Assembly: GCA_030537335.1 (NCBI GenBank)
Contig: JAUNNK010000010.1
Coordinates: forward strand, 1 to 38,065
Length of the DNA: 38,065 nucleotides
From: Clostridia bacterium
Lineage (GTDB): Bacteria; Bacillota; Clostridia; Christensenellales; Aristaeellaceae
Direction of reading: 5' to 3'
Shown: positions 1-38,065 of the stretch, in pieces
Numbering within the stretch: position 1 is the stretch's first letter
Layout of the letters: the number at the start of each line of letters is the position of its first letter
The notes under the pieces: model-generated
What the model saw: the letters and a program-made list of their open reading frames with translations, nothing else
Database searches by the model: none
What the model was told of the DNA's origin: nothing
Program-made: the position numbers and the translations under genes

Positions 1-94
1 CGACATAGATTTTGTCAGCTTCTTCAGCGAGGACGCTGCTGGTTGAAACCAGGAGCATCAGACATACGAGGATCAGAGCAAATACTTTCTTCAT
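1..94 (-). CDS. N-terminus of exported protein (probable solute-binding protein), partial
   Basis: Only the first 31 codons lie in the window, read leftwards from an ATG at 94. A ribosome binding site (AGGGAGAA) sits about 8 bases upstream. The peptide begins MKKVFALILV, continues with a hydrophobic core and ends in SSVLA-EE, a classic type I signal peptide with cleavage after VLA at about residue 23. Its cysteine at residue 11 is not in a lipobox. The opening closely resembles the signal peptides of the two TRAP solute-binding proteins at 14301 and 21662, so a solute-binding protein is my inference; the mature protein is outside the window. It has its own promoter at 150-177 and is divergent from the GntR regulator at 354, which probably controls it. 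Confidence 0.7.
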   Translation of the reverse strand, partial: MKKVFALILVCLMLLVSTSSVLAEEADKIYV

Positions 95-132
95 TGTGGG
101 TTCTCCCTTCGTATTTTCTTGCAATGCATATT

Positions 133-149
133 GCATTGTCTTGTATTGT
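133..149. promoter_or_regulatory. Putative GntR operator, site A (direct repeat)
   Basis: GCATTGTcttGTATTGT: two 7-base units 10 bases apart, abutting the -10 box of the leftward promoter and covering its transcription start. The same arrangement recurs at 312-328 over the gntR start. The shared placement at two divergent promoters is the basis for calling an operator; binding is inferred. Confidence 0.5.
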
Positions 150-177
150 ATTATATCAAAATATATCCATTTGTCAA
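150..177 (-). promoter_or_regulatory. Sigma-A promoter of the gene at 1-94
   Basis: On the minus strand a perfect TTGACA (177-172) and a perfect TATAAT (155-150) are separated by 16 bases. The start codon lies about 56 bases downstream. The spot just downstream of the -10 is occupied by the direct-repeat motif at 133-149. Confidence 0.8.
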
Positions 178-282
178 TAGGGTTTTATTGCTTTTTTCGC
201 GAAGCAATCGTTGAACCATCATGTAATCTGCCGTAATCAGTTGTTCCCAGTAAAAAACTCTCCAGGAATCTGCATCATACTC

Positions 283-311
283 TTGACATTACAACACATT
301 AAAATTATAAT
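283..311 (+). promoter_or_regulatory. Sigma-A promoter of the GntR regulator gene
   Basis: TTGACA at 283-288 and TATAAT at 306-311 with a 17-base spacer, a full consensus match. Transcription should start near 318, which rules out the upstream in-frame codon at 315 and supports the ATG at 354 as the start. Confidence 0.85.
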
Positions 312-328
312 GTATTGTATGGTATTGT
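312..328. promoter_or_regulatory. Putative GntR operator, site B (direct repeat)
   Basis: GTATTGTatgGTATTGT lies immediately after the -10 box of the gntR promoter. It matches site A (133-149) with one mismatch in the 7-base units and the same 10-base period. A longer-spaced inverted repeat AATGTA (309-314) / TACATT (329-334) brackets it. It probably mediates autoregulation. Confidence 0.5.
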
Positions 329-353
329 TACATTCGATGGGAGCAGGCGTGTT

Positions 354-1067
354 ATGATCATAAATAAAGAATGCGAAACGCCGATGTATCTTCAACTTAA
401 AGATTACATCATTGACGAGATTGGAAACGGTCAGCTTCCTCCGGGAAGCAAGGTTCCTTCAGAAACAGAAATCAGCGAACAGTTCAACATCAGCAGAGTC
501 ACGGTTCGGAAGGCATATGGAGAACTGGGTGATGAAGGGTATCTCGTCCGCAAGCGAGGAAAGGGCACATTCGTGCGTGACGTGCGCGTCTACATGGATC
601 TTTCCTGCAGCAAGAGCTTTACTCTAACGTGCAAGTCCCTGGGGCTTGAGCCCAGTACCGTCGTGCTGAATACAGGTTTCGTTGAGGCCGATAAGCGCGT
701 AGCGTCAGCGCTTTCCATCGAACCCGGCACCAAGGTCGCCTATGCAGAGCGCGTCCGATATGCAGATAACGTCGCGGTTCGAATCGAATACAACTACTAC
801 TTCCCCGCATACGTCAGCATTATTGAAGAGGATCTCTCAAAATCCATCTCAAGAATTCTCGAAGAAAAATTCGGAATCCATGGAACTAGAGAGAGCCATT
901 ACAGAATTACAATTGACTATACTGATCAACGCGAAAGCAATATTCTGAACACAAAGAATATGACGCCGATTCTCGCTGTAACCGGCACCATGTTTAACAT
1001 CAAGAACGAACCCATATACTATACCGACATGCGCCATCTTCCGGATCGTTGCATGCTGATCGTATAA
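354..1067 (+). CDS. GntR-family (HutC/UTRA) transcriptional regulator
   Basis: A 237-residue ligand-responsive DNA-binding protein. The N-terminal winged helix (about residues 10-75) carries the family signature: PMYLQLKDYI, LPPGSKVPSETEISEQF, the recognition helix SRVTVRKAYGEL and the wing GYLVRKRGKGTFV. The rest (about 95-230) fits a UTRA effector domain, as in HutC-type regulators that bind sugars or small acids. Length is normal for the family. The ATG at 354 is chosen because transcription should begin near 318 and a GGGAG site at 339-343 precedes it; an in-frame codon at 315 lies upstream of the predicted start. The gene stands alone, divergent from the exported protein at 1-94, with matching repeat motifs at both promoters. 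It therefore most likely represses itself and its neighbour. The ligand is unknown. Confidence 0.9.
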   Translation: MIINKECETPMYLQLKDYIIDEIGNGQLPPGSKVPSETEISEQFNISRVTVRKAYGELGDEGYLVRKRGKGTFVRDVRVYMDLSCSKSFTLTCKSLGLEPSTVVLNTGFVEADKRVASALSIEPGTKVAYAERVRYADNVAVRIEYNYYFPAYVSIIEEDLSKSISRILEEKFGIHGTRESHYRITIDYTDQRESNILNTKNMTPILAVTGTMFNIKNEPIYYTDMRHLPDRCMLIV

Positions 1068-1362
1068 CCCCAAATAGGAAGCAAATGCAGTCTGCCCCCT
1101 TCATTGAATCAGGACCGCGTCGCGCGATGCCCATTCAAAATGATGCGGGATAGAAAACGCAATTTGCGAAAGCTGAATTGTACATATCAAGAGCTACATC
1201 AATTCCAATCGTGCGGTTTTCAAACCGCGCCTCGGTTTTCCCAGTGAGCGCCGCCCACACATTCCATTTCCATAATGACAGCATTCAACCGGACACACCG
1301 GCCTCGGCCCGTGCGTCCGGTTGAACCATTGTTGTTCTTATGCATGCCGTCCTGTACACGTC
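1068..1362. other. Intergenic stretch between convergent genes
   Basis: No ORF with a ribosome binding site was found. It holds a short GCGGTTT/AAACCGC palindrome at 1213-1228 followed by a short T run, and the large hairpin at 1284-1325. Otherwise I see nothing. Confidence 0.5.
1284..1325. terminator. Long hairpin between convergent genes, possible bidirectional terminator
   Basis: A perfect 11-base arm TTCAACCGGAC (1284-1294) pairs with GTCCGGTTGAA (1315-1325). Further CAC/GTG and CGGCC/GGCCC pairing inside gives a nearly continuous stem. The plus-strand side is followed by the T-rich run TTGTTGTTCTT; the minus-strand side has no T tract. It lies between the end of gntR and the end of the dehydrogenase pseudogene. 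Confidence 0.5.
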
Positions 1363-2305
1363 TCAGACTGTGTTGATCTGATGCCCGTCCAGCCAGACAT
1401 AGAGGTTGTTGAACACGATCTCCGCGCGCTGCTCCATGGACTCCTCAGAGGCGAAGGCGATGTGCGGCGTGACGATTGTGTTTGGACTGTGCAGTAATGG
1501 ATGATCTTCGGGCAGAGGCGGCTCCATCTCGAAGATGTCGCACGTCGCGCCTGCGATTTCCCCCCACTCCAACGCCCCGGCCAGCGCGGCGGAATTCAGA
1601 ACGCCGCCCCGGGCAGTATTGATGAGGATTGCATGCCGACGCATCCGTGCCAGTTCTTCCCGACCGATCATGCCCTTCGTCTGATCTGTCAACGGGCAAT
1701 GCAGCGACACCACGTCCGTGCGCTCCAACAGTTCCTCCAGAGATACCTGTTCGTCAATGGCCGGATCAGAGACCGTGCTTCAGCCGAAAGCCAGCACCCT
1801 GCACCCGAAGGCCTTCCACAGCGCAGCGACCCGTCTGCCTATCGCACCCGCGCCAACGATACCCACGGTCTTTCTGCACAGCAGGTTCACCACCAGGCCA
1901 TCTTTCATGCCGCCGTTGCGACATCGCGCCTGCTTCCCATCTACATTGCGCAACAGTTGAATCATAAAACTGATGCACAGCTCCGACACGGCCTACGTCG
2001 CGTAGCCGGATGCGTTGCTCACGGCGATTCCCCGGTGCTTCGCCTCCGCTACGGGGATGTGATCCACCCCTCGCGAAGGCCACGTCGATGAACTTCAGGG
2101 ACTCCGCCGCCTCCAGCACCGACGGCATGAGCGGCATGTTGGTCAGCATAATGACCTCCGCATCGCGGCTACGCGCAATCTGAACCTGTGCATCCGCATC
2201 CTTCGGATAGGCCGCAAAGCTGTGTCCCATATCCTCCAGTCTTCGCGCATGCCGTTCAATCACCGCGTCGGATACGCCCAATCCCTCCAATAGTACGATC
2301 TTCAT
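1363..2305 (-). pseudogene. Broken D-2-hydroxyacid dehydrogenase
   Basis: Three reading segments together give about 314 codons, the normal length of an NAD-dependent D-isomer 2-hydroxyacid dehydrogenase. The start at 2305 (MKIVLLEGLG) keeps a good site, GGGAGGAAAGGGA. The first segment runs to about 2075 (KFIDVAFAR), where a frameshift occurs before GVDHIPVAEAKHRGIAVSNASGYAT. A TAG at 1995-1993 then replaces the tyrosine expected in GYATYAV. The NAD-binding segment GIVGAGAIGRRVAALW follows, then a TGA at 1782-1780. The last segment (1728-1363) keeps the catalytic positions: Arg in NTARGG, Glu in CDIFEMEPP and His in VTPHIAFAS. One frameshift plus two stops in one gene means it is not translated whole. 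It would have reduced a 2-oxoacid. Sequencing error could explain one lesion but hardly all three. Confidence 0.85.
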
Positions 2306-2342
2306 TCCCTTTCCTCCCGAGCCGATCTGCGTTATTTCACCT

Positions 2343-3645
2343 CTACACAGAGAGCATGTCCGTCAAATCCGCAAGCGCCCAGTTGATGGGCACCGACCAC
2401 CAGATGCCCTTCACTCCAAAGGGCAGCAGACCCGACAGCGCGTAGGCCAACGCCACGCGAGTTCCCAGGGAAATCACGGTGAGCATGACGCTCATGCCCG
2501 GCCGGCCCAGTGCACGGTACAACCCATACAGCAAAAACAGGCAACCTATCCCACAGCAGAACGCACCCTCGATGCGCAGGGATCGCACCCCCTCGGCGAT
2601 GATTTCAAGTTCGCCTGCTTCCACGAATAGCCCCATAAGCGGCCGCCAAGGGCGCAAACCATCACAGAAACCACAATTCTGAAGCACATCGACGTAAGTA
2701 TCGCGCCCTTCAGCCCGGCGCGTATGCGGTCCCGCCTGCACGCGCCATAGTCCTGGGCGATGAAGGTTGAGAAGGTGTTACCGAAGTCCTGCACGGGCAT
2801 GTACGCAAAAGCGCCAATCTTCACTGCCGCAGCAAAAGCTGCCATGATAGTCGCGCCAAAGCTGTTGGTCGACCCCTGCGCCATCAGAATTCCCAGATTC
2901 ATCACGGACTGTTGCACGCAGGTCAACAGAGAGAAACCAGCGACCTCATGCATGCTCTTCCGTCGTACCCGCAGGCTGCGCAGGCAGCTGATTCGCGGAT
3001 AGCGCAGCCACGCATAGGCCGCGATGCCCAGGCCGGAGACATACTGCGCGTTCACCGTCGCCTCCGCCGCACTGGTCACACCCTGCTTCATCCCCAGCAC
3101 GAACCAGAGATCCAGCACGATGTTCATCAGCGCGGACAGCGCCAGGAAAATTAGCGGCGCGATGGAGTTCCCCCACCGACCGCAGAAAAGACGCAAAGTA
3201 ATTGTACAGAAAGGTGGCTGCAACTCCGCAGAAGATGACGCGCAGGTACGCGCGCATGAGGCTCCATACCTCCTCCGAGACCCGGAGAAACACGCGCATG
3301 AAATCCAGCGCGGCAACGGCGAGCGCGTTCAGAAGAACCGTCGCCCCGGCGATCAGCACGAAAGAGGCGCGCACGCTCTCATGCAATTCGTCTTCATCGC
3401 GCTGGCCAAAGCGTATGGAGAACAGCGCCCCGCTGCCCATGCACAGTCCCAGCAGGATGGAGGTCAGGAAGGTCATCAGCGTAAAGGACGAGCCGACGGC
3501 CGCCAGCGCGTTTTTCCAGAAATCTGCCGACAATCAGTGTATCTGCGATGTTGTAGCACTGCGGAAGCAAATTACCCAGAATCATCGGAACCGTGAAGAG
3601 CAACATGGAGCGCTTGACCGGCCCTCAGGTCAGATCCCTGTCCAT
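2343..3645 (-). pseudogene. Broken MATE-family multidrug/metabolite efflux transporter
   Basis: The segments, read from 3645 down to 2343, rebuild a MATE (MatE/NorM-like) antiporter of about 430 residues. Markers are LLFTVPMILGNLL with CYNIADTLIVGRFL near the N-terminus, NALAAVGSSFTLMTF, and FASFLR followed by GNSIAPLIFLALSALMNIVLDL. The start ATG at 3645 is followed by an in-frame TGA at codon 7 (MDRDLT-stop-GPVKRS). Three frameshifts follow: near 3511-3520 in an A-run, at the C-run 3170-3174 (one base too many), and near 2637-2648. Two of the three sit at homopolymers, so indel errors are conceivable, but the stop and the decayed genes on both sides favour real decay. The AraC remnant that diverges from it at 3783 was probably its regulator. 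Confidence 0.85.
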
Positions 3646-3782
3646 GGAATCGCACCCACATCGTAAGTTTTATATTTCGATTCGTAAGCATTTTAGCAAT
3701 CTACATTGTAATTGTCAATTCTCCATTTACAATTTGCTTTATCGGATTAATAATATGCACAGATGTAAAGGAGGATGGCTTT

Positions 3783-4241
3783 ATGCTTCTCGACGGACTG
3801 GATCGCGCAGACCTACTTCGACCGCGATGACCTGCTCCCCGGCCGAATGCGCCTGCTGGTCGCCGAGCTGCTGATGGCGCTCTGTCAGTCCTACAATGCA
3901 CTCCAGCCCGCCAATCCTACTCCTGAAGGCGCCTGCTTATCCGACGTGATCTGCTTATGCGCGCCAACTACAGCACCGTCACCCTCAATGAACTTTCCAG
4001 CCTGTTCCACTACTCCACTGCCCACCTCTCCCGCATGATTAAGACTGGCATGGGCAAGAGCTTCCGCGCCATTATTGCGGATTACAAGGTTGAGCGTATC
4101 TGCAATCTGCTGCGCACGACTGACCTCTCTGTTGCACATATCGCTGAGCTTCTCAATATTCAGGATCCCGGTTACCTTGCCAGATTGGTTAAGGCAAAAA
4201 CCGGAATGACGCCCATGCAGATCAGGGGTAAGAAGGATTAA
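3783..4241 (+). pseudogene. Decayed AraC-family regulator
   Basis: The intact part is the C-terminal AraC DNA-binding domain at 3957-4241: LNELSSLFHYSTAHLSRMIK is the first helix-turn-helix and SVAHIAELLNIQDPGYLARLVKAKTGMTPMQIR the second. Upstream, an excellent ribosome binding site (AAAGGAGG, 3767-3774) serves an ATG at 3783. That frame ends after 15 codons at 3828-3830, while the neighbouring frame continues as DRDDLLPGRMRLLVAELLMALCQ, as in the linker of AraC regulators. A second shift near 3950 is needed to enter the DNA-binding domain. The ligand-binding domain is nearly absent, so a deletion is likely as well. No ribosome binding site precedes the ATG at 3957, so the HTH part is unlikely to be a stand-alone gene. 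It diverges from the MATE pseudogene. Confidence 0.75.
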
Positions 4242-4558
4242 GGCTTCGTCTCCATATTACCATTACCATGCAGCGCCGCCTGCCGGAGATGGCCTTCAAA
4301 GGTAGTCCGACACAGAAATCCCTGGAAGTGAAGACCCTCCAGCTTCCAGGGATGCTTCTGCAGACCAAATTAGCATTGGGCTTGCGTATTTTTATGCAAA
4401 ATGTAAACGTAGAATCGATGCGGAAAGCCGTAGAAACCCATTTGCAATCCACTCAAAAAAGCCGATTGTGTAAACTCAAATCCCAGACCAGATTGCGCTT
4501 TCCCATCCGCTCAAATCCGGTTGGAGGCTGACAGAAGCGGTCGAGTGCGTATAATAAG
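4242..4558. other. Non-coding stretch with inverted repeat and one copy of a 33-base repeat
   Basis: No supported gene. It contains an inverted repeat CCCTGGAAG (4320-4328) / CTTCCAGGG (4343-4351) with a 14-base loop and no T tract, and the repeat copy at 4504-4536. A run of six A at 4454-4459 reads as T6 on the minus strand downstream of the 4559 gene, but I found no stem in front of it. Confidence 0.5.
4504..4536 (+). repeat. Imperfect 33-base direct repeat, copy 1
   Basis: Matches 7283-7315 at 29 of 33 positions; both contain CAAATCCGGT and GCTGACAGAA. Weaker similarity extends about 12 bases further upstream. The two copies flank the gene at 4559-7129. Confidence 0.7.
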
Positions 4559-7129
4559 TCATTTCTCGCAGCCACAGACGCCCCGATTGGAGATGGCGTC
4601 CAGCCAGAAATACAGATTCTCCACTTCAAACACCTGAATCATGTCCGCAAGCTCCATCTGTCCGGGACAGATCGCGGGAAACAGGTTCTCCTGCCATCGG
4701 AATAGCTCCGGATTCCAGACATGGGTTCGTTCATCCCCATAGATCGCGCCGTAGAGAATTCTAGCCTCCACGAGATCCTGGAACATGTGGCTGCCATAGC
4801 TGAGCTCAGGCATGAAACCGGTGCGGCGGTCGGACACCTCGCAGACCGCAGAGAAGTTGGAGATTCCTCGGAAGCTCACGGGCACGCCCAGCTCCGGCGA
4901 GGAGGTTCCCACCCGGCCGGGCGTCATCAGCAGCAGGTTCTTGCCGCTTCCCCTGTAAGCATCGTTGATGGTCTCGATGGCCTTCGCCACCCCATACTTC
5001 AGATTGTAGGGATAGGCGTCGTAGCACGCGGGATCAATCTGCACCACCACGTCCATCCGCCGCTTGCCGGAGGGTCCCATGACCGCGTCCGAAATATCAA
5101 AGAACACCTGATCCAGCTTCAGTGCGTTCAGATCCACGCTTTCGTTGGACAGATTCTGGTACAAGGGCCTGCACTGGAGAAGATTCACCACGAAATCGCC
5201 GTCCGGGGCCAGGTTCACCGCAAACTCAATGTCCACCGGATTCTGGTACACCCGTTCCAGCGTCTTGAGAATCCTCTGCATCAGTCCGGTGAAGCTCTGT
5301 GTCTCAAGCAACCGCTGGCAGCTGACGAACCACACCTGCTGGCGTATGCCGCTCTCCCGCAGATACGCCTCCGCCTCGGTATCCCGCTCCAGCACCATCT
5401 TTTTGTACCACAGCGGAAGCTGGGGCAGCAGCGCATCCAGCGGAAGCTCCCGCAGCTGGTTGCCGGCGCAGTCCAGCAGATCGATGTTCCGCTGGGAGAG
5501 CTTGTGCTTCTGCGCCACGGTGGTCAGCATCGTCACACCGGGCCGGTCCAGATTGGCAAGCCTCGGATAGTCCTCCGTGGTTCGATCAACCGCCTTGGTG
5601 CCCAGGCCCATGACGATGCGCAGCATTCCGGCAGCCGAATCCATGTCCGGCATCCATCGATAGGCGCTGTGGCTGTAGCCTACCCCCGCCGCGCAGGGCA
5701 TGAAGTACGGGCCATAGTGAGAGCCGGACACCCGCTGCACCAGAACCGCCATCTGCTCGTCCCGCTTGTCCAGTCCGCGCATCCGGCGATATTCCAGCGC
5801 GGAGGGATCCATGGTGCTGGCGTACACCTGTCGGATGGCCTGCTCAAAGGCCTCCAACCGCTGCTCCGTGCTCCCCTGATTCACGCAGAACACGGAATCA
5901 TACTTTCCGGCAAAGGCATTTCCGAAGCCATCCTCCAGGAAGCTGGAGGAGCGCACGATGAACGGGTTCTGGCCGAAGTACTCCAGCACGTCCACGAAGC
6001 GTTCCCGGATCTTGGCCGGGAACACGCCGTGGAGCAGGCAATCCCGCAGCTCCCCGGCGGCGTCCATGTAGCCCTCGGCGGAGCGCTGGCGAATGCGCAG
6101 TTTCCATGCCCCGTTGGACACGATGTAGGTGTAGAACACATCCGAGCCGATGAAGAAGGAATCGTGGGGCTCGTCGTGTTCGGCATACTCCGGGATCTCC
6201 CGCTCCGCAATCTTGCGCGCCAGCAGCATACCGCAGGCCTTGCCGCCGATGGCCCCGCTTCCGATCATCCGCTCCCGGAGCGCAAAGTAATCCTCCGGGC
6301 GGAAGTACTCCTCCACCAGCGCCTTGAGCCGGGAGTCCTTGGTCATAGTGCTGCGGATGATCTGCTCCTGGGTATTCCTGGAGAACACCCCCTGGGAAAA
6401 CTGCATCTTCGCCAGCGAGAAAAAGCGGTCGTGGCTGTCGAAATTCTGATCCTGTCCCGTCTGGGCCAGGCGCTGCTGAATCTGGTAGAAGCGGCTCATT
6501 CCCACGCCGTCAGAGATCACGGAAAATTCCCCGGTAGCCTTGTTCATGCAGTGCGGGAGGAACATCTTCTCCGAGTACCGGTTCCACACCTTCATCGGAT
6601 GCAGATACAGCTGCTTCTGATCGGAATAGACGTTCAGCAGCAGCTGCGTGGTGTCCCGGATTCGGGCCACGGTGTCGAAAGAATGCCGGCCACGGATTAG
6701 CGGGAAGTAGGCTACGGTGTCCAGCTCGAACAGGTACGGGCAGGTCACACGAAAGAAGTTGCCCATCATCAGGTCGGTGTACCACACGGACTGCAATTCG
6801 GACAGGCAGTCGAACACGTAGAACGCATCCCTGCCCTGCCGTGTGATCTCCTCGTGAATGGCCACCGTGAAGGGCTCGAAGCCCTCGTCCGGGTTGAAGC
6901 GCACAAGCTGAATGCCGCGCAGATCCCGGAGCACCGGCGCATGCTGGGCGAAGCGAATGTAGATCACGTTCCGGCCATCGGCAACGGCCTGACGGGCGAA
7001 GGGCTCCGCAAACGCGCGGAATTCCTCCAGCTCCGAAATCTGCCAGACCACGTTGTCTCCGAGACGCACATGGTCAAGCGCTTCATCCAGCCCGATTATG
7101 CCGCTTTGGATTTTGTCAAAGGCGCTCAT
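4559..7129 (-). CDS. PEP/pyruvate-binding-domain protein with degenerate RecA/KaiC-like N-terminus
   Basis: 856 residues. The N-terminus (FDKIQSGIIGLDEALDHVRLGDNVVWQ) resembles the opening of KaiC/RecA-like ATPase domains but lacks a clear Walker A motif. From about residue 290 it matches the ATP-grasp PEP/pyruvate-binding domain of PEP synthase and pyruvate phosphate dikinase: IGGKACGML, then IVRSSSFLEDGFGNAFAGKYDSVF near 390, GLGTKAVDRTTEDYPR, and VDIEF...NLLQCRPL near the domain end. No swivelling phosphohistidine domain and no TIM-barrel PEP-utilising domain follow. The last 170 or so residues (GRVGTSSPELGVPVSF, PELSYGSHMFQDLVEA) belong to this family but have no function I know. It cannot be an ordinary PEP synthase. 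The ATG at 7129 is chosen because GGAGGG precedes it and the promoter at 7195-7223 puts transcription start near 7188, downstream of the alternative start at 7204. It stands alone. Confidence 0.8.
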   Translation of the reverse strand: MSAFDKIQSGIIGLDEALDHVRLGDNVVWQISELEEFRAFAEPFARQAVADGRNVIYIRFAQHAPVLRDLRGIQLVRFNPDEGFEPFTVAIHEEITRQGRDAFYVFDCLSELQSVWYTDLMMGNFFRVTCPYLFELDTVAYFPLIRGRHSFDTVARIRDTTQLLLNVYSDQKQLYLHPMKVWNRYSEKMFLPHCMNKATGEFSVISDGVGMSRFYQIQQRLAQTGQDQNFDSHDRFFSLAKMQFSQGVFSRNTQEQIIRSTMTKDSRLKALVEEYFRPEDYFALRERMIGSGAIGGKACGMLLARKIAEREIPEYAEHDEPHDSFFIGSDVFYTYIVSNGAWKLRIRQRSAEGYMDAAGELRDCLLHGVFPAKIRERFVDVLEYFGQNPFIVRSSSFLEDGFGNAFAGKYDSVFCVNQGSTEQRLEAFEQAIRQVYASTMDPSALEYRRMRGLDKRDEQMAVLVQRVSGSHYGPYFMPCAAGVGYSHSAYRWMPDMDSAAGMLRIVMGLGTKAVDRTTEDYPRLANLDRPGVTMLTTVAQKHKLSQRNIDLLDCAGNQLRELPLDALLPQLPLWYKKMVLERDTEAEAYLRESGIRQQVWFVSCQRLLETQSFTGLMQRILKTLERVYQNPVDIEFAVNLAPDGDFVVNLLQCRPLYQNLSNESVDLNALKLDQVFFDISDAVMGPSGKRRMDVVVQIDPACYDAYPYNLKYGVAKAIETINDAYRGSGKNLLLMTPGRVGTSSPELGVPVSFRGISNFSAVCEVSDRRTGFMPELSYGSHMFQDLVEARILYGAIYGDERTHVWNPELFRWQENLFPAICPGQMELADMIQVFEVENLYFWLDAISNRGVCGCEK

Positions 7130-7150
7130 TGCAGTTCCCTCCATAAAAGC

Positions 7151-7182
7151 AGGGCAATGAAGCCATAAAGCCTCATTGCCCT
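7151..7182 (-). promoter_or_regulatory. 5'-terminal leader hairpin of the 7129 gene
   Basis: AGGGCAATGA (7151-7160) pairs perfectly with TCATTGCCCT (7173-7182), with two more pairs inside. In the transcript this stem begins within a few bases of the predicted 5' end (about 7188). On the minus strand it is followed by GCTTTT and then directly by the GGAGGG ribosome binding site. It could protect the 5' end, gate translation, or act as a weak attenuator. Confidence 0.6.
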
Positions 7183-7194
7183 GTTGGTAATTCC

Positions 7195-7223
7195 ATGATA
7201 ACACAGTTTTCGTCCGAAATCAA
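7195..7223 (-). promoter_or_regulatory. Promoter of the 7129 gene
   Basis: On the minus strand TTGATT (7223-7218) and TATCAT (7200-7195) have a 17-base spacer. Predicted transcription start is about 7188, which decides the start codon at 7129. Confidence 0.65.
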
Positions 7224-7282
7224 GGACTGTTTGCGTTGTCCAGTTTCATGCACCCGGTATCCCACAGTATGCTGTGCTTCCT

Positions 7283-7315
7283 CATCCGCACAAATCCGGT
7301 CGCAAGCTGACAGAA
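7283..7315 (+). repeat. Imperfect 33-base direct repeat, copy 2
   Basis: 29 of 33 positions are identical to 4504-4536. It lies about 60 bases upstream of the -35 box of the 7129 gene. The rest of the 7224-7444 spacer shows no gene. Confidence 0.7.
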
Positions 7316-7444
7316 ACAGACGGTCTGAAGGAGAAATAACGCCGTGTTCAAGCACGATATTCTTGAAGCATGGCCTTCCGGGCGGGGGCTGTCCAACTTG
7401 ACCTCGCGCCACCCGATGCATCCGCATGCGCTCCTACTTTTGGG

Positions 7445-7474
7445 TTGACTTTTTTCGGGTAAAAGCTTTATAAT
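7445..7474 (+). promoter_or_regulatory. Promoter of the hydrogenase/rubrerythrin remnant
   Basis: TTGACT (7445-7450) and TATAAT (7469-7474) with an 18-base spacer; a GGGAGG ribosome binding site follows at about 7499-7504. The control region is intact although the gene behind it is broken. Confidence 0.7.
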
Positions 7475-7508
7475 TCAGTTAGTCAAAATCATAACAACGG
7501 GAGGTTCC

Positions 7509-8072
7509 ATAGGGCACAGCATTTACCGCTCTCTGTCCGGGTTCCCATCGAGCAGGACAATCCCAGCATCGTCCGAAATGAAGCGCTCTGCATAAAATGC
7601 GGCATGTGCAAGGAGGTCTGCACGCAGCAGATCGGCGTACATGGCACGTACACCATGGAGGAGACCGGCAGAAGGGCCATCTGCATCCACTGCGGCCAGT
7701 GCGCCAACGTCTGTCCGCGCGGCGCTGGGCGAGCTGGGCGACACCCCCGAGAACCTGCTCCACGCCGCCGAGAGCGAGAACGCCGAGTGGACAGACATGT
7801 ACGTCCGCATGACCCGCGAGGCCGACGAGGACGGCTTCCCTGCGCTGGCCGAGCAGTTCCGGGGCGTTGCAGCCATCGAGAAGGCCCACGAGGAACGCTA
7901 TCGCGCACTGCTGAAGAATGTGGAGACGAAGGCCGCGTTCGAGAAGGGCGGCGTCGCCATCCGGGAGTGCAGCAACTGCGGACATCCAGTCGTCGCCGCG
8001 ACTGCTCCTGAACACTGCCCCGTCTGCCAGCATCCGCAGGCCTGTCTTGTGGTTCGCAGGGAGAATTATTGA
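7509..8072 (+). pseudogene. Chimeric remnant: hydrogenase-type ferredoxin domain joined to a rubrerythrin
   Basis: The first part (about 7541-7720) reads [36 protein letters not shown] and [12 protein letters not shown]. That is the two-cluster ferredoxin domain at the N-terminus of [FeFe]-hydrogenases. It breaks off after NVCP, with the H-cluster domain missing. In another frame, from about 7720 to the TGA at 8072, a rubrerythrin follows: [18 protein letters not shown], the ferritin-like [12 protein letters not shown], and the rubredoxin-like CSNCGHPV...CPVCQHPQA. Its N-terminal helices are missing. This looks like a deletion that fused two redox genes out of frame. The position where a start is expected after GGGAGG reads ATA (7509-7511), and another shift separates it from the ferredoxin frame, so translation is doubtful. 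The MoxR gene follows at 8222. Confidence 0.75.
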
Positions 8073-8221
8073 TCGCTGAGACGATCGTGATTTGATCCCT
8101 TGAAGGCAAAGGAACCCCCTCCAGGCAGTGGACTTACGCATGATACCTGTTCAGGAACGCTTTGCCTTCTCATTTTGGGGCACTCCCCTATTCTAATTCT
8201 AATCGGTAAAGGTGCAAAAAT

Positions 8222-9118
8222 ATGAATCTGGAACAGCTCAAGGCAAAAATGGACGAGGTGCACTACATTTACGACGATACGCTGGCCACGGTGCTGACCG
8301 TGGCGCTTCAGCTGGGGCGACCGCTGCTGATCGAAGGCGCTGCGGGCGTCGGCAAGACGGAGGTGGCCAAGGTGATGGCCCACGCGCTGGGTCGGGAACT
8401 GGTGCGCCTGCAGTGCTACGAGGGTCTGGACGAGGGCAAGGCGCTCTACGAGTGGAACTATCAGAAGCAGCTGCTCAGCATCCAGATCAACGCGGGTGCG
8501 CAGAGCAGGGACGAGCTGACCCGCGACCTCTTCAGCGACGAATATCTGCTGGAGCGTCCGCTGCTCAAGTCCATACGCTCCGAGGAGAGCGTGGTGCTGC
8601 TGATCGATGAGATCGACAAGGCGGACGAGGAGTTCGAGGCCTTTCTGCTGGAGCTGCTGTCCGAAATGCAGGTGTCCATCCCGGAGGTGGGCACGATTCG
8701 CGCGCGCTCCATCCCCTTCGTAGTGCTGACCTCCAACCGTGCGCGGCCCCTCTCCGAGGCCCTGCGCCGCCGCTGCGCCTACCTCTACATCGAATACCCC
8801 GATCTGGAGAAGGAGCTGGCCATATTGCGGGCGAAGCTGCCGCATGTGGACGACCGTCTCTGCGTACAGGTGGCCCTTGCGGTAAAGAAGCTGCGGGACA
8901 ACGAGGCCATATTGAAAAAGCCCTCCATCGCCGAGACGCTGGACTGGGCGGCGGCGCTGGATGCGCTGGGCGTGCGGGAGCTGACGCCGGACGCGCTGCG
9001 GCAGACGGCGGGCTTCGTGCTCAAGAATCCCGAGGACGTCCGGCTGATTCAGTCGGTTGCTGAAGATGAAGCGCCTCATGATCATACCTGCAGCTGCGGG
9101 GGACATTGCCATGCTTGA
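8222..9118 (+). CDS. MoxR-type AAA+ ATPase (CoxD-like)
   Basis: 298 residues. MoxR AAA+ ATPases work as chaperones that insert cofactors into or remodel partner complexes, usually with a VWA protein, and one follows here. Walker A is GAAGVGKT (residues 39-46), Walker B VVLLIDEID (about 124-132); sensor 1 is in VVLTSNRARPLSEALRRRC, which also holds the arginine-finger region. The lid domain follows to about 270. The C-terminus ends HDHTCSCGGHCHA, a Cys/His cluster that could bind a metal and is not part of the common MoxR core. The ATG at 8222 has only a weak site (AAAGGTG). The gene overlaps the VWA gene by 8 bases, so the two are translationally coupled. No CO-dehydrogenase-type molybdenum hydroxylase genes are nearby, so the client is unknown. 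Confidence 0.88.
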   Translation: MNLEQLKAKMDEVHYIYDDTLATVLTVALQLGRPLLIEGAAGVGKTEVAKVMAHALGRELVRLQCYEGLDEGKALYEWNYQKQLLSIQINAGAQSRDELTRDLFSDEYLLERPLLKSIRSEESVVLLIDEIDKADEEFEAFLLELLSEMQVSIPEVGTIRARSIPFVVLTSNRARPLSEALRRRCAYLYIEYPDLEKELAILRAKLPHVDDRLCVQVALAVKKLRDNEAILKKPSIAETLDWAAALDALGVRELTPDALRQTAGFVLKNPEDVRLIQSVAEDEAPHDHTCSCGGHCHA

Positions 9119-10382
9119 TCCCGAGGTCTACCTGATCAAGCTGAGCGCCTTTTCCCGCATGCTGCGTCTGGAGGGCCTCGCGGTGGGCACTGCGGAGACC
9201 GCCGACGCCTGCCGCATCCTGCTCAGCCTGGGCTTTGAGGATCGCGACCGGGTCAAGACGGCGCTGCGGACGGTGTACGCAAAGTCCCGGGAGGAACAGC
9301 GGATCTTTGACCGCACCTTCGACGGCTTCTTTCTCCCGGAGGAGGCCATGCGCCGACAGGCCATGGAGCACGCCCGCCGGGAGTCGGAAATCGAGCAGGG
9401 TCGGATGGAGGCCGAGCGGGACTTGCAGCTCAACGGCAGGCCGCTGGATCTGAGCCACGAGCAGCGGGAGGTCTACGCGGCCATGTCCGAGGAAGCCCGC
9501 GCGGGCCTGCGCGCCTTCATGGAGCGCTATCGGGAGAGCGCCGAGCGCAATCCTGACCTGTACAACAACTTCATCCACTCGGTTTTTGCCCGCTCGATCA
9601 TGGAGCAGCAGATGATGATGGAGGACGCTGCGCTGGGCTGCGAGGAGCTGGATCCCGACGCGGGGCTGATGTTCCGGGACGTTTCCAGCTTTCAGGATGC
9701 GGAGATCCCCCGGGCCATCGAGCTGATCCGGCGGATTGCCCAGCAGATCAACGGCGAGCTCAGCGCAAAGCGGCGCAGAAACGCGCTCTCCGGCGCGCTG
9801 GACTTCCGCCGCACCATCCGCCGGGGCCTGGAGACGGGCGGCAGCCTCTATCACCTGTGCTATCACAGGCGGCGGCAACGCAGGCGCAATCTCGTGCTGC
9901 TCTGCGACGTGTCCGGCTCCATGCTTCAATTTTCCGAATTTGTGCTGCGCTTCATGCAGTCCCTCAACAGCGTGTCCGACAGCTCCCGCTGCTTCCTCTT
10001 CTCCGAGGAGATGATCGAGGCCGACCCCTTCAGCCTTCAGAACATGGATCGCTTCCGCAGCTATGTGCGCGAATCAGGCGTGTACGGCAAGGGAACCAAT
10101 TTGGGCGCGGCGCTGGAGGCGCTGTGCGAACTAAAGCCCGCACCGCTGGGCGCGGCCACCACGCTGCTGATCCTCTCGGACACCAAGACCATCGACCAGC
10201 CCCGGGCGACCCGCGCTCTGCTGGAGGCGAAGCGCATGGCGGGTCAGCTGATCTTCCTGAACCCGATCCCGGAGAGCCGCTGGCCCTACCTGCGCAGCAC
10301 GCAGTCCGTGGCCTCCGTGTGCACGATGCTCTCCTGCAATACGCTGCATGCGCTTCGCGACGCATGCAAGCGCCTGGCCTAG
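9111..10382 (+). CDS. CoxE-like VWA-domain protein
   Basis: 423 residues. The C-terminal von Willebrand factor A domain (about 260-420) has the MIDAS signature DVSGSM followed by GKGTNLGAAL and LSDTKTIDQP, so the metal site looks complete. The N-terminal two thirds are helical and charged, typical of CoxE/YeaD-like partners of MoxR ATPases, with Arg-rich HRRRQRRRN just before the VWA strand. The ATG at 9111 lies inside the end of the MoxR gene (ATGCTTGA overlap) and has GGGGGA upstream; an in-frame start at 9057 exists but is deeper in the neighbour and lacks a good site. The pair is likely a two-component chaperone that loads or activates a metalloenzyme. A repeat hairpin at 10407-10442 follows the stop. 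Confidence 0.85.
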   Translation: MLDPEVYLIKLSAFSRMLRLEGLAVGTAETADACRILLSLGFEDRDRVKTALRTVYAKSREEQRIFDRTFDGFFLPEEAMRRQAMEHARRESEIEQGRMEAERDLQLNGRPLDLSHEQREVYAAMSEEARAGLRAFMERYRESAERNPDLYNNFIHSVFARSIMEQQMMMEDAALGCEELDPDAGLMFRDVSSFQDAEIPRAIELIRRIAQQINGELSAKRRRNALSGALDFRRTIRRGLETGGSLYHLCYHRRRQRRRNLVLLCDVSGSMLQFSEFVLRFMQSLNSVSDSSRCFLFSEEMIEADPFSLQNMDRFRSYVRESGVYGKGTNLGAALEALCELKPAPLGAATTLLILSDTKTIDQPRATRALLEAKRMAGQLIFLNPIPESRWPYLRSTQSVASVCTMLSCNTLHALRDACKRLA

Positions 10383-10653
10383 CGCAGCATCCATTGTCCC
10401 AAATAAGCCGCGAACCAGGGATTCTCTTCCCCAGTTTGCGGCTGCTTCTTCAGCTTGTACCACTGTCTGGCGTATTGGTAGAACTGCAGATCACTCGGAC
10501 TCTCCTTGCCGACTCGGATCACTGCGCCGTACCAGGGCGCTGCATTCGGTACTGACCTTTTTGCTCGTTCGCGGGCTCGAAGCCGCAGGGCTTTACAGTT
10601 TCATGGAGGGCATCATCCCTGCCGATTTCACTCCCAAATTTGTTAAGTATATC
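10383..10653. other. Spacer between the CoxE gene and the aldolase/TRAP operon
   Basis: It contains the dispersed hairpin at 10407-10442, then about 210 bases with no gene or structure I can support, up to the promoter at 10654. Confidence 0.5.
10407..10442 (+). repeat. Dispersed hairpin element, copy 1 (terminator candidate)
   Basis: GCCGCGAA (10407-10414) pairs with TTTGCGGC (10435-10442) with one G-T pair; the loop contains CCAGGGATTCTCTTCCCC. A near copy is at 25935-25970. Both lie shortly after the end of an operon, so they may terminate transcription; no strong U tract follows here. Confidence 0.55.
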
Positions 10654-10682
10654 TTGACTTGCACACTTCTTCTGCATATAAT
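10654..10682 (+). promoter_or_regulatory. Promoter of the aldolase/TRAP operon
   Basis: TTGACT (10654-10659) and TATAAT (10677-10682) with a 17-base spacer. Start near 10690 leaves a leader of about 110 bases before the first ATG at 10803, long enough for leader regulation, though no riboswitch was recognised. Confidence 0.8.
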
Positions 10683-10802
10683 TGTTATATAAATTCATTC
10701 TCCTGCCTATCTTTCACCATACATGCCGTTTCTCCTGGAGTTCTGTTATGTATGGTTTGTTTTTTGCATGTGCGCAGGTTTGGATACAAAGGAGGAACCC
10801 GC

Positions 10803-11597
10803 ATGTATCTGATTGACAAGGTTCGCGCAAAGCTGGAGCGCGACGAACCGCTGGTGGGCGCAAACACCACGCTGAGCGATGCATCCATCAGCGAACTGTT
10901 CGGCCTGGCGGGCTGCGATTATGTGTGGATCGACTACGAGCACGCCTCCTTCACCCACAAGGAAGTGGAGCAGCATATCATGGCCTGTCATGCGGGCGGT
11001 ACGGCCGCCTTCGTGCGCATTCCCTGGAACGATCAGGTGATGGTGAAGCGCGTGCTGGACATGGGCCCGGACGGCATCATCTTCCCGTTGATCCGCAGCT
11101 ACGACGAGGCTTTGGAAGCCGTCAAGGCGTGCCGCTATCCGCCGGAGGGCATCCGGGGCTGGAACCCGCTGCGCGCGCTGGAATACGGCCTGAAGGACAA
11201 CAACTGGTACGTGGAAAACGCAAACCGGCTGATCTGGAAGATCCTGATGATCGAGCACATCGACGCTGTGAACGACATCGACCGCATCATGAGCATCCCT
11301 GAATTGGACGCGGCGATCATCGGGCCCAGCGATCTCTCCGGCTCCATGGGCAAGCTCCACCGGAACGACACTGAGGAATTCTGGCAGCAGATTGAGAAGA
11401 TCGGCGCTGCAGCGAAGAAGCATCACAAGGTGCTGGGCACAGCCCTGCCGCCGAACTGTCCGAAGGCGCTGATGGAGAAATGGATGGGCTACGGCGTGAA
11501 CATGTTCTCCGTGGGGCAGGATTCCTTCCTTCTGTCCCGCATGCTGAAGGACAACCTCGACGCCTGCCGCGCCTTGTACGCCGATAACAGCAAATAA
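10803..11597 (+). CDS. HpcH/HpaI-family aldolase, first copy
   Basis: 264 residues. Class II pyruvate aldolases of this family cleave 4-hydroxy-2-oxo acids, or related substrates, into pyruvate or oxaloacetate plus an aldehyde using a divalent metal. Family motifs are present: WIDYEHASF (catalytic His 47), FVRIPW, GPDGIIFPLI, a metal-binding Glu in MIEHIDAV and Asp in GPSDLSGSMG. The ATG at 10803 follows AAAGGAGGAAC. It is the first gene after the promoter at 10654, is followed 20 bases later by a paralogue, and then by a TRAP transporter. The operon therefore probably imports a carboxylic acid and cleaves it or an aldol derived from it. The exact substrate cannot be read from the sequence. 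Confidence 0.88.
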   Translation: MYLIDKVRAKLERDEPLVGANTTLSDASISELFGLAGCDYVWIDYEHASFTHKEVEQHIMACHAGGTAAFVRIPWNDQVMVKRVLDMGPDGIIFPLIRSYDEALEAVKACRYPPEGIRGWNPLRALEYGLKDNNWYVENANRLIWKILMIEHIDAVNDIDRIMSIPELDAAIIGPSDLSGSMGKLHRNDTEEFWQQIEKIGAAAKKHHKVLGTALPPNCPKALMEKWMGYGVNMFSVGQDSFLLSRMLKDNLDACRALYADNSK

Positions 11598-11617
11598 CTC
11601 TTCAAGGGAGCATTTTT

Positions 11618-12400
11618 ATGAACAACATTGCAAGAATTCGCGAAAACCTATCTTCCGGCAAGCTGAATTTCGGCACCCACTGTTCCACCACCGACGTCGA
11701 TTTCTACGAGATGTGCGGCCTGCTGGGCTACGATTACATCTGGATCGACAACGAGCACGCGGGCATGACCCAGCCCATGATCAAGAACGCCATCGTGGCC
11801 ACCAATGCCGGCGGAAGCTGCGCGTTCGTGCGCGTGCCGGATCATGAAACCGCCCATGTGAAGCCCGTGCTGGAGTGCGGCCCGGACGGCGTGATCTTCC
11901 CCATGGTCAACAGCGCCGAGGATGCGAAGAAGTGCGTGGACAGCTGCCTGTATCCGCCCCGCGGCAAGCGCGGCTTCGGCCCGCTGCGCGGTCTGGATTA
12001 CGGCATGAAGGACTTTGACGAATACGTGCGCACCGCCGACGAGAGCTTTCTGCGCATCATGCAGTGCGAGCACGTGGACGCCGTGCGCAATCTGGATGAA
12101 ATCCTGGAGGTGGACGGCGTGGATGTGATCATCTGCGGCCCCATGGATCTCTCCGCCTCCGTGGGCAAGATGGGCAAATACTTCGATCCCGAGGTGATGG
12201 AGCTGATGGAGACCATCATCCGCAAGTGCAAGGCCCACAACAAGCCCTTCGGCCTGTCCATCGGCACCGATCTGGAACTGGTGAAGTTCTGGCTGAACAA
12301 CGGCGCCAGCTTCCTGTCCATGGGCACGCCCCAGGACTACTTCCGCGAGATGAGCAAGACTGTTGTGAAACAGGTGCGCGAGCTGGAAGGCGCGCTCTGA
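11618..12400 (+). CDS. HpcH/HpaI-family aldolase, second copy
   Basis: 260 residues, clearly paralogous to the preceding gene along its whole length. It has the same active-site set: WIDNEHAGM, FVRVPD, GPDGVIFPMV, Glu in QCEHVDAV and Asp in CGPMDLSASVG. The spacing FGPLRGLDYGMKD also matches WNPLRALEYGLKD of the first copy. The differences around the catalytic His (DNEHAG against DYEHAS) and after the arginine (RVPD against RIPW) suggest divergent substrates rather than a fresh duplication; alternatively the two could form a hetero-oligomer. The ATG at 11618 is preceded by AAGGGAGC. It lies between the first aldolase and the TRAP small subunit and is transcribed with both. Confidence 0.88.
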   Translation: MNNIARIRENLSSGKLNFGTHCSTTDVDFYEMCGLLGYDYIWIDNEHAGMTQPMIKNAIVATNAGGSCAFVRVPDHETAHVKPVLECGPDGVIFPMVNSAEDAKKCVDSCLYPPRGKRGFGPLRGLDYGMKDFDEYVRTADESFLRIMQCEHVDAVRNLDEILEVDGVDVIICGPMDLSASVGKMGKYFDPEVMELMETIIRKCKAHNKPFGLSIGTDLELVKFWLNNGASFLSMGTPQDYFREMSKTVVKQVRELEGAL

Positions 12401-12432
12401 GTTTCATAAATAAGAAATGGTGGTGAATCTGC

Positions 12433-12966
12433 TTGGAAAGCAAAGGGTTTCTGCTTGGCACAGCAATCCCAAGGGTGAAGTTTGTCACCGAAAAGATCAT
12501 TGACTGGCTCTCGGTCATCCTCCTAAGCGGCATCTTCATTCTGGGCATTGCGCAGGTTATCTGGAGATGGATCCTGAACAATCCCATCGTCTGGTCTGAG
12601 GAGCTGATTCAGCTGACCTACGTCTGGATCTGCTACCTGGGCTGGACCATCGCCTCGCGCAAGGACTCCCACATCCGCATTACTGCGGTGCTGAACATGC
12701 TGCCGAAGAAGGTTCAGAAGTGGGTTCAGATCTTCAACCACATCCTCTGCATCGTGTTCTCCGTGCTGATGGTGTACTACGGCATCCAGCTGATCGGCGC
12801 AGGCATGAAGCGCACCGCCGTTTCCATCGCGCTGAACTACGGCATCGTATACACCATGGGCCCGATCTGCAACTTCGTAATCATCTGCTACGAAATCGCC
12901 GCCCTGGTGGAATGCTTCGTGAAGGGACCCAAGGACTACAGAGACAAGGGAGGCAACGAAGAATGA
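12433..12966 (+). CDS. TRAP transporter small membrane subunit, DctQ-type
   Basis: 177 residues with four predicted membrane helices (about 20-45, 55-75, 95-118, 135-160). DctQ joins the large permease to the binding protein in ion-driven TRAP uptake of carboxylates and related acids. Family features are WRWILNNPIVWSEELIQLTYVWICYLGW in the first half and the conserved region around KDSHIRI. The start is a TTG at 12433: an in-frame stop lies at 12424-12426, no ATG is available before the first helix, and a GGTGGTGA site lies upstream. The ATGA overlap with the large subunit at 12963 couples their translation. Confidence 0.85.
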   Translation: MESKGFLLGTAIPRVKFVTEKIIDWLSVILLSGIFILGIAQVIWRWILNNPIVWSEELIQLTYVWICYLGWTIASRKDSHIRITAVLNMLPKKVQKWVQIFNHILCIVFSVLMVYYGIQLIGAGMKRTAVSIALNYGIVYTMGPICNFVIICYEIAALVECFVKGPKDYRDKGGNEE

Positions 12967-14234
12967 CCGTCGCATTGATCGCATTCCTGGTGCTGCTCTT
13001 CACCGGCTTGCCGCTGTTTGTGAATCTGGGCATCAGCTCTTTCCTTTACATGTTCATCACGGGTTCAAATCCCATGATCGTGGTGCAGCGCATCACCCAG
13101 GCTTCAAATTCCTTCACCATGATCGCCGCGCCCTTCTTCATCCTGATGGGCAATCTGATGAACACCGGCGGCGTCACCCGCAAGATGTTCCGCTTTGCCA
13201 ATGAGATCGTCGGCACCGTGCCTGGCGGCATGGGCCACGCAAACATCCTGTGCTCCGCCCTCTTTGCCGGCATGAGCGGCACCGCCGTGGCGGATGCGGG
13301 CGGCCTGGGCAACATCGAAATCGAGGCCATGCGCGAGGTTGGCTACGACGACGATTTCTCCTGCGCCGTGACCGCCGCATCCTCCGTGCTCGGTCCCATC
13401 ATCCCGCCGTCCCTGCCCATGGTCATCCTCTGCGTCACGGTGGGCGCATCCGTCGGCCGCTGCTTCGTGGGCGGCGTGATCCCCGGCGTGCTGATGGCCG
13501 TCGCCCTGTGCATGATGGTCGCCTACTATGCCAAGAAGCGCTGCTACCCCCGCAATTCCCGACCCACTCTGCGCACCCTCTGGCACGCCTTCAAGGACGC
13601 TTTTTTTGCGCTGATGGCTCCCGTCATTCTCTTCCTGGCGATCTACACCGGCATCGTGACCACCACGGAAGCCGCCATCATCGCCGCGCTGTACTCATTG
13701 ATTATCGGTCTGATCTGCTACAAGGATCTGAAGCTGAAGGACATTCCGAAGGTCATGCTCGCCACCTGCGAGACCACCGGCGTGGTGCTCTCCATCGTCA
13801 TGGCCGCCAACATCTTCGGCTACATCCTGACCGTCGGTCAGATTCCCCAGATCATCACCGGCATCCTTGCCGGCATCGGCAACAAGGTCGTGTTCCTGCT
13901 GGTCATCAACATCTTCCTGCTGTTCATCGGCTGCTTCATGGAGGGCACCGCTGCCATCCTGATTCTGGGGCCCATCCTGATCCCTGCGATGATGAGCATG
14001 GGCGTGTCCCAGACCCAGGCCTGCATGATCATGCTGCTGAACCTGATGATCGGCGTGGTCACGCCGCCCGTCGGCGTGGTGCTGTACGTCACATCCAATG
14101 TGGCCAAGGTATCGCCAAACCGGGTGATCAAATCCACCATGCCTTTCCTGATTCCGCTGTTCATCGTACTGATGATCGTCACCTTCGTACCGGCTGCCAC
14201 CGACTGGCTGCCCACCCTGGTTTACGGCAGCTGA
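12963..14234 (+). CDS. TRAP transporter large membrane subunit, DctM-type
   Basis: 423 residues, normal for DctM, the ion-coupled permease of TRAP systems, with about 11-12 membrane segments. Conserved stretches include APFFILMGNLMNTGG, FAGMSGTAVADAGGLG, SSVLGPIIPPSLPMVI, TTTEAAIIAALYSLI and GVVTPPVGVVLYV. The ATG at 12963 overlaps the DctQ stop (ATGA) and has AGGGAGG upstream. Unlike the other DctM in this window (20358) it is intact. It works with the DctQ at 12433 and the DctP at 14301. Confidence 0.92.
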   Translation: MTVALIAFLVLLFTGLPLFVNLGISSFLYMFITGSNPMIVVQRITQASNSFTMIAAPFFILMGNLMNTGGVTRKMFRFANEIVGTVPGGMGHANILCSALFAGMSGTAVADAGGLGNIEIEAMREVGYDDDFSCAVTAASSVLGPIIPPSLPMVILCVTVGASVGRCFVGGVIPGVLMAVALCMMVAYYAKKRCYPRNSRPTLRTLWHAFKDAFFALMAPVILFLAIYTGIVTTTEAAIIAALYSLIIGLICYKDLKLKDIPKVMLATCETTGVVLSIVMAANIFGYILTVGQIPQIITGILAGIGNKVVFLLVINIFLLFIGCFMEGTAAILILGPILIPAMMSMGVSQTQACMIMLLNLMIGVVTPPVGVVLYVTSNVAKVSPNRVIKSTMPFLIPLFIVLMIVTFVPAATDWLPTLVYGS

Positions 14235-14300
14235 CGCCGCTTCCCGATTGAACAGAACCGGCGGCTTGCCGGTACTGAATAAAGATTGGAGGAAACCCTT

Positions 14301-15248
14301 ATGAAGAAACTCATGGTTCTGGTCCTGGCTCTGGTTATGTGCCTCTCCGTTTGCGTGAGCGCGCAGGCTGTAACGGAGCTCAAGTGGGGTTCCGTGCATC
14401 CGGAAACCCAGGTTGTCACGCAGATGATGATGATGGCAATCGATGAAATCAATGCAAATGCTGAAGACGTTCACGTGACCGGCTATCCGAACGGCGTGCT
14501 CGGCGGCTCCTCCGACCTGGTGGAAGGCGTTCAGGAAGGCTTCGTCGACATCATCACCGAAGGCCCCGCCCAGTTTGCAGCCTGGATTCCCAAGGCGGCG
14601 CAGGTTGAAGCTCCCTTCCTGTGGCAGAGCGTTGAGCACATGCAGAAGGCGATGAACGGCGGTTACAAGGATACCCTGAACGAGCTGTTCACCTCCATCA
14701 ATGTGCAGATCCTCGGCACCTTCTACTATGGCACCCGTCAGCTGACCGCCAACAAGCCTGTCACCACCCTGGCTGATCTGGAAGGCATGAAGATTCGCGT
14801 TCCGCAGAGCGAGCTGTACGTGAAGATGGTCGAGTCCTGGGGCGCTTCCGCGACTCCCATGAACATCAACGAGCTGTACATGGCCCTGCAGACCGGCACC
14901 GTTGACGCGCAGGAGAACCCGCTGACCACCTACTCCAGCTACAAGTTCTATGAGGTTGTCAAGAACGTGATCCTGACCAACCACATCATCTGCCCCAACA
15001 TGATCTTCATCAACGGCGACGTGTGGAACAAGCTGTCCGACCACGACAAGGAAGTCGTGCAGACTGCCATCAACAACGCAATCGCATGGCAGGACGAGCA
15101 GATCATCGAGGCTGAGAAGACCCTGGCCACCGAGCTGGAGCAGTACGGCGTGGTTGTGATGACCCCCGACGATACCATCCGCGAAGCCACCATCCCCTAC
15201 ATCCAGCCCAGCATCGAGGACTGGGATTACATCCAGAGCCTGGCCTAA
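14301..15248 (+). CDS. TRAP transporter solute-binding protein, DctP-type
   Basis: 315 residues including a type I signal peptide (MKKLMVLVLALVMCLS... cleaved after AQA at about 23). The cysteines in the signal do not form a lipobox. The mature protein has the DctP fold signature: LKWGSVHPETQVVTQMM, a middle RQLTANKPVTTLADLEGMKIRVPQ with the substrate-binding arginine in KIRVP, and ALQTGTVDAQENPLTTY. The arginine usually pairs with a ligand carboxylate. The ATG at 14301 follows TTGGAGGAAA; an in-frame ATG at 14286 precedes that site and is unlikely. It is the last gene of the operon; a strong terminator follows at 15274. Confidence 0.92.
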   Translation: MKKLMVLVLALVMCLSVCVSAQAVTELKWGSVHPETQVVTQMMMMAIDEINANAEDVHVTGYPNGVLGGSSDLVEGVQEGFVDIITEGPAQFAAWIPKAAQVEAPFLWQSVEHMQKAMNGGYKDTLNELFTSINVQILGTFYYGTRQLTANKPVTTLADLEGMKIRVPQSELYVKMVESWGASATPMNINELYMALQTGTVDAQENPLTTYSSYKFYEVVKNVILTNHIICPNMIFINGDVWNKLSDHDKEVVQTAINNAIAWQDEQIIEAEKTLATELEQYGVVVMTPDDTIREATIPYIQPSIEDWDYIQSLA

Positions 15249-15273
15249 GCCTTTCGCTTCGGGCACGGATCAA

Positions 15274-15313
15274 GGGCGCTGTCTCAAAGGTTTTGAGGCA
15301 GCGCCCTCTTTTT
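15274..15313 (+). terminator. Rho-independent terminator of the aldolase/TRAP operon
   Basis: AGGGCGCTG/CAGCGCCCT arms with further CTCAAA/TTTGAG pairing and one internal mismatch, followed by CTTTTT (15308-15313). A textbook hairpin plus U tract. Confidence 0.95.
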
Positions 15314-15333
15314 ATGGACAGACAATCCGTGCG

Positions 15334-17127
15334 TCATTCGATCAATCCGCTGTCTCTCAACAGGATCTCGACGTCCGTTCCCTTCACCTTCTTCAGCACG
15401 ATCCTCAGAAGCTCATGCTCCATGAAGCCCAGCTTCACATCCGTGATCGGCTTCTTGTCGATGGCGTAATAGCAGGCGCGCAGCAGCTCGCGCACGTCGT
15501 ACTTGCTGCCCCAGACCTCCGGCACGCCGCGGTCCACGTTCAGCAGCGTGTAGACCGCCTCCATGCCCGTGCGCATCGAGTATTCGATGGTGAAGATGGT
15601 GTCGCGGGGTGTCTCGGTGAACTGGCCGAGGAAGGCAAAGTTTACGGAGCCGTCCGGCACCACGTGCGGGCGATCCTCGTTCCTTCTGGGCTGGAAGAAG
15701 GCGTTGATGTAGGGCATGAAGCAGGTCGTGGTGTTGCAGGCATCCGCAGCCAGCACGTCGATCCGATCCTCCGGCACGCCGATGTGGTACAGCCACTCCC
15801 GGCAGACCTCCTCGCCGGTGCACTCCCGCATGGGCTTCTGCACATAGTTGCCCGGTTTGTTGGTGTTCAGCGCGTAGAGCCAGACCAGCACCAGGTTCTT
15901 GTCCTGCGCCTTGAACTGTGGCTGGCGGTTGATCGTCCAGGAGAGATACCAGTTGTCGGTGCTGTCCTTGACGGTCACAATCCCGCCGGTGGTTACCTTT
16001 CCGGCGCGGGGATCGCGCTGGCAGATGTCCATGATGCGGCGGATGATCTCCTCGTTGGAGGTGGCAACCGTCGCGCTCATCCAGTTGGTGGCTTCGATGT
16101 CGCTGCAGAAAGCGTCGGGGTGGCCGAACTCGCCGTGGGTGGCCTGGGCGGCAATCGCCTTCCACATATCCCAGGACTCGCCGCGCCCGTTCTCCAGAGC
16201 GCTCAGGTCCGGGGCATGGGTCTGGTCGCCGTAGCAGGAGGAATCGGTGCAACAGCCGTTGGTGATGAACACCAGATCGTCCTCGATCAGGTCGATGGTC
16301 TGCTGCTGCCCGTCCCTGACATAGATGATCTGGCGCGCGATCTTCTTCTCGCCGACCGTCTCGATGACGACGTTCTTCACGTCCATGCCGTACTCGATCC
16401 GCACGCCGTGGGACTCCAGATACTTGACCAGCGGCAGAATCAGGCTCTCGTACTGGTTCAGCTTCGTGAACCGCAGCGCGCTGAAGTCCGGCAGGCCGTC
16501 GATGTGGTGGACGTAGCGGCAGAGGTAGCGCTTCATCTCCAGTGCGCTCGACCAGCGCTGGAAGGCGAACATCGTCTGCCAGTACAGCCAGAAGTTTGTG
16601 TCCCAGAAGGAGTCGGGCAACACCTCGGAGATCTTCTTACCCTCCAGTTCCTTTTCCGGAGTGATGAACAGCTTGGAGAGCGCCATGGCGGACGCCTTGT
16701 CCAGGCCGAACTTCTTGACGGTGTGCGCATCCTCGCCCTGATGGACGGTGGCGCGGCACAGCGAGTAGTTGGGGTCGTGCTTGTTCAGCCAGTAGTACTC
16801 GTCCAGAACGGATACGCCGGGCGTTTCCAGCGAGGGCACATCGCGGAACATGTCCCACATGACCTCGAAGTGGTTGTCCATTTCGCGTCCGCCACGCATG
16901 AAGAAGCCCTTCGTCACGTCCTTGCGGCCATCGCAGCTGCCGCCTGCCAGCTCCAGCTTCTCCAGCAGATGAATGTGCTCGCCCTTCATCTGGCCATCGC
17001 GCACCAGATAGAATGCGGCGGTCAGACCGGCCAGACCTGTTCCGATGATGTAGGCGGATTTCTTGTCAACACCCTCCGGCTTCTCGGGATGGGCAAAGGA
17101 TTCATAGGTACCAGCGGAATAATACAT
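15334..17127 (-). CDS. ohyA: Oleate hydratase
   Basis: 597 residues, a flavoenzyme that adds water to cis-9 double bonds of unsaturated fatty acids, giving 10-hydroxy acids; thought to detoxify host or dietary oleate at the membrane. The FAD motif GTGLAG is at residues 29-34. With the start at 17127 the catalytic residues fall at Glu 82 (RGGREMDNHFE) and Tyr 201 (MKRYLCRY), the same numbers as in the Staphylococcus aureus enzyme; NQYES follows at 224-228. The start 17127 (MYYSAGTYESF) is preferred to 17133, which lies only two bases after AGGAGG. The protein continues to about the usual length. A promoter is at 17161-17188, and the TetR gene just upstream on the same strand is the likely regulator. 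Confidence 0.95.
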   Translation of the reverse strand: MYYSAGTYESFAHPEKPEGVDKKSAYIIGTGLAGLTAAFYLVRDGQMKGEHIHLLEKLELAGGSCDGRKDVTKGFFMRGGREMDNHFEVMWDMFRDVPSLETPGVSVLDEYYWLNKHDPNYSLCRATVHQGEDAHTVKKFGLDKASAMALSKLFITPEKELEGKKISEVLPDSFWDTNFWLYWQTMFAFQRWSSALEMKRYLCRYVHHIDGLPDFSALRFTKLNQYESLILPLVKYLESHGVRIEYGMDVKNVVIETVGEKKIARQIIYVRDGQQQTIDLIEDDLVFITNGCCTDSSCYGDQTHAPDLSALENGRGESWDMWKAIAAQATHGEFGHPDAFCSDIEATNWMSATVATSNEEIIRRIMDICQRDPRAGKVTTGGIVTVKDSTDNWYLSWTINRQPQFKAQDKNLVLVWLYALNTNKPGNYVQKPMRECTGEEVCREWLYHIGVPEDRIDVLAADACNTTTCFMPYINAFFQPRRNEDRPHVVPDGSVNFAFLGQFTETPRDTIFTIEYSMRTGMEAVYTLLNVDRGVPEVWGSKYDVRELLRACYYAIDKKPITDVKLGFMEHELLRIVLKKVKGTDVEILLRDSGLIE

Positions 17128-17160
17128 CTTCATAACCTCCTGTTGTCTGGCGATGGTTTC

Positions 17161-17188
17161 ATTATAGTGAAAATCAGGAGGTTTCCAA
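17161..17188 (-). promoter_or_regulatory. Promoter of the oleate hydratase gene
   Basis: On the minus strand TTGGAA (17188-17183) and TATAAT (17166-17161) with a 16-base spacer, about 35 bases upstream of the start codon. Confidence 0.7.
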
Positions 17189-17199
17189 TCAGCAGAAAC

Positions 17200-17230
17200 G
17201 GCCCCGTGATGAAAGTTTCATCATGGGACC
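17200..17230. promoter_or_regulatory. Long palindrome between tetR and the ohyA promoter
   Basis: TGATGAAA (17207-17214), one central G, and TTTCATCA (17216-17223) form a perfect 8+1+8 palindrome. Pairing continues through CCC/GGG and GG/CC to 17200-17230. It lies just upstream of the ohyA -35 box and 40 bases after the tetR stop. It may be a TetR operator, a terminator for tetR (weak T tract), or both. Confidence 0.55.
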
Positions 17231-17271
17231 GCAGGTGTATAATCTTTTATCAAATCATGGAAAATGATGCA

Positions 17272-17826
17272 TTACAGGCGAAACCTCTGCAGGCCCTGCA
17301 CGATGTTCCCCCTGATCAGCGTCGTCAGGCGGCCGACCAGCTCCTTCGGATCCTGCTGCATGTCGTCCTTGATCCAATCCAGCATCAGCCCGACAAAAAC
17401 GTAGGAATAGATACGCGCGATGAACGCCTTGTCCGCATCCCGCACGGTCATGCCGGCTGCCTCCTCATTGATCACGTCCAGCAGCAGCTGATCCACCAGC
17501 GGCTTCAGATACCGCTCCACCTGCTCCTGATGCACGCAGCGGTACACGTTCATGATGAAGGGCTTATTCTCCCGCACGGCCTCAAAGATCTGCAGAAAGC
17601 CCTCCTGCCAGGTATCGTAGGTTCGCTTCTCCTCCAGCGCGGCCCGTGCGTCCTCCAGGCAAGCCCACTCCACCAGATCGTAGATGTCCTTGAAGTGATA
17701 GTAGAAGGTCATGCGGTTGATGCCGCAGTCCTGGGCAATATCATTGATTGTGATCTTCGTCAGGGGCTTCTTCAGCAGCAGATTCTTCAACGACTGCTCC
17801 AAGGCCCGCTTCGTAACCTGAGACAT
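17272..17826 (-). CDS. TetR-family regulator, probable regulator of oleate hydratase
   Basis: 184 residues. The N-terminal TetR helix-turn-helix (about 8-50) is clear: KKPLTKITINDIAQDCGINRMTFYYHFKDIYDLVEW. The C-terminal half resembles the DhaS-like TetR C-terminal domain of Firmicutes (NKPFIMNVYR..., IYSYVFVGLMLDWIKDDM). GAGGAGGGA lies upstream of the ATG at 17826. The gene reads towards ohyA on the same strand with its own upstream AT-rich promoter region. Genomic pairing of a TetR regulator with oleate hydratase suggests sensing of fatty acids; that is inference. Confidence 0.88.
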   Translation of the reverse strand: MSQVTKRALEQSLKNLLLKKPLTKITINDIAQDCGINRMTFYYHFKDIYDLVEWACLEDARAALEEKRTYDTWQEGFLQIFEAVRENKPFIMNVYRCVHQEQVERYLKPLVDQLLLDVINEEAAGMTVRDADKAFIARIYSYVFVGLMLDWIKDDMQQDPKELVGRLTTLIRGNIVQGLQRFRL

Positions 17827-17934
17827 TTTCGCATTCCCTCCTCATGAACCGCAGTTTATATATTATGCAGGTTACGGCCCGCCTTCGCAACCGAAACACG
17901 TTTCCTCTTTTATTCCTCTACATGCACACACTGC

Positions 17935-18747
17935 TCAGCCTTTTTCTGCAGCAAGGTTTGCCCGATACTGTGCGGGTGTGATTCCAGTGTGCGCCTTGAA
18001 CACCTCTCTGAAATAGGAAGTGGATGAAAAGCCGGTGATTAGCGCGATTTCGTCCAGCGTCATATCGCTGTGACGGATTTTTGAAGCGGCCTTTTCAATT
18101 CTGATCTCATTGATATACTGCGTTGGGGTCATTCCAAGTGTCTTTTTGAACAAATGATAGACGTGCGATGCGCTGACATGGCAGCGGTCTGCAAGATCCT
18201 GTATGGAAAAGGCATTCATATAGTTCTCATCAATATAGGCAATGGCGTCGGCGACAATTGCGTTGTAGCCGACCTGCGGCTGCTGTTCCATGTGCTTTGC
18301 CGCTTCTGCGTAGAACTGAAAATACAGGGCCAGCGCTTCGAGCCGGTCAATCCTGTCTCCGGTGGAGAACAGCCTGTAGATCTCTTCAAAGATCCGGCCC
18401 GTCTGGGGCGTTGACAGCTCCTTGACAACCTGGATCGGATAGTAAAGCCCGGAGGTATCGCGGCTGAGCTTGTTTGGGGACATGTGGATGCAGTATTGTT
18501 CAATCTCGGGGTTGCCCGTCCACATGGAGCGATAGCGAACGCCATCGGGAATGTAGATCAGCGAACCCTGCGGCGCTTCAATTGTCTTGCCCAATGAGCA
18601 CAGGAGTGTGGAGCCCTTCAGAATGTAGCCAAAGCTGGAATTGACCTTGCCTGCGGTGGCGTCAAACACATGTGTATTCTTCTGGTGCGCATGCTCCACG
18701 CAGATTTCAACCATGCACATTGTCTTTGAGTACCGTTGACTGATCAT
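17935..18747 (-). CDS. AraC-family transcriptional regulator
   Basis: 270 residues: an N-terminal cupin-like ligand domain (about 1-140; LIYIPDGVRYRSMW) and a C-terminal AraC DNA-binding domain (about 165-265). The DNA-binding half has FSIQDLADRCHVSASHVYHLFKKTLGMTPTQYINEIRIEKA and LDEIALITGFSSTSYFREVFKAHTGITPAQYR, i.e. two complete helix-turn-helix units. The ATG at 18747 has GGAGG five bases upstream. It diverges from the seven-gene operon at 18878. That operon has a perfect -10 but a poor -35, as expected of an activator-dependent promoter, so this protein is the likely activator responding to the imported compound. Confidence 0.9.
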   Translation of the reverse strand: MISQRYSKTMCMVEICVEHAHQKNTHVFDATAGKVNSSFGYILKGSTLLCSLGKTIEAPQGSLIYIPDGVRYRSMWTGNPEIEQYCIHMSPNKLSRDTSGLYYPIQVVKELSTPQTGRIFEEIYRLFSTGDRIDRLEALALYFQFYAEAAKHMEQQPQVGYNAIVADAIAYIDENYMNAFSIQDLADRCHVSASHVYHLFKKTLGMTPTQYINEIRIEKAASKIRHSDMTLDEIALITGFSSTSYFREVFKAHTGITPAQYRANLAAEKG

Positions 18748-18785
18748 ATGCCCTCCGAAAAAGCAGAATTGTTATCCTTATCAGC

Positions 18786-18814
18786 ATTATAGCATATTCC
18801 GCCCGTTAAAAGTA
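18786..18814 (-). promoter_or_regulatory. Promoter of the AraC gene
   Basis: On the minus strand TATAAT at 18791-18786; 17 bases upstream the -35 position reads TACTTT (18814-18809), a weak match. It overlaps the rightward promoter back to back, so the two are probably controlled together. Confidence 0.5.
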
Positions 18815-18825
18815 GATGGTATAAT
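18797..18825 (+). promoter_or_regulatory. Activator-dependent-looking promoter of the second TRAP operon
   Basis: Perfect TATAAT (18820-18825); at the 17-base spacing the -35 reads TTCCGC (18797-18802), far from consensus. The missing -35 fits dependence on the divergent AraC regulator. Confidence 0.6.
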
Positions 18826-18846
18826 ATGAATAAATAATTCCATATT
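18823..18846. promoter_or_regulatory. Inverted repeat over the transcription start of the 18878 operon
   Basis: AATATG (18823-18828) and CATATT (18841-18846), with an AT-rich 12-base middle. It sits at and just after the expected start site, where a repressor rather than an activator would usually bind. Confidence 0.4.
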
Positions 18847-18877
18847 CGTAAAATTACAGGAAGGGGATGTGTCGTAT

Positions 18878-19870
18878 ATGCATGCAATATTAAATGGAAA
18901 AGACGAGAATCTGCTTTGGACCGAGGTCAAGAAGCCCGAAATTGGCGAGAATGCCGTTCTTTTGCAGGTCTATGCTGCCGGCGTGAATCGTGCAGATTTG
19001 TTACAGCGCGCAGGCCAGTATCCCCCGCCGCCCGGATGGCCGGACTGGTTTGGTCTGGAAGCTGCCGGCGTCATCGAGGCAGTGGGTGCGAAGGTTGCAG
19101 CGGACGGCAAGTGGCACGTGGGCGACAGGGTCTGCGCATTGCTCGGCAGCGGCGGCTATGCGGAATACGTTTCCATTCCTGAAGAGTTGCTGATGCCCAT
19201 CCCGAAGGGCTTGACGATGGTCGAAGCAGCGGGGCTTCCCGAGGTCTACGGCGCAGCCTACCTCTTCCTGTGCATGGAAGGCAAGCTGAAGGAGGGCGAC
19301 ACGCTGCTGGTTCAGGCTGGAGCAAGCGGACTGGCCAGCGTGATGATCCCCATGGCGAAGGCGCTGGGAGCGCGCGTGATCACGACTGTGATGAACGATG
19401 AGCTCGAGGCAAAGATCGCGCACCTGCCTGCGGACATCGTTGTGAACACCTCGAAGCAGTCGCTGGCGGAGGTCATGAAGGCGGAGTTGGAAGCCGGTCG
19501 CGGCGTGGACGTCTGCGTGGATTGTCTGGGCGGTGCAATGGTTGGCGAATGCCTGCCATACATGAGTTTTGACGGACGCTGGATCATGATTGCAACCCTG
19601 GCGGATGATTTCACCAACGTCAACATGCGCTCCATGTACGCGCGCAGAACACGCCTGATCGGTACGAATCTGCGTTCGCGCACACCTGCGCAAAAGAAGC
19701 AGCTTCTGACGGAAATGACGGAAATGCTCTGGCCCAAGGTGGAAAGTGGTCTGGTCCGGCCGACCATCTTCGCGGTGTTCCCCATCGAACAGGCCGAAGC
19801 AGCACATGAACTGATGCGCACCGGCAAGAGTGCCGGCAAGATGGTATTGGTTGTAAAGGAGGATGTATGA
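18878..19870 (+). CDS. Zinc-independent MDR oxidoreductase (quinone-oxidoreductase-like)
   Basis: 330 residues. Medium-chain dehydrogenase/reductase of the quinone oxidoreductase type, which reduces quinones or activated C=C/C=O bonds with NAD(P)H and has no catalytic zinc. Evidence: MHAILNG start matching the family MKAI, AAGVNRADLLQRAGQYPPPPG, GLEAAGVIEAVG and GDRVCALLGSGGYAEYV. The cofactor region LLVQAGASGLASVMIPMAKALGARVITT (AGASGLAS) and CVDCLGGAMVGE follow. The ATG at 18878 aligns with the family start; a GTG at 18869 is also in frame but only 4 bases from AGGAAGG. It is the first gene of the operon and overlaps the TRAP small subunit by ATGA. Confidence 0.88.
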   Translation: MHAILNGKDENLLWTEVKKPEIGENAVLLQVYAAGVNRADLLQRAGQYPPPPGWPDWFGLEAAGVIEAVGAKVAADGKWHVGDRVCALLGSGGYAEYVSIPEELLMPIPKGLTMVEAAGLPEVYGAAYLFLCMEGKLKEGDTLLVQAGASGLASVMIPMAKALGARVITTVMNDELEAKIAHLPADIVVNTSKQSLAEVMKAELEAGRGVDVCVDCLGGAMVGECLPYMSFDGRWIMIATLADDFTNVNMRSMYARRTRLIGTNLRSRTPAQKKQLLTEMTEMLWPKVESGLVRPTIFAVFPIEQAEAAHELMRTGKSAGKMVLVVKEDV

Positions 19871-20358
19871 GAAAGGTAGTCGATGGTCTTATGAAGGTCA
19901 TTCAGAGGATCATGGGCGCGCTGCTGGCCTGTGCGGTACTGCTGGTGCTTGTGCAGGTGTTCTTCCGCTATCTCCTGAAAGCCCCCTTGGGATGGACGGA
20001 TCAGCTCTGCCGCTTCCTGTTTGTCTGGATTGTCTTTCTGGGTTTGCCCGTGCTGTTCCATAAGAAGGCCGCCACTGCATTTGATCTGCTCAGCAGCCAC
20101 CTGAAGGGACGTCCGCACGAGATTTTGCAAATGGTGATCTGTCTGCTGACCGCAGTTTTTGCAATTGCATTCTTCATCTTCAGCTGGCAGTTCATGATGA
20201 AGAAGGGGCATCAGATGATCCCCGCCTTCCGGGTGATTCCCTACTACGCAGTGTATGCATCCATGCCCCTGAGCGCGGTGCTGCTGTTCGTGGAAGAGGT
20301 GCTTCAGTTCTCTGAGGCGCTGGTCAATACCTTTAAGGGAAAGGAGGAGAAGGCCTGA
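19867..20358 (+). CDS. TRAP transporter small membrane subunit, DctQ-type (second system)
   Basis: 163 residues with four predicted membrane helices. Conserved features are FRYLLKAPLGWTDQLCRFLFVWIVFLGLP (compare WRWILNNPIVWSEEL in the first system) and AFRVIPYYAVYASMPLSAVLLF. The start at 19867 overlaps the stop of the preceding gene (ATGA) and follows AAAGGAGGATGT. It overlaps the DctM start by one base (TGATG). It belongs to a second complete DctQMP set that is distinct from the one at 12433-15248. Confidence 0.88.
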   Translation: MRKVVDGLMKVIQRIMGALLACAVLLVLVQVFFRYLLKAPLGWTDQLCRFLFVWIVFLGLPVLFHKKAATAFDLLSSHLKGRPHEILQMVICLLTAVFAIAFFIFSWQFMMKKGHQMIPAFRVIPYYAVYASMPLSAVLLFVEEVLQFSEALVNTFKGKEEKA

Positions 20359-21625
20359 TGGTACTGATTTGCTGCATCCTGTTCTTCCTGCTCCTGTTCT
20401 GCTCCGTACCGATCTTCATTGCGCTGGGCGTTCCCTGCGCGATGTGGTTCGTGGATTCCGGAACGTCCTTCGTCACCTTCGCGCAGAAATTCTTCAACAG
20501 CTGCGACAGCTTTGCCATGCTGGCGATCCCGTTCTTCATGCTTGCGGGCAACATCATGGAAAAGACGGACATTACGCAGTCGCTGCTGGATCTGGCGAAT
20601 GCTGCGGTCGGTTGGATTCGTGGCGGCATTGCGCACACGGTTGAGCTGGCCGGCATCCTGCTGGCAGGTCTTTCGGGCTCCTCCAATGCCGACACACCTC
20701 CGCTCTGGCGGTGCTGACGCTGGATCCGCTGCGCAAGAGCGGCTACAGCGACGGCTGGGCGAACGCCATCGTCGTTTCTGCTGGCTCCATCGGCCCCATC
20801 ATTCCGCCGAGCATCTCCATGATCGTCTTTGCGAATGCGGTCGGCCTGAACGTTGGTGATCTGTTCATGTCCGGCGTGCTGCCCGGAATCCTGATCGGCG
20901 TGGGTTACATGATCGTGTGCTACATCTACGCCAAGCGTCACAATGTAAAGCGCGAACCGTTCAAGGGCCTGCGCCACCTTGCCAGGACTTTCCTCAAGGC
21001 CTTCTGGGCGCTGCTGATGCCGATCATTATCATCGGCGGCATCCTCTCCGGCATCTTCACCGCCACGGAATCCGGCGTCATCGCCGTTGTGTACGGCGTG
21101 ATCTACGGCTTCATCCGAAGAAAGCTCAACGCGAAGGTGCTGGGCGAGTGCGTGGTCAACGCCGCCCAGGCCTCCGTTGGACCCGTGACGCTGGTTGCGG
21201 TTTCCTCCGTGTTCAGCTACATGCTGGCGCGCGCGGGCGTTGTCGCCGCAATCGGCGATTTTGCCCAGAACAGCATCGCCACCCCGGCACTGTTCATGAT
21301 CTTCAACATTCTGGTGTGCTTCATCGCAGGCTGCTTCGTGGACGCGACGGCGACGATGCTTCTGCTCGGCCCGATTATGCTTCCGATTGCAACCTCCATG
21401 GGCATCAATCCCCTGCATTTCGCCTGTGTATTCGTTCTGTCGAACATCATGGGCGGCATGACCCCGCCGGTCGGCACGCAGCTCTTCGTGATCACCGCGA
21501 TCTCCAAGACGCTGATCACGAAAATCATCAAGCCCATGCTGTGCTTCATCCTGGTGTACGTGCTTGCGCTGATCATCATCACGCTCGTCCCAGCTTTGGC
21601 AACCTGGATTCCTTCGTTTGCGTAA
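20358..21625 (+). pseudogene. TRAP transporter large subunit, DctM-type, frameshifted
   Basis: Two overlapping frames rebuild a normal DctM of about 422 residues. The first (20358-20717) gives FAMLAIPFFMLAGNIMEK and ends GLSGSSNADTPPLWRC-stop. The second carries on as ALAVLTLDPLRKSGYSDGWANAIVVSAGSIGPIIPPSISMI and runs to 21625 with FTATESGVIAVVYG and MGGMTPPVGTQLFV. One base is missing near 20697-20703, in GACACACCTCCGC, where GSSNAD should lead to a small-residue stretch. Everything else, including codon coupling on both sides, is intact. This is a very recent mutation, a sequencing error, or less likely a recoding site; I see no slippery heptamer. If real, the second TRAP system is dead. 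Confidence 0.85.
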
Positions 21626-21627
21626 TA

Positions 21628-21643
21628 AACCGCTCAAGCGGTT
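21628..21643 (+). other. Short intercistronic palindrome
   Basis: AACCGCTCAAGCGGTT between the DctM stop and the DctP ribosome binding site. Such a hairpin could stabilise or uncouple the binding-protein message so that it is made in excess. Confidence 0.4.
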
Positions 21644-21661
21644 AAGAAAAGGAGAATCATC

Positions 21662-22684
21662 ATGAAGAAAGTCCTCGTTCTGATCCTCGTCGCACTGATG
21701 TGCATGCAGTGCGCAGCCCTTGCAGAGTCGGAGCAGACCTACGATCTGAGCAGCTGCGAACCGCTGAAGATCACCCTGCCCCTGCCCAACGGCATCACCG
21801 CCATCGATACCGTCTACACCGAGCAGTGGATGGAAATGATCACCGAGCGCTCCAACGGCCTGATTACCTTCGACTATTCCAACTCCGCCGCCCTCGGCTC
21901 CGCACTGGAGCTGATGGAGGGTGTTGACATGGGCGACTACGACATGTCCGTAATCGACCTGGCCAACTTCGACGCCTATGTTCCGCAGGTCGACGTGCTG
22001 TGCCTGCCCTACATCATCAAGGACTGGGACAATGCCCGCGCGGTCTACATGGGTGAGCCCAACGCGTGGATCACCGGCCTGATCAGCGAGAACATGGACA
22101 TCACCGTTCTGGGTACCATCGGCATGGGCTTCCGCAGCGTCATCTCCAAGGATCCGCTGACCTGCATCGCCGATTGCAAGAACTACCTCATCAGAACGCC
22201 TGATCTGGAGCTGTACATCGACGCGCTTGGCTCTCTGGGCTTCTCCTGCACCTCCATGTCCTTCTCCGAGACCTATTCGGCCATCGAAGCCGGCGTCATC
22301 AACGGCATGGAGACCACGCTGAATGTGCTCTATGACAACGGCTACTATGACGTTGCCAAGTACATCCTGCAGACCCGCCACTTCTTCGCCTGCTCAGAGG
22401 TCATCGTGAACACCTCCTTCTGGGAGGAACTGCCGGAGGTCTATCGCAGCATCATCGCCGATTCCTTCAAGGAAATCGAGGCAGCTGCATGGGATTATGC
22501 GCAAACCACCGAGGAGAGCATGGTGCCCAAGTTCGAGGAGAAGGGCGTCACGGTCTACGAGTTCTCCGACGAGGATCACGTCGAGATCCTGAACATCTTC
22601 TCGGACTACTGGCGCGAGAAGGCCGTCAAGATGGGCGAAGGCGCCGACGAGATGATCGAGACCCTGATTGCTATGCAGCAGTAA
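21662..22684 (+). CDS. TRAP transporter solute-binding protein, DctP-type (second system)
   Basis: 340 residues with a type I signal peptide (MKKVLVLILVALMCM... cleaved after AALA at about 21) and no lipobox. DctP family features are ITLPLPNGITAIDTVYTEQWMEMI, a region around GFRSVISKDPLTCIADCKNYLIRTPDLELY, which holds the expected arginine in YLIRTP, and AIEAGVINGMETTLNVLY. The ATG follows AAAAGGAGAA. It would deliver its ligand to the DctQM pair directly upstream. Sequence is clearly different from the DctP at 14301, so a different substrate is expected. Confidence 0.9.
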   Translation: MKKVLVLILVALMCMQCAALAESEQTYDLSSCEPLKITLPLPNGITAIDTVYTEQWMEMITERSNGLITFDYSNSAALGSALELMEGVDMGDYDMSVIDLANFDAYVPQVDVLCLPYIIKDWDNARAVYMGEPNAWITGLISENMDITVLGTIGMGFRSVISKDPLTCIADCKNYLIRTPDLELYIDALGSLGFSCTSMSFSETYSAIEAGVINGMETTLNVLYDNGYYDVAKYILQTRHFFACSEVIVNTSFWEELPEVYRSIIADSFKEIEAAAWDYAQTTEESMVPKFEEKGVTVYEFSDEDHVEILNIFSDYWREKAVKMGEGADEMIETLIAMQQ

Positions 22685-22752
22685 TCAAATCGCAGGGCTG
22701 GCGGGGGCAGGGTATGAACGCTCTGCCCCCGTCTGCCAATTGGGAGGAAGAA

Positions 22753-23781
22753 ATGTTGACAGGAAAGCAGATTGTATTTACTGCAGTGAATACGGCGGAA
22801 GTGCTGGATGTGGAGATTGGCGCACCGGAAGCGCATCAGGTCATCGTAAAAATGGCATATACCACGATCAGTCAGGGCACGGAGCGCGCAAACATCACCG
22901 GAAATCTGGATGTACACGCCTTCATGCCTCGTCCGAGCGAGACGCCCATCTTTCCGCGCTACGGCGGCTACAGCGACGCAGGTACGGTGGTCGCCATTGG
23001 AGAAGCCGTCACCAACTTCAAACCGGGCGACCGGGTTGCAGGCTGGTGGGGGTCGCACAAGAGCTACTGTGAATTCCCGGACAGCAACCTGATCAAGCTG
23101 GATGACGAAATTCCCTTCAACGCCGCGTCCGTTGCGCACATCGCATGCTTCCCGATGGGCGCCATACGCAAGGTTCGTCTGGAGGTTGGCGAGGCGGCAG
23201 TCGTCATGGGTCTGGGGATACTGGGCGTGCTGGCGGTAAAGGAGCTGCGCGCGGCAGGCGCGGTTCCCATCATTGCGGTGGACCCTGTGGAAAGCAGGCG
23301 CGCATTTGCCCTGAAGCAGGGTGCGGATGTTGCCCTCGATCCCAACGATGCGGATTTCGTTGAACAGGTGAAGGCACTGACTGGAGGAGGCGCGCAGGTC
23401 GCCATCGAAGTGACAGGCATCGGTAAGGCCCTCGATCAGGTGCTGGACGTGATGCGTCCGCGCGGCAGGGTTGCGCTTCTGGGCTGCACGCGCAACAAGG
23501 ATTTCACGATTGATTATTATCGGAAGGTGCATGCGCCGGGTGTGACGCTGATTGGCGCGCACACCGCTGCCCGCCCTGAAACGGATTCCTATCCGGGCTT
23601 CTGGACGGTGCGAGATGAGATGGACGCCATTCTGAAGCTGCAGAAGGGCGGCCGGCTCGATCTGCAGAGCATTATCTCCGAGGTGCATTCACCCCTTGAA
23701 GCGCCGGAGGTCTATCGCCGCATGCTCACGGAGCGCGAATTCCCCATTGGCGTACAGTTCGACTGGTCGATGCTTGAATAG
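22753..23781 (+). CDS. MDR-family (alcohol-dehydrogenase-like) oxidoreductase without catalytic zinc ligands
   Basis: 342 residues. The N-terminal GroES-like part has TTISQGTERANITG and GYSDAGTVVAIGEAVTNFKPGDRVAGWWGSHKSY. The Cys and Glu/His zinc ligands of classical alcohol and sorbitol dehydrogenases are not seen there. The cofactor domain shows AAVVMGLGILGVLAVKELRAAGA (GLGILG) and IIAVDPVESRRAFALKQGAD, with the Asp after the second strand favouring NAD. The family includes Zn-binding-like bi-domain oxidoreductases found with Gfo/Idh/MocA proteins, and one follows 16 bases later. GGAGGAAGAA precedes the ATG. It probably oxidises or reduces a hydroxyl of the imported compound. Confidence 0.85.
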   Translation: MLTGKQIVFTAVNTAEVLDVEIGAPEAHQVIVKMAYTTISQGTERANITGNLDVHAFMPRPSETPIFPRYGGYSDAGTVVAIGEAVTNFKPGDRVAGWWGSHKSYCEFPDSNLIKLDDEIPFNAASVAHIACFPMGAIRKVRLEVGEAAVVMGLGILGVLAVKELRAAGAVPIIAVDPVESRRAFALKQGADVALDPNDADFVEQVKALTGGGAQVAIEVTGIGKALDQVLDVMRPRGRVALLGCTRNKDFTIDYYRKVHAPGVTLIGAHTAARPETDSYPGFWTVRDEMDAILKLQKGGRLDLQSIISEVHSPLEAPEVYRRMLTEREFPIGVQFDWSMLE

Positions 23782-23796
23782 ATTGTAGGTGATGAT

Positions 23797-24843
23797 ATGC
23801 CCAAAAAGCTCAGGGTGGTACAGATTGGAACGGCGCACGATCACGCTGCGGATCATGTCGATACGATACGTGCGCTGAATCAGGATTATGAGCTCGTCGG
23901 CGTGTGTGAACCGGATGAACAGCTTCGTGAAGCAGCCAAGCTGCGCATCAGCTGCGACGGCACGTACAGAAGCTATGCGGATGTGCGCTGGCTGACCATG
24001 GAGGAAATCCTCGGCATGGAGGATCTCGATGCAGCGATTATCGAAACCGGGGAGCTGGATCTGGTTCGCTATGCGCAGCAGATCGCGGATAAGGGTCTGC
24101 CCATTCACATGGACAAGCCCTGCGGCGAAAACTACGGGGAGTTCAAGCATCTGGTCGATACCATGCGGGAAAAGAAGCTCCCGCTGCACATTGGATATAT
24201 GTATCGCTACAACGAGGCCGTGAAGTATTGTCGGCAGTTGAAAGAGGAAGGCAAGCTGGGCGAAATCTTTGCCGTTGAAGCGCAGATGAGCGTACTCCAT
24301 GATATCCAGAAGCGCCAATGGCTCAAGCGCTTCAAGGGCGGCATGATGTTCTTCCTTGGCTGCCATCTTGTGGACATCGTCTATTCGATGTGTGGAGAGT
24401 GCGAGGACATTCTCCCGCTGAATACCTCAACGCACAATGAGGGCGTGGACAGCGACGATTACGGCTTCGCGGTATTCCGATACAGAAATGGAATTTCCTT
24501 TGTCAAGGCCTGCGCCGCCGAGGTCAATGGCTTTGGAAGAAGACAGATCGTCGTGACCGGTACAAAGGGAAGCGTTGTCATTGAGCCCATTGAGCAGCGC
24601 ACCGGAGGGCCGCAGGTCGAAACCTATGTGACGGCGCATGTGACCTTCTACGATGAAGGTATTCAGCACAGATTCGGAAACTCCGGGACGGACATGACCT
24701 TCGGTCCCTTCGGAAGATATACGGAAATGATGGAAGATTTTGCGCAGATTGTGCGCGGCGAACAGGAGAATCGCTTCAGCTACGAGGATGAGCTCGCCGT
24801 ACAGCGCATGCTTCTCAAGGCCTGTGGAAACTGGAAAGGATAA
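23797..24843 (+). CDS. Gfo/Idh/MocA-family NAD-dependent dehydrogenase
   Basis: 348 residues. The N-terminal Rossmann domain (KLRVVQIGTAHDHAADHV) departs from the usual GxGxxG because AHDH follows the first glycine. The hallmark lysine is in MDKPCGENYGEF (near residue 107), equivalent to EKP of the family. The C-terminal domain carries GGMMFFLGCHLVDIVYSMCG, matching the substrate-binding GG..D.G.H..D pattern. Members oxidise or reduce sugars, inositols and sugar acids, or act as hydrolases through an oxidise-eliminate mechanism. It sits between an MDR protein and an epimerase-like protein, so a multi-step redox rearrangement of the imported molecule is plausible. The ATG at 23797 has TAGGTGATG upstream. 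Confidence 0.88.
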   Translation: MPKKLRVVQIGTAHDHAADHVDTIRALNQDYELVGVCEPDEQLREAAKLRISCDGTYRSYADVRWLTMEEILGMEDLDAAIIETGELDLVRYAQQIADKGLPIHMDKPCGENYGEFKHLVDTMREKKLPLHIGYMYRYNEAVKYCRQLKEEGKLGEIFAVEAQMSVLHDIQKRQWLKRFKGGMMFFLGCHLVDIVYSMCGECEDILPLNTSTHNEGVDSDDYGFAVFRYRNGISFVKACAAEVNGFGRRQIVVTGTKGSVVIEPIEQRTGGPQVETYVTAHVTFYDEGIQHRFGNSGTDMTFGPFGRYTEMMEDFAQIVRGEQENRFSYEDELAVQRMLLKACGNWKG

Positions 24844-24848
24844 AATTG

Positions 24849-25880
24849 ATGAAGAAAATCATGCTTTTAGGCGGCAGCGGAGCCCTGGGTTCTTATCTTA
24901 CGCCGATGCTGCTGGACATGGGTTTCCGCGTACATGTGGTTTCGCTGGATGAACTGCAGTCGGCCAATGAAAATCTGACCTATGAGAAGGCGAATGCAAA
25001 GGATGATGCGTGGCTGCGCGAACGCCTGAAGGATGGCTTCGACGCCATTGTGGACTTCATGATCTACTCGACGAAGGAGTTTCAACCGCGGGCAAAGCTG
25101 TTGATGGAGAACACAGGGCATTACGTATTCCTGTCCTCCTACCGCGTATATGCCGATGCGAAGGGAATCATCACCGAGGATTCGCCGCGCCTGCTGGATG
25201 CATTGAAGGACGACCCCGCCTTTCTTGCCACGGACGATTACGCGCTCGCAAAGGCGCGTCAGGAGGACATCATTCACGCAAGCGGCTGCAAGAACTTTAC
25301 GATTCTGCGTCCGGCACCTACCTTTTCCAGGCTGAAATATCAGCTGATATCCATGGAGGCAAATTCCTTTATCAACCGGGCACTGGAGCATCGCACGGTT
25401 GTCCTGCCGGAGCCTGCGCTCGACAAGCAGGCCACGATGAACTGGTCGGGCGATGTGGCGAAGATGATTTCCAGACTGGTTTTCAATCCGGCGGCAATGG
25501 GTGAGACCTACAGCATCGCAACCGCGGAGCATCACAGCTGGCGGGAGATCGCGGATTACTACAAGGAGATCATCGGGATGGAGTATATCGGCACAGATAT
25601 TGATACCTTCCTCGACATTTTCGACAAGCATACCGATTGGGGCCGCTGGCGTCTGATGTATGACCGGATGTACGACCGCGTAATTGACAACAGCAAGGTT
25701 CTGCGGGACACCGGACTCACACAGGCGGACTTCATGCCGCTCAAGGATTCCCTGCGTCTGGAGCTTTCCCAGCTGCCGGAGGATCCCTCCTGGTGTCATT
25801 TCTCAGTCGCAACCATTATCTATGAGGACATCAACCGCCGCATGGATGAATATGTTGCGACGGGCAAGTATGAATTGTAA
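24849..25880 (+). CDS. NAD-dependent epimerase/dehydratase-like (extended SDR) protein
   Basis: 343 residues. The dinucleotide motif is GGSGALGSYL at the N-terminus (residues 8-17). The SDR catalytic pair is Tyr 131 and Lys 135 (YALAK), and FLSSYRVYAD before it holds the serine. The remainder (FTILRPAPTFSR, NWSGDVAKMISRLV, YSIATAEHHSWREIADYYKEI) fits NAD-dependent nucleotide-sugar epimerases and related reductases, although no nucleotide-sugar genes are nearby. In this operon a free sugar acid or lactone is the likelier substrate. The ATG at 24849 is preferred to the TTG at 24846. It is the last gene of the operon; the repeat hairpin at 25935 follows. Confidence 0.85.
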   Translation: MKKIMLLGGSGALGSYLTPMLLDMGFRVHVVSLDELQSANENLTYEKANAKDDAWLRERLKDGFDAIVDFMIYSTKEFQPRAKLLMENTGHYVFLSSYRVYADAKGIITEDSPRLLDALKDDPAFLATDDYALAKARQEDIIHASGCKNFTILRPAPTFSRLKYQLISMEANSFINRALEHRTVVLPEPALDKQATMNWSGDVAKMISRLVFNPAAMGETYSIATAEHHSWREIADYYKEIIGMEYIGTDIDTFLDIFDKHTDWGRWRLMYDRMYDRVIDNSKVLRDTGLTQADFMPLKDSLRLELSQLPEDPSWCHFSVATIIYEDINRRMDEYVATGKYEL

Positions 25881-25934
25881 CAGTTGATGCTTTGCAAGTA
25901 TTTCCTCTTCTCGTTGGATTTGAATCAGACAGCA

Positions 25935-25970
25935 GCCGCGAACCAGGGATCCTTTCCCCCGATTCGCGGC
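25935..25970 (+). repeat. Dispersed hairpin element, copy 2 (terminator candidate)
   Basis: GCCGCGAA (25935-25942) pairs perfectly with TTCGCGGC (25963-25970); the interior also has GGGA/TCCC-type pairing. The tail AATTTCTGT is moderately T-rich. It shares GCCGCGAACCAGGGAT with the copy at 10407. It lies 55 bases after the end of the seven-gene operon. Confidence 0.6.
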
Positions 25971-26001
25971 AATTTCTGTATGCGTTTATTCGTTTTTCAA
26001 T

Positions 26002-26298
26002 TCAGAGTATCTCGATCCCTTTTTGTTCGCATAACTTTCTTAGTATTTGTCCGATCTCCACTCTCAGTTCTCCATAGATCACCTGTCTGCGGTATTCCGA
26101 TGCAAACACGATACTTTGTATCGCTTCATAAACCTCTACTTCAACAGCTTCCGATTTGCAGAGTATGTCCAATCTTTGATTCTTTGTGTACTTCATTCGG
26201 GTACTCTCCTGCCCACGGTTCGACTTTGGTGTTCTCTCCTTAAACTCCTCTGTCCATTTCTCCTGTATCCTTCTCAGAATACGTTTTTCCGTGTCCAT
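26002..26298 (-). CDS. Small ORF ending in an IS200-type transposase fragment
   Basis: 98 residues from an ATG at 26298 with a strong site (GGAGGGGG). The first part is charged and unrecognised; QRLDILCKSEAVEVEVYEAI is mildly like small PRD-type proteins, a weak resemblance. From about residue 62 the sequence SIVFASEYRRQVIYGELR, then IGQILRKLCEQKGIEIL, matches the start of IS200/IS605-type TnpA transposases, where HIVFAPKYRR precedes the HUH motif. It stops exactly where the catalytic EGHLMPDHVH would follow, so no active transposase remains. The likely origin is insertion of an element into a small gene followed by loss of the rest. Whether the fusion is expressed is unknown. Confidence 0.55.
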   Translation of the reverse strand: MDTEKRILRRIQEKWTEEFKERTPKSNRGQESTRMKYTKNQRLDILCKSEAVEVEVYEAIQSIVFASEYRRQVIYGELRVEIGQILRKLCEQKGIEIL

Positions 26299-26447
26299 TT
26301 TCTACCCCCTCCGTGTCCAGTTTTAGTCTATCACTTCACGGATGATACACGCCTGCGACCGACTCTCCTTCACCACGCCCTCGACGAAGCCTATGCTAGA
26401 CATACCCTTTAGCCGGCACGATAAACGCCGGGATAACACAAATGCGC

Positions 26448-26477
26448 TTGACCCCCCATCCCCCCGCGCGCTACAAT
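26448..26477 (+). promoter_or_regulatory. Promoter of the acidic secreted protein gene
   Basis: TTGACC (26448-26453) and TACAAT (26472-26477) with an 18-base, C-rich spacer. Start near 26484 excludes the in-frame codon at 26476 and supports the ATG at 26521. The 26299-26447 spacer shows nothing else. Confidence 0.65.
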
Positions 26478-26520
26478 GATCTTACCCGCATCCGGGCAAA
26501 ACACCGAGGAGGAAAAACCC

Positions 26521-27762
26521 ATGAACAGAGCCACCAAGATCCTGAGCCTGGTTCTCATCCTGGCGCTGGCGTTGACCTGCGCCGCGGCCTTTGCCGAGGA
26601 GGAGCGCGCCGCGGAGTACTTGTCCGAGTACTACAACATTCCCGCCTTCGAGGAAACCGCCTCTCTGGAGGCCTTCAACGACGCGCTGTCCGCGCTGGGC
26701 CAGGAGCCCATCGCAGCCGAGACGCTGACCGTTGAGGATGCCGTCGTCGCCGCCATCAAGCTGGCCGACATGGAAGCGCTTGCGCTGACCTACATCAACG
26801 ACGACGCGCCCGACAAGGCTGCAAACGTGCTGGCCGAGGAAGGCGTCGAGGTCGACGAGGCCTATGCGCCCTACGTAGCCTGCGCCCTCGAGCTCGATCT
26901 GATCGACGACGAGGATCTCGCCGCCGACGCGCTCTCCGGCGAAACCGCTGCCGAGCTGCTCTATGGCGCCGCCGAGATCGCTGGCATGGGCCGCCACTAC
27001 ATCGGCCGCGTCAGCGACGACGACATCTTGACCACCCTGAAGTCCACCCTGGATTCCTTCATCATCTTCGACGAAGAGCAGCTGACCAACCTGGGCACCG
27101 AGATCGTGCTGCGCGGCGCGACCACCGGCTACAATCTGAAGTATTCCGGCTACGACGCCCACTTCCTGGAGGAGTACACCCTCAAGTACGGCCACAGCGA
27201 CATCACCCATGCGCTTCAGCTGATCGCGCTGCTGGACAGCGAGGGCTACGACGCCTACATCCAGATCGAGCCCAAGGTGTCCGTTTACGAGTACATGATC
27301 GAGTGGGGCGAGCCCGGCGATCCCACGCCCACCTACGCCGTCAAGCAGGTGACCGAGGACCGCTATCTGTGCTATGCCGTCGAGTACGACATGCTGATTG
27401 AATTTGAAACCATCGAGGAGAAGGAGTCCTTCCACTCCCTGATCGAGACCTACGCCAAGAAGTATGACGATTCCTTCGACGCCGACGGCAACCTCGTCGA
27501 GAAGCTGCTCTCCGGTTCCTGGTGGCAGCCCCTCTACTCCTCCACCACCGAGATGGAGAACGAGGAATTCGGCCTGCTCTACGACAACGTGATCTACGAC
27601 GCGACCGGCTCCTACTCCATCCATCCCTTCTCCCTCCCCGACGCCACCCAGGCCATTGCCGACGTGGTTGCCGAGGTTGCCCCGGAGCTCTCCGTCAGCC
27701 TGGTCGAGATTCACGTCAATCCCGCCTTCTACCGCTACATCACCGGCACTGACCATCAGTAA
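26521..27762 (+). CDS. Very acidic secreted protein, possible SLH-like N-terminal region
   Basis: 413 residues. A type I signal peptide (MNRATKILSLVLILALALT..., cleavage after AFA at about 25) is followed by EEE. The mature protein is strongly acidic with few lysines and arginines. Residues about 45-145 form two repeating helical units (LTVEDAVVAAIKLADMEALALTYI..., YAPYVACALELDLIDDEDL) that resemble degenerate S-layer-homology repeats. The rest has no domain I recognise; it contains alternating strands with WWQPLYSSTTEM and a C-terminal VSLVEIHVNPAFYRYITG. It has GAGGAGGAAA before the ATG, its own promoter, and a terminator at 27804, so it is a single-gene unit. Role probably at the cell surface; function unknown. 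Confidence 0.75.
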   Translation: MNRATKILSLVLILALALTCAAAFAEEERAAEYLSEYYNIPAFEETASLEAFNDALSALGQEPIAAETLTVEDAVVAAIKLADMEALALTYINDDAPDKAANVLAEEGVEVDEAYAPYVACALELDLIDDEDLAADALSGETAAELLYGAAEIAGMGRHYIGRVSDDDILTTLKSTLDSFIIFDEEQLTNLGTEIVLRGATTGYNLKYSGYDAHFLEEYTLKYGHSDITHALQLIALLDSEGYDAYIQIEPKVSVYEYMIEWGEPGDPTPTYAVKQVTEDRYLCYAVEYDMLIEFETIEEKESFHSLIETYAKKYDDSFDADGNLVEKLLSGSWWQPLYSSTTEMENEEFGLLYDNVIYDATGSYSIHPFSLPDATQAIADVVAEVAPELSVSLVEIHVNPAFYRYITGTDHQ

Positions 27763-27803
27763 CAGGCAGTGCCCGCAGCTGCTTGCCGCTGCGTATATGT
27801 GAC

Positions 27804-27838
27804 GAATCCCGGATTTCTGCAATGGAAATCCGGGATTC
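27804..27838 (+). terminator. Terminator-like hairpin after the acidic secreted protein
   Basis: GAATCCCGGATTT (27804-27816) and AAATCCGGGATTC (27826-27838), a perfect 13-base stem with a 9-base loop; tail TGTGTTGTCT is only moderately U-rich. The remaining spacer to 27992 shows nothing else. Confidence 0.7.
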
Positions 27839-27992
27839 TGTGTTGTCTCCAGACAGGCATTCCAAAAGGGGCTGTCGTAAGACAAGCTGAAACGCCCGGA
27901 ATGGGCATTTGATTCCCTTCAGAAGATGTGCCCTGGAGAAGCCCCTGCGCTCGCCCGCGGCGGATCAATCCTGCATTTCAGCAGAGTTTCCC

Positions 27993-28760
27993 TTACAATA
28001 TATTCAGACCCGCAATGTGCCACTCGTCTGCGAGCCTGGCGTCGGTGATCAGGCTGTGGATCGCCGTCAGCGGCGCGATGCCGAAGAAGGAGGTCACGTC
28101 GATCTTGCTGTGATCCACCAGCAGCACGGCGTGTTCGCTGCGCTGAATCAACAGCTTGCGAAAGAAGGCTTCCTCCTCTGAAGTGTCGCTCAGCCCGTTT
28201 TCCAGGCTCACGCCCCTGCAGGAGAAGAAGGCATAATCGAAGTGGAACAGGGAGAGGTTTTGCAGCGCGATGGGGCCGATGTAGGACAGGCTGTTGCCGC
28301 GCAGGCAGCCGCCCACGCAGAAGATCTGCGCGTCCTTCAGCCGGGATAGCTGCAAACTGGTCTGCGCACCATCGGTCACGATGCGCAGATTTTTTTTGTT
28401 TGCGAGAAAGGGCGTCATCAGCGTTGCGGTGGAGGAGGAATCGATGAAGATGGTGTTTCCATCCTTCACCATGCCCGCCGCCTTGCGCGCGAGTTCCCGC
28501 TTGATCTCGCGGAATGCGGTTTCGCGCACGTACAGCGGAATCTCCGCCTGCAGGCCCTCCATCGCCGCCGCGCCGCCGTGCACGCGAGTGATCTGCCCAG
28601 CCTTGGCCAGCGCGTTCAGGTCGCGCCGGACGGTGGCTTCGTGCAGGTAGAAGGCTTCCGCCAGCTGCTTCACCGAGGCGCTGCCGTGGCGGTTGACGTA
28701 CTCCAGCATCCGCTGCTGCCGCTGAAAGGGCGTGAGATCACTTTGTTCAATATTGCTCAT
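27993..28760 (-). CDS. DeoR-family transcriptional regulator
   Basis: 255 residues. The N-terminal winged helix has TPFQRQQRMLEYVNRHGSASVKQLAEAF, recognition helix HEATVRRDLNAL (40-51) and wing GQITRVHGGA (56-65), typical of DeoR repressors. The C-terminal sugar-phosphate-isomerase-like sensor domain (about 75-235) includes IFIDSSSTATLM, RIVTDG, CVGGCLRGNSLSYIGP, FFSCRGVSLENGLSD and AVLLVDHSKI. DeoR proteins usually sense a phosphorylated intermediate. The ATG at 28760 is preferred: AAGGTGG lies 6 bases upstream, while a GTG at 28769 overlaps that site. It diverges from the activase/GRE/SDR operon and probably represses it through the palindrome at 28816-28830. Confidence 0.9.
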   Translation of the reverse strand: MSNIEQSDLTPFQRQQRMLEYVNRHGSASVKQLAEAFYLHEATVRRDLNALAKAGQITRVHGGAAAMEGLQAEIPLYVRETAFREIKRELARKAAGMVKDGNTIFIDSSSTATLMTPFLANKKNLRIVTDGAQTSLQLSRLKDAQIFCVGGCLRGNSLSYIGPIALQNLSLFHFDYAFFSCRGVSLENGLSDTSEEEAFFRKLLIQRSEHAVLLVDHSKIDVTSFFGIAPLTAIHSLITDARLADEWHIAGLNIL

Positions 28761-28814
28761 TTTAACCACCTTGAACGTCCATAAATGTCATTTACGCCGT
28801 TTGATCGCCAGTTA

Positions 28815-28843
28815 TTGACGTATTTCGTCAGATATCATACAAT
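28815..28843 (+). promoter_or_regulatory. Promoter of the glycyl radical enzyme operon
   Basis: TTGACG (28815-28820) and TACAAT (28838-28843) with a 17-base spacer; the leader to the ATG at 28882 is about 30 bases. Confidence 0.75.
28816..28830. promoter_or_regulatory. Putative DeoR operator
   Basis: TGACG-tattt-CGTCA, a perfect 5-base inverted repeat that overlaps the -35 box of the GRE operon. A protein bound there would block RNA polymerase, as expected for the divergent DeoR repressor. Confidence 0.5.
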
Positions 28844-28881
28844 ATTGCCCGTAAAGCTGTCAAGCGGTTTTGAGGTGCGCA

Positions 28882-29775
28882 ATGATCGGACATATCTTCA
28901 ATATTCAGAAATTTTCCCTGCACGACGGGCCGGGCATCCGGACGACGATCTTCTTCAAGGGCTGCAACCTGCGCTGCAGCTGGTGCGCCAATCCGGAGTC
29001 CCAGCAGATGCGCTCCCAGCTCACGCTGGATCGGGAAAAGTGCGCCGGCTGCGGAAGCTGCGCGGCCCTGTGTCCCTCGGAGGCCCGCGTGATGACGGAC
29101 GCTTATCCGGTGCTTGACTCTGAGGCATGTACGCTCTGCGGGCGCTGCGTGGAAGCCTGTCCAAGTCGGGCCATCGGCAGAGAGGGCAACGACATGACCG
29201 TGGAGGAGGTCCTCCGCGAGGCGCTGAAGGACGCCGCATTTTACCAGCAGTCCGGCGGCGGAGTCACCTTCTCCGGCGGAGAGCCGCTGCTCCAGCAGGA
29301 GTTTGCAACCTCTCTGGCGCGGTCGCTGCATGAAAACGGCGTTCCAGTCGCAATCGAGACCGCAGCCGCCGTTCCCAGCGAACGCTTCCGCGCGTTTCTG
29401 CGGGAGGTGGATTACGTGCATGTGGATCTGAAACACTACGACAGCGCCCGCCACCGCGCCGGTACCGGCATGGAAAATGAACAGATCATCGAAAACATCT
29501 GCGCCGTCCGCGACAGCGGCCTGCCCTATCTGGTTCGGATTCCGGTGATTCCGGGCTTCAATGCGTCCCTGGAGGACGCGGAGGGCTTTGCGGGGCTGCT
29601 CGCTTCCATCGGCGTCGGCCGCGTTCAGCTGCTGCCCTTCCACCAGCTCGGAGAGCGGAAATACAGCCTGCTGGGCAGGGAATACGCCCACGCCGGTCAG
29701 CCGCAGCTGCACAGAGAGGACCTGAAGCAATACCAGCAGATCATGCTCCGGCACGGTCTGGATGCACTGCTCTGA
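28882..29775 (+). CDS. Glycyl-radical-enzyme activating protein (radical SAM)
   Basis: 297 residues. It cleaves S-adenosylmethionine to abstract a hydrogen from the glycine of its partner enzyme, here the GRE at 29792. The radical SAM motif CNLRCSWC (Cys 28, 32, 35) binds the first [4Fe-4S] cluster; FSLHDGPGIRTTIFFKG precedes it as in PflA-type activases. Two extra ferredoxin-type cluster motifs follow (CAGCGSCAALCP, CTLCGRCVEACP). These mark the activases of GRE dehydratases/lyases rather than of pyruvate formate-lyase. VTFSGGEPLLQ contains the SAM-binding GGE. The ATG at 28882 follows GAGGTG; an upstream in-frame TTG (28870) is less likely. The GRE gene follows 16 bases later. Confidence 0.93.
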   Translation: MIGHIFNIQKFSLHDGPGIRTTIFFKGCNLRCSWCANPESQQMRSQLTLDREKCAGCGSCAALCPSEARVMTDAYPVLDSEACTLCGRCVEACPSRAIGREGNDMTVEEVLREALKDAAFYQQSGGGVTFSGGEPLLQQEFATSLARSLHENGVPVAIETAAAVPSERFRAFLREVDYVHVDLKHYDSARHRAGTGMENEQIIENICAVRDSGLPYLVRIPVIPGFNASLEDAEGFAGLLASIGVGRVQLLPFHQLGERKYSLLGREYAHAGQPQLHREDLKQYQQIMLRHGLDALL

Positions 29776-29791
29776 TTGAAGGAGGAAAAAC

Positions 29792-32188
29792 ATGGAACAC
29801 TTTGGCACTTCCACCCGGAGAATTCAGAAATTCCGCAGCGCGCTTCTGAACATCGAGCCCGCTGTGTGCACAGAGCGCGCCGTGCTGGCCACCCGCGCCT
29901 ACAGGGAGCATGAGATGGATCAGGTCGTGCTCAAACGCGCCTACATGCTCAGGGAAGTTCTGGAGAACATGACCATCTACATCGAGCCGGAGACGCTCAT
30001 CGTGGGCAACCAGGCCAGCGAAAACCGCGCCGCGCCCATCTTCCCGGAGTACGCCATGGATTGGGTGATTCGCGAGCTGGACGATTTTGACAGGCGCACC
30101 GGCGAACGCTTCACCATCTCCGAGGAAAACAAGCAGGTGCTGCGGGACATCTATCCCTACTGGAAGGGCCGCACGCTTCAGGATAAGGCCTACGCCGCCT
30201 ATCCGGAGCAGGCGAAGCGGATTTACGACCTGGGCATCATCCGCAACGAGGGCAACATCACCTCCGGCGACGCCCACCTGGCCGTAGACTACGACAGCGT
30301 GCTCAGAAAGGGCCTGAAGGACGTGCGCAGGCGCGCACAGGAGGCGCTGGACAAGCTGAATCTGGCGGACTATGAGAGCATGAAGCACAGCTTCTTCTAT
30401 CGCGCCATACTGATCGTGATCGACGCGGTGGAGCGCTATGCCAGGCGCTATGCCGATCTCGCCGGAGAGCTGGCCGAGAGCGCAACGGAGGAGCGCGCTG
30501 CGGAGCTGCGGGAGATCGAGCGCATCTGCCGCAAGGTGCCCATGGAGCCCGCACACAGCTTCCACGAGGCGCTGCAGAGCGTGTGGTTCCTGCACGTGAT
30601 CCTCCAGATCGAATCCAACGGTCATTCGCTCTCCTTCGGCCGCTTCGATCAGTTCTGCTATCCCTACTATCGCAACAGCCTGGACGAGGGCGCGGATCCG
30701 GCCTACCTGGAGGAGCTGCTGGAAAACCTGTGGCTCAAGAGTCTCACCGTCAGCAAGATTCGCTCCGCCGGGCACAGCCGCTTTCAGGCGGGCAACCCCA
30801 TGTACCAGAACGTGACCATCGGCGGCCAAACTGCGGATGGCAGGGATGCGGTGAACGAACTCAGCTGGGCGGTGCTGCGCTCGGTGGCCCGGGTGCGCAT
30901 GCCCCAGCCAAACCTCACCGTGCGCTACTTCTCCGGCATGAGCCGCGAATTCATGGCGGAGTGCATCGAGTGCATCCGTCTGGGCTTCGGCATGCCAGCG
31001 TTCAACAACGATGAGATCATCATCAAATCCCTCACCGATCGGGGCGTGACCCTGGAGGACGCGCGCAACTATGCCGCCATCGGCTGCGTGGAGGTGGGCG
31101 TGCCCGGCAAGTGGGGCTACCGCTGCACGGGAATGAGCTATCTGAACTTCCCCAAGACCCTGATGACCGCGCTGAACGACGGCGTGGATGTGAACACCGG
31201 AAAGAAGATCTGCCAGGGATCGAGCCACTTCCGGGATATGGAAAGCTTTGAGGATGTGATGAAGGCCTGGGACGCCACCGCAAGGCAGCTCATCCGGGTG
31301 GGCGTGACGCTGGACAACTGCGCCGATCTGGTGGTGGAACAGGAGGTGCCGGACATCCTCTGCTCCGCGCTGGTGGACGACTGCATTGCGCGCGGCAAGC
31401 ACCTCAAGGAGGGCGGCGCCCATTACGACATCATCTCCCAGCTGCAGGTGGGCGTTGCAAATCTCGGCGACTCCCTTGCGGCGATCAAAAAACTGGTGTA
31501 TGATGAGGGCAGGATTTCCCGCGACGAACTATGGAACGCGCTCATGACGGACTACGAGGGTGCAGACGGCGAGCGCATCCGCCGGATGCTCCTGGACGCG
31601 CCCAAGTTTGGTAACGACGACGATTATGTGGATCAGCTGCTGGTGCGGGCCTACGACACCTATCTGGACGAGATCAGACACTACCGCAACACGAGGGACG
31701 GGCGCGGCCCCATCGGAGGCGGCTACTTCGCGGGCACATCCTCCGTGGCTGCAAACGTGCCCCAGGGTGCGGGCACCTGCGCCACGCCCGACGGCAGAAA
31801 GTGGGGCGACGCGCTGGCGGAGGGCTGCTCTCCGGCACATTCCATGGATCAGAACGGCCCCACCAGCGTATTCAAATCCCTGTCCAAGCTCAGGACCGAC
31901 CAGATCTTCGGCGGCGTTCTGCTGAATCAGAAGGTCACGCCGGCGCTGCTGGAGCGGGAGGAGGATCGTGTGAAGCTGCAGCTGCTCATTCGCACCTTCT
32001 TCGATGTGCTGCACGGCTGGCATGTGCAGTACAACGTGGTCTCCAGGGAGACCCTGCTGGACGCCCAGAGGCATCCGGAGAAGCATCAGGATCTCATCGT
32101 GCGCGTGGCGGGCTACTCTGCGTTCTTCAACGTGCTCTCGCCGCAGACCCAGAACGACATCATCGCCAGAACCGAACAGCAGTTTTAA
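29792..32188 (+). CDS. Glycyl radical enzyme (PFL2/dehydratase-lyase family), substrate unknown
   Basis: 798 residues, full length for the family. The glycyl loop RVAGYSAFF puts the radical glycine at Gly 774. The thiyl Cys and base Glu are Cys 432 and Glu 434 in GCVEVGVPG. His 162 lies in GDAHLAVDY, the position of the conserved histidine of glycerol and propanediol dehydratases. After the GCVE motif, however, the sequence reads KWGYRCTGMSYLN. In those diol dehydratases a WHDAAFFN-type segment supplies an Asp; here that Asp is missing and an extra Cys is present. So it is probably neither a standard glycerol/propanediol dehydratase nor pyruvate formate-lyase (which has adjacent cysteines). 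An AAGGAGG site precedes the ATG. It is followed by an SDR and regulated with its activase by the DeoR at 27993. Confidence 0.92.
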   Translation: MEHFGTSTRRIQKFRSALLNIEPAVCTERAVLATRAYREHEMDQVVLKRAYMLREVLENMTIYIEPETLIVGNQASENRAAPIFPEYAMDWVIRELDDFDRRTGERFTISEENKQVLRDIYPYWKGRTLQDKAYAAYPEQAKRIYDLGIIRNEGNITSGDAHLAVDYDSVLRKGLKDVRRRAQEALDKLNLADYESMKHSFFYRAILIVIDAVERYARRYADLAGELAESATEERAAELREIERICRKVPMEPAHSFHEALQSVWFLHVILQIESNGHSLSFGRFDQFCYPYYRNSLDEGADPAYLEELLENLWLKSLTVSKIRSAGHSRFQAGNPMYQNVTIGGQTADGRDAVNELSWAVLRSVARVRMPQPNLTVRYFSGMSREFMAECIECIRLGFGMPAFNNDEIIIKSLTDRGVTLEDARNYAAIGCVEVGVPGKWGYRCTGMSYLNFPKTLMTALNDGVDVNTGKKICQGSSHFRDMESFEDVMKAWDATARQLIRVGVTLDNCADLVVEQEVPDILCSALVDDCIARGKHLKEGGAHYDIISQLQVGVANLGDSLAAIKKLVYDEGRISRDELWNALMTDYEGADGERIRRMLLDAPKFGNDDDYVDQLLVRAYDTYLDEIRHYRNTRDGRGPIGGGYFAGTSSVAANVPQGAGTCATPDGRKWGDALAEGCSPAHSMDQNGPTSVFKSLSKLRTDQIFGGVLLNQKVTPALLEREEDRVKLQLLIRTFFDVLHGWHVQYNVVSRETLLDAQRHPEKHQDLIVRVAGYSAFFNVLSPQTQNDIIARTEQQF

Positions 32189-32203
32189 ACGGGAGGAAGA
32201 CCA

Positions 32204-32944
32204 ATGAAGGATAGATTCGAGCACCTGCATGGCAGGACAGCCATCGTGACCGGCGCGGCCGGGGGCATCGGCGAGGCCCTGTGCCGCAGGCTCGCCGGGT
32301 ATAAAATGAATCTCGTCATCACGGGCCGCAAGGCGGAAACCCTGAAGGCGCTTTCGGACAGCCTGCGCGCCGAGGGCGTCCAGCTGTGCGAATGCGTGGG
32401 CGATCTGGCGGACATGACCTTCATCGATTCTGTGTTCGCCGCCGCGCGGGAGCACTTTGGCGGCGTGGACGTGCTCATCAACAATGCGGGGCTGGTGCAC
32501 AACTGCACCGTGGAGGAGATGACGCCCGAGCTCTTCGATTCCATCATGCAGGTGAATGTCCGCGCGCCCTACTTCATGTGCCAGAAGGCGCTGCCGGATC
32601 TCAGGAAGTCCAATTGCGCCACCATCATCAACATCTGCTCCGTGGTTGCCCACAAGGGCTATCCGCGCCAGAGCGTCTATGCCGCCAGCAAGCACGCGCT
32701 GCTGGGCCTGTCCAAGTCCCTGGCCAACGAGGTCTACAGGGACAACATCCGCGTGCACGTCATCAGCCCCGGCAGCGTATTCACGCCCATGATCGCCAAG
32801 GTGCGCCCGGATCTCACGCCGGAGGGAATGATGCTGCCGGAGGACATCGCCAGCGTCGTGGGCTTCTATCTGGAAATGCGCACCTCCAACGCCGTGGTGG
32901 ACGAGATTCAGCTGCACCGCGTCAACAAGGAGCCCTTTGCCTGA
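32204..32944 (+). CDS. Short-chain dehydrogenase/reductase of the GRE operon
   Basis: 246 residues, classical SDR. The cofactor motif TGAAGGIG is near residues 17-24; ITGRK after the second strand has Arg where NADP-preferring members often have it. NNAG, the catalytic Ser in NICSVVAHKG, and Tyr 159 / Lys 163 in YAASK are all present, so it should be active. It begins 15 bases after the GRE stop with GGGAGGAAG and is the last gene before the terminator at 32974. It most likely reduces the aldehyde or ketone formed by the GRE, or oxidises a hydroxyl to make the GRE substrate. Confidence 0.9.
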   Translation: MKDRFEHLHGRTAIVTGAAGGIGEALCRRLAGYKMNLVITGRKAETLKALSDSLRAEGVQLCECVGDLADMTFIDSVFAAAREHFGGVDVLINNAGLVHNCTVEEMTPELFDSIMQVNVRAPYFMCQKALPDLRKSNCATIINICSVVAHKGYPRQSVYAASKHALLGLSKSLANEVYRDNIRVHVISPGSVFTPMIAKVRPDLTPEGMMLPEDIASVVGFYLEMRTSNAVVDEIQLHRVNKEPFA

Positions 32945-32973
32945 TAACTGTCATTCTATTGCGGACGCAGTAA

Positions 32974-33017
32974 GCAAAAATGCCAACCGATTTGATCCTT
33001 TCGGTCGGCATTTTTGC
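32974..33017. terminator. Bidirectional terminator
   Basis: GCAAAAATGCCAACCGA (32974-32990) pairs with TCGGTCGGCATTTTTGC (33001-33017) with one mismatch. A-tract before and T-tract after the stem let it work for both the GRE operon and the convergent minus-strand genes. Confidence 0.9.
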
Positions 33018-33041
33018 ATTTGCAGGCTTTGTCAGTGGTCT

Positions 33042-33068
33042 GAAGCGAGGGAACCTCTCCCCCGCTTC
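33042..33068 (-). other. Hairpin after the DUF2871 gene
   Basis: GAAGCG/CGCTTC arms with GGG/CCC pairing inside, directly beyond the stop of the 33075 gene on the minus strand. No T tract. Confidence 0.35.
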
Positions 33069-33074
33069 CAGTTT

Positions 33075-33488
33075 TCAGTTCTTCGCCAGCTTCCTCAGGG
33101 AGAGCAGCAGCAGGATAATCCCCGCGCCGGTCAGGATGTGGCTCGCGCCCGCGATTCCCGAGATGGAGGCGCTGGCGGCTGCGGACAGGCCCCTCCCCAG
33201 CGCCTGAAAGACGCCGCGCACGACCATCATCGCCGCGGTCAGCACAACGCCGATGTTGTAGCACCACAGAAAGGCGCGGAAGCTCCTGAGCTTCCCGAGC
33301 TCATTGTGCGCCGCGTACAGCGCGACCAACAGATACACCAGCATGCCCAGCAGGAACAGGTGCGTGTGCACCTTTCCCAGCACCGTCACGCCGCTGAAAT
33401 GGTTGAATTTCGTAAATTCCCGGTAGAATACGCCGCCGGCCATCGCAGCAAGGGCATAGGCCAGAGCAATGTTCAGATACTTCTTCAT
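33075..33488 (-). CDS. DUF2871-family small membrane protein
   Basis: 137 residues, four predicted membrane helices (about 5-22, 42-62, 72-92, 108-132). The opening NIALAYALAAMAGGVFYREFTKFNHF and GKVHTHLFLLGMLVYL are typical of DUF2871 proteins of Firmicutes. The histidines in KVHTHLF lie at a membrane edge and could bind a metal or heme, but no function is established. The ATG at 33488 overlaps the upstream stop by one base (TGATG) and follows GGAAGGAGAA. It forms a two-gene unit with the next membrane protein. Confidence 0.8.
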   Translation of the reverse strand: MKKYLNIALAYALAAMAGGVFYREFTKFNHFSGVTVLGKVHTHLFLLGMLVYLLVALYAAHNELGKLRSFRAFLWCYNIGVVLTAAMMVVRGVFQALGRGLSAAASASISGIAGASHILTGAGIILLLLSLRKLAKN

Positions 33489-34153
33489 CACTTATTCTCC
33501 TTCCTCATCGCATTGTAGCCGATCAGTACCGTCCAGACGTAGGCGCAGGTCTTGGGGATCATCAGCATGCCCACGGCGGGCACCGCGTCCGCGAACAGCA
33601 CCACGGGGATGTAGCAGGCGAAGCTGAGCACCACCGTGAGCCACAGATGCCGGAAGGGCGCGTCGCTCCTCTCCCTCGCGCTGCGGAAGAACAGCACGAC
33701 GATCAGCGCGCCGAGGATGGCGAAGGGAACGTTGCGCCAGACGCCCCAGGTGAGCGGCGGCGTAGCGCTGGTCCATGCGTTCTGGGGCATCAGGCACAGC
33801 GCGATGCGCACCAGCGCCAGCACCCACACGGCGAGGGTCGTTCCCCTGCTGCCCTGAACCTCGTAGCGGGCGCGCCAGACGTAGTAGAGCAGCACGTAGA
33901 ACAGCGTCATGGTGACGGAGGTGATCAGCTTGCCCACCCCCAGCGCCGCCGTGCAGCTCTCCAGGCCCGTGGTGCTCAGCGCCACAGCCCGGGGAACCAG
34001 GTGAAAGGCGTCGCCGCAGCCCAGCGTCACCGCCATCGCGCCGAACAGCCGGTACTGCCTGCGTCCCCCGCTGCCGAGGATCATTTTCACGCCCAGGGTG
34101 ATGACCGTCGCCAGATACACGATATCGAACAGAGTTTCAAAAATTGCCTGCAT
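33488..34153 (-). CDS. Polytopic membrane protein of unknown function
   Basis: 221 residues with about six to seven hydrophobic segments and basic connecting loops (GGRRQYR, RARYEVQGSRG, FFRSARERSDAPFRH). Notable short stretches are TLGCGDAFHLVPR, close to the second helix, and MLMIPKTCAYVWTVLIGYNAMRKENK at the end. I do not recognise the family. GGAGGG lies 8 bases before the ATG. The coupled DUF2871 gene downstream suggests that the two products act in one membrane complex. The inverted repeat at 34176-34231 lies just upstream. Confidence 0.75.
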   Translation of the reverse strand: MQAIFETLFDIVYLATVITLGVKMILGSGGRRQYRLFGAMAVTLGCGDAFHLVPRAVALSTTGLESCTAALGVGKLITSVTMTLFYVLLYYVWRARYEVQGSRGTTLAVWVLALVRIALCLMPQNAWTSATPPLTWGVWRNVPFAILGALIVVLFFRSARERSDAPFRHLWLTVVLSFACYIPVVLFADAVPAVGMLMIPKTCAYVWTVLIGYNAMRKENK

Positions 34154-34175
34154 GAATGCTTCCCTCCAGATTTGA

Positions 34176-34231
34176 AGAAGAAGGGCTTTAGGTATTGCAC
34201 TTAACTGTGCGGTAGATGAAGCCCTTCTTCT
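34176..34231. terminator. Long inverted repeat upstream of the membrane-protein pair
   Basis: AGAAGAAGGGCTT (34176-34188) and AAGCCCTTCTTCT (34219-34231), a perfect 13-base stem. A smaller GCAC/GTGC stem sits inside the 30-base loop. It could terminate transcripts from the acetyltransferase gene, or lie in the leader of the downstream pair. Confidence 0.5.
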
Positions 34232-34335
34232 ATTTATATCGTCGGTTTCTGCATGAGGGATGAATATCGACCAATTGAAGCAAGAGAGAACAGGAGTGTC
34301 TATGCGGAGAGGCCCTTCTCACGCTTTCCCCCAGA

Positions 34336-34788
34336 TCATCGGGATTTTTCCATCACATAATTGGTCAGTGAAATCCCGTTTCTGACGACTTCCTGCCGCT
34401 GAACAACGTGGTAACCCCGCTTTTCAAAAAACGGCTTTGCCGTGATCGACGCATGCGTGACGAACCTGCCCGGATCCACAGAGCATTCCAGTTCATCACA
34501 GATTGCAGATGCAATTCCTTCGCCCTGATAATCCCGATGAACATACAATCTATCCAGATATCCGGATTCATCCATGTCGCCAAAGCCGACAATCTCACCG
34601 TTTTCAACGGCAACAACCGTATGATGCTCCAGGAAGGATTGATTCCACGCCTGCAAGTCGACCCTTCCCGTCGCCCACGCATCCAATTGCATCCGCGTGT
34701 AATCTTTCGCGTTTACATTGTGGACGGTTTGATAAAACAATTCCGCCAGCTGTTCACAGTCAGAAGCAAGATATCTCCGAATTTCCAT
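34336..34788 (-). CDS. GNAT-family N-acetyltransferase
   Basis: 150 residues. The acetyl-CoA binding motif is LYVHRDYQGEGIASAICDELE (R/Q-x-x-G-x-G/A type, QGEGIA). The N-terminal MEIRRYLASDCEQLAELFYQTVH and VVAVENGEIVGFGDMD strands, and ITAKPFFEKRGYHVV near the end, complete a standard GNAT fold like the YafP/PhnO-type enzymes. It transfers acetyl to an amine of unknown identity. The ATG at 34788 matches the family start; one at 34815 (adding nine residues) is possible, and neither has a strong ribosome binding site. It lies 40 bases after the response regulator on the same strand and may be cotranscribed. Confidence 0.85.
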   Translation of the reverse strand: MEIRRYLASDCEQLAELFYQTVHNVNAKDYTRMQLDAWATGRVDLQAWNQSFLEHHTVVAVENGEIVGFGDMDESGYLDRLYVHRDYQGEGIASAICDELECSVDPGRFVTHASITAKPFFEKRGYHVVQRQEVVRNGISLTNYVMEKSR

Positions 34789-34828
34789 TTTTTGTCGTCC
34801 GCCAAACTCTTCCATGCATCCGGCGCTG

Positions 34829-35632
34829 TCAATCCGGGCGTGCAGATACCGTGCCCTTCTCCGCCGCCAGCTCCTTCGCCATGGACTGCGCCCAGGCGTA
34901 CTGCTGCATGAACTCGCCATGGAAGGCGCTGCGCGCCCCGGCCTTGCCCGCCTTGAAGTCGAACAGGTCGCAGTCGAACTCGTCCACGTCCAGATAGAGC
35001 ACGCTGCGCTTGCGCTTGAGGATCTTCTCCGCGCCGACCTCCTTGAGCGTGTCGCTGAGCGCCTTGATGGTGGTGCGGTAGCCCAGGCCCTGATCCCCCG
35101 TGTCGGCCCAGAGGGTGTCCACCATCTCATAGATTGTCACCTCGCCGCCCATGCGGCTCACGCACAGCGCCAGCAGCTCCTTGGCCTTGGAGGACTTGAA
35201 GCGCACCAGCCGGTTCTCCACGAACATGTCGAAGTGGCCGAAGGTGCGGAAGAACACCCGCTTCTTCTGACGCTCGCTGAGCAGACGCGCGCGCTCCAGG
35301 GCGTCGATGATGTCCTCGCGCTCGTAGGGCTTGAACACCACGAAGTCCGCCTTGGCGTGGATGGCGTCGGCGGCGTACTCCGGGTGCGCCGTCACGAAGA
35401 TGACGATCATCCCCGGTCGCGCAGCGCGCAGCCTCCGCGCCAGCTCGATGCCGTTCATCTCCGGCATGTCGATGTCCAGCAGCGCGAAGTCCACCGGATT
35501 CTTCTGGGCGTAGTCCAGCGCATCGCGGGAGTTGTCGAAGAACCCCGCCACCTCGAAGCCGGGCATGTTGCCGCACTCGATCTTGAACAGGTTCAGGGAC
35601 AGCGGCTCGTCGTCTACCAGGATAACCTTCAT
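34829..35632 (-). CDS. Response regulator with SARP/OmpR-like C-terminal DNA-binding domain
   Basis: 267 residues. Receiver domain (1-120): acidic pocket Asp 7/Asp 8, phospho-acceptor Asp 53 in LLDIDMPEMNG, Thr in FVTAHPEYA and Lys in VFKPYERED. The output part (about 128-235) is a winged helix of the SARP type: FFRTFGHFDMFVENRLVRFKSSKAKELLALC, then YRTTIKALSDTLKEVGAEKILKRKRSVLYLD. Usually such regulators act on their own operon or on surface and metabolic genes. The start overlaps the kinase stop (ATGA), so the two are coupled. It is the partner of the histidine kinase at 35629. Confidence 0.9.
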   Translation of the reverse strand: MKVILVDDEPLSLNLFKIECGNMPGFEVAGFFDNSRDALDYAQKNPVDFALLDIDMPEMNGIELARRLRAARPGMIVIFVTAHPEYAADAIHAKADFVVFKPYEREDIIDALERARLLSERQKKRVFFRTFGHFDMFVENRLVRFKSSKAKELLALCVSRMGGEVTIYEMVDTLWADTGDQGLGYRTTIKALSDTLKEVGAEKILKRKRSVLYLDVDEFDCDLFDFKAGKAGARSAFHGEFMQQYAWAQSMAKELAAEKGTVSARPD

Positions 35633-37350
35633 TCCGCATTTCCTTTCCGGGCGATCTTTTTGGGGGTGTCCAGGCTGACGGTGATGCCGCCCAGCTCGTT
35701 GTGGGTAAGCCTGATCGGCGCAATGCCGTAGAACTCCAGGCGCGTGTTGACGTTCTTGATGGCCACCGAGCGCTTCTGCTCGTCGCCGCCCTCGGGCTTC
35801 GCCGCCTGACCGGGGCCGTTGTCGACGACCTCGATGTGGTAGCCCTTCTCCGTCTCCCGGCACAGCAGGCGCACCGTTCCGCCCTCCCGGCGGCGCTGTA
35901 CGGCGTGGATCACCGCGTTCTCCACCAGCGGCTGCACCGTCAGCGGCAGGATCTCGAAGTCCTCGGTCTCCACGTCGTAGATCATGCGGAAGCGCTCGCC
36001 CAGCTGGGCCTGCTTGATGTCCGTGTAGGCGCGGATGGAACGCAGCTCCCGGGAGAAGGGCACGGTCTCCTCCATGCCCTCCACGCCGTCCACGCGGTAG
36101 CGCACGTACTTGGCGAAGTCGCCGGCCATCTTGTAGGCCTTGTCCGCGTCCATGCGGATCAGCGCGCGGATGGAATCCAGCGTGTGGTAGAAGAAGTGGC
36201 TGGTGATCTGGATGGTGGCGATCTCGCTCCGGGAGACCTCCAGCGCCGCCTCCAGGCGGATCTCCTTCGCCTGGGACTTCACCAGCGTCGAAATCACGCG
36301 GTAGATCACGATGTAGAGGTAGGCGAAGATCGCCACATACACCAGCCAGGTGATGGTTTCGGTGATGTAGTAGCGCCCGATGGCGTAGATCATCAGCGCT
36401 GCGAACAGACACACCAGCAGGCGCTTGCGGCTCCGCAGCTCCAGTATCAGCTCGTAGAGGATCAGCGCCGCGCAGAGGAAGCGGGTGAAGAACATCAGCT
36501 GCGGCACGTCCAGTCGGGTCAGGAACTGGAGCGCGAGCACCAGCAGCAGGTTTGCAAGGCTCACCAGGCACAGTATCCGGTCGAAGCCGCACAGCTTCCC
36601 CCTGTGCATCCGCGAGAGGTGCCAGCTGTACATCACCGGGCAGAGCATCAGCGCGATGTTCTGCAAGAGGATATAGGAAACGTTGCTGCTGATCTTGAGC
36701 AGCAGGCTCGTCTGCTGCGCCGCGAGAAAGATGGCCAGCACAACGATGAACAGGCTCAGGGAGTACAGCCCCGTGTTGCCCGCCACATAGTAGCGCAGGA
36801 TGATCGCCACGATGGCGAACACCAGACCGATGAACAGCACCGCCAGCGCCGCGATCAGCCGGGGCACCGTCTTCATCACGATGTAGCTCTCCACCAGCTC
36901 CGCACTCCCGGCGAGCACCTGCGGCATTCGGGACGCGTACTGGCGATAGGGCGTGGTCAGTTCAATCGTGAGCGTCTGCCCGGCGCTTCCCTCGGGCAGT
37001 ACCATGCTGTTCCAGTTGCTGGGAGCCGCGTCCAGCAGCTTCTCCCCGGCGGGCACGTCGAAGCGGTAGAGCTCCGCATCGTCCAGGCGGACGCACACCT
37101 GCTGATAAACGCTGAAGAAGCACAGCGACTGCGCGTCGGCGAACTGCTCCGGCAGCGACGTGGACATCTGCAATGTGACGTGCTGTCCGTCCCCTGCAAC
37201 CTCCTTGACCGTCCAGTCCCGAAGCGGCTGCAATTGATCCGCGTTGCGCCCGTACTCCAGCGCAGAGGAGAGGATGAACAGCGCCGTCAGCACACAGATG
37301 AGCGCCAGCGGCAGCAGCTCTATGAGGTACTTGCGCTGCTTCTCCGTCAT
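35629..37350 (-). CDS. LytS-type histidine kinase with 7TM sensor region
   Basis: 573 residues. One N-terminal helix (about 10-30), an extracytoplasmic beta-rich domain (about 32-160), then seven or so membrane helices (about 163-350), the layout of 7TMR-DISM-type sensors. The cytoplasmic His_kinase part has QITSHFFYHTLDSIRALIRMD around residue 383, where the first His is the likely phospho-acceptor; the usual PHFLFNTLN is changed to SHFFYHTLD. The ATPase part has LPLTVQPLVENAVIHAV and VDNGPG, followed by VAIKNVNTRLEFYG. The ATG at 37350 follows GGTGGGAAC. It is coupled to the response regulator by ATGA. The ligand is unknown; the extracellular domain suggests a carbohydrate or small solute. 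Confidence 0.9.
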   Translation of the reverse strand: MTEKQRKYLIELLPLALICVLTALFILSSALEYGRNADQLQPLRDWTVKEVAGDGQHVTLQMSTSLPEQFADAQSLCFFSVYQQVCVRLDDAELYRFDVPAGEKLLDAAPSNWNSMVLPEGSAGQTLTIELTTPYRQYASRMPQVLAGSAELVESYIVMKTVPRLIAALAVLFIGLVFAIVAIILRYYVAGNTGLYSLSLFIVVLAIFLAAQQTSLLLKISSNVSYILLQNIALMLCPVMYSWHLSRMHRGKLCGFDRILCLVSLANLLLVLALQFLTRLDVPQLMFFTRFLCAALILYELILELRSRKRLLVCLFAALMIYAIGRYYITETITWLVYVAIFAYLYIVIYRVISTLVKSQAKEIRLEAALEVSRSEIATIQITSHFFYHTLDSIRALIRMDADKAYKMAGDFAKYVRYRVDGVEGMEETVPFSRELRSIRAYTDIKQAQLGERFRMIYDVETEDFEILPLTVQPLVENAVIHAVQRRREGGTVRLLCRETEKGYHIEVVDNGPGQAAKPEGGDEQKRSVAIKNVNTRLEFYGIAPIRLTHNELGGITVSLDTPKKIARKGNAE

Positions 37351-37527
37351 GTTCCCACCGCCCCCGCATCTTGATCGATCATTTCGTCTATCATATCACA
37401 GAAGAGCATTGCTTTCAAGCGATGCATGCACAAACATCACCTCGGTTTAACCCCCGGCGGATAGCTCCCCCGGGCGGGATGCGCTATCATGACAGGGATA
37501 ACGTGAAGAAGGAAGAAATGAGTTCCC

Positions 37528-38065
37528 ATGAGTGAAGTGAAATTTTCCGAGCTGGGGCTGCTTGCGGAGATGCAGCGCGCCATCGACGAGCTCGGCTTTG
37601 AAACCGCCACCGACATCCAGGCCGAGGCCATTCCCGCCGTGCGGGAGGGCCGCGACGTGATCGGCAAGTCCCAGACCGGCACCGGCAAGACTCTGGCCTT
37701 CGCCATTCCCGCCATCGAAAAGATCGACCGCGACGAGGCCGAGACCAGCGTGCAGGTACTGATCCTCTGCCCCACCCGTGAGCTGGCCCAGCAGGGCGCG
37801 GACGAAATCAAGAAGCTCACCCGCTTCATGCAGGGCGTGTGGGTCACGGACGTCTACGGCGGCGCGCCCATGGACCGGCAGATCGCCCACCTGCGGAAGT
37901 GCAACCTGGTGATCGGCACGCCGGGCCGGGTGATGGATCACATGCGCCGGGGCACGCTGTCGCTGGCGAACGTCAAGCTGGTGGTGCTGGACGAGGCCGA
38001 CGAGATGCTCTCCATGGGCTTCCGCGAGGACATCGAGACGATCCTGAAGGACGTGCCGGAGACCC
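37528..38065 (+). CDS. DEAD-box ATP-dependent RNA helicase, N-terminal part
   Basis: The first 179 codons; the gene runs off the window. It unwinds RNA in ribosome assembly and RNA decay. Motifs in order: Q-motif FSELGL...GFETATDIQAEAIP, Walker A SQTGTGKT (about 48-55), PTRELAQQ (Ia), GG in YGGAPMDRQ, TPGRVMDHM (Ib) and the DEAD box VLDEADEM. The ATG at 37528 is the first in frame; AAGGAAG lies 12 bases upstream. A five-codon ORF at 37518-37535 overlaps the start codon in another frame. The gene is divergent from the two-component system at 37350; no strong promoter was found in the spacer. Confidence 0.92.
   Translation, partial: MSEVKFSELGLLAEMQRAIDELGFETATDIQAEAIPAVREGRDVIGKSQTGTGKTLAFAIPAIEKIDRDEAETSVQVLILCPTRELAQQGADEIKKLTRFMQGVWVTDVYGGAPMDRQIAHLRKCNLVIGTPGRVMDHMRRGTLSLANVKLVVLDEADEMLSMGFREDIETILKDVPET

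Follow-up and report, generated by a model that had tools for sequence, protein, structure and literature searches.

A YbiW-type glycyl-radical enzyme linked to an SDR oxidoreductase in Clostridia: a possible variant of the YbiW pathway

The stretch of DNA analyzed here, 38,065 nucleotides from a Clostridia bacterium (hereafter, the window), contains a four-gene cassette that consists of a divergent gene for a DeoR-family regulator and, on the opposite strand, genes for a glycyl-radical enzyme (GRE) activase, a GRE and a classical SDR oxidoreductase. Judging from its sequence, the GRE belongs to the YbiW-type clade and is predicted to work like YbiW. With moderate confidence, we propose that it is a YbiW-like radical C-O lyase that would act not on 1,5-anhydroglucitol-6-phosphate but on another polyol or anhydropolyol, giving a ketone that the SDR would reduce. 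The original prediction for this DNA had called for a different substrate, and we likewise consider it probable that the GRE does not share the substrate of the nearest characterized, YbiW-type enzyme.

If this proposal is correct, changes of regulator, of downstream enzyme and at a small number of pocket positions have rewired a recently explained sugar pathway, and the clade points to a polyol with a fermentation that is not yet recognized. Overall identity would annotate such a GRE as YbiW or as pyruvate formate-lyase, which is still the RefSeq product name of Escherichia coli ybiW. The cassette is testable in culture because two genomes of named Diplocloster strains carry it.

Layout of the cassette and its control region

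The features of the cassette, in the order of their coordinates in the window, are:

27993-28769, minus strand: divergent deoR, 258 aa from GTG; ATG at 28760 is the start used in the original prediction
28782-28794: palindrome TAAATGTCATTTA, a candidate operator
28815-28843, plus strand: promoter-like TTGACG-17-TACAAT, sigma-70-like, for the activase-GRE-SDR operon
28816-28830: palindrome TGACGTATTTCGTCA, overlapping the -35 box of the operon's promoter-like site
28834-28863, minus strand: promoter-like TTGACA-18-TATGAT for deoR, from a motif scan
28882 (ATG) to 29775, plus strand: radical-SAM GRE activase with two ferredoxin-type motifs; alternative start TTG at 28870
29792-32188, plus strand: YbiW-type GRE of the SDR-linked clade, 798 aa, with C432, E434, H162, H278 and G774
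32204-32944, plus strand: classical SDR oxidoreductase, 246 aa
32981-33015, plus strand: intrinsic-terminator-like hairpin and T run closing the operon, fold -17.5 kcal/mol

The genes for the activase, the GRE and the SDR share a strand and are separated by gaps of 16 bp (activase-GRE) and 15 bp (GRE-SDR). Pfam models matched all four products: PFL-like (697.5 bits) and Gly_radical (111.6 bits) in the GRE, radical SAM and two Fer4 stretches in the activase, adh_short in the SDR protein, and HTH_DeoR (68.1 bits) together with the DeoRC sensor (151 bits) in the regulator, which is thereby assigned to the DeoR family. Given these matches, the catalytic residues and the open reading frames (ORFs), the cassette is far beyond chance; its existence, with a divergent DeoR and the activase-GRE-SDR series behind a promoter-like site, is confirmed. 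A single promoter-like site, together with a GRE that has the catalytic residues and the Cys-loop sequence of YbiW, is the basis for regarding the three genes as a variant YbiW operon. There is no kinase or PTS gene among the four.

Three promoter-like sites were found between 27700 and 33300, against a mean of 1.3 in shuffles. At two related loci (L006 and L007), the corresponding intergenic region contains TTGACA-17-TACAAT, and the palindrome TAAATGTCATTTA has a counterpart, ATGTTAAAT, at L006, L007 and L009. The hairpin at 32981-33015 was omitted by the terminator scan, which has a loop limit of 8; the loop of this hairpin is 10. Recent transfer, judged by base composition, was considered and rejected: GC and GC3 of the cassette resemble the values for the other window genes that were compared. 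The absence of microcompartment genes, on which the original prediction had remarked, holds for the 20 window ORFs outside the cassette that were examined with Pfam (10 + 10 out of 109 mechanical window ORFs of at least 100 aa). TRAP transporter genes are located farther off in the window, and no ABC sugar-transport gene is present among the scanned neighbors of the cassette.

A YbiW-type enzyme and its SDR-linked clade

The GRE has the hallmarks of the glycyl radical superfamily, namely, Gly774 within RVAGYSAFF, Cys432, the Gly_radical domain and an activase encoded just upstream, and radical formation is predicted. A residue check found Gly774, Cys432, Glu434 and His162 all in place, as originally reported. 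With the TIGR01774 (PFL2-3) model, the enzyme scores 941.6 bits against a cut-off of 678.2, which makes it a YbiW-type protein. The nearest solved sequences are 6xs4, named formate C-acetyltransferase (911 bits), and the YbiW chains 8id7 and 8yjn (899 bits), followed at a distance by the solved glycerol dehydratase (650 bits) and propanediol dehydratase (548 bits); in tblastn, the GRE shows 51% identity to E. coli ybiW. It falls under the cut-off for each NCBIfam equivalog listed, including HypD, CutC, sulfopropanediol dehydratase and arylacetate decarboxylases. HypD belongs to the same superfamily, but the GRE scores only 553.5 bits with the HypD model, against a cut-off of 1100, and is 36% identical to L102, a HypD. 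Isethionate lyase IslA was rejected at 369.7 bits (7kq3) versus 899-911 for the YbiW-type sequences.

The segment after GCVE reads VGVPGKWGYRCTGM; the stretch GCVEVGVPGKWGYRCTGM of the GRE corresponds to GCIETAVGGKWGYRCTGM in the solved YbiW chains. Because the two are nearly identical, this segment is not peculiar to the window GRE. It had been taken as the sign of an uncharacterized subfamily, a view that is not supported: the segment is shared almost unchanged with YbiW, the function of which has now been reported. With E. coli YbiW, the GRE shares the Cys loop GC[IV]E..V.GKWGYRCTGMS, the catalytic Cys, Glu, His and Gly, and the paired activase. Assignment to the glycerol/propanediol dehydratases was rejected, given that GKWGYRCTGM occupies the place of the Asp-bearing segment and the equivalog cut-offs are not reached; the earlier distinction from these enzymes, based on the lack of an Asp-bearing stretch after the Cys, is upheld. 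The B12-independent glycerol and propanediol dehydratases carry out radical C-O cleavage, followed by reduction by a dehydrogenase. This is the same reaction class as the one proposed here, but the segment after the Cys differs.

According to a review that cites Ma et al. (PMC12441222), YbiW and PflD cleave 1,5-anhydroglucitol-6-phosphate and 1,5-anhydromannitol-6-phosphate to 1-deoxyfructose-6-phosphate, after phosphorylation of the substrate by a PTS. YbiW is not named in the available part of a review of gut metalloenzymes (PMC11574389). In the E. coli genome, ybiW-ybiY is located beside fsaA, and pflD lies beside the frw PTS genes, with ptsA, fsaB and gldA adjacent to these. This gene order agrees with the remaining steps of the pathway as reportedly described in the primary YbiW paper, where FSA aldolase is said to cut 1-deoxyfructose-6-phosphate and GldA to reduce the resulting hydroxyacetone. 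The window cassette differs from this pathway in having an SDR in the place of FSA and no kinase or PTS gene. Among the titles and abstract beginnings of the papers listed for SDR-linked or DeoR-linked GREs, there was no match to the cassette.

A pattern scan of an 84,980-genome collection yielded at least 559 relatives, and the best 80 of these were analyzed further. An SDR gene directly follows the GRE gene at seven of these 80 loci (L006-L011 and L016), and the activase precedes the GRE at all seven. For phylogenetic analysis, a set of GRE rows was compiled, of which 110 remained after three partial ORFs (a second copy in L071, as well as L005 and L004) and two copies of the window (L001 and L088) had been dropped and identical rows merged. 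In the FastTree tree of all 110 rows, the eight SDR-linked GREs, including that of the window, form one clade with a starred support of 100, which was recovered, again at a starred 100, in a quick IQ-TREE analysis of 38 hand-chosen rows. The sister group consists of six GREs (L012-L015, L017 and L018; 63-70% identity), five of which are encoded just downstream of a ROK kinase gene (support 94, FastTree); the joint clade, with 13 rows, has a starred support of 97 in the quick IQ-TREE tree. In both trees, the window GRE groups with YbiW-type enzymes. E. coli YbiW forms a long branch that belongs to neither the SDR-linked nor the sister clade, its exact place being unsettled in the 38-row tree. 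Two members of the SDR-linked clade (77% identity) come from genomes named Diplocloster modestus and D. agilis. Searches of 300, 391 and 397 genomes produced no further GRE of this clade beyond the window's own and the two from Diplocloster; a 66% partial match in G383 is apparently the sister-clade locus L018.

The anticipated combination of a distinct clade with conserved neighbors was observed, with the SDR downstream at 7/7 and DeoR in front at 5/7 related loci. The DeoR relatives, with 45-62% identity, precede the cassette at L006-L010; of the two exceptions, L016 is cut off upstream and L011 shows none. Compared to 56 DeoRs of other loci, the six proteins of the clade, including that of the window, differ at many otherwise conserved sensor positions, for example, DSSS in place of ESGS, and SCRG or SCHA in place of GxDG. 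Given these differences, the inducer is probably another one. A sugar-phosphate-like inducer, as originally suggested, could still apply; the sensor differences and the absence of a kinase or PTS gene from the cassette weaken this suggestion. High identity to a GRE of known function had been named as the observation that would count against a new pathway, and it is half borne out: the GRE is 51% identical to YbiW, whereas changes have occurred in the pocket, the regulator and the partner enzymes.

Pathway partners and clade-specific residues

Because mechanical gene calls miss some genes, we used tblastn to count neighbors up to 3 kb from the GRE among the best 80 of the at least 559 relatives. 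The SDR is present at 7/7 loci of the SDR-linked clade (three of which fall short of 3 kb on one side), 0/6 sister loci and 1/67 other YbiW-type loci, where the lone case (L032) is weak and on the opposite strand. The respective counts are 0/7, 0/6 and 22/67 for FSA, and 0/7, 5/6 and 36/67 for ROK. One or the other, the arrangement by which a 1,5-anhydroglucitol-6-phosphate lyase locus was to be recognized, occurs at 0/7, 5/6 and 52/67 loci (57/73 for the latter two combined). ABC sugar-transport genes are found near the cassette at L006, L007 and L010 and, by sequence reading, at L008. The latter locus also encodes an L-rhamnose isomerase, starting about 13 bp after the SDR stop codon in what is a single case, an APH-family phosphotransferase about 6 kb downstream, and a second GRE of 24% identity that was left out of the HypD alignment. 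As a general part of the pathway, L-rhamnose isomerase was rejected, given that it adjoins the GRE in one of the eight carriers.

In four of the eight genomes of the SDR-linked clade (G691, G692, G694 and G695), there was no match to the FSA model TIGR00875, to Pfam TAL_FSA or to a GldA-like query (E <= 1e-30). The window's own genome yielded a 36.9-bit partial match to TIGR00875, one distant TAL_FSA protein (109 bits) and, with the GldA-like query, 31% identity at best, whereas G689, G690 and G693 hold FSA-family and GldA-like genes elsewhere in the genome. Judging from their titles, most of the eight are metagenome bins or similar, and completeness is stated for the window's own genome alone (90%), so that single absences of FSA or GldA may be gaps. 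In addition to its SDR-linked GRE, G693 encodes an ordinary YbiW-type GRE (59-60%) with ROK, activase and FSA on another contig and therefore keeps both systems.

The residue comparison included 89 of the 110 rows, namely, the eight SDR-linked GREs, the six sister GREs and 75 others; rows below 58% identity were dropped, with the exception of E. coli YbiW. Among rows with a letter at the given position, 196 positions are invariant in the 81 enzymes outside the SDR-linked clade, and exactly three of these are altered in all eight SDR-linked GREs: S to A or Q, H to F, and S to A. In the window GRE, these are Q332, F380 and A653, which correspond to S338, H389 and S665 of the 810-residue YbiW; at the first of them, the remaining seven GREs have A. 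The S/H/S set, which is common to the 81 enzymes including E. coli YbiW and is retained by the ROK-linked sister GREs, is thus absent from the window GRE. In addition, A436 is replaced by G in seven of the eight SDR-linked GREs, including that of the window. Because neither this residue set nor the locus partners are present, the enzyme is not filed as a 1,5-anhydroglucitol-6-phosphate lyase.

An eLife paper on HypD (PMC7077986) places Ser334, Tyr450 and Thr645 within hydrogen-bond distance of the substrate carboxylate and reports no activity for the S334A variant. The local HypD sequence given by the primers in that paper matches L102, which passes the HypD cut-off. The three HypD columns can be aligned with the window GRE, where Ser334 corresponds to position 332, Tyr450 to M448, and Thr645 to V652, next to A653. 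The alignment of position 332 with HypD Ser334 indicates that at least the first altered position is substrate-binding in a related enzyme. The phosphate of 1,5-anhydroglucitol-6-phosphate could plausibly sit at this position.

Among 19 extra rows (at least 55% identity; at least three of these, L089, L091 and L114, probably repeat the first-set genomes L019, L043 and L041), S332 and H380 are each retained in 17 and S653 in 18. FSA adjoins the GRE in L147 (H to F; locus L202), L153 (S to G, H to W; locus L201) and L120 (46% identity; S to G, H to F; locus L205), so that loss of the first S or of the H is compatible with the aldolase pathway. In L118, with S to N and the last S to A, neither FSA nor ROK is found in the available stretch, where the GRE lies at the contig end. 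The description of the change as a loss of three invariant phosphate-site residues was rejected in view of the changed residues in the FSA-linked L147, L153 and L120. The triple change is peculiar to the SDR-linked clade among the enzymes compared; the single changes are not.

The SDR, the proposed pathway and competing readings

The window SDR contains the classical motifs TGAAGGIG and NNAG and the tetrad N118-S146-Y159-K163; TGxxxGxG, NNAG and Asn-Ser-Tyr-Lys are invariant in all eight aligned SDRs, which are accordingly classical and share the C-terminal signature AV[VI]DEI.[LV]HR..K.PF. After the second strand, three SDRs, including that of the window (GRK), have GRK or GRR, with an Arg, and five have GG[KN]; none has an Asp. 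The lack of Asp at this position is the rule for NADP(H)-type SDRs, and we infer that the GRE-linked SDRs are of this type.

Relatives of the SDR, about 40-71% identical, also occur on their own: in 4 further genomes among 250 of Diplocloster's family (E <= 1e-55) and in 10 of 291 genomes of the class besides the window's own (E <= 1e-60). As far as the genome handles allow comparison, no GRE of the clade was listed for these genomes. One solo relative, in L163, adjoins an iron-alcohol-dehydrogenase gene read as GldA-like, and the others lie beside various genes. A single clade of GRE-linked SDRs was rejected (AU p 0.0002), with at least three changes forced by starred branches. Either SDRs of this subfamily were therefore recruited by the GRE on at least two occasions, or they became separated from it. 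Multiple recruitment, if true, would favor a functional tie with the GRE. Conversely, because the GRE-linked SDRs are not one clade and their relatives stand alone, the SDR may be a general reductase.

In the pathway that we propose, DeoR would repress the operon until the substrate or product of the GRE is present. The activase would place the radical on Gly774, from where it would pass to Cys432, and the Cys432 thiyl would take a hydrogen next to the C-O bond of the polyol or anhydropolyol. With Glu434, His162 and His278 serving as acid and base, the C-O bond would break to give a ketone, which would be a 1-deoxy-ketose provided that the enzyme still opens a ring as YbiW does. Rather than being cut by FSA aldolase, the ketone would serve as substrate for the NADP(H)-type SDR, which would reduce it to a deoxy-polyol and so provide an electron sink. 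A more specific, kinase-free version is a tentative possibility: the GRE would open an unphosphorylated anhydropolyol and the SDR would convert the 1-deoxy-ketose to a deoxy-polyol, yielding an electron sink with no glycolytic yield, and the same SDR subfamily would have been recruited repeatedly by several lineages.

Of the competing readings, the one that survives best, albeit as an unlikely one, is that the GRE is an ordinary 1,5-anhydroglucitol-6-phosphate lyase, with the kinase and aldolase encoded elsewhere and the SDR replacing GldA as hydroxyacetone reductase. The identity to YbiW and the nearly identical Cys loop are compatible with this reading, as are the single pocket changes in FSA-linked relatives, the GldA-like gene next to the SDR relative in L163, and the FSA-family and GldA-like genes in three of the eight genomes. 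However, no TAL/FSA protein or GldA relative was found in four of the eight (draft) genomes, the window's own genome has no FSA proper, the three pocket changes occur together, among the enzymes compared, in the SDR-linked clade only, and G693 retains a separate, ordinary YbiW-type copy.

We consider it quite improbable that the GRE has abandoned ring-opening and, like glycerol/propanediol dehydratase, dehydrates an open-chain polyol, deoxyhexitol or hydroxy acid. Such a function would fit the common superfamily, and the L-rhamnose isomerase gene after the SDR in L008 hints at a deoxy sugar; however, that isomerase lies beside the GRE in a single carrier, the Asp-bearing segment of glycerol dehydratase is absent, and the enzyme matches YbiW in its Cys loop and catalytic residues. 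Finally, action of the SDR before the GRE, reducing 1,5-anhydrofructose or a similar ketone to an anhydropolyol that the GRE would then open, is very unlikely, given that the product would still require a kinase and an aldolase, both missing at the locus, and that the gene order is GRE then SDR, even though the NADP(H)-type motif suits a reductase and Gfo/Idh/MocA-type oxidoreductases, a family that includes anhydrofructose reductases, are encoded near 6 of the 80 YbiW-type loci (clusters c22 and c26, one member of each scanned).

Activases and additional glycyl radical enzymes

The activase of the window carries a ferredoxin-type insert, which is recognized by Pfam and is also present in the activases of L006 and L007, two loci from the same SDR-linked clade of YbiW-type glycyl radical enzymes (GREs). 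The CxxCxxCxxxC motif is missing from the activases of L008, L009, L010 and L016, which are 249-261 aa long, and the GREs encoded at these loci belong to one clade with that of the window. Across all loci, 33 of the 62 activase ORFs are without this motif, as judged by a crude pattern match.

A separate group of GREs, with 36-38% identity to the GRE of the window, was detected at six loci (L002, L003, L013, L014, L032 and L045), two of which, L002 and L003, lie in the window's own genome. The four members that were scanned (L002, L003, L013 and L045) score 755-789 bits against the PflD model, below its cut-off of 1109. At L013, L014, L032 and L045, an activase gene comes after the GRE gene, together with a gene for a conserved protein roughly 600 aa long (neighbor cluster c17).

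Immediately upstream of the L008 cassette (L008:1064-6114), a very distant GRE (657 aa, 24% identity) is encoded together with an activase of its own and a protein of 709 aa for which the Pfam and NCBIfam scan yielded no match.

Oxidoreductases at related loci

Gfo/Idh/MocA-type oxidoreductases are encoded near ordinary YbiW-type GREs at L012, L013, L053, L029, L037, L051 and L166. These assignments derive from neighbor clusters, with L012 and L029 scanned and L166 judged by reading; the enzymes are candidates for the formation or alteration of an anhydropolyol.

Distant relatives of the cassette SDR (40% identity), found at L196, L197 and L198, adjoin a set of three genes, two of them for oxidoreductases and one for a small Cys-rich protein; we take this set to resemble an anaerobic glycerol-3-phosphate dehydrogenase operon.

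Other genes in the window

Elsewhere, the window contains a long region of sugar-acid type and, inside its bounds, a gene for an MCRA-family protein:

10659-25880, sugar-acid type region: two HpcH/HpaI aldolases, a TRAP transporter (DctM and DctP), zinc dehydrogenases, a Gfo/Idh/MocA protein and an epimerase
15334-17133, minus strand, MCRA-family protein (Pfam, 693 bits)

The MCRA-family protein is oleate-hydratase-like, and a long mechanical ORF lies opposite its gene.
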